Source of the DNA: Beta vulgaris subsp. vulgaris
Lineage: Eukaryota > Streptophyta > Magnoliopsida > Caryophyllales > Amaranthaceae
Assembly: GCF_026745355.1 (NCBI RefSeq)
Contig: NC_079206.1
Coordinates: 32,800,653-32,864,652 of the forward strand
Length of the DNA stretch: 64,000 nt
Reading direction: 5' to 3'
Shown here: in pieces, positions 1-64,000 of the stretch
Layout: each line of letters starts with the position of its first letter
Position numbering within the stretch: the stretch's first letter is position 1
Made by a program: the position numbers and the translations under genes
The notes under the pieces: generated by a model
The model's database searches: none
Told to the model about the DNA's origin: nothing
What the model saw: only the letters and a program-made list of their open reading frames with translations

Positions 1-74
1 CTTCCTTATACTACGTTTGTGTAGGGTAGTATTGATTTATTTGCGCGTTAGCCGATACGACTTAGGCTTCGCCA
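1..74 (+). repeat. LTR A (3' end only) of Athila-like retrotransposon array
   Basis: These bases match the last 74 bases of the complete LTRs at 4202-5503, 14594-15896 and 30042-31303. The LTR ends in CGCCA, and the primer-binding site follows after four bases. The rest of this LTR, and any further units, lie to the left of the window. Confidence 0.9.
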
Positions 75-78
75 AATT

Positions 79-96
79 TGGCGCCGTTGCCGGGGA
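79..96 (+). promoter_or_regulatory. Primer-binding site, tRNA-Asp type (unit A)
   Basis: TGGCGCCGTTGCCGGGGA lies four bases after the LTR end. It is complementary to the 3' end of plant tRNA-Asp, the primer typical of Athila-lineage Ty3/gypsy retrotransposons. The same site recurs at 5508, 10481 and 15901. Confidence 0.88.
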
Positions 97-161
97 GGGC
101 AGCGTGTTTGGGTGGTTTATTTGTGTGTTTGTTTCTGATTATTGGTGTGTGAACCCGTCTT

Positions 162-2451
162 ATGGTTCACACCCGTGCTTCTCATATTGGATCTTTGTTG
201 CTTGATTCAGAGATCGAAAGAACACTTTATAGGTTGAGGAAGGAGATTCAGGGTCATTTCCGTGAGTTACCTTTCTACATTGAAGTTGAGGAAGAAGAGA
301 TGCCGCCTAGAGCTGATCCGACATTGAGGGAGCTTTCTGCACCTAATCTGGACCAGGCACCATTGGCCATTCAATATCCAGAGTTTGGGGAGAATGTTAC
401 TTTTTGAGCGTGAAGTCGGGTCTTGTTCATTTACTGCCAAGCTTCCATGGTTTAAATGGGGAAGATCCAATCAAACATCTTGTGGAATTCCATGTTGTTT
501 GTACGAGTATGCAGCCAAGGGGTGTTACGGAGGATCAAATCAAACTTAGGGCCTTTCCTTTTTCATTGAAGGATAAGGCTAATGATTGGTTTATCATCTA
601 AGCCCCAACAATATCAACACATGGAGGGGGATGAAGCAAGCTTTCTTGGAGAAGTTCTTTCCTTCAAGCAAGTTGAATGAGCTTAAGAGGGCCATTAGCA
701 ACATTGAGCAAGGTTATGATGAGATTCTTTATGATTACTTAGAGAGGTTTAAGAGGCTCGTTGCTTGTTGTCCCTACCATGGTTTTGCCGAGAAGGATCT
801 TGTGTTATACTTAGTTGGTGGGCTCCTTCCGGATGAGAGAAGGATGGTGAATGCTGCTTGTGGGGTAACATTGATAACAAGACCCCACAACAAGCCATGG
901 AGCTCATAAGTGAGTTTGTTGAGAGTTCCCGCACTTATTCTAAAAGAAATACCACTCGGGGAGTGAAAGCGGCAAGTTCTACATCATCTTTGGAGTCGGA
1001 GGTATCCGACCTTAAGGGAATGTTCCGGCAATTTTTGGTGGGTGGTAATCAACAACAAGTGAAGGCTTGTGGTATTTGTTCCAACACCGGCCATCCGACC
1101 GATTCTTGTCCAACTTTGCAAGAGGAAACCCGAGAGGTGAATGTCGTGGGATATCAAGGGCAAAGGAAGTATGATCCTTTCTCAAACTCTTACAATCCCG
1201 GATGGAGAGATCATCCGGCCTTTAGTTACAAGCAAGGGAATCTAACCACCCAAGGAAATCCGAATTTTCAACAAGGTAATCACCCTCCTCCTCACATGCC
1301 ACCATATCAAGCTCAAGGGAAATCCTCTAGCTCCAACTCAATGTCTACCGAGGATATGATCAAGGCATTGGCTCAAAATGTGACTACTATGCAGTCCCAC
1401 ATGGTGCAATTTCAACAGGAGACAAGGTCTAGCATTCACAATTTGGAAACACAGGTGGGCCAAATGTCTAGTATTGTGAATAAACGTGAGGCACAAAGTT
1501 CGGGGAAGCTACCATCTCAAACCGAGGTGAATCCCAAGAGGAATGTGAGTGCCATGACTTTGAGGAGTAGCAAAGAGTTGATTAATCAAGAGCCCGGCAA
1601 GAGCAAAGTTGTGGAGGAGATTGTAACCAAGGAAGAGAGGTGGAGGTTTAGTCCATCAAAAGAAGCTGAAAAATTGGTGAGTCCTAGCTCTCACCAAGAG
1701 GTAAAATCTTTTCCGGATTTCAAACTGGTACCCCCATTCCCGAAGCATTAAAGGACAATCGTAAGCTTGAATCTTCTAAGGATATTTATGAAACTTTAGT
1801 CAATGTGTCGTAAATATTCCTTTGTTAAAATTGATAAAAGATGTGCCTTTGTATGCTAAGTGGTTGAAGGAAATTTGTTCCATCAAAAAGAAGAAAAATT
1901 TAAAAGGGAAGAAAAAGGTGAAGGTTAGTGAACATGTTTCCGCCGTTTTTCAAAAGAGAATGCCTAAAAAATGCAATGATCCGGGCATGTTCACTATACC
2001 TATAACCCTTGGTGACACAAAGATTGATAGGGCTATGCTAGATTTGGGAGCCTCCATTAATGTGCTTCCTTATTCCTTATATGAGTCCGTAGAACTTGGT
2101 GAATTGCTTCCTACTAATGTTGTCATATAATTAGCGGATCGGTCCATTTCCATTCCTAGAGGTGTATTGAAAGTTGTTCTAGTGGAAGTTGATACGATGA
2201 CTTTTCCTGCTGATTTTTATGTAATTAACATGGAGCATGATAGGCATTCCGCCACTATTCTTTTAGGGAGGCCGTTCTTAAAGATGGCTAATGCTAGGAT
2301 TGATTGTGGCACTGGTTCTTTGACCATGCAGTTTGATGGTCAAAACGTTGAGTTTAAAATGCATGATGCCATGGGATGTAAAGAGGATCACTCTATCTAT
2401 TCTATTGATGTGGTTAAGCCGAGTGTTCATGATGTGTTCGATGTGAGGTAA
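162..2451 (+). pseudogene. gag-protease of array unit A, frameshifted
   Basis: Decayed gag-protease reading frame of an Athila-like element. It begins at an ATG (MVHTRASHIG) and shifts frame near 405, 595 and 880, with more breaks near 1640-1820 and a stop at about 2130. The gag capsid domain (LLPSFHGLNGEDPIKHL and following) is at about 420-880. A CCHC zinc knuckle (CGICSNTGHPTDSC) is at about 1066-1110. The retroviral-type aspartic protease has the Athila-style DLGAS active site at about 2040, a flap region, and the ILLGRPFL motif near 2255-2275. No reverse transcriptase, RNase H or integrase follows, so the element depends on enzymes made elsewhere. Several frameshifts show that this copy cannot make a complete product. 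Confidence 0.88.
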
Positions 2452-4201
2452 AACTTTTGTGCTTGCATGATGTCGAGCTTCCGACTTTAAGCTAAGCGCT
2501 TCTCGGGAGGCAACCCGTGTTTTGTATATATTTTATTTGGAGTTAAGTTGTTATGTTTTGTTTTGTGTGTTTTGGTGTTTTGGTTTTTGTAGGAGAACCT
2601 TTGAAGCAAAACAACAGAGTTGGAAGGGGTGGGTTTCATCACCACTCCCTTCGAATTTAAAAGAGAAAAAAAAAAGGGCCGAGAGCAACTCCGCGACTTC
2701 ACCGCGGGCGCGGAACCCTTCCGCGGGTGCGGTCATTTTCTCCGCGGTCGCGGAGCCGCGTATTTCCGCCAGGTAAGTTTTTTCTTCGCCCTTTTCTCTT
2801 CCTTCCTCCTTCCTTCATTTTCGACCCTCTCTCTCTCTTTTCTCACAACTACTCATCCCCTTACGCCTCCCTTCAATCCTTCACTCAAATTCCTCTCTTT
2901 CACTCATTCAATCCTTTTTTCGCTCTCTCATATCATTCCCACTCAATCATCTTCAAAATCTCAACTTTTCTTTTCTTTTTACAAAATCCATTGAAAACCC
3001 TAAAATTTGGGGGCTTTTGATTCTTGGAGTTGGTAGGCAATTAAGCAGCAGTGGAGTGCACTTGGGGTGTTGTTCTTACTTGGTTAGTCAATCAATCGTA
3101 TTGTTCTTCCTTCTATGAGGTAAACTTGAACTTTTCATACTCTAATTTGAAAGTTCCCTTGATTAAGAGTTGTGGTTGGTTGATTATTTTTCTTGTGGTG
3201 AGTTGTTGTGATTGGGAGTTGTGGATAATCACTTGTTGTGTTTGTGGTTACTTATTGTGTTGAGAACTTGTTGTGGTGAAATTTTAAGTTTGGAGTTGGA
3301 GGAGTTTCTTGTGTAGTGTGGAAGGAGTTGTATTGTGTGGTTTGCTCTTGTTGCCTATTGCTTATGGTGGTTACTAGAGGTTCTCGTCTCCCTATTGCTA
3401 ATTATTTTCATATTTTACACATTGAGGACAATGTGTCCTTCAAGCATGGGGGAGTGAGATGTGGTTGATATGTATATTTCCTTTAATAAAAAAAAACGAA
3501 AAAAAAAGAAAAAATGATGAAAAGAAATGAAAAAAAATTGATGAAAAAACAACAAAAAAAGAGAGATGAAAATAAAAATGATGATGAGTGGCTAAGTGAA
3601 AACCCGGAAGGGCGCCTAGGCAAAAGGAGAGGACTCTAGTGTCATTTATTTTTCGGAGTGGTGGCATATGAAGGGTGTTTCAAGCGGCGTTTGGGTAGGT
3701 CACTCATTGTTGAACTAAGGAGGTTGTGGTTTAGATGGTGGTAGGTTAGAAAGCCTCTTGTTTTTCATCTTGGAGCCATTAGGGGAGTCGGAGGTCGTTT
3801 TAAGAGGTAAGCTCTTGGTTTGATGGTGTTATTTCGAACCAAGGCTGTGTTTTGAGGGAGTAGTGTGTGAGTTGAACTTGGGGGATCTAGGACATGTTAG
3901 CTCCCTTGCTCTTTGGTTTGTGTGCAGTTAGCTTGGGTGTGTTGAGGTCATTTCCACCCCCAAGTCAACTATCCTTGTGGATTGTGGAGTGATAAGATGG
4001 CTAGAGTTTTGGTGCGTTGAGATTACTTCCGCCCAAACTTTAGCTAGTTGCGATTCATCATTCATTCGCTTTTGATTGGAGTAATGGTGTTAGGTTTGGA
4101 TTTTCTGTGAATTTCTCCATGCTTTTCTTGATAGACCTTGGAGATAGATAGGAGTTAGGATTTTACTCGAGGACGAGTAAAGCTCTAAGCATGGGGGAAT
4201 T
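2452..4201 (+). other. Non-coding 3' internal region of unit A
   Basis: About 1.75 kb with no credible coding frame, where an autonomous element would have pol. In order it holds: an AGCGCTTCTCGGGAGGCAAC motif at about 2494; a GC-rich CCGCGG cassette (2690-2765); a splice-donor-like CAGGTAAGT at 2771; a long CT-rich leader-like tract (2775-3000) ending in AAACCCTAAAATTTGGGG; an A-rich tract (3487-3580); an internal polypurine-like GCATGGGGGAG (3444-3456); and the terminal polypurine tract GCATGGGGGAAT just before the next LTR. Confidence 0.75.
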
Positions 4202-5503
4202 TGATATGCAATGTTTATATGGCATTCCTGGCACTTTTTCACTACTTACTAATGGGATTTGACACAAGTTTTGTAATGATATTGATCTTTTTCTCTACTA
4301 TGTTGTAATTTGCTCTTTTGAATCATTTGAGCTCATTTGTGTTGGAGAAAGTTCAAGTTGGAAAGTTAGCATGTCGAAGAAACTCTTTGAAGAGTTATCA
4401 TAGTGAAGCAAGGAAGTGAAATGCGTGCTTCATGAGTATTTTTACTATGACTAAGTCCTTTAAGCATGGGAGATGAGAAACTACGGGCAACCTCCGTGGT
4501 CGCGGGATAATTCAATGCGGCCGCGACGAATTTTGGCAGAAAACTACCGTGAGCATCTCCGCGACTTCACCGCGGTCGCGGACCCCTCCGCGGTCGCGGT
4601 GCTTTCCTCCGTGGTCGCGGAGCCATGTAACAAGGATTTCGACTTTTCGTCTTCCCCTGTTTTGCTGATTAAAAGAACATTTCGTCTTTTGTGTTTAGGA
4701 TCGTTTTTCATCTGTTTTAGAGAGGATTTCGAAATAAAAATTGTAATCCTTTATATTATGGAGAGCTAATCTTCCATCTTAGTGTATCAATCGAATCAAC
4801 CATTTTAATCAACTTGTGAGTTCAATTCTTCCTTTAAATTGCTTGAATGTTGATGATTCTTCATGTTCTTCATGTTTGATTGTTTTTGTGCTTAAGTTAA
4901 CTTGATCAATTAACTTTTTGCTTATTACAATCTCTACAATCTAGATAATTGTCTGCTTTGAGATTATCTAGGGTTTGTAGTTTATGCCCAATTATCGCAC
5001 GCTCGTGGATGATTGAGTATAAGAAGAATCATTATATAATTTCGCATTTGACCGCTTGTGTGAATGCTAGATTATCCTATTGAAATCTCCCTAGTTGTTA
5101 TCTAATTGCTTAATTAAACCTATAACGCTCGGGCTAGGTTGTTACGCCATTAAGGGTCATATTAGAGCGCTCACTTAGTCTTACCACTACGTTAGGGGAG
5201 ATTGAATCTTATGGTTCACAATAGGGCGTTCAAGTAACTTAGGTGTTGAATTGTTCAATGATCAAGGGTTGAATTGGTTGTGAAGATTGATTGCCAAGTT
5301 CTCGTTTATTATTTGATTTTCCTTGTTTATGCTTTATTTGTTAAAATTTCATTCCTCAAAACCCCCCCATTGTTACTTAGCACACGTTTAATCAATCCAA
5401 ACCTACCTTCTCCGTGGATTCGAACCTTACTTCCTTATACTACGTTTGTGTAGGGTAGTATTGATTTATTTGCGCGTTAGCCGATACGACTTAGGCTTCG
5501 CCA
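4202..5503 (+). repeat. LTR B of the array (complete, 1302 bp)
   Basis: The LTR starts TGATATG after the polypurine tract and ends CGCCA before the next tRNA-Asp primer site. It serves as the 3' LTR of unit A and the 5' LTR of unit B. It has a GC-rich CCGCGG/GGTCGCGG cassette (about 4484-4626) followed by AATAAAAATTG and a TATA-like TTTATATTATGG near 4750, which may mark the promoter and polyadenylation area. It is very similar to LTRs D and E. Confidence 0.9.
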
Positions 5504-5507
5504 AATT

Positions 5508-5525
5508 TGGCGCCGTTGCTGGGGA
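5508..5525 (+). promoter_or_regulatory. Primer-binding site, tRNA-Asp type (unit B)
   Basis: Same site as in the other units, with one C-to-T change (GTTGCT instead of GTTGCC). Confidence 0.82.
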
Positions 5526-5590
5526 GGGCAGCGTGTTTGGGTTGTTTATTTGTGTGTTTGTTTCTGACTATTGGTGTGTGAACCCGTCTT

Positions 5591-7843
5591 ATGGTTCACA
5601 CCCGTGCTTCTCATATTGGATCTTTGTTGCTTGATTCAGAGATCGAAAGGACACTTTATAGGTTGAGAAGGAGATTCGGGGTCATTTCCGTGAGTTACCT
5701 TTCTACATTGAAGTTGAGGAAGAAGAGATGCCGCCTAGAGCTGATCCGACATTGAGGGAGCTTTCTGCTCCTAATCTGCACCAGGCACCATTGGCCATTC
5801 AATATCCAGAGTTTGGGGAGAATGTTACTTTTGAGCTGAAGTCGGGTCTTGTTCATTTACTCCAAGCTTCCATGGTTTAAATGGGGAAGATCCAATCAAA
5901 CATCTTGCGGAATTCCATGCTGTTTGTACTAGTATGCAGCCAAGGGGTGTACGGAGGATCAAATCAAACTGGGCCTTTCCTTTTCCTTGAAGGATAAGGC
6001 TAATGATTGGTTCTATCATCTAAGCCCCAACAGTATCAACACATGGAGGGGGATGAAGCAAGCTTTCTTGGAGAAGTTCTTTCCTTCAAGCAAGTTGAAT
6101 GAGCTTAAGAGGGCCATTAGCAACATTGAGCAAGGTTATGATGAGATCCTTTATGACTACTTAGAGAGGTTTAAGAGGCTCGTTGCTTGTTGTCCCTACA
6201 TGGTTTTGCCGAGAAGGATCTTGTGTTATACTTAGTTGGTGGGCTCCTTCCGGATGAGAGAAGGATGGTGAATGCTCTTGTGGGGGTAACATTGATAACA
6301 AGACCCACAACAAGCATGGAGCTCATAAGTGAGTTTGCTGAGAGTTCCCGCACTTATTCTAAGAGAAATACCACCGGGGAGTTAAAGCGGCAAGTTCTAA
6401 TCATCTTTGGAGTCGGAGGTGTCCGACCTTAAGGGATGTTCCGGCAATTTTTGGTGGGTGGAATCAACAACAAGTGAAGGCTTGTGGTATTTGTTCCAAC
6501 ACCGCCTACCGACGATTCTTGTCCACTTTGCAAGAGGAAACCCGAGAGGTGAATGCCGTGGGATATCAAGGGAAAGGAAGTATGATCCATTCTCAAACTC
6601 TTACAATCCCGGATGGAGAGATCATCCGGCCTTAGTTACAAGCAAGGGAATCCAACTCCCAAGGAAATCGAATTTTCAACAAGGTATCACCCTCCTCCTA
6701 CATGCACCATATCAAGCTCAAGGGAAATCCTCTAGCTCCAACTCAATGTCACCGAGGATATGATCAAGGCTTGGCTCAAAATGTGACTACTATGCAGTCC
6801 AACATGGTGCAATTTCAACAGGACAAGGTCTAGCATTCACAATTTGGAAACACAAGTGGGCCAAATGTCTAGTGTCGTGAATAAACTGAGGCCAAAGTTC
6901 GGGGAAGCTACCATCTCAAACCGAGGTGAATCCAAGAGGAATGTGAGTGCCATGACTTTAGGAGTGGCAAAGAGGTTATTAACAGAGCCCGCAAGAGCAA
7001 GATTGTGGAGGAGATTGTAACAAGGAAGAGGAGGTGGAGGTTCTAGTCCCATCAAAAGAAGCTTAAAATTGGTGAGTCCTAGCTCTCACCAAGAGGGTAA
7101 ATATTTTCCGGATTTCAAACCGGTACCCCAATTCCCGAAGCATTAAAGGACAATCGTAAGCTTGAATCTTCTAAGGATATTTATGAAACATTTAGTCAAT
7201 GTGTCGTAAATATTCTTTGTTAAAATTGATAAAAGATGTGCCTTTGTATGCTAAGTGGTTGAAGGAAATTTGTTCCATCAAAAAAAAGAAAAATTTAAAA
7301 GGGAAGCAAAAGGTGAAGGTTAGTGAACATGTTTCGCCTTTTTCAAAAGAGAATGCCTAAAAAATGCAATGATCCGGGCATGTTCACTATACCTATAACC
7401 CTTGGTGACACAAAGATTGATAGGGCTATGTTAGATTTGGGAGCCTCCATTAATGTGCTTCCTTATTCCTTATATGAGTCCGTAGAACTTGGTGAATTGC
7501 TTCCTACTAATGTTGTCATACAATTAGCGGATCGGTCCACTTCCATTCCTAGAGGTGTATTGAAAGATGTTCTAGTGGAAGTTGATAAGATGACTTTTCC
7601 TGCTGATTTTTATGTAATTAACATGGAGCATGATAGGCATTCCGCCCCTATTCTTTTAGGGAGGCCGTTCTTGAAACGGCTAATGCTAGGATTGATTGTG
7701 GCACCGGTTCTTTGACCATGCAGTTTGATGGTCAAAACGTTGAGTTTAAAATGCATGATGCCATGGGATGTAAAGAGGATCACTCTATCTATTTTATTGA
7801 TGTGGTTAAGCCGAGTGTTCATGATGTGTTCGATGTGAGGTAA
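5591..7843 (+). pseudogene. gag-protease of array unit B, heavily frameshifted
   Basis: The most damaged of the four gag-protease copies. Single-base deletions are spread along the whole gag part. Examples are the missing base in GAGAAGGAG near 5668, in TACTCCAAGC near 5860, and many between 6190 and 7080. Capsid-domain, zinc-knuckle (near 6480) and protease (DLGAS near 7435, ILLGRPFL near 7650) segments are each recognisable but lie in different frames. The protease stretch at 7323-7700 is the longest intact part. Like its neighbours it lacks all pol enzymes except protease. The dense one-base losses could be genuine decay, or could partly be assembly or read errors in a near-identical tandem array. 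Confidence 0.85.
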
Positions 7844-9575
7844 AACTTTTGTGCTTCATGATGTCGAGCTTTCGACTTTAAACTAAGCGCTTCTCGGAAG
7901 GCAACCCGTGTTTTGTATATATTTATTTGGAGTAATTTGTTATGTTTTGTTTTTGTGTGTTTTGGTGTTTGGTTTTTGTAGGAGAACCTTTGAAGCAAAA
8001 CAAGAGAGCTGGAAGGGGTGGATTTCATCACCACTCCCTTCGAATTTAAAAGAGAAAAAAAAAAGGGCCGAGAGCAACTCCGCGACTTCACCGCGGGCGC
8101 GGTCATTTTCTCCGCGGTCGCGGAGCCGCGTATTTCCGCCAGGTAAGTTTTTTTCTTCGCCCTTTTCTCTTCCTTCCTCCTTCCTTCATTTTCGACCCTC
8201 TCTCTCTCTTTTCTCACAACTACTCATCCCCTTACGCCTCCCTTCAATTCCTTCACTCAAATTCCTCTCTTTCACTCATTCAATCCCTTTTTCTCACTCT
8301 CTCATATCATTCCCCACTCAATCATCTTCAAAATCTACACTTTTCTTTTCTTTTTACAAAATCCATTGAAAACCCTAAAATTTGGGGGCTTTTGATTCTT
8401 GGAGTTGGTAGGCAATTAAGGAGTAGTGGAGTGCACTTGGGGTGTTGTTCTTACTTGGTTATTCAATCAATCGCATTGTTCATCCTTCTTTGAGGTAAAC
8501 TTGAACTTTTCATACTCTAATTTGAAAGTTCCCTTGATTAAGAGTTGTGTTTGGTTGATTATTTTTCTTGTGGTGAGTTGTTGTGATTGAGAGTTGTGGA
8601 TAATCACTTGTTGTGTTTGTGGTTACTTATTGTGTTGAGAACTTGTTGTGGTGAAATTTTAAGTTTGGAGTTGGAGGAGTTTCTTGTGTAGTGTGGAAGG
8701 AGTTGTATTGTGTGGTTTGCTCTTGTTGCCTATTGCTTATGGTGGTTACTAGAGGTTCTCGTCTCCCTATTGCTAATTATTTTCATATTTTACACATTGA
8801 GGACAATGTGTCCTTCAAACATGGGGGAGTGAGATGTGGTTGATGTGTATATTTCCTTTAATGAGAAAAAAAAACGAAAAAAAAAATGATGAAAAGAAAT
8901 GAAAAAAAAATTGATGAAAAAACAACAAAAAAATGAGAGATGAAAAAAAAAATGATGATGAGTGGCTAGGTGAAAACCCGGAAGGGCGCCTAGGCAAAAG
9001 GAGAGGACTCTAGTGTCATTTATTTTTCGGAGTGGTGGCATATGAAGGGTGTTTGAAGCGGCGTTTGGGTAGGTCACTCATTGTTGAAATAAGGAGGTTG
9101 TGGTTTAGATGGTGGTAGGTTAGAAAGCCTCTTGTTTTTCATCTTGGAGCCATAAGGGGAGTCGGAGGTTGTTTTAAGAGGTAAGCTCTTGGTTTGATGG
9201 TGTTATTTCGAACCAAGTCTTTGTTTTGAGGGAGTAGTGTGTGAGTTGAGCTTGGGGGATCTAGGACATGTTAGCTCCCTTGCTCTTTGGTTTGTGTGCA
9301 GTTAGCTTGGGTGTGTTGAGGTCATTTCCACCCCCAAGTCAACTATCCTTGTGGATTGTGGAGTGATAAGATGGCTAGAGTTTTGGTACGTTGAGATTAC
9401 TTCCGCCCAAACTTTAGCTAGTTGCGATTCATCATTCATTCGCTTTTGATTGGAGTAATGGTGTTAGGTTTGGATTTTCTGTGAATTTCTCCATGCTTTT
9501 CTTGATAGACCTTGGAGATAGATAGGAGTTAGGATTTTACTCGAGGACGAGTAAAGCTCTAAGCATGGGGGAATT
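7844..9575 (+). other. Non-coding 3' internal region of unit B
   Basis: Same layout as in unit A. The GC-rich cassette (about 8080-8133) is shorter, with only one CCGCGGGCGCGG copy. CT-rich leader, A-rich tract, internal ATGGGGGAG (about 8821) and terminal polypurine tract (about 9563-9575) are all present. No coding frame is credible. Confidence 0.72.
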
Positions 9576-10476
9576 TGATATGCAATGTTTATATGGCATT
9601 CTGGCACTTTTTCACTACTTACTAATGGGATTTGACACAAGTTTTGTAATGATATTGATCTTTTTCTCTACTATGTTGTAATTTGCTCTTTTGAATCATT
9701 TGAGCTCATTTGTGTTGGAGAAAGTTCAAGTTGGAAAGTTAATCTTCCATCTTAGTGTATCAATCGAATCAACCATTTTAATCAACTTGTGAGTTCAATT
9801 CTTCCTTTAAATTGCTTGAATGTTGATGATTCTTCATGTTCTTCATGTTTGATTGTTTTTGTGCTTAAGTTAACTTGATCAATTAACTTTTTGCTTATTA
9901 CAATCTCTACTATCTAGATAATTGTCTGCTTTGAGATTATCTAGGGTTTGTAGTTTATGCCCAATTATCGCACGCTCGTGGATGATTGAGTATAAGAAGA
10001 ATCATTATATAATTTCACATTTGACCGCTTGTGTGAATGCTAGATTAACCTATTGAAATCTCCCTAGTTGTTATCTAATTGCTTAATTAAAACTAGAACG
10101 CTCGGGCTAGGTTGTTACGCCATTAAGGGTCAGATTAGAGCGCTCGCTTAGTCTTACCACTACGTTAGGGGAGATTGAATCTTATGATTCACAATAGGGC
10201 GTTCAAATAACTTAGGTGTTGAATTGTTCAATGATCAAGGGTTGAATTGGTTGTGAAGATTGATTGCCAAGTTCTCGTTTATTATTTGATTTTCCTTGTT
10301 TATGCTTTATTTGTTAAAATTTCATTCCTCAAAACCCCCCCATTGTTACTTAGCACACGTTTAATCAAACCAAACCTACCTTCTCCGTGGATTCGACCCT
10401 TACTTTCTTATACTACGTTTGTGTAGGGTAGTATTGATTTATTTGCGCGTTAGCCGATACGACTTAGGCTTCGCCA
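9576..10476 (+). repeat. LTR C of the array (901 bp, internally deleted)
   Basis: Starts TGATATG and ends CGCCA like the other LTRs but lacks 400 bp. The junction is at about 9741, where AAAGTTA joins directly to ATCTTCC. Compared with LTR B, bases 4369-4768 are missing, including the whole GC-rich cassette and the TATA-like sequence. The break points share only TA, as expected for end-joining or slippage. Confidence 0.9.
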
Positions 10477-10480
10477 AATT

Positions 10481-10498
10481 TGGCGCCGTTGCCGGGGA
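10481..10498 (+). promoter_or_regulatory. Primer-binding site, tRNA-Asp type (unit C)
   Basis: An exact copy of the tRNA-Asp complementary site, four bases after LTR C. Confidence 0.88.
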
Positions 10499-10564
10499 GG
10501 GCAGCGTGTTTGGGTTGTTTTATTTGTGTGTTTATTTCTGATTATTGGTGTGTGAACCCGTCTT

Positions 10565-12857
10565 ATGGTTCACACCCGTGCTGCTCATATTGGATCTTTG
10601 TTGCTTGATTCAGAGATCGAAAGAACACTTTATAGGTTGAGGAAGGAGATTCGGGGTCATTTCCGTGAGTTACCTTTCTACATTGAAGTTGAGGAAGAAG
10701 AGATGCCGCCTAGAGCTGATCCGACATTGAGGGAGCTTTATGTTCCTAATCTTGACCAGGCACCATTGGCCATTCAATATCCAGAGTTTGGGGAGAATGT
10801 TACTTTTGAGCTGAAGTCGGGTCTTGTTCATTTACTGCCAACCTTCCATGGTTTAAATGGGGAAGATCCAATCAAACATCTTGCGGAATTCCATGTTGTT
10901 TGTACGAGTATGCAGCCAAGGGGTGTTACGGAGGATCAAATCAAACTTAGGGCCTTTCCTTTTTCATTGAAGGATAAGGCTAATGATTGGTTCTATCATC
11001 TAAGCCCCAATAGTATCAACACATGGAGGGGGATGAAGCACGCTTTCTTGGAGAAGTTCTTTCCTTCAAGCAGTTGAATGAGCTTAAGAGGGCCATTAGC
11101 AACATTGAGCAAGGTTATGATGAGACTCTTTATGATTACTTAGAGAGGTTTAAGAGGCTCGTTGCTTGTTGTCCCTACCATGGTTTTGCCGAGAAGGATC
11201 TTGTGTTATACTTAGTTGGTGGGCTCCTTCCGGATGAGAGAAGGATGGTGAATGCTGCGTGTGGGGGTAACATTGATAACAAGACCCCACAACAAGCCAT
11301 GGAGCTCATAAGTCAGTTTGCTGAGAGTTCCCGCACTTATTCTAAGAGAAATACCACTGGGGGAGTCAAAGCGGCAAGTTCTACATCATCTTTGGAGTCG
11401 GAGGTGTCCGACCTTAAGGGAATGTTCCGGCAATTTTTAGTGGGTGGTAATCAACAACAAGTGAAGGCTTGTGGTATTTGTTCCAACACCGGCCATCCGA
11501 CTGATTCTTGTCCAACTTTGCAAGAGGAAACCCGAGAGGTGAATGCCGTGGGATATCAAGGGCAAAGGAAGTATGATCCATTCTCAAACTCTTACAATCC
11601 CGGATGGAGAGATCATTCAGCCTTTAGTTACAAGCAAGGGAATCCAACCCCCCAAGGAAATCCGAATTTTCAACAAGGTAATCACCCTCCTCCTCACATG
11701 CCACCATATCAAGCTCAAGGGAAATCCTCTAGCTCCAACTCAATGCCTACCGAGGATATGATCAAGGCCATGGCTCAAAATGTGACTACTATGCAGTCCA
11801 ACATGGTGCAATTTCAACAGGAGACAAGGTCTAGCATTCACAATTTGGAAACACAAGTTGGCCAAATGTCTAGTGTCGTGAATAAACTTGAGGCACAAAG
11901 TTCGGGGAAGCTACCATCTCAAACCAAGGTGAATCCCAAGAGGAATGTGAGTGCCATGACTTTGAGGAATGGCAAAGAGTGATTAATCAAGAGCCCGGCA
12001 AGAGCAAAGTTGTGGAGGAGATTGTAACCAAGGAAGAGGAGGTGGAGGTTCTAGTCCCATCAAAAGAAGCTGAAAAATTGGTGAGTCCTAACTCTCACCA
12101 AGAGGTAAAATCTTTTCCGGATTTCAAACCGGTACCCCCATTCCCAGAATCATTAAAGGACAATCGTAAGCTTGAATCTTCTAAGGATATTTATGAAACG
12201 TTTAGTCAATGTGTCGTAAATATTCCTTTGTTAAAATTGATAAAAGATGTGCCTTTGTATGCTAAGTGGTTGAAGAAAATTTGTTCCATCAAAAAGAAGA
12301 AAAATTTAAAAGGGAAGCAAAAGGTGAAGGTTAGTGAACATGTTTCCGCCGTTTTTCAAAAGAGAATGCCTAAAAAATGCAATGATCCGGGCATGTTCAC
12401 TATACCTATAACCCTTGGTGACACAAAGATTTATAGGGCTATGCTAGATTTGGGAGCCTCCATTAATGTGCTTCCTTATTCCTTATATGAGTCTGTAGAA
12501 CTTGGTGAATTGCTTCCTACTAATGTTGTCATACAATTAGCGGATCGCTCCACTTCCATTCCTAGAGGTGTATTGAAAGATGTTCTAGTGGAAGTTGATA
12601 AGATGAATTTTCCTGCTGATTTTTATGTAATTAACATGGAGCATGATAGGCATTCCGCCCCTATTCTTTTAGGGAGGCCGTTCTTGAAGACGGCTAATGC
12701 TAGGATTGATTGTGGCACCGGTTCTTTGACCATGCAGTTTGATGGTCAAAACGTTGAGTTTAAAATGCATGATGATATGGGATGTAAACAAGATCACTCT
12801 ATCTATTCTATTGATGTGGTTAAGCCGAGTGTTCATGATGTGTTCGATGTGAGGTAA
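10565..12857 (+). pseudogene. gag-protease of array unit C, nearly intact
   Basis: Best-preserved gag-protease copy. The frame opens at MVHTRAAHIG. It carries an N-terminal segment, the capsid domain (about residues 80-230), a CCHC knuckle CGICSNTGHPTDSC (near 11467-11508), a Gln/Asn/Pro-rich linker, a basic KKKKNLKGKQKVKV stretch and an aspartic protease with DLGAS (near 12448) and ILLGRPFL (near 12665). Two lesions are visible. One A is lost at about 11072 (AAGCAGTTG where other units have AAGCAAGTTG). The frame also stops at about 11980 (AAAGAGTGATTAATC), where an overlapping frame resumes at 11979. Family members place gag and protease in one long frame. No RT or integrase follows. Confidence 0.88.
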
Positions 12858-14593
12858 AACTTTTGTGCTTGCATGATGTCGAGCTTCCGACTTTAAACTA
12901 AGAGCTTCTCGGGAGGCAACCCGTGTTTTGTATATATTTTATTTGGAGTTAAGTTATTATGTTTTGTTTTTGTGTGTTTTGGTGTTTTGGTTTTTGTAGG
13001 AGAACCTTTGAAGCAAAACAAGAGAGTTGGAAGGGGTGGGTTTCATCACCACTCCCTTCGAATTTAAAAGAGAAAAAAAAAAGGGCCGAGAGCAACTCTG
13101 CGACTTCACCGCGGGCGCGGAATCCTTCCGCGGTCGCGGAGCCGCGTATTTCCGCCAGGTAAGTTTTTTTCTTCGCCCTTTTCTCTTCCTTCCTCCTTCC
13201 TTCATTTTCGACCCTCTCTCTCTCTTTTCTCACAACTACTCATCCCCTTACGCCTCCCTTCAATTCCTTCACTCAAATTCCTCTCTTTCACTCATTCAAT
13301 CCCTTTTTCTCACTCTCTCATATCATTCCCCACTCAATCATCTTCAAAATCTCCACTTTTCTTTTCTTTTTACAAAATCCATTGAAAACCCTAAAATTTG
13401 GGGGCTTTTGATTCTTGGAGTTGGTAGGCAATTAAGGAGCAGTGGAGTGCACTTGGGGTGTTGTTCTTACCTGGTTAGTCAATCAATCGCATTGTTCTTC
13501 CTTCTTTGAGGTAAACTTGAACTTTTCATACTTTAATTTGAAAGTTCCCTTGATTAAGAGTTGTGGTTGGTTGATTATTTTTCTTGTGGTGAGTTATTGT
13601 GATTGGGAGTTGTGGATAATCACTTGTTGTGTTTGTGGTTACTTATTGTGTTGAGAACTTGTTGTGGTGAAATTTTAAGTTTGGAGTTGGAGGAGTTTCT
13701 TGTGTAGTGTGAAAGGAGTTGTATTGTGTGGTTTGCTCTTGTTGCCTATTGCTTATGGTGGTTACTAGAGGTTCTCGTTTCCCTATTGCTAATTATTTTC
13801 ATATTTTACACATTGAGGACAATGTGTCCTTCAAGCATGGGGGAGTGAGATGTGGTTGATGTGTATATTTCCTTTAATAAAAAAAATGAAAAAAAAAAGA
13901 AAAAATTATGAAAAAAAATGAAAAAAAAATGATGAAAAAACAACAAAAAAATGAGAGATGAAAAAAAAGATGATTATGAGTGGCTAGGTGAAAACCCGGA
14001 AGGGCGCCTAGGCAAAAGGAGAGGACTCTAGTGTCATTTATTTTTCGGAGTGGTGGCATATGAAGGGTGTTTGAAGCGACGTTTGGGTAGGTCACTCATT
14101 GTTGAAATAAGGAGGTTGTGGTTTAGATGGTGGTAGGTTAGAAAGCCTCTTGTTTTTCATCTTGGAGCCATAAGGGGAGTCGGAGGTTGTTTTAGGAGTT
14201 ATGCTCTTGGTTTGATGGTGTTATTTCGAACCAACGCTTTGTTTTGAGGGAGTAGTGTGTGAGTTAAGCTTGGGGGATCTAGGACATGTTAGCTCCCTTG
14301 CTCTTTGGTTTGTGTGCAGTTAGCTTTGGTGTGTTGAGGTCATTTCCACCCCCAAGTCAACTATCCTTGTGGATTGTGGAGTGATAAGATGGCTAGAGTT
14401 TTGGTGCGTTGAGATTACTTTCGCCCAAACTTTAGCTAGTTGCGATTCATCATTCATTCGCTTTTGATTGGAGTAATAGTGTTAGGTTTGGATTTTCTGT
14501 GAATTTCTCCATGCTTTTCTTGATAGACCTTGGAGATAGATAGGAGCTAGGATTTTACTCGAGGACGAGTAAAGGTCTAAGCATGGGGGAATT
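12858..14593 (+). other. Non-coding 3' internal region of unit C
   Basis: Same layout as unit A. The GC cassette (about 13098-13150) is the shortest form. It lacks the GGTCATTTTCTCC spacer and joins CCTTCCGCGG directly to TCGCGGAGC. Internal polypurine-like GCATGGGGGAG lies at about 13836 and the terminal tract at about 14581-14593. Confidence 0.72.
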
Positions 14594-15896
14594 TGATATG
14601 CCATGTTTATATGGCATTTCTGACACTTTTTCACTACTTACTAATGGGATTTAACACAAGTTTTGTAATGATATTGATCTTTTTCTCTACTATGTTGTAA
14701 TTTGCTCTTTTGAATCATTTGAGCTCATTGGTGTTGGAGAAAGTTCAAGTTGGAAAGTTAGCATGTCGAAGAAACTCTTTGAAGAGTTATCATAGTGAAG
14801 CAAGGAAGTGAAATGCGTGCTTCATGAGTATTTTTGGTATGACTAAGTCCTATAAGCATGGGAGATGAGAAGCTACGGGCAACCTCCGCGGTCGCGGGAG
14901 AATTCAATGCGGCCGCGACGAATTTTGGCAGAAAACTACCGTGAGCATCTCCGCGACCTCACTGTGGTCGCGGACCCCCTCCGCGGTCGCGGTGCTTTCC
15001 CCCACGGTCGCAGAGCCCTGAAACGAGGATTTCGACTTTTCGTCTTCCCCTGTTTTGCTGATTAAAAGAACATTTCGTCTTTTGTGTTTAGGATCATTTT
15101 GCATCTGTTTTAGAGAGGATTTCGAAATAAAAATTGTAATCCTTTATATTATGGAGAGCTAATCTTCCATCTTGGTGTATCAATCGAATCAACCATTTTA
15201 AGCAACTTGTGAGTTCAATTCTTCCTTTAAATTGCTTGAATGTTGATGATTCTTCATGTTCTTCATGTTTGATTGTTTTTGTGCTTAAGTTAACTTGATC
15301 AATTAACTTTTTTCTTATTACAATCTCTACTATCTAGATAATTGTCTGCTTTGAGATTATCTAGGGTTTGTAGTTTATGCCCAATTATCGCACGCTCGTG
15401 GATGATTAAGTATAAGAAGGATCATTATATAATTTCGCATTTGACCGCTTGTGTGAATCCTAGATTATCCTATTGAAATCGCCCTAGTTGTTATCTAATT
15501 GCTTAATTAAACCTAGAACACTCGGGCTAGGTTGTTACGCCATTAAGGGTCAGATTAGAGCGCTCGCTTAGTCTTACCGCTACGTTAGGGGAGATTGAAT
15601 CTTATGATTCACAATAGGGTGTTCAAGTAACTTAGGTGTTGAATTGTTCAATGATCAGGGGTTGAATTGGTTGTGAAGATTGATTGTCAAGTTCTCGTTT
15701 ATTATTTGATTTTCCTTGTTTATGCTTTATTTGTTAAAATTTCATTTCTCAAAACCCCCGCATTTTCACTTAGCACACGTTTAGTCAAACCAAACCTACC
15801 TTCTCCGTGGATTCGAACCTTACTTCCTTATACTACGTTTGTGTAGGGTAGTATTGATTTATTTGCGCGTTAGCCGATACGACTTAGGCTTCGCCA
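14594..15896 (+). repeat. LTR D of the array (complete, 1303 bp)
   Basis: Full-length LTR, TGATATG to CGCCA, shared between units C and D. The GC cassette is at about 14876-15018. Only scattered substitutions separate it from LTR B. Confidence 0.9.
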
Positions 15897-15900
15897 AATT

Positions 15901-15918
15901 TGGCGCCGTTGCCGGGGA
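15901..15918 (+). promoter_or_regulatory. Primer-binding site, tRNA-Asp type (unit D)
   Basis: An exact copy of the site. The CACTA element begins only 11 bases downstream, separating this primer site from its gag. Confidence 0.88.
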
Positions 15919-15939
15919 GGGCAGCGTGCACTACTACAT

Positions 15940-16170
15940 TTTGAAGCAATTGCAACGGTCTAATGCAACAGTTGACCATAAAGCAACGGTCTATTGCAAC
16001 GACATGTGCTAATGCAACATAATTTTGCAACGGACAGTGCTATTGCAACGACTATTGCAACAGGTAGTGCTATTGCAACAACTTATTGCAACGGTTAAAG
16101 TGAACCGTTGCATTAAAAGGTTAAACGCAACAGCATTTTAATCGATTGCAACGGACGATCCAATAGCTAA
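15940..16170 (+). repeat. Left subterminal repeats of the CACTA element
   Basis: The motif TTGCAACGG, with variants such as ATGCAACA and the inverse CCGTTGCA, occurs about every 15-30 bases. CACTA elements normally carry such clusters within a few hundred bases of each end as transposase-binding sites. Confidence 0.8.
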
Positions 16171-16548
16171 AGTCTAAAATTTTTGGCCATACGGCCCATA
16201 CACGTGCTCATGACTATTGATTGCCCTCCGGTATTTGACACAAGCACACAGCCACAACACATACAATCAAAGATGAAGGGGAATCCCTAATTCGGTCCTA
16301 AACTCCTCATACTCGTCGGCTTCTCTTATTCCTCGCCGGGATATGCGCGCGAAGGGGAATCTGGTGTATTGCTCGTCGGCTTCTCTTAACCGTCGTCGGA
16401 ACAATTGCAAAGAGGAAGGCGGTTTAATTGTTCGTCGGCTTCTCTTAAACCTCGCTGGAACAACTAAGCGAAGAGAGAAAGAGGTGGGGAAAATAATTTT
16501 TGTTAGTTTCTTGACGAATGTGCTTATCAAAGATGTAATCTCTTGGTT

Positions 16549-16642
16549 ATGGCTGAGAGACGAGAGTCGAAGCCTCCTGGAGATTCTGAGTGGCTGTGCA
16601 AGTTTTTCTCGCCTGTCATCTTGGGCGTGCTTGTTGTTAGAG
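16549..16642 (+). pseudogene. Captured first exon of an unrecognised gene
   Basis: An ATG opens a short frame, MAERRESKPPGDSEWLC, followed by a hydrophobic stretch (FFSPVILGVLVV). It ends at AGAG followed by GTTAAT, a plausible splice donor. The preceding 290 bases look like a plant 5' leader and include three imperfect copies of CGTCGGCTTCTCTTA (near 16316, 16376 and 16434). I do not recognise the protein. It could be the start codon exon of any fusion transcript made from this element. An alternative is a chance frame in leader sequence. Confidence 0.45.
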
Positions 16643-17959
16643 GTTAATTTCTCTCTCTCATCTGAATTTTTAAGTTCTGCCATCCGTGTTTCCATCTTCT
16701 AGCTGTCAACTACCTGTTTGATTAGGGATCTGTAATGTTCAAGGTGCAGAATGTAAATGGATTTATTAGAAATTGATTTGCTTAGACGAGAGTAGTCAGC
16801 TTCTGGAGGTGATAGAGCAAGTCTATTTAGGTTGAAATTGTTTAGGATTGAATCTTGACGAATTTTGAGCTTATTTTGCCGTTAGTTGATTTGGTCCATG
16901 GCTTATTGTATCTTTTTTTGCTTTCTAAGCCTCTGATTGACTTCTGGCTCTCATTTTCTGTTATTAATGTAGCTATTTGCTTTATCGAATTCTCATATTG
17001 TAAGGATAAATCATCTTTTAAACATATGAGTCGCCATCTGAGTGTAATAACACCGTAGCATTAGTTATTAAGAATTATGTAGTGATGAGTGACTAATACT
17101 AAGAATATTTTTACATATATATCTTGGTGCCTTCAATTAAGCTTCCCTTCAATCTTCTCTACTGATTTCTGTTGGAAATCTTGCTGAATTAGAATGAGTT
17201 CAAGTTCCGTCGCTTAGAAAGATACAATGCCAGAAAGGCTTTACAAATTTATCTCATTAACTATCTACAGATTTACCGTTTTGAAATTCTGTAAGTTGGT
17301 AAGGAGAAAATACTATATGTAAATTAATAATTATTTAAAAGCTGGCCTTTTCATGTTTAAGTTATCTAGGAACTATTGTATGGTAGTAAATTTATGAATC
17401 CCTTCTGAAATTTGGGAAATTTTCACTGTTATATCCAAAATTTACACTATCATATTCCTTGAGCTATAGGTTCATTCATGCACCAATGAAGGGCAGATGA
17501 GTAACACCTTGAATATTTTTCGAGATAAAGGAACTTGAACTTTTGATGCCAATGACCTCTACCCTAACAAAATTAATGGGTTTCTTTGTTTCTAAGTTCA
17601 CGAACTTCCAAATGAACCGCCCTCCCTGCTGTAACAATTCAACAACCTTGCTTATATTCTACTTTCCCATGACATATATGTTTGACTCTGTGAGGTTGAT
17701 TTTAACTCACTGTAAACTAATTTAAGGATAAGTGCGAAAGAGGTAGAATCCAAACAGAAGAGCATGATGTTGATCCTAACTCACCTTAAACTAATAAGTG
17801 CAAAAGAGATAGAACCCAAGCAGAAGAGCATGAGACTTTGAGTTAAATAAGAAACACTTCCTCTTGATAAATTTTTTGGTGATACGAAGCTTATATGAAC
17901 AGTCATTTCTGATTTTTAACCCTTTGATGCTCGAACATTGTAAAATTTGTGATGTCAAA
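16643..17959 (+). other. AT-rich interior of the CACTA element, no gene recognised
   Basis: About 1.3 kb of AT-rich, intron-like sequence between the unknown first exon and the START fragment. A short duplicated stretch (TAAGTGCGAAAGAGGTAG near 17730 and TAAGTGCAAAAGAGATAG near 17796) is visible. I see no coding. Confidence 0.5.
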
Positions 17960-18336
17960 AATGTGAAAGTGTCGATGTTCATCAGAATGGCCCAACTGTA
18001 TATCGCAGTCGAACGGTGTTTATACAACTGCTGAGTTGGTGAGAGATTTTTTTTGGGATGATGAATTTCGTCCAAAATGGGATCCTATGCTCACATATTT
18101 CAATATATTGGAGGATTGTTCAGATACCGGAAGAATGATCGTCCACTGGATCAAAAAGGTGTGTTTACCTTTCTTTTTGGTTTATTATTTTATTGCCGAG
18201 ATCTGCCGCTTCCGTAGAGTCTAAACTTTCCAGTTATGTCTTATATGCGCAGTTCCCCTTTTTCTATAGTGACCGAGAATATATTATTGCTCGAAGAATA
18301 TGGGAGGCTGGAAGAACATATTACTGCATCACGAAG
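17960..18336 (+). pseudogene. Captured START-domain (CP5-like) gene fragment, two exons
   Basis: Two exons of a lipid-binding START-domain protein of the plant CP5-like group. The first ends at 18158. It contains GPTVYRSRTVF, then, after a frameshift near 18017-18021, TAELVRDFFWDDEFRPKWD and a stretch ending MIVHWIKK. The second (18253-18336) reads FPFFYSDREYIIARRIWEAG and ends TYYCITK. The intron between them starts GTGTGT and ends CAG, and a donor (GTATGA) follows the second exon. The WDDEFRPKWD and SDREYIIxRRIWE motifs are characteristic of this family's START domain. Only part of the domain is present, and the frameshift rules out a normal product. Confidence 0.82.
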
Positions 18337-19198
18337 GTATGATATATTGAATTTACTTTTCGACTAATAACATACTATTGCATAGTATATAGTAGAATAA
18401 AGGCCTTCAGAAGTCTAATGTGTTCTCTTCACCTATCTTATCTCAATTGAATTTCTTAGACCTTATTCGACTTGTTCACCCTAATTTCACCTTATATTTT
18501 AACCGTATTAGACCTGATCAAACCTAGAACTTATTTTTAAGGTGAAGAGAACCCGATAGCTACATCGAAAATCATTTGTTTTAATCCAAAGAGATGCTAA
18601 CCAATATTCAAAATATGGGACTTCGTTTTCCTTTATTTTTATTGTCGAGAGGTAAGCTAAGCTCCCAAGGCGTGCGTTACTTCATTTAGTCAGTACTGGT
18701 CCCCGTTTATCCCAATCTGGCTTTTCGTTAGTGCATAATCCGCTAAGGAGAGGTCTTCCCCAAGGAATATAATGGATATATCATCCAAGTCGAAGGACTT
18801 CATTTTGTCACTTGAAGCGTGTACCAATTAATACTCTAAGACTACAAACTTGTAATTAGTGGAAGTAGGGGTCAATCCCACGGACATAAATGTACTTTTA
18901 AAATTGGTTTCCCCTTTATCAACAAGCTTTATGTCAGTTAAGAGGTATCTAAGGGAGTCATTCTCTTGGATTTACTCTCAAAAAGGAAAATAAAATTTAT
19001 AAGAAAAGGTTGTTTGGATTTCAGTGATTCCCCCATGAGAGCATAATATTTCTAAAGTTGTCTACTTGTGTAGGGTTGATGATATCTTGTATATTTAGTC
19101 CATATCTGTTCAATGCTCTGGTGCGTTAAATTTTAAGGTAATTCACATACAGACCTCTATAGCCTCAGCACAAATGCTTTTTTTTTATGGCTCTGCAG
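18337..19198 (+). other. Spacer between captured gene fragments, with a possible small MITE
   Basis: Non-coding. TGTTCTCTTCACCT (18421-18434) and its near-inverse AGGTGAAGAGAACC (18540-18553) could bound a 130-bp MITE. The stretch around 18840-18900 (AGTAGGGGTCAATCCCACGG) resembles a motif common in plant LTR retrotransposons, but no element can be bounded. Confidence 0.35.
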
Positions 19199-20268
19199 GA
19201 TGTTGATTATGAGGCCACAATGTCCACCAAACTTTCTATTGCTAAGAAGATTTTCTCGCTGGAAAAGGATCTGATACTTAAATCCAGCTCCTTCCAGGAG
19301 TTCTTTTCTGAGAATGAGGTTCTTCGAGGCACCCTTTAGATACTTATTGAAATGATATTTTTATTCTCTAGTTTTGGATTTTGGGTCTTGCCATCTAACC
19401 CACTTTTTTATGATGAAAAGGAGTGGCTAAAACCTTATGCAGCCTTCTGTTTTCTGCGGGATTTCTTTGAAACCTCGGATCATAGTCAGTGGGGTCGTTT
19501 TTCCCATTTTTTGAAGAGAAGGTAAACAAGTTTTTGCTTTTTGATTGTTTGTTTCAATTACAACCTTTAAACAAGACGCTGGCTTGTAGGGCATGTATGA
19601 AGAGTGATGGAGAGGCCTGTCTACACTTTTAATTAAAGCTACTATCTGATTGTGAGTAGTATATAACAGAAGGTTTCTGCTTCTGCAGCTTGAGAAACTT
19701 GTCTCAGAAGACAGTCCCCACTACAGCATCATATGCTTCCACTATTACATACAATATCATTTGCATGTACAAGTGAGTAGAGTGAACTTTATTCCAAGAG
19801 TATGTTATTAGCTGAAATTTGGGTCTTGCTTTCTCATGAAATGATGTAATTGCAGCTATCAGAGGCTGCTGAATATGCAAGGAAAAAAGGAGTGGTGTTG
19901 AAGGGAGACCTCCCAATTGGTGTAGACAGGAACAGTGTTGATACTTGGGTCTATCCAAACTTGTTTCGGATGAACACATCAACTGGAGCACCACCTGATT
20001 ATTTTGATAAAAATGGGCAGAATTGGGGTTTTCCAACTTATAATTGGGAGGAAATGTCAAAAGACAACTATGGATGGTGGCGTGGTCGTTTGACTCAAGT
20101 TTAAGAGACTTCATTGTATTATTATTGTACTCATTAGCTTCTTCAAATATGTGTAGATTTTATGTTAAATCAAATGTTCTCTGTTTTATTTCCCTTGTCT
20201 TAGATGGCGAAGTATTTCACAGCTTATAGAATCGATCATATATTGGGCTTCTTTAGAATTTGGGAACT
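19199..20268 (+). pseudogene. DPE2: Captured fragment of 4-alpha-glucanotransferase DPE2
   Basis: Five consecutive exons of the cytosolic glucanotransferase DPE2 (GH77), which in plants converts maltose from starch breakdown: 19199-19318, 19421-19521, 19689-19772, 19856-20098 and 20204 to about 20268. Introns keep GT and AG ends. Recognisable stretches are DVDYEATMSTKLSIAKKIFS, EWLKPYAAFCFLRDFFETSD, GVVLKGDLPIGVDRNSVDTW and YRIDHILGFFRIWE. The last contains the Asp in RIDH that acts as nucleophile in GH77 enzymes. The copy stops shortly after this, and N-terminal starch-binding and downstream parts are absent. A probable one-base loss near 19510 shifts the end of the second exon. It is a genomic capture rather than a retrocopy, because the introns are present. 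Confidence 0.9.
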
Positions 20269-20476
20269 ACTTATTAAAATGATGAAGTATTTTTATCATC
20301 TTTTTTGTTATTATAATATTGTTGTTGCTAGCTTGTTATACTGCACAAAAGGAACTCCATTGAGAGCTTACTTCTAACCTTGGTTCTGTCCCGTGATGAT
20401 AGATTAGTCCCTTGTCTTAATGTATATTATTATAACCATATGTCATGCTTTATTAAACTTTTGTATAATTCTATAG

Positions 20477-20561
20477 GTATATCAAGAAGAGGAAAATGTA
20501 TGACATGAAGAACAATTGCGGTCGCACGAATGACAATTTTTGGGCGGTGGATCTCGCTTAA
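20477..20561 (+). pseudogene. Exon-like piece of unknown origin in the CACTA element
   Basis: After an acceptor-like CTATAG, one frame reads YIKKRKMYDMKNNCGR then TNDNFWAVDLA and a stop codon. It may be the last exon of a captured gene or of the element's own lost transposase. I do not recognise it, and it is short enough to be chance. Confidence 0.3.
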
Positions 20562-20939
20562 AAGTGGAGCATGGTTTTGGAATTAATTAGGCAACTAGCT
20601 AGTAATCTTGTTTTTTGGTAATATATTTACGCTAGAAGTATATATGTTTTTGTGCATCTATATTAGGTTGGAAATAAATATATTAGGTGATCAAACTTCT
20701 GTTGGGATTTGATATATATACGATAGTATTATATTAAGTACTTGGTGTTGGAAATTGTCAAACGATTGGATGATCTTAGCTTGAATATATTTATCGATCT
20801 TTTTGGAATATAAAATTTTATCATTATGTTTATTTGGATTTTTTTTTGAATTATTTCAGCTTTGCATCAACATCAAGTTAATAGGTTAATATATACATAT
20901 TTATAGATTCGTCGTTGTAGTAGCCATAATATGGAAAAA

Positions 20940-21310
20940 ATTTGCAACGGTTCATGGGATACCATAGAGGTGTTGCCTTAAACATTGAAATGTGTTGCAT
21001 CATATGTAATGCAACGGTTCATGGGATACCATAGAGGTGTTGCATTAGACTATGAAATATGTTGCATCATATGTAATGCAACGGTTCATTGGATACCATA
21101 GAGGCGTTGCATTAGACAATAAACATGAGTTGCATTAGTACTATTGCAACGGTTATTTGGTGTTGCAACTGCCCGTTGCATTAGGTGTCCAAGATTGTTG
21201 CATTAGAGCTAATGCAAGGGCAGCAACAGCAACGGTTGTCTGACCGTTGCAATAGCTCTATTGCAACGGTTGAGTCTATTGCAACGGTTTTTAGGGGTTG
21301 CAATAGCTCA
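20940..21310 (+). repeat. Right subterminal repeats of the CACTA element, 67-bp units
   Basis: GCAACGGTTCAT starts at 20944, 21011 and 21078, giving three tandem 67-bp units that include GGATACCATAGAGG and GTTGCATCATATGT. Further GCAACGG/CCGTTGC motifs follow up to the end. This end is more ordered than the left end. Confidence 0.85.
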
Positions 21311-21382
21311 TTTATGTAGTAGTGGTGTTTGGGTTGTTTATTTGAGTGTTTGTTTCTGATTATTGGTGTGTGAACCCGTCTT

Positions 21383-22265
21383 ATGGTTCACACCCGTGCT
21401 TCTCATATTGGATCTTTATTGCTTGATTCAGAGATCGAAAGAACACTTTATAGGTTGAGGAAGGAGATTCGGGGTCATTTCCGTGAGTTACCTTTCTACA
21501 TTGAAGTTGAGGAAGAAGAGATGCCGCCTAGAGCTGATCTGACATTGAGGGAGCTTTCTGCTCCTAATCTGGACCAGGCACCATTGGGCATTCAATATCC
21601 AGAGTTTGGGGATAATGTTACTTTTGAGCTGAAGTCGGGTCTTGTTCATTTACTGCCAAGCTTCCATGGTTTAAATGGGGAAGATCCAATCAAACATCTT
21701 GTGGAATTCCATGCTGTTTGTACGAGTATGCAGCCAAGGGGTGTTACGGAGGATCAAATCAAACTTAGGGACTTTCCTTTTTCATTGAAGGATAAGGCTA
21801 ATGATTGGTTCTATCATCTATGCCCCAACAGTATCAACACATGGAGGGGGATGAAGCAAGCTTTCTTGGAGAAGTTCTTTCCTTCAAGCAAGTTGAATGA
21901 GCTTAAGAGGGCCATTAGCAACATTGAACAAGGTTATGATGAGATTCTTTATGATTACTTAGAGAGGTTTAAGAGGCTCATTGCTTGTTGTCCCTACCAT
22001 GGTTTTGCCTAGAAGGATCTTGTGTTATACTTAGTTGGTGGGCTCCTTCCGGATGAGAGAAGGATGGTGAATGCTGCTTGTGGGGGTAACATTGATAACA
22101 AGACCCCATAACAAGCCATGGAGCTCATAAGTGAGTTTGTTGAGAGTTCCCGCACTTATTCTAAGAGAAATACCACTCGGGGAGTTAAAGCGGCAAACAT
22201 CATCTTTGGAGTCGGAGGTATCCGACCTTAAGGGAATGTTCCGGCAATTTTTGGTGGGTGGTAAT
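21383..22265 (+). pseudogene. gag N-terminal part of array unit D
   Basis: The first part of the unit D gag, continuing after the CACTA insertion. It opens at MVHTRASHIG and holds the capsid domain. A TAG at 22010-22012 (other units have GAG: GCCGAGAAGG) stops the frame, a second stop (CCCCATAAC near 22108) follows, and four or five bases are missing near 22197. The gag is then interrupted at GGTGGTAAT by the LTR element at 22266, and its C-terminal part resumes at 26826. Confidence 0.88.
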
Positions 22266-24293
22266 TGTAATTGTCCTGTTTTTAAGAGCGTTTATTTAAA
22301 AGATGATTATGTTTATTAAGTTAATTATGTTCCGAAAATCATATTTTCATTTGAGTTGTGGAGTGTTATTTTTATTTGTCTTGTTGTAATATATTCGTTA
22401 TTTTAATTTTTTATGGAGTTATTCTTGTATTATTTTATATATCGCGTTTCGTTAGCAATTTATGGATTTGTGTTTAAACAATTATAAAACCAAAGTCGGT
22501 TTTCATCCATGTTTCTTTTTCATTCCTTTGTCGGTTTGGAAAGTAAAACCCAACATTTCCTTTTCATTTCTTTCCTTTCGGTGGGATAAACCCAAAAGCA
22601 TAAACCCCCCCCCCCTTTCTTGAAAAAACCCCGTAAAACCCCAAACCCCAAGTGTTGCTCCCTTGCTTCGTGTTTCTCCTCTGCATCGCCGTCGTTACTA
22701 AAGCTTGCCGGAGCTCCTCTCGTATGCGCTGTTGTTCGGCCGTCTTCTTCCCACCGCAGCTGTGTGTGGTGCTCGTTATCTCTCTCTCTCGTCGCTCTCT
22801 GGTGGTTCGCGGTCGATGTTGTCGCGGTTGCTGTTGTCGCTCGCCGGTGAAAGGTAATCGTCGCGGAGTTGTTGTTGCTACTGCCATGGTTTTTCCCTCC
22901 CCTGTTCTGGTTCGCTGCTGCTCTCCCCGCCGTGTGTTGCTGGTGTTGTTGGTGGTGCCGGTTGTTGTTGCTGTCAGAGCCAGCCCCTCCCCTTGACGTG
23001 TCTTCCCTGCTCTTGAAGCAGAGGTGGTGTTCTTGCTTTCCCTTTCCTCTTGTAGTGTTATTGTTTGGTATTATTGTTTGATGTTATTGTTAGTGTTGTT
23101 GTTGGTGATGGATGTTGTTAAGTTGTTGTTGTTGTTTGTTGTTGTTGGGTTGTTGTTGTTTTAGTTTAGTTGTGGAGTTGTTGGTGGTGGTGATGGGTGG
23201 TTGTTGTTGAGCTTTTGTTGACGATACCTTGTGGTGAGTGGTGTAGAATTAGTTTAGGGAATTCAGTTTTATGCGATTGAAGTTAAGAACGTGAAGGATT
23301 CTCATATTGGTAATTGTTTATGGTTCCATTTCCTAGTATGAATTAGTTTGAGAATAATTGTCAAACATTATTGTTGATAAGGATGGAGCAAAGAGTAATT
23401 AGTTTAGTTAGAAAATGGTTAGTTAGATGAGTTTCTCATTTATCGAGCAATTTATCAACTATTGTCGTTGTTGTAAGGTGGATTGTGATTCGGAGTTGGT
23501 GATCAAATTGCCAATGGTCTTGGCGGCTTATTATTAAGGATTTGGAATGCGTTCAGGTAACTTTTATGTTCAGTAAAATGTATTACTTATGCCCATGTGT
23601 GTGAATTTCTTTATTATGTTTTCGTAAATAACTTCGTACTATGGCCATAGATATGAATGTGATGATAAAATGTCATTGATTGAATATGAATATGCAAATG
23701 TTTTGCTGGCTTAGTTTATGAACTGAAAATAGAAAGTGGGCAAGGTATGGGTGGAGGATGGTTACTCTTTTGACCTGATACGGTCGGCTACGCTCCATAA
23801 CGAACCTTGGGGGTAGTATTGCTGGACTCCATAACGAACCTTGGAGGCAGTGTTTGTCCTTTGTCCGAAGCCTGTACTTGCCACTGATTGTTTAAGAGAG
23901 TGAGCTATGCCAGCGTTGTAACGAAAAGAAATGATTTGAGAATAAAATGTTTTAACGGGCTGAAGTAAAGGTTACGAGTTTTCCACACATTTTGGAATTT
24001 TGTTTGTTTTGTATTTTCTTCTCTGAATTTGCAGGTTTGGTATCAAGAGCTCGGAATTCGAAGTGGAGCAAGATCAAGGTTTCATAGTGGCTTAAGGATT
24101 AAGCTTGTATTTTAGATAGCTGATTCAGGAATAGTTATTTATAGTTCGTTGTATATACAATTTGGGAATATTGCTCGAGATATTGGTGTATTAAGGATAT
24201 TTTTCCGCTGCGATTTTATTAATTAAGATTTGCATTCTAGTTTATGGTTGTTGAGTGTGTTTCGCTAGCAGCTCGGAATAGCGGGCTGTTAAA
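22266..24293 (+). repeat. 5' LTR of the non-coding LTR element (2028 bp)
   Basis: Starts TGTAATTGTCCTG and ends GGGCTGTTAAA, so it ends in AA rather than CA. It contains a GTT-rich stretch (about 23080-23170). The cysteine- and valine-rich short frames near 22650-23080 are repeated in the other LTR and look like translation of GTT/CTG-rich DNA, not genes. Confidence 0.88.
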
Positions 24294-24788
24294 GATGGTA
24301 TCAGAGCAACCTTGCGACCGTATGCCTAGTTGGCTACCTAGCGAGGGTAAAAGGTCTTTGGGATAGTTCGAAATTGATTTGGGACTATTAGTGGTTGAGA
24401 ATTGATGATCGGAAATTAGGAATGTTGAAGCTTGAGTGTATAAGTGTTTGCGCTTTTGCGTGTGCTATATGAATTTGTTTATGTAAAGATGTAGTGTCTT
24501 GTATTGTTGATGATGATATGTGTTTCGAGAAAAATTGTATTATTTTGGTTAAGTAAAAGAATTTCAAACGAGATCTCTATAAATGAGATGACATGAATCC
24601 TTTGCTGAAATTTTGCCCCTTTTGTTTTCTTTGCTCCTCGATTCTAATATTGAGTTGAAGTGGAGATACAAAAGCTGATGGTAGAATTGAGGTTGGATTA
24701 CTGATATCTTATGAGTTTGAGATTTTGGTTTTACTTAAATTTTTATTTTCAAGTTTTGAGGACGAAACTTTAAATAAGGGTGGTAGTA
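24294..24788 (+). other. Internal region of the non-coding LTR element
   Basis: About 495 bp between the LTRs with the primer site at its start and the polypurine-like tract at its end. No coding frame of note is present. Confidence 0.8.
24296..24307 (+). promoter_or_regulatory. Primer-binding site, initiator tRNA-Met type
   Basis: TGGTATCAGAGC lies two bases after the 5' LTR and is the standard initiator-Met primer site of many plant LTR retrotransposons. This differs from the tRNA-Asp site of the host array. Confidence 0.9.
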
Positions 24789-26820
24789 TGTAATAGCCCT
24801 GTTTTTAAGAGCGTTTATTTAAAAGATGATTATGTTTATTAAGTCAATTATGTTCCGAAAATCTTATTTTCATTTGAGTTGTGGAGTGTTATTTTTATTT
24901 GTCTTGTTGTAATATATTTGTTATTTTAATTTTTTATGGAGTTATTCTTGTATTATTTTATATATCGCGTTTCGTTAGCAATTTATGGATTTGTGTTTAA
25001 ACAATTATAAAACCAAAGTCGGTTTTCATCCATGTTTCTTTTTCATTCCTTTGTCGGTTTGGAAAGTAAAACCCAACATTTCCTTTTCATTTCTTTCCTT
25101 TCGGTGGGATAAACCCAAAAGCATAAACCCCCCCCCCCTTTTCTTGAAAAACACACCGTAAAACCCCAAACCCCAAGTGTTGCTCCCTTGCTTCGTGTTT
25201 CTCCTCTGCGTCGCCGTCGTTACAAAAGCTTGCCGGAGCTCCTCTCGTATGCGCTGTTGTTCGGCCGTCTTCCTCCCACCGAAGCTGTGTGTGGTGCTCG
25301 TTATCTCTCTCTCTCGTCGCTCTCTGGTGGTTCGCGGTCGATGTTGTCGCGGTTGCTGTTGTCGCTCGCCGGTGAAAGGTAATCGTCGCGGAGTTGTTGT
25401 TGCTACTGCCGTGGTTTTTCCCTCCCCTGTTCTGGTTCGCTGTTGCTCTCCCCGCCGTGTGTTGCTGGTGTTGTTGGTGGTGCCGGTTGTTATTGCTGTC
25501 GGAGCCAGCCCCTCCCCTTGACGTGTCTTCCCTGCTCTTGAAGCAGAGGTGGTGTTCTTGCTTTCCCTTTCCTCTTGTAGTGTTATTGTTTGTTGTTATT
25601 GTTTGATGTTATTGTTAGTGTTGTTGTTGGTGATGGATGTTGTTAAGTTGTTGTTGTTGTTTGTTGTTGCTGGGTTGTTGTTGTTTTGTTTTAGTTGTGG
25701 AGCTGTTGGTGGTGGTGATGGGTGGTTGTTGTTGAGCTTTTGTTGACGATACCTTGTGGTGAGTGGTGTAGAATTAGTTTAGGGAATTCAGTTTTATGCG
25801 ATTGAAGTTAAGAACGTGAAGGATTCTCATATTGGTAATTGTTTATGGTTCCATTTCCTAGTATGAATTAGTTTGAGAATAATTGTCAAACATTATTGTT
25901 GATAAGGATGGAGCAAAGAGTAATTAGTTTAGTTAGAAAATGGTTAGTTAGATGAGTTTCTCATTTATCGAGCAATTTATCAACTATTGTCGTTGTTGTA
26001 AGGTGGATTGTGATTCGGAGTTGGTGATCAAATTGCCAATGGTCTTGGCGGCTTATTATGAAGGATTTGGAATGCGTTCAGGTAACTTTTATGTTCAGTA
26101 AAATGTATTACTTATGCCCATGTGTGTGAATTTCTTTGTTATGTTTTCGTAAATAACTTCGTAATATGGCCATAGATATGAATGTGATGATAAAATGTCA
26201 TTGATTGAATATGAATATGCAAATGTTTTGCTGGCTTAGTTCATGAACTGAAAATAGAAAGTGGGCAAGGTATGGGTGGAGGATGGTTACTCTTTTGACC
26301 TGATACGATCGGCTACGCTCCATAACGAACCTTGGGGGTAGTATTGCTGGACTCCATAACGAACCTTGGAGGCAGTGTTTGTCCTTTGTCCGAAGCCTGT
26401 ACTTGCCACTGATTGTTTAAGAGAGTGAGCTATGCCAGCGTTGTAACGAAAAGAAATGATTTGAGAAATAAAATGTTTTAACGGGCTGAAGTAAAGGTTA
26501 TGAGTTTTCCACTCATTTTTGGAATTTTGTTTGTTTTATATTTTCTTCTCTGAATTTGCAGGTTTGGTATCAAGAGCTCGGAATTCGAAGTGGAACAAGA
26601 TCAAGGTTTCATAGTGGCTTAAGGATTAAGCTTGTATTTTAGATAGCTGATTCAGGAATAGTTATTTATAGTTCGTTGTATATACAATTTGGGAATATTG
26701 CTCGAGATATTGGTGTATTAAGGATATTTTTCTGCTGCGATTTTATTAATTAAGATTTGCATTCTAGTTTATGGTTGTTGATTGTGTTTCGCTAGCAGCT
26801 CGGAATAGCGGGCTGTTAAA
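24789..26820 (+). repeat. 3' LTR of the non-coding LTR element (2032 bp)
   Basis: Matches the 5' LTR over its whole length with scattered base changes (for example TGTAATAGCCC here against TGTAATTGTCC there). The start here matches the expected inverse of the LTR end better, so the 5' copy has mutated. Confidence 0.88.
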
Positions 26821-26825
26821 GTAAT

Positions 26826-28231
26826 CAACAACAAGTGAAGGCTTGTGGTATTTGTTCCAACACCGGCCATCCGACCGATTCTTGTCCAACTTTGCAAGAG
26901 GAAACCCAAGAGGTGAATGCCGTGGGATATCAAGGGCAAAGGAAGTATGATCCATTCTCAAACTCTTACAATCCCGGATGGAGAGATCATCCGGCCTTTA
27001 GTTACAAGCAAGGGAATCCAACCCCCCAAGGAAATCCGAATTTTCAACAAGGTAATCACCCTCCTCCTCACATGCCACCATATCAAGCTCAAGGGAAATC
27101 CTCTAGCTCCAACTCAATGTCTACCGAGGATATGATCAAGGCATTGGCTCAAAATGTGACAACTATGCAGTCCAACATGGTGCAATTTCAACAGGAGACA
27201 AGGTCTAGCATTCACAATTTGGAAACACAAGTGGGCCAAATGTCTAATGTCGTGAATAAACGTGAGGCACAAAGTTCGGGAAAGCTACCATCTCAAACCG
27301 AGGTGAATCCCAAGAGGAATGTGAGTGCCATGACTTTCAGGAGTGGCAAAGAGGTTATTAATCAAGAGCCCGGCAAGAGCAAAGTTGTGGAGGAGATTGT
27401 AACCAAGGAAGAGGAGGTGGAGGTTCTAGTCCAATCAAAAGAAGCTGAAAAATTGGTGAGTCCAAGCTCTCACCAAGAGGTAAAATCTTTTCCGGATTTC
27501 AAACCGGTAGTCCCATTCCCCGAAGCATTAAAGGACAATCGTAAGCTTGAATCTTCTAAGGACATTTATGCAACGTTTAGTCAATGTGTCGTAAATATTC
27601 CTTTGTTAAAATTGATAAAAGATGTGCCTTTGTATGCTAAGTGGTTGAAGGAAATTTGTTCCATCAAAAAGAAGAAAAATTTAAAAGGGAAGCAAAAGGT
27701 GAAGGTTAGTGAACATGTTTCCGCCGTTTTTCAAAAGAGAATGCCTAAAAAATGCAATGATCCGGGCATGTTCACTATACCTATAACCCTTGGTGACACA
27801 AAGATTGATAGGGCTATGCTAGATTTGGGAGCCTCCATTAATGTGCTTCCTTATTCCTTATATGAGTCCGTAGAACTTGGTGAATTGCTTCCTACTAAGT
27901 TGTCATATAATTAGCGGATCGGTCCACTTCCATTCCTAGAGGTGTATTGAAAGATGTTCTAGTGGAAGTTGATAAGATGACTTTTCCTGCTGATTTTTAT
28001 GTAATTAACATGGAGCATGATAGGCATTCCGCCCCTATTCTTTTAGGGAGGCCGTTCTTAAAGACGGCTAATGCTAGGATTGATTGTGGCACCGGTTCTT
28101 TGACCATGCAGTTTGATGGTCAAAACGTTGAGTTTAAAATGCATGATGCCATGGGATGTAAAGAGGATCACTCTATCTATTCTATTGATGTGGTTAAACC
28201 GAGTGTTCATGATGTGTTCGATGTGAGGTAA
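26826..28231 (+). pseudogene. gag C-terminal part and protease of array unit D
   Basis: Continues unit D gag after the LTR-element insertion: zinc knuckle CGICSNTGHPTDSC, the Pro/Gln/Asn-rich linker, the basic KKKKNLKG stretch, then protease with DLGAS near 27825. The frame is open from the insertion to about 27914, where one base is lost (CTACTAAGTTG against CTACTAATGTTG) and a TAA replaces CAA at 27907. The protease C-terminal part, with ILLGRPFL, continues in another frame to a stop at 28229-28231. Confidence 0.88.
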
Positions 28232-30041
28232 AACTTTTGTGCTTGCATGATGTCGAGCTTCCGACTTTAAACTAAGCGCTTCTCGGGAGGCAACCCGTGT
28301 TTTGTATATATTTTATTTGGAGTTAAGTTGTTATGTTTTGTTTTTGTGTGTTTTGGTGTTTTGGTTTTTGTAGGAGAACCTTTGAAGCAAAACAACAGAG
28401 CTGGAAGGGGTGGGTTTCATCACCACTCCCTTCGAATTTAAAAGAGAAAAAAAAAAAGGGCCGAGAGCAACTCCCGGACTTCACCGCGGGCGCGGAACCC
28501 TTCCGCGGGCGCGGAACCCTTCCGCGGGCGCGGAACCCTTCCGCGGGCGCGGAACCCTTCCGCGGGCGCGGTCATTTTCTCCGCGGTCGCGGAGCCGCGT
28601 ATTTCCGCCAGGTAAGTTTTTCTCTTCGCCCTTTTCTCTTCCTTCCTCCTTCCTTCATTTTCGACCCTCTCTCTCTCTTTTCTCACAACTACTCATCCCC
28701 TTACGCCTCCCTTCAATTCCTTCACTCAAATTCCTCTCTTTCACTCATTCAATCCCTTTTTCTCACTCTCTCATATCATTCCTCACTCAATCATCTTCAA
28801 AATCTCCACTTTTCTTTTCTTTTTACAAAATCCATTGAAAACCCTAAAATTTGGGGGCTTTTGATCTTGGAGTTGGTAGGCAATTAAGGAGCAGTGGAGT
28901 GCACTTGGGGTGTTGTTCTTACTTGGTTAGTTAATCAATCGCATTGTTCTTCCTTCTTTGAGGTAAACTTGAACTTTTCATACTCTAATTTGAAAGTTCC
29001 CTTGATTAAGAGTTGTGGTTGGTTGATTATTTTTCTTGTGGTGAGTTGTTGTGATTGGGAGTTGTGGATAATCACTTGTTGTGTTTGTGGTTACTTATTG
29101 TGTTGAGAATTGCTGTGGTGAAATTTTAAGTTTGGAGTTGGAGGAGTTTCTTGTGTAGTGTGGAAGGAGTTGTATTGTGTGGTTTGCTCTTGTTGCCTAT
29201 TGTTATGGTGGTTACTAGAGGTTCTCGTCTCCCTATTGCTAATTATTTTCATATTTTACACATTGAGGACAATGTGTCCTTCAAGCATGGGGGAATGAGA
29301 TGTGGTTGATGTGTATATTTCCTTTAATAAAAAAAAAAGAAAAAAAAAGAAAAAAATGATGAAAAGAAATGAAAAAAAAATGATGAAAAAACAACAAAAA
29401 AATGAGAGATGAAAAAAAAAATGACGATGAGTGGCTAGGTGAAAACCCGGAAGGGCGCCTAGGCAAAAGGAGAGGACTCTAGTGTCATTTATTTTTCGGA
29501 GTGGTGGCATATGAAGGGTGTTTGAAGCGGCGTTTGGGTAGGTCACTCATTGTTGAAATAAGGAGGTTGTGGTTTAGATGGTGGTAGGTTAGAAAGCCTC
29601 TTGTTTTTCATCTTGGAGCCATAAGGGGAGTCGGAGGTTGTTTTAAGAGGTAAGCTCTTGGTTTGATGGTGTTATTCCGAACCAAGGCTTTGTTTTGAGA
29701 GAGTAGTGTGTGAGTTGAGCTTGGGGGATCTAGGACATGTTAGCTCCCTTGCTCTTGTTTTGTGTGCAGTTAGCTTGGGTGATTGAGGTCATTTCCACCC
29801 CCAAGTCAACTATCCTTGTGGATTGTGGAGTGATAAGATGACTAGAGTTTTGGTGCGTTGAGATTACTTCCGCCCAAACTTTAGCTAGTTGCGATTCATC
29901 ATTCATTCGCTTTTGATTGGAGTAGTGGTGTTAGGTTTGGATTTTCTGTGAATTTCTCCATGCTTTTCTTGATAGACCTTGGAGATAGAAAGGAGTTAGG
30001 ATTTTACTCGAGGACGCGTAAAGGTCTAAGCATGGGGAATT
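28232..30041 (+). other. Non-coding 3' internal region of unit D
   Basis: Same layout as unit A but with an expanded GC minisatellite (28484-28578). The internal polypurine-like tract (about 29286) has GGGGGAATGAG, and the terminal tract before LTR E has one G fewer (CATGGGGAAT). Confidence 0.72.
28484..28578 (+). repeat. 19-bp GC-rich minisatellite, about 5 copies
   Basis: CCGCGGGCGCGGAACCCTT starts at 28484, 28503, 28522 and 28541, with a further partial copy at 28560. Units A and C have one repeat-spacer only and unit B has none, so the expansion is specific to unit D. Confidence 0.93.
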
Positions 30042-31303
30042 TGATATGCCATGTTTATATGGCATTCTGACACTTTTTCACTACTTACTAATGGGATTTG
30101 ACACAAGTTTTGTAATGATATTGATCTTTTCTCTACTATGTTGTAATTTGCTCTATTGAATCATTTGAGCTCATTTGTGTTGGAGAAAGTTCAAGTTGGA
30201 AAGTTAGCATGTCGAAGAAACTCTTTGAAGATTATCATAGTGAAGCAAGGAAGTGAAATGCGTGCTTCATGAGTATTTTTGGTATGACTAAGTCCTTTAA
30301 GCATGGGAGATGAGAAGCTACGGGCAACCTCCGCGGTCGCGGGAGAATTCAATGCGGCCACGACGAATTTTGGCAGAAAACTACCGTGAGCATCTCCGCG
30401 ACCTCACCGCGGTTGCGGACCCCCTCCGCGGTCGCGGTGCTTTCCTCCGTGGTCGCGGAGCCCTGTAACGAGGATTTCTACTTTTCGTCTTCCCCTGTTT
30501 TGCTAATTAAAAGAACATTTCGTATTTTGTGTTTAGGATCGTTTTTCATCTGTTTTAGAGAGGATTTCAAAATAAAAATTGTAATCCTTTATATTATGGA
30601 GAGCTAATCTTCCATCTTGGTGTATCAATCGAATCAACCATTTTAATCAACTTGTGAGTTCAATTCTTCCTTTAAATTGCTTGAATGTTGATGATTCTTC
30701 TGTTCTTCATGTTTGATTGTTTTTGTGCTTAAGTTAACTTGATCAATTAACTTTTTGCTTATTAAAATCTCTACTATCTAGATAATTGTCTGCTTTGAGA
30801 TTATCTAGGGTTTCTAGTTTATGCCCAATTATCGCACGCTCGTGGATGATTGAGTATAAGAAGAATCATTATATAATTTCGCATTTGACCGCTTGTGTGA
30901 ATGCTAGATTATCCTATTGGAATCTCCCTAGTTGTTATCTAATTGCTTAATTATACCTAGAACGCTCGCTCGCTTAGTCTTACCACTACGTTAGGGGAGA
31001 TTGAATCTTATGATTCACAATAGGGCGTTCAAGTAACTTAGGTGTTGAATTGTTCAATGATCAAGGGTTAAATTGGTTGTGAAGATTGATTGCCAAGTTC
31101 TCGTTTATTATTTGATATTCCTTTTTTATGCTTTATTTGTTAAAATTTCATTCCTCAAAACCCCCCCCATTGTTACTTAGCACACGTTTAGTCAAACCAA
31201 ACCTACCTTCTCCGTGGATTCGAACCTTACTTCCTTATACTACATTTGTGTAGGGTAGTATTGATTTATTTGCGTGTTAGCCGATACGACTTAGGCTTCG
31301 CCA
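30042..31303 (+). repeat. LTR E, right end of the array (1262 bp)
   Basis: Starts TGATATG and ends CGCCA at 31303, where the array stops and LINE sequence begins. This gives the exact LTR end. Compared with LTR B, about 30 bp are missing near 30965 (CTCGGGCTAGG...CATTAAGGG) plus smaller differences. Confidence 0.9.
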
Positions 31304-34300
31304 TTGAACTAGGAGGTAGGCATAGACTTCCTTGACCCGCAGGGTACCAGACTTTGATTCGCTCCACGTAAATTCGTCTTGTAAGTCTTCAATAGGGATA
31401 TGAGTTGATAAAACTCTGATAGATGTGTCGCTGTTGAAAAGCTGCCAAATGAGGGAAGAGTTCCAAACTTTTTGATTTGGAATCCTCAAGTCTTTGATCT
31501 TGATGACTCTTAATGCCTCCAGTGAGATACCTTGGTTTAGTTCTACTGGCTCACCTCTTAGCCATTTGTCTGCTTGGATATGAGTTTGGGAGCCGTCTCC
31601 TATTCGCTTTGTGAACCCATTTCGACAATCCTGAACTGATTTACAAAGGCCTCGAAAGCCCAGGAGGCTCGGCTAATCTTTAATCTATTAAGAGCAATGT
31701 TAACCGGGGAGTCTTTATACTTGGCAGGAAGGACTTGCAATATCAAAGATTGGCTTGAAGTGTGAATATGTAAGGCTTGTTTAACAAGCAGGGCTTTGTT
31801 GAACAAATGAACGTTTCTTATGCCTAGTCCTCCTCCCCCTTTCGGGAGTTCAAGGGTTTTCATGCCTTTCCAAAATATAGAGAATCTCGGGGGCCTGCCC
31901 AAAGAAATCGAGCAAAGATCGAGTTTATCTTATCTGTTGTACCTTTTGGAATGAGAAAAGTACTAAGAATATGGAGGCTGAGCATTGTTAGAATGTTGTT
32001 TATAAGAAGAAGTCTTCCTGAAGGAGATAGAGATAGGTGATGCCAGCTCGAAACTCTTTTCTCGACTTTCTCTACTAAGTGAAGATATTTTCGAGAGATT
32101 CTGCCGTCAACTTCAATGTTACAACCCAAATATTTCCCCAATGCATCGGCAGATGGGGTGCCAACAATACTTCTCATAAAGCGCTTGAAGCGATGAGGCG
32201 TATTAGGGTTGAACAGTATATGGGATTTGTTGTAGTTTATCACTTCGCCTGACAATCTACTAAACTGAGATAAGATAGTTTGTATTCCTTTGCAAGCTCC
32301 AGGAGTAGCCTTAAAAAAGACCAGAGAGTCATCTGCAAAGAATAGATGGGACACAGATGGGCACGATCTTGATAACTTGATACCTTGGAATGTACCTTCA
32401 TTCATTCCGTTAGTTAACATTCTAGACAAAATATCCATTACTAAAATAAACAGATAGGTTGAGAGGGGATCTCCCTGTCTGAGCCCGCGCGAAGGTTTAA
32501 ATCTCTTAGTAGGCTCGCCATTTACTAGAATGGAGTATGAGACAGTAGTGACACATTGCATGATCCATTGTCGACAGAGGGCTGGTATTCCCATCTGGTT
32601 TAGAATCCATTCTAGAAAATCCCAATCCACCTTATCGTATGCTTTGAACATATCTATCTTGAGTGTTGCTAGATGGAGCTTACCTTTTGTTCGTTGCTTG
32701 ATTAGATTGACTAGCTCATGGGCAATAAGGCAATTATCAGCCAAGAGCCGCCCGGGGACAAAAACATTCTGGAAGGGGGGGTGACAATGCTTTTTAAAAT
32801 TGTCTGTTAGTGATAACTTTTGAGATGATTTTATAAATAACGTTGCATAAACTTATTGGTCTGAATTGACTTGGTTCTTCAGGTCGTTCGGTTTTAGGTA
32901 TAAGGCAGATATTTGTATAATTCCATTCTTGAAGAATATACCCTGTAGAGAAAAAGTGAGAAACTGCTCGACAAATATCTTCTCTGACAATGGACCAGTG
33001 CTTCTGATAGAAAATTGAAGGTATTCCATCTGGGCCAGGAGCCTTAAGACTACCCATGTGGAAGACAACATTCTTAATTTCCTCTTCCAACACTGGTATT
33101 ATTAGAGCTGCTTGTTGCTCGCAAGAAATTTAGGGGACTAAATTCTGAATCGTGGAAAGTTCTGCCTAGTCATCATTGCTATGTTGATTTCCGTGATAGA
33201 TATCCGTGAAGTGATTTAATAAGACTTGCTGAATGTCCTGTTTTTGGGATACCCATTCCCCGGACAGAGATTTGAGGAAAAGGATCTCATTGCGTTGCCT
33301 ACGCGATTTTGCTTTACGAAAGAACCACTTAGTATTAGAGTCCTCCCATGCCTTCCATTTACTCTTAGCCTGTTGTTTCCAGTATTTCAATTGGATTTCT
33401 AACTTAGCTAAGCTTTCTGCTTTAGTAGCTTCATCTAGATGACCAAGACTGTTTTGAGGTAGATTGGCTTGGATAGCCCCGCATTAAATTAGATGCTCCT
33501 CCCACTTTATGTTGTGCTTTTCTTTATAGTTTTTGCTCCATCTGAGCAGATTGTATCTGACTTGACGACATTTCTGACCAACTTTGTACATTGGAGAACC
33601 GAAAACTGGGAGGTTCCAGTGAGTAGATATGATGGAGGTGATTTCCTTGAATTTGAGACCAGACCTCCATTTTTATTGGTGACTTTTTCTTATATGTAGC
33701 CGGCGAGGTGAGCAGTAGAATTGGACTGTGATCAGAGATAAGAATAGGGAGATTCCATACTGTTGCTTCAGAGTATTTGTGAAACCAATTTTCTGTCGCA
33801 TATGCTCAATCTAATCTTTCATAGATCCATTCTGCTTGAGATCGATTATTGCACCATGTAAAGTTTTGCCCATGAAAGCTGATTTTTGATAATCCCAGTT
33901 GACTTCTCCATAGGAAAAATTGTTCCATTCCTGGATTTTCTATCGTATATGCTCAATCTAATCTTTCATAGATCCGATCTGCTTGAGATCAATTATTGCA
34001 CCATGTAAAGTTTGCCCACGAAAGCTAATTTTTGATAATCCTAGTTGACTTCTCCATAGGGGAAATTGTTCCTTTCCTGGAATATGATCTGTGCCTCCAA
34101 TTTTTTGATTGAGGAACTCTAATTGGTTGAAGTCGCCCATAATTACACTATCCAATGAGTTTTGTTCTAAACAGTGACATATTAACGCCCAAACCTCACT
34201 CCGTGAATTAAGATACGGCGACCCATACAGCAAAATAAGATTCAACTTATATACATTATCATCAATTACATCCTTGATGATACAGGCAAAATGATTAGTA

Positions 34301-34555
34301 GAGCTAGTAATTAGTTCTAGGTTTACATCATTACTCCATGATAAAGCAAGGCACCTGTATTATTTATAAAATATATGGTGGCAACATAAGGTTAACCTAG
34401 ATTAACAGCTAGCTTGTTAATACCATTATCATTGACTTTCGTTTCAGGGAGCAAAAGGATTCGAGGCAGAAACTTGCGGACCATCCAACCCAAAAACAAA
34501 ATCGTAGGGGAGTCCGCTGATTTAATCCCCTACAATTCCAAGCTAAGATCTTCAT
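31304..34555 (-). pseudogene. L1-type LINE ORF2: endonuclease and reverse transcriptase
   Basis: Decayed ORF2 of a plant L1-clade non-LTR retrotransposon. It starts at 34555 with MKILAWNCRG, the usual start of the apurinic endonuclease domain, and loses frame soon after. An LLPETKV segment (near 34420) and SVIMGDFNQLE (near 34150) mark the rest. The reverse transcriptase runs from about 33093 (SLKAPGPDGIPSIFYQKHW, CLIPKTERP, FRPISLCNVIYKIISKV) through 32744-31860 (LKIDMFKAYDKVDWDFLEW, SRGLRQGDPLS, FFADDSLVFF with FADD at the active site, LGKYLGC). The downstream zinc-binding region begins (WSESKSGTLRVKEVYAYLL) and is cut off at 31304 by the retrotransposon array. Many frameshifts and stops make it inactive. 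Confidence 0.9.
33794..34087 (-). repeat. 147-bp tandem duplication inside the LINE endonuclease
   Basis: TATGCTCAATCTAATCTTTC occurs at 33801 and again at 33948. The following sequence matches through TTCTCCATAGG in both copies, with several base differences. The other element copies in this window give no second LINE for comparison. Confidence 0.85.
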
Positions 34556-35997
34556 GGGTCTTCGGGAGACTGATTTGGCCTAGTGTCCAAGCCGTTAGTG
34601 CTGAAAAAAGCCATATACTTGAATTTTTTAAATTTCTGTAAAATCTCTTTCCTTTTCTCTGCTATCCATCTATGCATGTCACGAGTGATTTCGCTCACAA
34701 AAGAATTAAGGAGAGGCTCGAGATCATCAAACTTTCTTTTCTTTTCACATAAAAGAGTCTGGACCACTATGCGTTTGGGCCTCGGTGGACGACCCGCAGG
34801 CCGTATCGGAGGGCCCATGAGGCTTTTGTCAATAGGGATCTTATGGCTCAGTTGGCTCAAATCTAAGTGCTGAATATTCTTACCTTTTGGGCTGGGATCT
34901 GCGGTGAGAGCTGTCGAAAGGACTGGAGCCTGCGTTTCAGCTTTGGGCTGGGCAGAAGAGTCTGGGCCGGTGGAATTAAAAGCTTGGACATCCTCTTTTA
35001 GTTCCACTTTTTCTGGATGCTGATGGATTAAAGAATATGGAGCCTTCAATTCTTCCATACTCTTCTCTTTTTTCGTCAAAGCAGTTGTGACAATTTCTTT
35101 CAAGTCCTCGAGCTTTCATTTTCCAAGAACTCCGACATCGGTCGCCGGGTTCACCATGGAATTAATTGGCGGCTGCGTCCAGGCAGGGAAAATCCTGAGG
35201 TCAGCGGATTCCGTCGCCGAAATGCCGATGAAAGCATAGTGACAGGAGCTTGAAGAGCCCGTTTGAAGGGATGAATGAGACCCCGAGTTTTGAAGTGGTG
35301 TTTGGGGAGAAAGATGCTTTGAAGCTCACTCCATATTGATTGATCATTTATAGGAAATGTGTCTGTTTGTGGCATCCATCTGAATGCGTTGTCTTCTGAG
35401 TTAAAGTAGGAAGAGAGACTTCCTGGGTTAATTAAATTATCCCAAGAAGTACGCTACTCATCATGTTCCATGTTATCATAAAAGTTCAAGGGCAAAATAT
35501 TGTTACTGTATCTCTCTGTGTCAGTGGAAGCTAGTTGATTATTGAGTATGACAAAAGTTTGTGGGTCTGGAGGGGAAAACGGTAAAGTGGGAGGTTGAGT
35601 GATTGAGTTGGAGGAGTGAGGTGAAGATGTGTTAGATGCCATATTTACAGTAACAGAATCACGTGGAAAGAGGTGAGTTGTCAAGAATTTAAATGGTGGA
35701 AAGGGTGAGTAATTAGTTTGAATAAGTTTCACTGATGGAGGGAGATTAATATTGTTTTGGGTGGAGTAATTAATAATAATGGAGTTTGGGTCAAATGATG
35801 AATTTAAAATGGGGGGAGAGATTTTGGGTGAAGAAATACCACCTGTGAATAATACATGCGTTGTCTGTAGTTCAGTTGATGAAGAAAGGGAGACATCATC
35901 ATCATTGCAAATTAAATGCTAGCTAGTTTTCTTCTTGATTTTTTTGAATGAATTTTTTTAATTGAAAGGACTGAATTGCCCTTATTACATGGAATAT
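34552..35997 (-). pseudogene. LINE ORF1, C-terminal half
   Basis: Downstream part of the LINE's ORF1, in pieces. One open segment at 35103-34552 is basic and lysine-rich (RPAGRPPRPKRIVVQTLL, LCEKKRKFDDLEP). Others at 35375-35151 and 35732-35454 are Ser/Pro/Thr-rich. The last codons, GAAGACCCATGA, overlap the ORF2 start as ATGA. ORF1 proteins bind LINE RNA. The N-terminal half lies at 40118-41220, separated by a CACTA insertion. Confidence 0.72.
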
Positions 35998-36068
35998 TCC
36001 ATCAAGAATGTTAGGCTTTAGCGACCGCCAAAATCGGACGGTAAAAACGCGGGGTTGGAATTGCCCTT

Positions 36069-37206
36069 CTTGGTTGTATGATTCTAAGCAAGTTTAAGAC
36101 ACTTAGCCAATGAAAATGAGAGAAACTAAGCCATTTCGAGCCCTTTTTTGGGTTTCATGTTCCTATAATCCTACTCTATGCCTATTTCAAGTTCTAATAC
36201 CTCATGCAAGTCCTGGAATACTCATTTAAGCTTTCTACTACTTGGTTGTATGATTCTAAGCAAGTTTAAGACACTTAGCCAATGAAAATGTGATAAACTA
36301 AGCCATTTCGAGCCTTTTTTGGGTTTCATGTTCCTATAATCCTACCTCTATGCCTATTTCAAGTTTTAATGCCTCATGCAAGTCCTAGAATACTCATTTA
36401 AACTTTGTACTACTTGGTTGTATGATTCTAAGCAAGTTTAAGCACTTAGCCAATGAAAATGAGAGAACTAAGCCATTTCGAGCCCTTTTTTGGGTTTCAT
36501 GTTCCTATAATCCTACCTCTATGCCTATTTCAAGTTCTAATGGTTCATGCAAGTCCTAGAATACTCATTTAAACTTTCTACTACTTGGTTGTATGATTCT
36601 AAGCAAGTTTAAGACACTTAGCCAATGAAAATGAGAGAAACTAAGCCATTTCGAGCCCTTTTTTGGGTTTCATGTTCCTATAATCCTACCTCTATGCCTA
36701 TTTCAAGTTCTAATGCTCATGCAAGTCCTAGAATACTCATTTAACTTTCTACTACTTGGTTGTATGATTCTAAGCAAGTTTAAGACACTTAGCCAATGAA
36801 AATGAGAGAAAACTAAGCATTTCGAGCCCTTTTTTGGGTTTCATGTTCCTATAATCCTACCTTATGCCTATTTCAAGTTCTAATGCTCATGCAAGTCCTA
36901 GAATACTCATTTAAACTTTCTACTACTTGGTTGTATGATTCTAAGCAAGTTTAAGACACTTAGCCAATGAAAATGAGAGAAACTAAGCCATTTCGTGCCC
37001 TTTTTTGGGTTTCATGTGTTTCATGTTCCTATAATCCTACCTCTATGCCTATTTCAAGTTCTAATGCCTCATGCAAGTCCTAGAATACTCATTTAAGCTT
37101 TCTACTACTTGGTTGTATGATTCTAAGCAAGTTTAAGACACTTAGCCAATGAAAATGAGAGAAACTAAGCCATTTCGATCCCTTTTTTGGGTTTCATGTT
37201 CCTATA
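36069..37206 (+). repeat. 171-bp tandem repeat, 6.6 copies
   Basis: CTTGGTTGTATGATTCTAAG begins units at 36069, 36241, 36413, 36584, 36755, 36926 and 37108, giving periods of 171-172 with one of 182. The long unit contains a 10-bp duplication (TTTCATGTGTTTCATG). The last copy is partial. It lies inside the decayed CACTA element next to its left end. Confidence 0.93.
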
Positions 37207-37209
37207 TTA

Positions 37210-39088
37210 TTTCAATTACCTTGATTTTTTGGACTTTGACATTGATCGACACCTTCTTTCGAGACTCATCCCTCATGTGTGTGTCCATGAACAAGTCCAA
37301 GCGGAAGGCAGCACCCTCCACGTGTGCGGCCTACACGTTCAAAGACATTAATTAAATCAAGTTTCTGATTAAATGTATTCAAACAAGTTACACTTACCAA
37401 TCTCTTGGGGCGCTCTGCTGAGGAAATGGAGCCCTGGACATGAGAAGGAGGTACGCTGCTGGTCAAGTCACCTCCTCGCCGGTTCTTGCTAGCCTTCTGA
37501 GATCGTGCTTTGAACTCCTTGTCTTGAGCATTCTTCATCATCTGCTCGTGAATGCTCAGAGACAACCATGTCGGACAAACACCACCCTTCTTCTTTACTA
37601 TCGAGTGGTGATTATCTTTCAACATTTTGGCCATTTTCCTGTCGAATGTAGACCTCACTTGGGATTGAAGCTCCTCCCTCCATTTATATGTGCCCTACAT
37701 GCATATAAGAAACCAATCACAAAGGGTTAGTTTACATATTATAAACTTAAGTATAAAGGGTTAGTTTACATATATAAGAAAACTAATCACAACTTAATAT
37801 TTTTACATATTATAAACTTAACAAATATGATTTCACCTTGAAAAAGAGAACCAAAGGTTTTTTGTATCGTCATCAACCTGCGAATAGTTCCTCCATGGAT
37901 GATGGAAATGTTGCTTGAAGCATTTAGTCATGCGCGAATGACTCCATTGTCTTCAAACCTGATAAAAAGCAATTAAAACCAAGTGAACAACACCAATAAA
38001 ATCTATTAAAAGTAATAAAGTATTACGCTCATAATATAACTTACCAAAGTCCATTGGGATCCAACTCCTTTTTTGTCACCTACCCCAGCCTCATGATTAT
38101 CCTCGTCCCTCTCCAACTCGCCATCACGCTCAGGCTGAGGCTCAGACCCCTCTCTGCACACCACCATCACGAGGACCACCTCGGATCCGACCTGATGACA
38201 TCTGCAAAACTTGAAATAATCACATATTATAATCAATAAACTATGAAATTAATCATAGAAATTATAAAACCGTAGTACAAAATATTGAAAATCACATAAT
38301 TAATCAATTTGGAAAAAGCTTCAAATTAAAAACATATTAAATGACTAAAACCCATATAATAGAAATAAATAATACTCCCTCTGTTTTTTTTTTATCATTC
38401 TCACTTTTCTGTGCGCGTCTTCCAATGTACGTTTTAAAACTTAAATATCTTTCATTATATATTAGTAAAAATTATAACGATTGAATATTAATAAAGTACT
38501 AATTGAGACGAATCAAACAAGACCCCACATGACTATGTTTTTTCTTATAAATTGATAACATTTGAGAAGATTCTCTCTATGCATGAATAGTGTCAAGATT
38601 CTAAGTGAGAAAGATAAAAAAAAACAGAGGGAGTATGTCTTACACATAGAATACGACAAAGCGATAAAATGACAAATATATTGTCTTACAACAAAAGTAA
38701 ACTACATAAGGTAACAAAATACACTCAACGTCGTCAAACAAATCATCCTCGTCATCATCATCGTCAGTCAAATCACCAGTCTCGTCGGTGCTTTCATATT
38801 CACTTGGTTTTGACTAAGCGGAAGATGAGGAGGACCCCGTAACACGTTCACCATGACATAACCAGTCAAAGTAATTCGGTTTAAAACCCTTACTGTACAA
38901 ATGTACTTTGACCGTATCCACATCCAAGTAACGCAAGTTATTACACCTCATGCATGGACATTTTATCTTCTCACCGTCATTTAAATGTGGATGTTGTAAA
39001 CAAAACTCAATGAACTTATCAACCCCTTTCACAAACTCAGTTCTAAGGGAACGCCCATCAAGTCTGTTATACTCACTACTAGCTACGT
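37210..39088 (-). pseudogene. CACTA transposase remnants
   Basis: Pieces of En/Spm-type transposase genes in several exon-like blocks. From 39088 down to 38814 is a transposase-associated domain: EYNRLDGRSLRTEFVKGVDK, KIKCPCMRCNNLRYLD, VHLYSKGFKPNYFDWLCHG, with the Cys pairs expected of this zinc-binding family. Around 37930-37850 is FKQHFHHPWRNYSQVDDD then WFSFFK. From about 37697 to 37210 follow TYKWREELQSQ, VKKKGGVCPTWLSLSIHEQM, QKASKNRRGGD and DLFMDTHMRDESRKKV, typical of the plant Ptta/En/Spm transposase family. The catalytic transposase core is not found and a MITE interrupts the area. It is inactive. Confidence 0.82.
38375..38633. mobile_element. Stowaway MITE (Tc1/mariner) in the CACTA element
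   Basis: The 259-bp element has inverted ends CTCCCTCTGTTTTTTT and AAAAAAAACAGAGGGAG, and is flanked by TA on both sides (38373-38374 and 38634-38635). This end sequence and target duplication are diagnostic of Stowaway. There is no coding. Confidence 0.93.
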
Positions 39089-39540
39089 TCCTTTCTTTTC
39101 ATAATTTAAAACTCTACATACAACTAGAAAGTATCAATTCACTATATTCACTACTTGTTAATAAAAGTACTTACGATATGTAGTAGACAAATATTAGACA
39201 ATTTATGAATAATAAGACAATTTATGATACCATCACTTCACAATTATCATGAATAAATCAAACAAGTTGATGAACAACACCAATACTTTATCAACAACAC
39301 TTAACATATTCAATTATCAACAACAACAACACCTAACATATTTAATTATCAACAACAATAACGCTTAACATATTCAATTATCAACCACAAGTTCACTTAA
39401 CAACAACAACAACAAATTCACTAAACAACATCAACAACAATGCAATTAAAAACACCAACAACAACAATCATCTCTCACAACAACAATATCAAATCAAATA
39501 TACCAAAAACCTCAATCAACAACAAGGAATTCAAGCCAAA

Positions 39541-39850
39541 AATTAACAAAACCAAGGTACAAGTTCATACCTTAAGCAATTGTAGAAGAACCACTGACGG
39601 CGGCGGCAGGGCGCCGCTGATATTCCGACAAGAGCAGCGGCAGGCGGCGCAAGAGAAATGCGGAGAGAATAGACGCGCAAGAGAAACGCGCTGACGCCAG
39701 GTGCTGCAACCCTAAGATTGGAGTTGCGGCGGCAGTCCTCCGGCAACAGTGGAGGCGCGCCGGTTCACCAAAGAGAGTAAAGGCACGGCGGTTCGCCGGA
39801 GAGAATAGAGAGGTTAGGGTTTGGAATTTCGTAGAAAATGTCGTCAAAAT
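39541..39850 (-). other. GC-rich first-exon-like stretch of the decayed CACTA element
   Basis: Much higher in GC than its surroundings. Read on the minus strand it ends in a donor-like CTTAAGGTATGAAC at about 39572. It may be the 5' exon or leader upstream of the transposase remnants, or a captured host fragment. It was not recognised. Confidence 0.35.
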
Positions 39851-40117
39851 GTGATAACAAGGGTCGTGTTTGCTGAGGTTATATCCGGATTATTAGCGTC
39901 CGTTTAGGCCCAGTTAGCGTCCGCCAGGCGGACGTAAATTTAGCGTCCGCCAAAAAGCAGACGGTAAATTTAAAAAACGGATGGTACTTTACGTCTGATT
40001 TTTGGCGGACGCTATTTAGCGTTTGCTAGAAGAAAGGACGGTATTTTAACGGATACCGTCTGATTTTTTGGCGGACGCTAATTGCAGACGCTATAAAGGC
40101 GGATTCTTGTTGTGAAT

Positions 40118-41220
40118 GGACCTGAGAGTGGCCTGCAATTGAGTTCGCCCCACCCGGTAATTGCGTTGACTTGGCTCGCCCTTTTCAAAATTCCTGCTCT
40201 TGGGCCCATTTAATTTGGGTCTTTTACCTAGGCCATTTTGAGAACTATTACTACTGTTGCCACGTTTGGACGTCGAGTCGTTGTTTAACGACACGTTTCT
40301 CATTTCTGCGCCATTCTGTGATTATCATCATCTCCTTCATCGTTGTCGTCCGAACTGCTACTTGATGAGCTATATTCCGGGGGTCTTCGTGGCTCGTTTA
40401 GTTTCACTAATGTGGATCGGAACTCGAAGGTGTGAGGGAGGCCAATTATCTTGTTTGTATACAGTGAGGCATTAGGATTACCAAGCATGATAGGGGTTTC
40501 TGGTTTGCACGCTTTTGCAATCACTTTTTCAATTCCAGATTTCGCATTGGACCAAGATTGAGAGCATAAAGAACTTTTATGTCCTATTCTGCCACATCGT
40601 TTACAGAACACATAGACTCCTTCATATCGAAAATCGATCCACAATGGTTGTCCTTCTTGGACTTCTATGTAAAGCCCCGGAATTAATGGCGTTTTGGTTT
40701 TGATCCATACTAATGCTCGAAAATATTTTTTCAAAGCAGAGCGTTCGGAGGCGACATCAAAGTGGAGGACTTTTCCTATGCGGGAAAAAATAGTGTTGGC
40801 TAGAAATTTTGAGTTGAACAATAATGGAATACCTTCCACTTTAATCCACAACGCTGATTCAGATAAATTGAAGGATTTGAAAGAATCTAGAGGTTTCCAG
40901 GGTTTTAGAATTAAGAGAGCTCCTCTGAAATTCATAGTGTCATACAATCCTAGGATATCTGATTTATCTTTAAGTTCACGACAATGGAAGAAGAAAAGCT
41001 TTTCTTCTTTTGTGACAGTGATGCGCCCTTTGGTGAACTAGGTATCAACCCATTATTGAATGTGCCGAACTGAAAAATCTCGATTGTCAATGAATTTACC
41101 CACCAAAACGAATGAGACATAAATTGGATGATTACTAAACTGATCAATAGGAGTTTTTAGGATTGGACCTTGCTTCCTATGCCATACTACAAAATTGGAG
41201 GTGGATTGAGATTGTTCCAT
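40118..41220 (-). pseudogene. LINE ORF1, N-terminal half with zinc knuckle
   Basis: Begins at 41220 with MEQSQSTSNFVVWHRKQG. After a stop and frame change near 41040-40950, the segment 40947-40300 carries the DUF4283-like RNA-binding region (ALWIKVEGIPLLFNSKFLA, IGKVLHFDV) and a CCHC knuckle, CKRCGRIGHKSSLC. A Ser/Asp-rich acidic tail follows. The frame shifts near 40300 and continues as a basic Asn/Ser-rich stretch (KRPKLNGPKSRNFEKGEP) until the CACTA end at 40114. This is the standard ORF1 layout of plant L1-type LINEs. Confidence 0.82.
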
Positions 41221-41474
41221 GTTGAAACAAACCGCAAGTTTATTGACAGAGGGGAACCAAAGGGAAGTTAATTACATTTGGATGATCTTGAATAAAAAAA
41301 AAACTAAGTTGGAGAAATATGATTAAAAGATAGGGGACTGGAGGGGAAGAATTAATGGGATAACTCTAAATGATTAGTAAACGAATCATCAAGATGGATT
41401 AACCAAATAGTGAGAGAGATTGGGTGTGGTGAGAGTGAGTAATTTTTTTTAGTTTTAGAGAGAGAACCTCTCGA
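41221..41474 (-). other. Probable 5' leader of the LINE
   Basis: Upstream of the ORF1 start. Read on the minus strand it opens with GAGAGGTTCTCTCTCTAAAA and a CT-rich leader, as plant L1-type LINEs often do. The exact 5' end and any target duplication were not found. Confidence 0.45.
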
Positions 41475-41680
41475 GTAATGGTATTAAAGGTTGACTTATT
41501 CAAGGATAATCAAAGAGTTAACTTGTTTTTAACGAATGACTTAAAGGTTGACTTATCCTTAACAATTTTTCCTAATAAAAACCTAACTTATTTTAAAACA
41601 TCTTCCAAAAATAAGCTTAGTTTTGACCTTTGATTTTACTCCATAAAAATTTTATTTCTTCAAAGATCCGCCACTACCTA

Positions 41681-42527
41681 GTACGTCCTTCGTTTCATTT
41701 TAATCTACACACTTACACTTTTCACGCATGCCAATGTAAAACTTTGAGGATATATATCTTTAGTTTTGTATTTGTAAAAATTATAAAAAGTACATATTAA
41801 TAAAATATATGTTATGATGAATCTAACAAGATCTACATGACTATATTTTCATCCGCATATAAATCACAAATGAATATAAATCACAAATGATTATCAAAGT
41901 GAAATTTATAAATAATATAATATGTCAAAGTGCGTAGATTATAATGAAACAAAAGGAGTACCTAGAGATGTAAATGGATCGGGTTCGGGGCGGGTGGAGC
42001 GTCACCCGCATCCACCCACTCCAGCCGATCCATCCATCTCCACCCGGATCCATCCATCCATTTGTAACCGGGTTAAACGAATGGATCGGGTGATTAACAG
42101 GTGAAATTAAATAGTATTAGGAGAAAAAAGAAAAATTACTAACAAGAACCACTAATCCATTTATATAATTCTACTTACTATGTAAAATCGTCTCCAAACT
42201 AACCCTAATCCATATTATTAACATTTATATATACTTATATTATCATCTTGTAACTTTCAGGCTATAGATTAATAAAGCTGTAAAAATGAAAAAGCCCAAA
42301 ATTTTAAAAATTATATATTTTTTTACGTTAAACAAGTGACGGATCGGGTGGTAAACGGATGATGTGTCGGGTGATGGATGAAAAAATATCACCCGAACCC
42401 GACCCGCATCCATCACTCGATTATCCCCGGCTATCATCCGTTTAAATCGGATTTTTCACCCACTTAATAAACCGGATGGAGCGAATGATCGGGTGATCCG
42501 GTGGATATTGTCATCTCTAGGAGTACC
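41681..42527. mobile_element. Stowaway-like MITE split by a hAT MITE
   Basis: The left end GTACGTCCTTCGTTTCATT and the inverse of the right end (GGTACTCCTTTTGTTTCATT) form imperfect terminal repeats flanked by TA (41679-41680 and 42528-42529). Without the nested 557-bp hAT element and its duplicated 8 bp, the MITE is about 282 bp. Confidence 0.78.
41963..42519. mobile_element. hAT MITE nested in the Stowaway right terminus
   Basis: The 557-bp element has inverted ends TAGAGATG and CATCTCTA, and is flanked by the 8-bp duplication GGAGTACC (41955-41962 and 42520-42527), the size expected for hAT. Both subterminal parts are rich in GGATCGGGT / ACCCGATCC-type words, typical of hAT-derived MITEs. 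There is no coding. Confidence 0.92.
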
Positions 42528-42529
42528 TA

Positions 42530-42793
42530 GTAACTAGCACAAACAATAATACAGGAAGCGTTTTGGTTTGCCAACTTTCCATCCCAAGAAATGAGGCACC
42601 TTTATTAAATTTAACCATCTTTTTCATCCCTTCACCTCCGACGTTTCCGTCCACCATTTTACTGTTTGTGAAAACCTTGGCAGAAAGGTGACAAAAGAAT
42701 ACCCAAAAAAATCTTAAAAAAATCCATGAAAACTTTCTAAGCAAACTGATTTACCCACAATACACCTCTTTGAATCCTCTCTGTCATAGAGTA
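42530..42793 (+). promoter_or_regulatory. Upstream region and 5' leader of the SPPL gene
   Basis: About 260 bases between the MITEs and the SPPL start codon. No clear TATA box is visible near the coding start. A CT-rich stretch (ACACCTCTTTGAATCCTCTC) just before the ATG fits a plant leader. The transcription start cannot be placed. Confidence 0.35.
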
Positions 42794-42907
42794 ATGGCGA
42801 TAAATCTGCGCGTTAAGGCGATTTTGATCCTCTTTGTCGTCGGGTTTGCATCTTCTTTTGCAGATGGTGATGCTGTTTCTGCGAAATGCAACAATAAATC
42901 TCGATTG
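42794..42907 (+). CDS. SPPL exon 1
   Basis: 38 codons from the ATG, encoding the signal peptide and a short lumenal start with the glycosylation sequon NKS. It ends in phase 0 at a GTTAGT donor. The chosen ATG is the first in frame and puts the hydrophobic core at residues 8-22. Confidence 0.88.
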
Positions 42908-45900
42908 GTTAGTTGATTTATTTGCCAACGGTTTCTGGATCTCATTTCTGTTGTTTTTTTTTGAAGAATTTGACTTTGATCATTATATTGGCAAGTGGGT
43001 TTGGTAATTTTAATTTTATTTCGTCAATTGCACTTTTTTCTAGGATAATTTTTTTAGTATGCAACGGAAATTAAGTATTTCTTGTCTTCTTTTTTGGGGT
43101 GGGGTTGCAAGATAGAACAGTGGAATTGAACATTGCATTTATTTTTGAGAATCATTTTTGTATAGAAGCGCAATACATATGCAGGAGGTGAAAAGGGTTT
43201 TTTCGACAATCACATTTTTGTGTTTTTTAGTGGTTTAAATGAGTTTCCTATATTGGATTTTCATTGTGAAAATGTTTTTAGATTAGTGGTTGATATTGCA
43301 TAGGCCAAACAGGGCCTTCCTAATCTTTGATGCTTTATTAGCACAATGTGACGTTTAGCGACCTAGTGCAGGCATTCTTAATGTATATGCAATGGAGTGT
43401 ACGGTGTTTTGAGTGGATTGTAGCTGAAAAAGTTTAGACCCAATCCTCATGGACATTTCATACAGCTTTACCTGATTCCTTACACCCCTCCCCCCATCTG
43501 CGAATTGCTATCCAGTAAAGCGAGTTGGTACATGCAAGTGGTATACTTATAGGCGAAGGCAACAATATTAAGTAGTGAATTGCTTTCACACATCCATCTT
43601 TGTACCACAAATTAGGTAACACTGGCTTAAGAGCTTATGAAAATTTTGTTTTGGTTCCTTTCGAAAACTTTGTGAGTACTTAAAAAACATCTCGACGGAA
43701 AAATCAGTTCAGCTTAGCTCTGGTTTTTTGTTATCCGCTTTGAAATGCATCGACTTTTAAGTCTTAGTTTCTTTATTCAATTAAGGTAAGTTTTTGTTTC
43801 ATGACATATATAGGTATTAAGTGTATTTTACTTTCTTTCCAACCCACCTAAAAGAAGTCTTCTAAACGCACTTCTCCCACACCGTGCCATTATAGATTCC
43901 TTGAAACTAATAAAGCGTATAATTTACAAACAATCCCCTTGAGCTCAGAATTTTAACACAAATTTTAGACAATTTTCTACTAAATGGCGAATTTTGAGTC
44001 CCGGACACGATTCCAAGTGGACACTTGTCCCCAAGTCTGAGTACCATAGGTATAGTTTGTCGTAGTTGTCCTAGCTCATACGTGCTCACGGGGTCTCCCT
44101 CAGTTAGAGAGTATTGTTATAGAGGTAGTGTCTTCTTAGCTTTTTGAAGAGTGTTGATTCTCTCTTTTGAGTTGTGATTCTCCTTTTTTTCTTGGTAATA
44201 AAATTATTTTTGTTTAAAAAACGGAACGACAATAGAAATGAAAGAGTACAGTGAGAGGATAAGCTGCCTCTTTAAAGGTGAAAGGAGGGTGAACACCAAG
44301 TACTAGGTCAATCCATTAAAGGAAACCATCTTAAGACCATTTCTGTCACCCCCTTAATTTCTTATTTCTTTTTTTGTCTAATTAATTTGGAATTTATGAG
44401 GTGGAAGATTATGTGGAATGAGTGTGTCTGTGAAACAAATGCCACCAATTGAGTTGCAAGAGTATTATATTTTGTCTTTGGGTTTCAGTGGACCAAGTGA
44501 AAATGGTTTAATGAGCTTATTGTGGGTCAAGGTTTAGGCGGTGTGTGCATGTCAAATAAAGGGGCCAACAGGAACCTCTTTGAATTTGCTACATCTGACC
44601 CCCTTTATCTATTAGGGTTACCGGTATGATGATTGTGATTATGCTATGATTGTTGACATCTTTGAAAGTTTTGCTTAAGATAGTGGGTTCTTCAAGACAA
44701 TCAGCATGTGATGCCTCTCATCCATATTATCTTTTATGTTGATCATTGTTGCCCTGAGGATTGATGTTGAGAGGACACTTCTCTTGTCTTTGTGTCAGCA
44801 TAGATTATCTCCAGCTTATCCTATGTTGGCAATATGTAAACATTGTGTTTTATGTCTTCGTACTGTATTAAAAAGAAGACAAAATGGGAAAACTTATCTG
44901 GATACTATATAATTACTGAATATTGCGGCGGAGAAGCTTGATAGATGTTTAGACGCTTGGTTTTTTGTTTACGTAGTTGGGTGCTTGTTGAGAAAAAAGG
45001 AGAAATATATCTCTGAAAGTTATGAGCTGGTCTGTTGGATAAGTATAAAGCAATACTGCCTACTGGAAATTCTGAGTTTTGACATATTCATTAGTGGGGT
45101 TTTGCTTAAACTAGTTTTGAAACCCGTGCAATGCAAGAATTACTATTAATGTGGTTAAATTACAACGAATTATAAATTATAATTATTATTTTTGTACAAC
45201 CTATATTATAGGTTGCCAAGTCATATAACACTATTAATAATCATCTTGAACATAAAAGATAGAAGAACAAAAAGTGATGTGGACTTTTTTTTTAAGAGGG
45301 ACACTAGTACGGTACCACCATGTACCTCTTAAAAAATTATCTTATATCATTCGTCAAAATTTGTTACTTGCTTAATTGCTTATGTAGCGCTTCCAATGCT
45401 CCCGAGAGATATTAAGATTTGAAATACTTGAATATCCTAATTCTAACAATGATGATTCTAATTTCATTTTTTCAATACAAATTACCTAATGACTTGCATA
45501 ATATTAGTGATCACATAAAAATGTTTTTATGATAAAGTATAAAATATTCGCCTATAAACTTGCTTTGCTTATTTCACCGTTTAGGCTTCCCGATAATCGA
45601 TATACTTGCTCCATTATCTGAATATGGGACGGATAGAGTAAAAAATAATAGAACCCTACTAAAATTAGAAGTCTTCAAATTGATATGGGACAAATGAAAT
45701 AGGGAGGTATTCGAACTAATTTGAGAATAAGTATATGACATACGAGTTTGCTTTCATAATATCTTTTCAGCTGATTTTAGTGTTATAAAAATTATAAATA
45801 TTAGACATTTGTAGCATAACTTATATTTAGTTTCCATATTAGGATTATCTTAGTTGTTTCTATTGAACTCTTATATCTAAATCTCACTACAATTATTTGG

Positions 45901-48900
45901 TTTTCTAATTAATTTATTTTTCCAGTGTCCTTCGCTAAATTTGCTTATTTGGTGATATAATCTTTGAATTTTCGAAGTAATGTACTATCTTAACTTTCAT
46001 TGGCGAATTTTTCTTACGTGGCACTAGAATATTTAAAATCTCAAGTAAATTAATTATCTTCGATCCAATTGGTTAGGAACGGGTGTTTGCTTATGTGACG
46101 CTCCAATGCTTCCAAAATTAGCCTCTTTTATATATATGTATATATTATACTTCTTCCATTCCATGAATATTGCAATGACTATAACATTATTCACAAATCC
46201 CCGTTGACCACCTATTGTGATTTATGCGCAAAGAAAAATATTGTCAGGCGGTGATCTTGTTAGATTCATCTCAATATATACTTTTAGAATACCAACTATT
46301 TTATAATTTTTACTTATAGGTAACTATATAATATTGATGGTCAAAGTTGTGTTTTCGGAAGCATAAAATTCTATATGTTGAATTTTAACGAAAGAGAGGA
46401 AGTATATCAATACACACTGACAAATTGTCAAATCACAATTAGTCCTAAAAAGTGTGAGGAATCAGTACGGAAGGAGGGAGTAGCATATTAATTATGCAGG
46501 GAAAGAACATTGGTTGGTTTCCGATTGTATAAATTCTATGCTAGTTTAAGCACATAAAAAGTGCCAATTTTTTTAATGCATATACAAATTTCCGTGCTGC
46601 TTTTTGTACTATGTGGATCTTTATTTATTCATATGTGTTTTGGATATCTTTCTCCAGGTTAATATAAGATACTGGATTGATGGTGTTGAAAAAGGGCTTT
46701 TGAGTGCAGTAACTGCAAAATTTGGTCCTTACCCTCTTTTCGAGAAGAAAAGTCGTAAACTACCAGTTGTATCTACGGATCCCTTGAATGGTTGCTCTGA
46801 ACTGTCATCAAAGGTCAGTGTTCCAAGAACTAGGCACCTTGTTTGCTTTCCCTTTTTTTTTTTTGGCAAGGGATGGAGGGATGGGAGATATAGAAGCTTA
46901 AGGGTATACAATGCACAAAAATTAGATGTGAAGGCCTGAAGGGGGTCTTTGTGAATATTGCGGATGGATGAGGGTATCGTATTGATACTGCTGTTTCTCA
47001 TGAATTCATCTTACCCTTACAAGTCAAATATTGAGTTGTCTAGACCCATTGGTGAGGATCTATGCTTCATGATATTTTAGGCTGCGATCCCGGACTCGGC
47101 TGCATGTAGTCTCAAGAGTACAACAATATATTATTTCTTATAGATGGTTTTGCCATGGTTCTCTTAATGAGTTTGAATTGGCAATACTCTCAGTTCAATT
47201 GTAGATGGCACACGGAATTTGTCTAGAAGAATTTCCATACACCATATTGGTTAGTAGCTATATTTACGGAGGAAAAGTTGCTTAGCTGCTTAAGCTTTAC
47301 ATTATTGCACAACCATTGGAAGTGACTGGTTGGTCAAAGTGTGTATGCTTCAATAATTAACAAGAATAGCTGAATACGCTAACAAAGCATGGTCGTTTGG
47401 GTGAGTGGGTAAGGTTGTAAGGTAGTTTTTCTTTTCCCCTTTAACCACAAAACGGGAAACCTAGTCACGAATAATAGACCTCGTCATTGGAGAGGGTAGC
47501 CCATGGCTAAAGGGTTAGGATCAATCTTAAAGGGCTTTTATTGGACAGGGAATTAATGGACAGAATCATTATTGGACAGGATCATTATAGGGCCGATAAA
47601 CTATCCCAATAATTTTGAAAAATAAAATAGATATTGTAAAAAATTACATATACGGATTCGTTTTCAATTATACTCACTTTTGTCTCTCTCCGTTCACTAT
47701 TTTTCTTTCCCGTTTATCGACCCGCCCATTACCGGTCCACATTGACCCGACCCGCTAGGACCCTTTATGAGTTGACCCTTCTATGTCCCGACTCACTTTT
47801 GACCCGCACCGACCCGCCTAATAACCAGGTGTAGTCACGATCATTGTTGACTTGAATTTTTCAGGTTTCACTTGGACAACACTAGATACTTGGAAAGCTA
47901 AGTTTTTGAGGTAGCGAACTTACCTGAAATATGCTTAACATCTTATTTCTTTATTGAAAAAAGGTTGCATTTGGGTAGTATGGAAATGTAAAATTGTAGA
48001 TGTTTTGGTCTCTTGAAACATCAAAAAAGCTGGAGTGACATTTGATAACACGTGTGAAGAACATGCGTGTGTGTTGCCTACCATGAGACATCCAAAAAGA
48101 GGGAAAAAGTGATTTGACTGATTAAAGTTAAATTGAGATTTGTTTCTCTCTCTACTCTCTCTATTAAGCTCATCATGATACCATGAGCATTGTGGTAATT
48201 GCTAATGGCTAATTGTTCTTGTAGAAAGATGATGAAAACTAGGAGTTGTCTGACTCCAGAGATATGATAGTATGAGACCCTTATAGTGACATTTTGTTGT
48301 GTAGAAAGAGCATTAAAAACACTTATTAATAGTGGGTACTAATAGGTGGACTAAATGAACGAGGTAGCATAGGGACTTTTGGGCTTTTAGGAAGGAGGTG
48401 AACCACTCCAAAAAGTCTGTAGGCTTTTTGTCTAGATATATTAATTCCTTTTTCCGCTTTATAATTGACGATACTTTTGTTTAGTAAATTAATCAAACAA
48501 TGTTTACATTGACAAATTAACTTTTTTAAGCTTAAAATTATTATTGTTGTGAGAAGAAATTGATAATTTTTTTTTCCGAATCTTAATCATTATTTACTTG
48601 ATTCATATTTGCTTGCACTCTACTGTTTCCTTGTTCCCCTTTTCCAAATAATTGTTTACCGATTTTTTATTCAGCGCTGCCGTATTTTTATAGCTTTTGA
48701 TTGTCAATTCTTCTACAAGCCCTCATAAATAATGCTAAATCTTATTGTTCTCTATTTCCAATTTTTATTTGAACGGCGAAGGCTCCTGTGAAGGTTAATC
48801 TGGTTTGTAGATCTTACTTTGGATAATCCTGATTTTCGTCATAACCTTTACATGAGGGCTGCTTTATAGACCCTTGTCTATTGATGCCTTTGCCCTTTCA

Positions 48901-51900
48901 TATTTATGATGTTATCCGTCATTGTGAGGAGCTTATGCCATATGGAATAAGTTTTTTAGGTGTCATTGTGCTCTGTTTAGAGACGCAAGTGAGATAGGTT
49001 GGCTTCCGCGATACAAACTACATAAGATGCTTCCGATTTGTGCTTTTCTGAGGTGCTTGTGGTGTGACTGGAGCATATTGACCACGTTTTAACTTACGAG
49101 ATAAGGGATGTTCAGGTGTTATGAACTTCAAAACTTACGAGATAAGTTATTTTTTCTACCCTCTTTATGTTCACTTATATCGGGTGCTTTCTGATTGTAT
49201 CTGGCATTTAGCATGTGGTGTTATCTACATGTATTCTTTAATTGTTTTCTTCTTAAAGGAGGAAACCTTGAAAAAATATATTGGTGAGATACAAATGAAA
49301 TGGGCAATAATAGGTATATGGGTGATGGACACATTTTGATAGTTTACTTATCTAGGATTTGAGTCTGGAAGTTATGTATTTGGTAGGTGGTGGATGTACA
49401 AACCTTAGTTTTAAAAAAAGCGCGCCTAGGCGCCAGCAAAAACGCATCCTCCACCTCAGGCGAGGCGGAGAACGAGAGGTGAGCCAAGGCGCACAAAGGC
49501 GGACGCTTTTGCAAAGGTGCGAGGCGCACAAGGCGGTCGCCTTTTGTTGAGAGGCGCGCGTGACCATTTACGTGCCATTTTTTTTGTTTTCAATGTGTTT
49601 GAACGTTAAACTCGCTAACCCTAGGACTCGACAAAGGGAAATAATTCCCACACTGCCCGACAAACCCTAGAGATCTCTCCACAACAGCGGTCCTCGTCGG
49701 TGATACAGCGGCCTTCGCAACGTTCGTCGCCGGTGGTCGCCAGTAAGTCTCTCTTTTCTTCTCTTCGTCTTTTCTTTGTTTCTTTTTTCTTTTTTTTTTT
49801 CTGATTTATATCTTGTTTCTTCTTTCTTCTCCGATTTCTATCTTTCCTCTCTCACCTTTTTTTTTTTTTCCTGATTTCTTCGCTGGTATACGTCGCCGGT
49901 GCTAGAAAAACCCTAGAAAGTTCTCTGTTTCTTTTTTTCCTTTGTCTTTTTTGTTCTCTGTTTCGTTTTTCTAATATATGTCTTTCGTTTTTTATTCTCC
50001 TTTTCGTTTTTTTTAAGTAGTAGGAATTTATACAGTGACTTAGTATTATGTTTAGGCACTATATTACTATATTTGAATATATAATATTATAGTATCATGG
50101 TGAGTAATAGCATTTGAGCATTATGCTATATAATTTATATTATTACTATTATAGTAGTACTAATAGTATTATAGTGATTTCTAATATTATCCTTTTATAA
50201 TTTATAGTATTATCTTTTTATGGGTCTTTAATATAATATTTATGTTGTATTAAGTATTATGTGCTTTTATATTAGATTTCTAATCATTTTGGCATCAAAG
50301 GTGCGCCTCACCTACGGGACGCGTGCGCTTGCGCCTCGGTGCGCTTTGCGCCTCGCGCCTTTTAAAACTAAGGTACAAACATTGCATACAGGTATAGGTT
50401 TCTCCAGCGACATCCATGGTGCCTTTTCCCATCGCCTTTCTTATGTGAAATAACATGCTTCTGCAATGGACGACTAACCTAACTCTGAAACCACTTTGCT
50501 GTTTACTACCATAGGGAGCTAAACATTTTAGTTCAACAGCCTGTAGCCCTAAAGAAACGAATTAAAGAAGAGGAAGGTCTTCTTATGGGAGCCCCAGATC
50601 CATAATGTTTGTCTTGATGAGTGAATGACCTTAGCCTTTATCTTGAAACATCTTTCTCTTGGAAAAGCATCAAAGTAGGTATGGTCTCCGAATGCTCCTC
50701 GTATGATGCATAGCTTGAACTCGTTCATCTGAAAATTTAAACTAGGCTTTTGAGCTTGTTTTATAGTTGCCTTTTTAAAGTAAAGAAGCCCTCAACAAGA
50801 CCTTCCGCTGTTTAATCAGCTCCTACATGTAAAGAATATCTATTTATGATGTATATAGTTGATTGGATATGATTATGTCAGTGGAAGAGGAGCCACCTTC
50901 CACAAATTTTATCTATTTATTCTTGATTGAGGGAGAATCGCAAAAGGCTGTTTGGCCATCTAAAACAGAGACCAAGTAATGCATCGATAAGGAGGCTTGA
51001 AGAGTGGTGAAGTGATGAGGGATTGTGAGGTAGGGGGAGACCTAAGAAAACATGGGTAAGGGTGATTGAGACTAATATGAGTCTATATGGGCTTGAGGAA
51101 AATATGGCGTTGGGTAGGGCAAAGTGGAGGGAGGATATATCTATGCAGATGACATGACTTGAGTGTATACTTTTTACCATTTGGTTCCTTTTAATTAATT
51201 TATTGTGTATTTGCAACTTTTTGTCCATTAAGCACATTTTATTTTTTCTCTTTCTTAAGGTTTTCTCAAACCTTTGCATTTGTTTTCCTTATTTCTCTTT
51301 TTTTGGGGGTCTTTCTACATCTCCTCTTAGCCGTTTCTAGTAGACCTACCTTATATTTTATTTTTATCCTCATTTTGTAGTTTTCACTTTACACCACCCT
51401 CTTTTTCTTGTTTCTTATGTTTTGTCTAATCTTCCTGAGTTACTTCCCTCACTTTGACTTTCTCAATTTTCTTTGCTTACCCTAACTTATTATTTACTTT
51501 TCTATTTCACTTTTTACGGAGGGTTCTTTATCACTGTTCATGTCAGCCGACCCCAAATCATTTTGGGGTTGTAATATTTCTTTATGAAGTTGGTGACTGG
51601 ATAAGATTAGATTTCTGAAGAGTTTGGAAGAGGAGTAACTTTCACAATCTTTTCATCCTTGTCTTATTGTTAGTAACACGAGTATGCAGATGCTATCTTG
51701 TGAGGTTTCGAGGTTCCGAATCTGCGTTGTTCAGTTTGGTTTTTCTAAATGTGGGATGTTTTTCCTTTCGCAGCTGCCTAATATGCGACCACTTGTAATA
51801 TGAAGCTTTGAGATGTTTCGAAGGAGGCTTGCATGTGGAATCTGGACCTCTTTTCAGGAGGGATTGATTTACCCTCCTGACATGTATTGTTTGCCATTCT

Positions 51901-54900
51901 GGCTAGTGTATCTGCTAAATTGGAGAAGTATTGAATGAGATTTCCTATGTGCTAGGAATCAAGATGGGTTTTTTTACTGTTAGGTAGGAGTAATTGTGAT
52001 CCTCCAAGCAAGAGGGACCTTCGAAGCAGGCCCCTTTGTAATGTGAACAAAATACTTAGCAAAGTGGTGTTGGTGATCTGCTAAGATGAGGAGGCACCGT
52101 GGAGGAACGCTGAGAAATTTGTTGAGGTAGGTTTGCTTTGTCCACTTTCCATGGAGCAGCCTTTTACCAATTTAAGAGATCTGTATTCTTTCAGTCTTCA
52201 GCTGGTTTTAAGGCTGGGAGTGTAGTGGAGGAATTGTTTTGGCATGACTTTTGGTTTTGGGGTAAACTCTTAAAAGCTCCGAGAGTATTAGCTGATAGCT
52301 TATTATGTTTTAACTAGCTGATTTTTTTAGCGGTTTGTATGAAGGTGTTTGGTACGTAGTTGATTGCTACTTGATTGTGGTAAATGATCTTAAGGACATG
52401 GGCATATCCATTATTGTACATGGATATACCTTGGTAAGGGCAGTAATTTTTCAAGAACTTTTTAATAGATGTACCCACTCATTTCCGAACCTCTAATGTC
52501 AAGAAGCTGCTCCCCCAAGCTTTCTCAAAAAGAGCTTTTTGGGCCTTTCAAATATTTCAAATCTCTTGTTGCCAAACGCTTAAATTAGAGGATTGACTAG
52601 TCAAATCCTCTAATATGAATTCACACCTCTAATTTTTCCCCAAACCTCTCTTTACGAAACAGGGCTATAGTTGTCAAAATCAATAGAACTTTTTCATAGA
52701 ATTCTGAATGATGTGGAAGAAGAAGATACGTTGTTGTTTTTTCATTATTTGAATGGAAAGGGAATCTTTTCTATAAGAAGTTAAACCAAAATTATTCAGG
52801 TCCTGACTTCCCAGCCTAGGTTACTTTGAAATAAAAAAAATGTCCCTCCTATGACGCAGGTTCCTTTGCTGCCAAGGGAGAGAGACCAACAGAGAAATGT
52901 ACCTAAGAGAAGAAAGATTTACTTTGGCATGTTGTTGCTAATGCCAAAGTGGGGCAAGAATCTGCTGATCACCTCTTACTGTTCTGCCTTTGGGTTCCTT
53001 CTTGTTGGCACACATGTCTTTCTTTGTTGGTTCAAGCATTAAGGCCAGATATGCTCTTATCGCAAGGAAAAGAAAGATGGAGGAGATAACCGTTACATGG
53101 TTCCTCCAAAGGAAGGGAACCGAGGGTCTTCCTATTATTTTGGTTTTTTTGCAGTCAGCTTTCCTTCTTATCGTTTCTTTTGTTAAGGATCTCTTCTACC
53201 ATCTCTAGGGTGTTGAAAAGATCTCCTATACTTTATTGGCCATAAATAGTCTCAAAACTTCAAAGTCAAATCTCGTCATAATTTACATTTGCTTTACACT
53301 AGGAATAAACTCAATCTGCAAAAGCATACACCTGTGATGTGTTTTTTTTGGCTACGGCAATAAATACATTAGGAGACTTAAGTTCTTGCATTGCGTTCGA
53401 CTTTTTTGCTGCAAAGGTTGTTTGAGGTGGTATGCCCAAATTGTGGTTTGGCAAGTTCCTCTTAGCTATGCTGGGCTGGGGAGGCAAAAGAGGAGTTCAG
53501 GGGTCTGTTTACTCGAGGTTGGTTTGTTCAATTAATCTGTTGGTGTATTATATAGTTGAAGTTAGAGAATCTATCGCAATACGTCTGATAATGATTAATG
53601 CAAGATGAGAACATATAATAGATTACCAGGCGTGGACTAAACTTGATGATCTCTATTGGTGATTGCAGGAATTTTTGTGCAGTTTTCTTCTATGAACTAA
53701 ATAGATAATTTTTTGTAATTTTGCGTTCCCCCCCCCCCCCTTTCAAAATTACCATTATAAAGTCATGATGCTACTGAGTCAGTAAATCTTAGTTGAACTC
53801 TGTTGCAGGTGAGTCAATCAGTTGCACTGTCGACTCGTGGTGACTGCGAGTACACAACCAAGGGAAAAGTTGCTCAATCTGGTGGTGCTGCAGCCTTAAT
53901 AGTCATGAATAACATTGAAGGTTGGATTTAGCTTTTAAGGTGTTGATTAATTATCGTTTCTATTTCCTTTATATTTTGTTTCCAATACTTACCAATACAA
54001 AGTCCTAGTTAACTTAACTTAGTACTCGAAATGGAAAAGAACCAATGGGAATATATGTCAGTGAGAAAATTGATATTTTGGAGAATTAGTGAGAGACATG
54101 GGAACATCTAACGGTAGAGAACTATATCGAAGAGGATAGAGTATAGCACACAACCAAAACAAATAATTGTCATTTTTCTGTATCCAATAGTGGCAGAAGA
54201 AATCTGTATAACACCACTTCTTTTTTGTGTTTTTCTGTGGCTTGATTCTAGCTAGTTATACAGTCAGTCCCGAGATAGTTTTTAGTTTTGTAGCAGCATT
54301 GGATTTTACTTAACATTATGATGGTGAGAAACTGAGATCAGATGAATCTGTGTGCGACCTTACCCTGTTGGGTCCTTCTTAGATTATGTTGCTATGTATA
54401 TTGCTGATGAAGATCACATCTGGGTCGGAGAGTAGAGGGGAGAGAACGGAGAGTAGAGGGGAGAGAACGGAGAGTAGAGGGGAGAGAAGGAGCAGAGAGT
54501 AAGGAGAGATGGTCAACAAGAAGAGGAAAGGAGAGTAAGGAGAGATGGTCAACAAGAAGAGGAAAAGAGAGAAAACAGATGGCTGGGAAGAAGATGAAAG
54601 GTTGTTCTCTGTTAAAAAGAGAGAAAACTCCACGTTAAATTTTTTTCGTGTCAGTTAAAATATTATCCATTACTTGGGGATTTAAGAAGACCAGACTGCA
54701 GGATATGTAGCAGCAGTAATTCAAAATTTAGCCTTAGATCCCAAAGAAAACAAAATCTAAGCTACGGAAAACTGCAACTTCAATATGTTGTACAATTAGC
54801 AAAAAGTACATGACTTATATAAGAGGAGAGTATATTGGCAAGTTGCATAGAGTCCTAGATGGAAAATAGACGGGAAAAATTGTATCTTCATATCATTAGG

Positions 54901-57900
54901 AGACAATTCTAAAATTTTTCCATGGAGTATTTGATTACCACTACAAAGAAGCGAGATATAATAATTCGTTCCACAAAGCCTTGTGAGTGGTTATTCCGGA
55001 GAAGATTGATAAAGAACCTAAGGAATTACTAGATATGCATATCTCTAGATAGGTTCCTCATTCCTCCTTATTCCTGTCATAGCTGTCTGTAATTTTGATA
55101 AAGGCAAGCCTGCTGAGGCCCATAAACTCAAACAATCTGTTGCTAAGCTTGCTGGCCATCTTAGAGTCCAATAAAGATGATTTTGATTGTTGTAAGCACA
55201 AAACACCTCAGGCAAATAGGCCGGTGTGATTTACATATTATGCATTGTGATCTTTAAGTCTTTCCAAATAGAAGTTTAAGTGAGAGCCTTAACTTTTATA
55301 GGAACTTGGGTTTTCAAGGGTAGATGATTTAGCTAGCATTTATGTAGTGCAAGGACAAAGTGAGTTGCCTCACCAGATGTTCGAAGCTTGATGATCGAAA
55401 AGTGCCAAAGTTTTCTCGTCATTGGGGATTCCTATGCCTCTTGCAAGTGAAAATTCATGAAAGAACTCAGGGATATTTTATGTTAAGTCAAAGTTAGGAA
55501 GGATGAAGAGAAGATATAGAAAGTGGAACTGAATTTTTAACCCACAATTGCGGAATGTAAAACGAAATGCACAAGGGCCAAAGCTTTAAACTCTTGACCT
55601 CTTACACTTAGCTACATCAACACGAGTTTTATGCCATTTTTTTGAGACTTAAGAGTTAAGAGGTACAGAGTATCATGTAGATTACATTTAAAAGAATTTT
55701 TTTTTTTTTTTGGGGGGGGGGGGGCGGTTGGAAGGTTTTTTTGTTAAAGGGAGAATTATACTTAAATTTTAGACATTAGATATACCTAAGTAAAGTTGAT
55801 TAGTGACATAAAAGAATGTAAAGAATATCCCATTGATAAGAAAGACAAGTTCCCACTTTTAAGTTACTTGCATTTTCCTTTGCACATGTGAGAGATGTGA
55901 CACTGAAGCCCAAGGTTTCTCCCCAAAGTCTTTCATCTTTTTACTTTTTTCCATGGTCGGTAACTTGGAGACTTATGCCATATTCCCTTTTCCTTTCAGA
56001 ATGTTAGTAAAAGAGGTCATTAACTACTATACCATAGTTCGAAAATACGATTGCGGTAATGGTCACCGTGATGCGAGAACGGGGATGATACGGTTGTTGT
56101 ACCTTTAAATATGGGCTTAAATCATGAAATATCCCTAAAGCCCGCCTAAAATGTGATTTTTTATACCTTTACGATGCGGGTAATATCGGCTCGGTTGATT
56201 TGAAAACCTCTACGACATGGACGATACGATACATTACGGGATTGTTTTTACACCATGTACTATACTCTTATCAAATTGTGATAAGAAAATAGAAGGGTAA
56301 ATTGGCAAGCATCCCTTTGTTTCTGTTTTGTATTAAAGTGCTCGGTGCTATGGAAAAAAAAGTTTACAAGAATCTTAACTTTGGCTAGATTCTTAGACAA
56401 TCCTATGTATTACCCAGTGTAACATAATTCGCTTTTCAGTTCGCGGTTCACTCAAAATGGGGAAAAAATAGGCGAACACCGACCATAATTCACTTTTTTT
56501 GGGTCGCAGTTTGCGGAAAGACTACGGAGTTATGTGATACTGGTCACTATTACCTCAAAATAGTCCATGGGTTTGGGGTTCTTCTGAGTCAAAAGAAGTC
56601 GATGTTAGTTTTAATGACAATAAATGAATAAATATTGGGAAATTTCCTAAGGTAGGTACCCGTGAGGTTTGACGTAATTCTCAAATTACCCCTCACATTT
56701 GGGAAATTCCTCAGATATCCCTGAACTTTGTCTTTGGGCTCAAAATACCCTTATCATACACCGAAATTCAAGTGCATTAATTTCCTAAGGTACCCTTGAA
56801 AGTTAAACTTTGAGCTTCAAAATTCAATGAGGGTACTTTGAGAATTAAGCCAAACCTCAAGGGTACCTCAAGAAATTTCCCATAAATATTCCCTCCGCCC
56901 TCAAGTACTTGAATTGTATACTACTTTGGCCAATCCATAAATAATTGTCTTTTTACCTTGCATGAAAAATTATCCTGCCCATTATACTAAACCTGTGTGA
57001 TGTGGGTCCCTCTACTAACTATCTCTGTCACACTCTCTTTTCGTAATGTGGTGATGTGAGGCCCTCAGCTAATTATCTTTCTCTCAATCAATTTTTAATG
57101 TTGCTTTACTCCAGCTACTAAAAAATCTGCAATCCTATACTCTTATGTGTGCCAAACCTAATAGGATAATTAATTGAGGACCGTGGGTGTATATGTATAT
57201 TTCTCTTTTAAAGTTACTTTTGTTATAGAATGGTGAAAGCTTATTCCTAATGTTTGGTTCATTCGAACCATCCGCTTATTAAAGGAAGGATAGAGAAAAT
57301 ATAACGGGATAAGGAAGGAGAGACAAAAAAGGGGAGGAAGTGTCCAAAATACAATCAAGTGGCGACTTTTATTTCTGTCCTCTGCCAACTGTGTTCTTTT
57401 TGTTTTTTCCCACATTCAGGTTGTATTGGTTTTCACTACTTTTTAAGCCATCTTATGATCTCTTTGGTGCTAGCTGTTTTCCTTTTTTAGCCACGGCATC
57501 ATAAGAAAACATGTTTTTTGTTTGTTCTTTTTTTTTTTTCCTTTTTTGCCACTTGGAGATGATCAATTTTGTAATTATAATGTCCGAGTGCCTCTTCTTG
57601 CATCGTGTTTCATCTGTTTGAACTTTTGTGTGTGTTTTCTTAGTTTGATGTTGACAAAACATAGATATCTACAAGTTACTGTTAGTTTGGAATAATATTT
57701 GCCAGTTGACCGTTGATCATAGAAAATATAAGTCAAATTTTTGTACCCATCTGAACTTAAATATTATAAGAAAATTATTCTTAAAGCTAAAAAATATACT
57801 CCCTCTGTTTTCTTTTGTTGTTCCTATTTGGAATCGGGAAGAAACCAATGCCACTCAAAATATGGGCAAGATTCCACTATTTTATATAAAATTAAATTAA

Positions 57901-60900
57901 CTAAAAATATTTTTTTTTTGCCCTTTTGAGTTATTTTACGTTAGGAAAACGATGATACAAAAATTTTGAGGGGGTAAAAGAGTAAAGTAACTACAAACTA
58001 GTGTGAACACATTTATTGCTCTTTGAGTTTCTCTATGTTAGACAACCAATTAGGCAAAATTTTGAGGGGTTCAAACTTAAAAGGTTAAAATTGACTACTA
58101 AATAGTATGAAAACACATTTATTGCAACATAAAACTAATGGGAAATTTAATCAATAAATTATATTATTTATGGGAAGATTTAAAATAGGAGCAACATATT
58201 GAAATTTCTCAATCGGGAATACTGGAACAACAAAAGAAAATGGAGTGAGTATATTACAAAATAAATCAGGTAGACGCAACGGAGTATTTTAAATTAAAAA
58301 GATACTCAAACGATATTGGGTTCCATATCTAGTTCCAAAAGGTTAAATCAGATAAGATGTAAGGGGATTAGTTTCATTCTTGAAGTGAACCAAACACATG
58401 GTATCAGGAATCAAGTTCCATACACCACCCGAGTTTCGTTCTTGATTCAAGTTCTACTGGCTTATGAACCAAACACCCACCTAACAATCTTAGCTTTGGA
58501 CACTTTTGAGTGTACGAGCCAACTCAAAATTTAAGAAAACTGCCAAAGCTAATAAAAGTCCATTGAGTTTATCCAACATAATAAGTGATGTCTTATATCT
58601 GGAATGAACTGATTTGCTAATATCTTCTCTCATCTTGTAGCTTTAGAGGAGATGTCTTGTTCGAAGAATGAGACTGATTTGGACATTACTATTCCTGTTG
58701 TCATGATCTTGAAATCTGGAGGAGACATTCTAAACAAAGCTGTGGAAGCCAGGAATAGAGGTAACTGTTTCATCTTTTGGCTGAGTGCAACTCTTGGGAT
58801 GTTCTTGCCAGAAAAAGGGAGATTGGTTGTGTGAGGAGCCAAAGAGTTAGCCTTTGGAGTAGAAGTATGGATTCAAATATTATAACATATATGTATATAT
58901 ATATGTATCATTTCTTTTTGTTAATGTTTTCAGTGGAAGTGCAAGTATACTTGGCAAAACGTTCAGTTATTGATCTTTCTAATAGCTCAATATGGGTGAT
59001 ATCTCTTGCAACACTAATTATTGCTTCAGTCTGGCCGGATCTAATACCACATGAGAAAAGTGATGAAGAATATGATGAATTGTCACCAAAGGTTACTACT
59101 TAAATTTTATTTCTGAAAGTTCAAAAAATATTATCCTTCGTCATCAATGTGTTTTTTATGTGCTTACAAGTTTTAGCTACTATCTTTCAAATAGTGTTCT
59201 CTGTGCTTGGAGCCTTGGACTACGATGCTATATGATATTTAGATGTGAATTTTCTTCTTTTAGAATCTAATGTTATGGCAGGGAGGAGAAACTTCCTCTT
59301 GATGCAGCCACTTGTACATTTATGCTCTGATTCTTAATTAAGTTGCAGCCTTGCAGGTAGTCCTACTTCATCCGGATAGACATATATCCCCTATAAACCC
59401 CTTTCCTGTTCCTCATTTTTGTAATATTTTTTTTTATGTGTTAATATTTTGTATATTTCAAATATCCTCAAGTGTATGTAACTTATAAACGCATCGGTAG
59501 AAAAACGATGAGCAAGTTAAGTTGACGATATGTTGAACTAGATGGTTGATTTCAAATTTCTGTCCACGAGGGATTATGCACGTACCTATTTTCGGTGAGA
59601 TGCATGCAAAATCATTTAAAACTTCAGGTTTTTGAACGGTTTACATATGCTGACATGCAAAGTTTATGTGCTCTTGTTCTCCATTTTCTTTTAAAACCAT
59701 AAAACTTCTTTCAATTGGATATCGTGACTCGTGAGGTTCTGTGACCTTGAGTATTTTCAAGTTGCTTTGATCTTTAATAATTACAGACTACTGATGAGAA
59801 AATGCAAAGGCCTTTTTCTGGGTTCTCTTTTTTGCTTGGTTTTCAGATTACCTTAATGTTTAACATGTCTGACTTGCTTTTATCACTTGGAAAATGTGAA
59901 GGGAAACTGGGGGCAAAAACCCTCTGTTTGCCTAAATTTGTAAATGATATTGGTGGCTTGGAAAGTTATGATGAACAAAGCTCAGCCCACAATACCTACG
60001 GAGGCAATATCTTTTTCGCCTTCCTTACAATATATCCCATTCTCATCTTCCAAAGACTTCATATCTTTACTTTGTCATCATGTTTAGAACTTCCCCCCCC
60101 ACCCCCCACCCCCCCCGAAATTGATATCTGGGCCCTAGGAGTGAATTGTCTCAGTTAAATCTATTCATCTAGTGATGTCGTCACCTTTATTTTTGGGCAG
60201 GAATCTTCTGCAGCCACAGCCAAGGATGACTCTGAGAACGATATACTTGATATAAGTGTAGTGGGTGCCGTAGTGTTTGTCATTGCAGCTTCTGCCTTCC
60301 TGCTGCTACTATATTTTTTTATGTCATCATGGTTTATCAAGGTGTTGATAATTATGTTCGTAATTGGAGGATCTGAGGTACTTTAATGTTTTAACTCTTA
60401 CATATATGCTGTTGACTGGTAGACAGTAGACATGCTCTGTGGTTAGAGCTGGATTACATTTGACTTCTGCTTTTGAATCGAGATATCTTTCTCCTTCCCA
60501 GTCATGAGGCACTCCGAGGCCAAAAATTGAGTATAAAATTGCTTTGTTAACTATTAGCAGATCTAATTTTCTATAATGTACCCTGGTATCTGCACTTGGA
60601 TATCCTCTTGCATGCCTAGTGTCAATTTTCAGTAAACAAAATATGGAATCTACTAACTATTGAATAATAGTAAATAATACTCCCTCTTCCTGTTAATAGT
60701 TGTTCCACTTTGACTTTTGCACTATTCAGTATTCACATACTCTACTCTGACCTTATTTTTATCTGCAAAACTATAAAAACAAATGTTATCGCCTAAAATA
60801 CTATTAGATTTGTCTCAATGTATATATCTTGTTTCCAAATATCTGTTTTCTTTCTTGTAACAGTTCTGCAATTTACATTCTCTAGCGTATACCATTCATG

Positions 60901-61085
60901 TTTGCCTGTGCTACTTCAATCTAAAGCTTCTCCATATGGTCTATTGTTAAAACTTAGAGATGTTGCATTTAAACTTCTGTGCTCACTTGTACGTTGACCA
61001 TGTCTACAGGGAATTTACTATTGCTTAACAGGCCTTCTGCTTAGGTAAGTCCTTTCAGAATCATTCTGTATGAGGCTATATGCTC

Positions 61086-61162
<77 letters not shown>

Positions 61163-61439
61163 TGAGTTCATATGAGAATGCATAATTACATGAGAAATGA
61201 GAATGAATTTTACGCTCTATAACTCTTATGAATAAGTGATATTTTTCTAATGAAAAAGTGATGTAACTCCAAACAAAAGAATATTAGAGAAAAAAAAACT
61301 AATTTTTTTTTTTTTTTTTTTGGGTTCAAAATTTTTTAGGGATATAACTCTAATGAACAAGTGTTGTAACTCTAATCCAATCGTGTGGTTGAGATTTATT
61401 CTCATTTCTCATGTAAGGAGCATTCTCATGTGATCTTGC

Positions 61440-61519
<80 letters not shown>

Positions 61520-61721
61520 TATTAAAATTCTGAATGCTTGTTTCTGTTTAATGCCACGAAGCAGACGATGTGGAAATGCCAGACAAATACATATTAAATT
61601 ACCTCTTGTCGGTGAATTTTATGTTATTCGTACTTTGCTCTGGTTGGCTTGTTTTGGCTTCGCAGTTTTTTGGGTGCTGACACGGTTCAGATCATACTCA
61701 TGGATTGGTCAGGATATTCTT
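42794..61721 (+). CDS. Signal peptide peptidase-like protein (SPPL), 5' part, eight exons
   Basis: Intramembrane aspartic protease of the presenilin/SPP family, PA-domain type (plant SPPL2-5 group), expected in endomembranes or vacuolar membranes. Exons are 42794-42907, 46658-46813, 53809-53920, 58641-58760, 58934-59091, 60201-60377, 61010-61044 and 61565-61721. They join in frame to 1029 bases (343 codons) with GT-AG introns throughout. Residues 1-24 are a signal peptide (RVKAILILFVVGFASSFA). Exons 2-4 form the lumenal protease-associated (PA) domain (STRGDCEYTTKGKVAQSGGA). Exon 5 starts the first membrane segment and has the conserved DEEYDELSPK. Exons 6-8 give further membrane segments and SYSWIGQDIL. 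The catalytic YD, GxGD and PAL motifs lie beyond the window. No lesion is seen, so the gene is probably functional. Confidence 0.92.
42908..46657 (+). other. SPPL intron 1 (3.75 kb)
   Basis: AT-rich, GT...AG. It holds a Stowaway MITE near its 3' end. The stretch from about 45100 (CTAGTTTTGAAACCCGTGCA) begins like a common plant repeat, but its other end was not found. No gene is seen. Confidence 0.7.
46150..46480. mobile_element. Stowaway MITE in SPPL intron 1
   Basis: 331 bp between TA duplications (46148-46149 and 46481-46482). Left end CTTCTTCCATTCC, right end inverse CTCCCTCCTTCCGTACT. It ends about 180 bases before exon 2. Confidence 0.78.
46658..46813 (+). CDS. SPPL exon 2
   Basis: 52 codons, phase 0 at both ends, between TCTCCAG and GTCAGTG. 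It encodes the N-terminal lumenal region (VNIRYWIDGVEKG ... LPVVSTDPLNGCSEL), with the Cys conserved in plant SPPLs. Confidence 0.93.
49404..50372. mobile_element. Non-autonomous hAT element in SPPL intron 2
   Basis: 969 bp with 13-bp perfect inverted ends CTTAGTTTTAAAA, flanked by the 8-bp duplication GTACAAAC (49396-49403 and 50373-50380). The ends are packed with GGCGC/GCGCC words, as usual in plant hAT elements of this kind. Inside, near 49640-49745, is a leader-like stretch ending in CGCCAGTAAGT, possibly a captured host exon edge. There is no transposase. Confidence 0.93.
50935..51575 (+). pseudogene. 3' end of an RTE-type LINE
   Basis: Reads NRKRLFGHLKQRPSNASIRR, a stop, then GRGRPKKTWVRVIETNMSLY and LEENMALGRAKWREDI. 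This is the typical C-terminus of plant RTE-clade LINE reverse transcriptase proteins (GRPRKTW ... DR..WR). The 3' end contains the common tail words AGCCGACCCCAAATCATTTT. Only this 3' fragment is present and it has in-frame stops. Confidence 0.75.
53809..53920 (+). CDS. SPPL exon 3
   Basis: Core of the PA domain: VALSTRGDCEYTTKGKVAQS followed by GGAAALIVMNN. It lies between TTGCAG and GTTGGA and ends in phase 1. Confidence 0.93.
54426..54570 (+). repeat. Purine-rich minisatellites (21 bp and 36 bp units)
   Basis: CGGAGAGTAGAGGGGAGAGAA starts at 54426, 54447 and 54468 (period 21). Directly after it a 36-bp unit beginning GAGAGTAAGGAGAGATGGTC occurs at 54495 and 54531. Confidence 0.9.
56637..56881. 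mobile_element. Mutator-type MITE in SPPL intron 3
   Basis: 245 bp with inverted ends of about 50 bases (GGGAAATTTCCTAAGGTAGG against GGGAAATTTCTTGAGGTACC, each followed by GAGGTTTG and AATTCTCAAA). It is flanked by the 9-bp duplication ATAAATATT (56628-56636 and 56882-56890). Long inverted repeats with a 9-bp duplication fit Mutator-like elements. Confidence 0.9.
56889..57075. mobile_element. Partial Stowaway-like MITE
   Basis: Begins TTCCCTCCGCCCTCAAGT after TA and continues with the AT-rich body seen in such MITEs, but no matching right end was found. The Mutator MITE inserted at its left edge. Confidence 0.45.
57799..58249. mobile_element. Stowaway MITE in SPPL intron 3
   Basis: 451 bp flanked by TA (57797-57798 and 58250-58251). 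Left end CTCCCTCTGTTTTCTTTTGT, inverse of right end CTCACTCCATTTTCTTTTGT, with the match continuing TGTTCC. It lies about 390 bases before exon 4. Confidence 0.9.
58641..58760 (+). CDS. SPPL exon 4
   Basis: Rest of the PA domain: EEMSCSKNETDLDITIPVVM and LKSGGDILNKAVEARNR. Acceptor CTTGTAG, donor GTAACT, phase 1 at both ends. Confidence 0.93.
58934..59091 (+). CDS. SPPL exon 5
   Basis: Junction from the PA domain to the first membrane segment (SIWVISLATLIIASVW), followed by the conserved acidic YDELSPK. Acceptor TTTCAG, donor GTTACT, ends in phase 0. Confidence 0.93.
59092..60200 (+). other. SPPL intron 5 (1.1 kb)
   Basis: AT-rich with a C-rich run near 60090-60115. The frame around 59802-60150 has no family match and no supporting splice context. 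No element could be bounded. Confidence 0.6.
60201..60377 (+). CDS. SPPL exon 6
   Basis: 59 codons. An acidic cytosolic stretch (KDDSENDILDIS) leads into two hydrophobic segments (VVGAVVFVIAASAFLLLLYF and VLIIMFVIGG) separated by FMSSWFIK, as in plant SPPLs. Phase 0 at both ends. Confidence 0.93.
60680..60838. mobile_element. Truncated Stowaway MITE in SPPL intron 6
   Basis: Starts CTCCCTCTTCCTGTTAATAG after TA. The body contains the TTAGATTTGTCTCAATGTAT word common in Stowaway copies, but no inverted right end follows. Confidence 0.55.
61010..61044 (+). CDS. SPPL exon 7 (35-bp mini-exon)
   Basis: Only 35 bases, GIYYCLTGLLLR with the last codon split. Acceptor CTACAG, donor GTAAGT. It fits the family's conserved G(I/M)xxC segment and keeps the frame into exon 8. 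The following intron is filled with TA repeats and a MITE. Confidence 0.85.
61083..61515. repeat. TA and TC microsatellites enclosing a MITE-like insert
   Basis: A TA run at about 61088-61158 and a TC run followed by a TA run at about 61438-61515 lie either side of a 280-bp insert. The insert has imperfect inverted arms: TGAGAATGCATAATTACATG (from about 61172) and the inverse of CATGTAAGGAGCATTCTCA (to about 61429), each adjoining ATGAGAAATGAGAAT. It sits in the intron between mini-exon 7 and exon 8. Confidence 0.82.
61565..61721 (+). CDS. SPPL exon 8
   Basis: Starts after GAAGCAG, completes the split Arg and reads RCGNARQIHIKLPLVGEF, a hydrophobic segment (TLLWLACFGFAVFWVL), then RSYSWIGQDIL. 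The donor is GTAAGC, phase 0. The next exon should begin near GI/LCLM and carry the YD motif but is not in the window. Confidence 0.92.
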
Positions 61722-64000
61722 GTAAGCCAATGATGACTACTTGTGTATTTTTTTCACGTTATAATCCTCGGTATGGGACTAGAATAAAGTGCTTGGTGTG
61801 GTAAGGACTTTTGGTTTCACCTAATTTCATCTATGTGTGATAAATAGTCGATAACTCTCTTATGCATGTCATTTGCTGGTTATTGTTTGTCATTGTGTAG
61901 AGCTCTATGGTTTCATCTTATGAAATATGGCTTCATTTTAAATAGTTGCGGACAGTGGTGGTGGATAATGCGTGCATTGTACTCCCAGGAGCACAATGAG
62001 AACTCTACTCCCACAATACAAAATAGAACATTTACGAATACGAAAACGAATATTTTACTGTTGAAGTGGAACATTGCAAAAATTCACTTACGAAAACGAA
62101 CATTTTACTGTTACGAAAAAGAACATTTTACTGTTGAAGTGGAACATTACAGGAATCCAATTACGAAATTGTTGAAGTGGAACATTACTAGAATTTAATT
62201 ACTTAAATACATATGCCTATCAAATATAAAACATATTTTCAGGGAAAATAGAACATATATTTTTTGGTGGAAAATAAGTTTTAAAAGAACATTATTTATA
62301 ATAGAACATTTGGTTATTGAAAATAGACCATAATTTCCTGCTGAAAAATAAGCTTAAAAAAAGATTTGTTGAAATAGAACATTTGGTTATTGAAAATAGA
62401 ACAATTTTTACGAAATATAGAACATATTTTTTGATGAAAAATATGCTTAAAATGAACATTTGTTTAAATAGAACAAATTTACTAGGTGCATGGTGTGCAC
62501 TGTGCTCTTGGGAGCACAATAGCATTTTCGGGGGGTGGAGGTGCAACTTTTTCATAGGTGACCATATATATCTACTACTTAAACTAGAGATATGTCTAAA
62601 TAAAAATCATTGTTTTTACTCTATTAAAGGTAAATTAAGTGTTTATATATTTTTTAAATAGGACAATGTTTAAATATTCATAAGCGTCAATCCAAAAAAT
62701 CTAATCCACCATTAGTGAGCAATAATACAATTAGCTGACTTTAAGGTTCTCCATTCTTGTAACAATTATATAGGTCCCAAATTCATAATCTTTTTTTCAT
62801 GTGTATTCTTTAGTAAATTGCAGTTCATTAGATATGCTATGAAGACGAAAAGTAAAGGAAAAGTCATATTTGATATTGATATTTTTCATATAATAATAAA
62901 ATAATCGAAAATGCAATTTTCATCTTGTATAGGTTGAAAAAACTTCAATTTCTTATCCACGAATAAAAGAAGCCAATGTGTAATTGAAGTAGAAGTAAAT
63001 ACAATATGAATAATCATGGGGGTAGAAGTACAAAATTACACTAATTGCTAAATTAATGAAAACAAATCATTACCCACATCAAGGCCATGTACGGAAATTT
63101 CAGTTGTAGGCTTGTAGCTATTAGGTACCTTAGTGCTTCTTTGGTTGACATGGATAAACATGTCAGGTGAAAATTCAAGGGAAGTGGAATATTGAAGAGT
63201 TGTTTGGTTGACATAAAATTTAGTGTTTAATAAAGTTTAATGTTGGAATACTTTTTCTTTTCAAAAGAAAGAACTGGTATTCCAAACAATTCCTCTATAA
63301 TAGCTACTTCTTTTAGTTTGTTTTAATTTTATCTACTTCAGTCTTCACAATAAACAACTTATTTTCCTTTAGGAGAATATTGACTCGGACAAAACTCTAA
63401 AAGCCCGTCGAAATGTATGTCAAATAGGGCTCAAGTCTATGAAAGGAGAAAAGTATGAGAAAATACCGATGGACTCTTGATTTTTGGACATGATGAATAA
63501 AAAGCTTTTAGTGGGCACGTAATCATGTCCATCAAACATTATACATGCCATCAAGTATGTCCTGTAGTTCTGCCACTCAGCATTGGGTTTGTTTGATCAT
63601 TAATCTTTGTCCACATCTGATAGCAATATTCCATTCTTATGTATAGCAAAGCTCAGCTTCTCTTTGCCTCATCAGAACTTCTCCAGATATATTAAGATTG
63701 TGCTTGGTTGTGCATGCATTGCTCTTCTTCCTGCTCCAATAATAGCCTAATTGAGAATATTCTTATATTCTGAGTTCTATGTTTTGACAACGGAGAGCAT
63801 AGCTCTGTTTTTGCAATTTAAAAGGGTTAGCAGTCTTAGCACTAATGAATGATGCATGGTGCTGAACTAAACGGACTTAAGCTTTGTAATTAATCTATCC
63901 TTATCTACTATTATTTTCTTGTATTCACATCTATATATCATGCATTGGCCTTATATACTTTGAGCGTTTGAAGCTACCTGGTTTGATTCCTTTTAGAAAA
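61722..64000 (+). other. SPPL intron 8, open to the right end of the window
   Basis: At least 2.28 kb after exon 8 with no further SPPL exon. I searched for the conserved segment with the YD active site and did not find it. It contains the AT-rich repeat at 61966-62525. The rest is AT-rich with no recognised feature. Confidence 0.7.
61966..62525. mobile_element. Unclassified AT-rich element with palindromic ends
   Basis: Left end GTGCATTGTACTCCCAGGAG continuing CACAATG, right end GTGCACTGTGCTCTTGGGAG continuing CACAATA. Each end contains a near-perfect hairpin (61976-61997 and 62501-62520). The interior repeats words such as AATAGAACATTT and TGTTGAAGTGGAACATTAC many times. No target duplication or coding is visible, and the superfamily is unknown. 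Confidence 0.55.

What the first reader, a model, noticed from the sequence alone, without database searches (positions are those of the whole stretch)
15929..21324. CACTA element carrying DPE2, START-domain and other gene pieces in one orientation
The element has clean CACTA ends and a 3-bp duplication. It holds introns and exons of at least two unrelated genes, DPE2 (including the RIDH nucleophile segment) and a CP5-like START gene, plus two unknown exons. All are on the plus strand with splice sites kept, so a fusion transcript starting at MAERRESK (16549) is conceivable. It could also produce small RNAs against the parental genes. Capture by CACTA elements is known in plants; this combination is, to my knowledge, not described.
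Basis: partly seen in the sequence, partly recalled or inferred. Interest (0 to 1): 0.8.

Follow-up and report, generated by a model that had tools for sequence, protein, structure and literature searches.

The report
Jumping gene carrying several plant genes
A cut-and-paste plant transposon has copied pieces of at least four ordinary genes from different places in the genome and carries them side by side; transposons that do this are known, and this is a new, finely resolved example from a family that has done it repeatedly.

Summary
Window 15929-21324 is a complete non-autonomous CACTA element: 11-bp inverted ends, GTG target duplication, and the empty site still present in three paralogous retrotransposon units of the same window. 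All but 28 of its 5396 bp align to a source: a family 5' end, a C2 gene's first exon, a 43-bp C10 match (weak), a CCCH zinc-finger gene intron (C11), START-gene exons/introns (C3), DPE2 exons (another C3 locus) and a family 3' end. Donors remain in place. The START-DPE2 joint occurs once in the 569-Mb genome. Sisters share the ends but carry other genes.
Corrections: START and DPE2 exons carry frame-changing deletions; MAERRESK is not the donor's N-terminus; the 20477 exon belongs to the transposon family; one DPE2 splice donor is altered. The shared orientation is not significant: in this element 4 of 4 readable pieces are sense (p 0.125), in the family 9 of 11 (p 0.07). Splicing the kept exons would give a 190-codon open chimeric frame, roughly 5% likely by chance and noticed post hoc. 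No expression data exist here. Precedents: soybean Tgm-Express1, Pack-CACTAs. New member of a known kind.

The parts
15926..15928 (.). left copy of target site duplication GTG
15929..15939 (+). 5' terminal inverted repeat CACTACTACAT
15929..16512 (+). family 5' module (subterminal TGCAACGG repeats, then three ~60-bp GC-rich repeats at 16313-16473); about 82-84% identical to sisters L040 and L043
16516..16848 (+). piece copied from C2:30647315-30647653 (gene of unknown function): first exon and part of first intron; 9 mismatches in 326 aligned bases, plus a 7-bp insertion and a 13-bp deletion in the exon
16549..16642 (+). exon with ATG (reads MAERRESK...; donor reads MAESRSLLEILRESFAWLCKFF...), 5' splice GT at 16643
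16853..16895 (+). 43-bp match (93%) to C10:11302357-11302399; candidate fifth donor, weak
16911..17126 (+). intron piece copied from a CCCH zinc-finger gene at C11:47205779-47205991 (91%; 17 mismatches in 213)
17122..19170 (+). START-domain gene piece copied from C3:34004764-34006820 (96%)
17986..18158 (+). START exon A, 4-bp deletion at 18021
18253..18336 (+). START exon B
19168..20268 (+). DPE2 piece copied from C3:54455417-54456521 (97%); begins in an intron, ends inside an exon just after ...RIDHILGFFRIWEL
19199..19318 (+). DPE2 exon 1 of the piece
19421..19521 (+). DPE2 exon 2 of the piece, 1-bp deletion at 19511
19689..19772 (+). DPE2 exon 3 of the piece
19856..20098 (+). DPE2 exon 4 of the piece; 5' splice site CAA|GTTTA where the donor has CAG|GTTTG
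20204..20268 (+). DPE2 exon 5, cut by the capture joint
20269..20274 (.). 6 bp of unassigned filler between DPE2 and the 3' module
20275..21324 (+). family 3' module shared by 27 fetched sister places (L012-L038); includes a splice acceptor ending at 20476, a short open exon to 20560 and subterminal repeats
21314..21324 (-). 3' terminal inverted repeat
21325..21327 (.). right copy of target site duplication GTG

Best explanation
It is a non-autonomous, multi-donor Pack-CACTA transposon. Shown: it has CACTA ends, a 3-bp target duplication and an empty site; it holds copied genomic DNA (introns included) from four well-matched donor loci plus one weak one; it sits in a family whose members keep the two ends and differ in cargo. 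Inferred: it inserted here by cut and paste, using transposase supplied in trans by a related autonomous element that binds the terminal and subterminal TGCAACGG repeats. Inferred: the cargo was taken up as DNA copies, in more than one step, when a break or gap inside an element was repaired by copying from unlinked gene loci and switching template at 3-5 bp of microhomology or with a few bases of filler. Most likely it makes no useful protein; if it is transcribed, its RNA would be a spliced mixture of foreign exons, as in soybean Tgm-Express1, or feed small RNAs.
For: Ends, duplication and empty site. Donors and exact break points. START/DPE2 joint shares GCA (3 bp), CCCH/START matches overlap by 5 bp (TCTTG), DPE2/3' module has 6 bp of filler. 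No internal exact TIR at any joint. Family with different cargo: 4 of 4 fetched full sisters (L040-L043) have both ends and 3 of 4 a 3-bp duplication; ALDH, RFC3, ferrochelatase, topoisomerase and kinase pieces in sisters. Mobility with cargo: L015, L016 and L020 share 1.5 kb of cargo at 95.6-96.7% and have different bases after the 3' end. Stepwise gain: a 283-bp RFC3 piece abuts the 3' module in L042, but in L040 other DNA including the ALDH exons lies between them. Relaxed constraint: exons differ from the donors at 10 of 864 sites, the remaining sequence at 74 of 2284 (p 7e-4), as expected if only the donor exons are constrained.
Against: No autonomous partner with these ends was identified, and the sisters' putative own ORF had no Pfam match. 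The tandem-insertion and re-excision model for Pack-CACTA is not excluded for the older pieces. The C11 piece is more diverged (17/213) than START non-exon DNA (58/1790; p 0.0018), so the true donor may be a paralogue. No RNA evidence of any kind.
Confidence: 0.93

Rival explanations
1. The captured exons form a working chimeric gene: C2 exon, START and DPE2 exons are spliced and translated, and the frame is kept by selection.
For: In the present sequence the chain 16549-16642, 17986-18158, 18253-18336, 19199-19318, 19421-19521 reads 190 codons with START and DPE2 in their native frames; the same chain in donor state stops after 45 codons, so the 4-bp deletion at 18021 opened it. With the family 3' exon, two of the splice chains tried end at 218 and 246 codons.
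Against: Random indels give such a frame in 4.6-5.8% of trials when sizes vary and 14% with the observed sizes at random places; noticed post hoc. The 1-bp deletion at 19511 breaks DPE2, only 233 codons result if all exons are joined, and a 5' splice site is altered. START and DPE2 domains are partial.
Confidence: 0.05
2. The element mainly makes small RNAs that silence DPE2 and the START gene.
For: About 97% and 96% identity to the donors over 1.1 and 2.0 kb.
Against: No small-RNA data here; the pieces are sense relative to each other and no inverted copy of cargo appeared in the repeat scan. No excess of donor C/G to element T/A changes, 31 against 25, p 0.50, so no mark of heavy methylation.
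Confidence: 0.08
3. The cargo was gathered by tandem insertion and joint re-excision of neighbouring elements (the published Pack-CACTA model), not by template switching in repair.
For: It is the model proposed for Pack-CACTA (sections read; review passages); family ends are conserved and the cargo is internal.
Against: At least three unlinked donors joined with microhomology or filler, and no exact TIR (or one-mismatch TIR at a joint) inside the element.
Confidence: 0.25
4. Assembly artefact or an ordinary gene cluster.
For: None found.
Against: Exact CACTA ends, duplication and empty site; donors at separate loci and the joint present once; sister elements with the same ends.
Confidence: 0.01

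Closest known systems
Tgm-Express1 of soybean (PMC1947982; abstract, Discussion section and passages seen)
   Same: CACTA element of 5.7 kb with five unrelated host gene fragments that keep exons and introns; chimeric spliced transcripts and ORFs demonstrated there.
   Different: It sits in an intron of an expressed gene (F3H) that drives transcription; this one sits in a retrotransposon between the primer-site region and gag. Different genes, different plant. No transcript shown here.
Pack-CACTA elements of Arabidopsis and maize (PMC8903248; two sections and passages seen)
   Different: TIR is CACTACTACAT rather than the CACTACAA used there for Arabidopsis. Joints here point to template switching rather than the tandem-insertion model proposed there.
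CACTA (Jozin) elements of Chenopodium with captured gene fragments (PMC8978399; passages seen)
   Same: CACTA elements with captured host gene fragments, in Amaranthaceae.
   Different: Those are transposase-bearing elements with single captures in the 5' region; here there is no recognised transposase and at least four donors.
Pack-TIRs of animals (PMC8277862; passages seen)
   Same: Microhomology at break points, gap filling or fork switching proposed.
   Different: Animal elements; this is a plant CACTA.

Membership tests
CACTA (En/Spm) superfamily | terminal inverted repeats beginning CACTA | tested here: met
   CACTACTACAT / ATGTAGTAGTG
CACTA (En/Spm) superfamily | 3-bp target site duplication | tested here: met
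   GTG, with 3 of 3 paralogous empty sites; 3 of 4 sisters have their own 3-bp duplication, L042 does not
CACTA (En/Spm) superfamily | clustered subterminal repeats at both ends | tested here: met
   9 TTGCAACGG in the element, 0 outside
CACTA (En/Spm) superfamily | moved by a TNP2/TNPA-type transposase | not tested
   no transposase gene in the element; no search for an autonomous partner was run; a putative family ORF in sisters had no Pfam match
Pack-CACTA (Pack-TYPE) | no transposase, carries host gene DNA whose donors remain in the genome | tested here: met
   donors located; Pfam hits on the five cargo/exon peptides given are host-gene families
Pack-CACTA (Pack-TYPE) | family of elements sharing ends | tested here: met
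   27 sister places fetched with the 3' module; 4 of 4 full sisters have both ends
Pack-CACTA (Pack-TYPE) | several copies of the element itself | tested here: not met
   the START-DPE2 joint is present once, 14 of 14 candidates scored; the ALDH-carrying sister type has at least 3 copies
chimeric gene expressed from captured exons (Tgm-Express1-like) | spliced chimeric transcripts | not testable with these tools
   no RNA data
chimeric gene expressed from captured exons (Tgm-Express1-like) | splice sites and frame compatible with a chimeric ORF | tested here: inconclusive
   190-codon open frame, chance 4.6-14% by three nulls; one splice site altered

The most novel reading that the evidence does not exclude
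The element is an incipient chimeric gene: a 4-bp deletion after capture opened a continuous reading frame joining a C2 first exon, two START exons and two DPE2 exons to the family's own 3' exon (218-246 codons in two of the splice chains tried), and the family as a whole works as a moving exon trap whose 3' module supplies a last exon and favours sense-oriented captures (9 of 11 readable pieces).
Probability: 0.06. Interest if true: 0.65.

Novelty: new member of a known kind. Interest (0 to 1): 0.38.

Why it matters
It is an unusually complete dissection of a multi-donor capture: donors, break points, filler and order are resolved to the base, in a family where the same ends carry different cargoes. 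That makes two open questions testable in one genome: how CACTA elements pick up DNA (template switching versus tandem re-excision), and whether captured exons are ever kept in frame and in sense orientation more often than chance. If the chimeric frame were translated it would be a rare look at a new gene before selection has shaped it.

Tried and rejected
Re-checking the antisense ORFs showed a protein-kinase piece (L037, Pfam 0.0023, below cut-off) and a coiled-coil piece shared by L032 and L037 (no Pfam hit), both antisense. Tally: sense START, DPE2, CCCH gene, C2 exon, ALDH, RFC3, ferrochelatase, topoisomerase, MRE11-like (9); antisense 2; two-sided p 0.065. Counting only pieces with a Pfam hit in the piece or its donor: 7 against 1, p 0.070. 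Not significant. Whether the L037 and L032 antisense pieces lie inside their elements was not settled (no 5' terminal repeat with up to 2 mismatches in the first 1600 bases of these loci). Rows: 151 sense and 153 antisense ORFs of 42 aa or more from 18 loci; 150 and 149 scanned; nine redundant sister loci (L016, L020, L023, L024, L026, L027, L029, L033, L035) and L012, L015, L018, L030 (represented by L042, L040, L043, L041) were left out. Other antisense hits: Beta-TrCP_D 3e-4 (not located), Ycf2 0.0016, DUF6448, DUF6927 and DUF7378 0.004-0.0095, taken as chance; other sense hits NDNF_N 8.5e-4 (3 members) and three at 0.005-0.01, likewise.

Idea that the 3' module reads in frame from the cargo: dropped, the L042 joint lies in what looks like RFC3 intron. 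Methylation signature (C to T excess): none. Identity of the C2 gene: no Pfam or PDB match. MRE11 label for the C5 donor of L042 is a recalled motif; Pfam gave nothing and PDB only E 0.13 to a double-strand-break protein chain. CP5-like for the START gene is recalled; tests support START/PCTP only. Host species: nine contigs of 56-72 Mb and 569 Mb in all suggest a beet-like genome; not tested. A DNA search with the L058 unit never got through.
Full report
What was checked. The element is real and its ends are exact. CACTACTACAT starts at 15929, its inverted copy ends at 21324, GTG lies on both sides. The surrounding DNA is a tandem array of one LTR retrotransposon; its three other units in the window carry the uninterrupted sequence, and the two flanks overlap there by exactly GTG (104-106, 5533-5535, 10506-10508). 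The insertion point lies between a conserved TTTGGCGCCGTTGCCGGGGA stretch (which I read, from recall, as the primer-binding region) and the gag-like ORF starting at 21374. TTGCAACGG, the subterminal repeat, occurs 9 times in the element and nowhere else in the window.

What it is made of. A search of the window's own genome (569,194,541 bp, 20 contigs) and of the leftover stretch places all but 28 of 5396 bp (arithmetic). In order: family 5' module (15929-16512); first exon and intron start of a gene at C2:30647315-30647653 (16516-16848); a 43-bp match to C10 (16853-16895, weak); intron of a CCCH zinc-finger gene at C11:47205779 (16911-17126; zf-CCCH E 4e-7 in the donor gene downstream, same strand); START-gene introns and two exons from C3:34004764-34006820 (17122-19170); DPE2 from C3:54455417-54456521 (19168-20268); 6 bp of filler; family 3' module (20275-21324). 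The donors keep their own flanks, so this is copying, not excision. Break points: 3-bp overlap GCA between START and DPE2, 5-bp overlap TCTTG between the CCCH and START matches, small unassigned gaps elsewhere.

Ages. Mismatches to the donors: START 62 of 2044, DPE2 22 of 1098, C2 piece 9 of 326; none of the two differences tested is significant (START against DPE2 p 0.10, C2 piece against START p 1.0). The C11 piece is more diverged, 17 of 213, against 58 of 1790 in START non-exon DNA, p 0.0018: an earlier capture or a paralogous donor. Exons differ less than the rest (10 of 864 against 74 of 2284, p 7e-4; exon 4 was cut one base short in that count), as expected when the donor's exons are constrained and the copy drifts. 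With a recalled rate near 6.5e-9 per site and year the non-exon divergence would mean roughly 2-3 million years; this is only a guide.

Coding state. START exon A has lost 4 bp (18021) and DPE2 exon 2 has lost 1 bp (19511); the C2 exon has a 7-bp insertion and a 13-bp deletion, net in frame, which turns the donor's MAESRSLLEILRESFAWLCKFF into MAERRESKPPGDSEWLCKFF. The splice acceptors and donors of the listed exons are present as AG and GT, but the donor after 20098 has changed at -1 and +5. Spliced in order, the exons give 190 codons through START and DPE2 in native frames, then a shifted DPE2 reading to codon 233; the same chain built from the donors stops after 45 codons. Three random-indel nulls reach such a frame in 14.1%, 5.8% and 4.6% of trials. 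So the fusion ORF is possible and not strong evidence of selection.

The family. 27 sister places with the 3' module were fetched (L012-L038; 40 of 326 candidates were scored, so the family is larger). Four full sisters (L040-L043) have both CACTA ends, three with a 3-bp duplication. Cargo found: aldehyde dehydrogenase exons in L040 (8.6e-11 and 0.0044), RFC3 in L042 (Pfam 1.9e-5, just below its cut-off; PDB RFC3 9.5e-5) with the same piece in L040 (94% over 283 bp), three consecutive ferrochelatase exons in L031 (1.1e-6, 2.1e-6, 0.0014), a topoisomerase piece in L043 (2.7e-4, below cut-off), a C5 gene of MRE11 type by recalled motif in L042. The aldehyde-dehydrogenase-bearing type has at least three copies (L015, L016, L020), so cargo moves with the ends. 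In L042 the RFC3 piece abuts the 3' module; in L040 the ALDH exons lie between, so cargo was gained in steps near the 3' module. The present element's own joint is unique (14 of 14 candidates).

Orientation. In this element 4 of 4 readable pieces are sense, p 0.125 by chance. In the family 9 of 11 are sense, p 0.065; with only Pfam-supported pieces 7 of 8, p 0.070. A kinase piece in L037 and a coiled-coil piece in L032 and L037 run antisense. So a common orientation is a hint, not a finding.

A side result. A part of DPE2 (window 19488-19725 and 20064-20246) recurs at 91-94% identity to the element at C9:33196184 and C3:24980864 inside a shared repeat of about 2.2 kb; in L058 this begins CACTAGTGGAAAAAACC, in L059 TACTAGTGG, and the matching 3' end was not found in the 4.2 kb fetched. 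DPE2 may have been captured twice, by different families.

Comparison with what is known. Soybean Tgm-Express1, 5.7 kb with five gene fragments spliced into chimeric RNAs (PMC1947982: abstract, Discussion and passages), is the nearest functional precedent. Pack-CACTAs with several donor loci are described for maize and Arabidopsis (PMC8903248, sections 9 and 10), gene capture by CACTAs in Chenopodium (PMC8978399, passages), and a 2026 review gives tandem re-excision as the proposed Pack-CACTA mechanism (PMC13317346, passages). The joints here fit microhomology-guided switching, as proposed for animal Pack-TIRs (PMC8277862, passages), better than tandem re-excision. The primary Pack-CACTA paper was not held. 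One full-text search for CACTA with DPE2 found no paper.

Verdict. An ordinary kind of thing in an unusually clear form: a new multi-donor Pack-CACTA. The open, interesting points are the chimeric reading frame and the capture mechanism, both testable.

Noticed in passing
L058:750-2914 (C9) and L059 (C3:24978901-24983100): Two other places carry DPE2 pieces with an internal deletion at CACTAC, inside a shared repeat that in L058 begins CACTAGTGGAAAAAACC; possible second, independent capture of DPE2.
   Followed up: partly
window 1-15928 and 21325-31303: Tandem array of an LTR retrotransposon: 1-5535 matches 10403-15928 at 96.5%, 4759-9741 matches 9732-14760 at 96.5%; gag-like ORFs at 10556 and 21374.
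   Followed up: partly
window 22256-26821: Direct repeats of about 2.04 kb (22256-24294 and 24778-26821, 98.2%) interrupt the retrotransposon body, as a nested LTR element would.
   Followed up: no
window 36066-37206: Tandem repeat with a period of about 171 bp (93.9-95.4% between shifted copies), satellite-like.
   Followed up: no
L040 element 1787-2068 and L042 element 4720-5000: The same RFC3 piece in two sisters at different distances from the 3' module: a record of stepwise cargo gain.
   Followed up: yes
L017, L019, L022, L025, L028, upstream of the 3' module: Sisters carry pieces of a shared ORF (KTKKHRGPTKLVKVHDRTKKERPF...IGPTNEIVQEF), probably the family's own gene by recalled resemblance to plant En/Spm transposase proteins; no Pfam match.
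   Followed up: partly
window 31860-32852 (- strand): 330-aa open frame that looks like a LINE-type reverse transcriptase (recalled, not searched).
   Followed up: no
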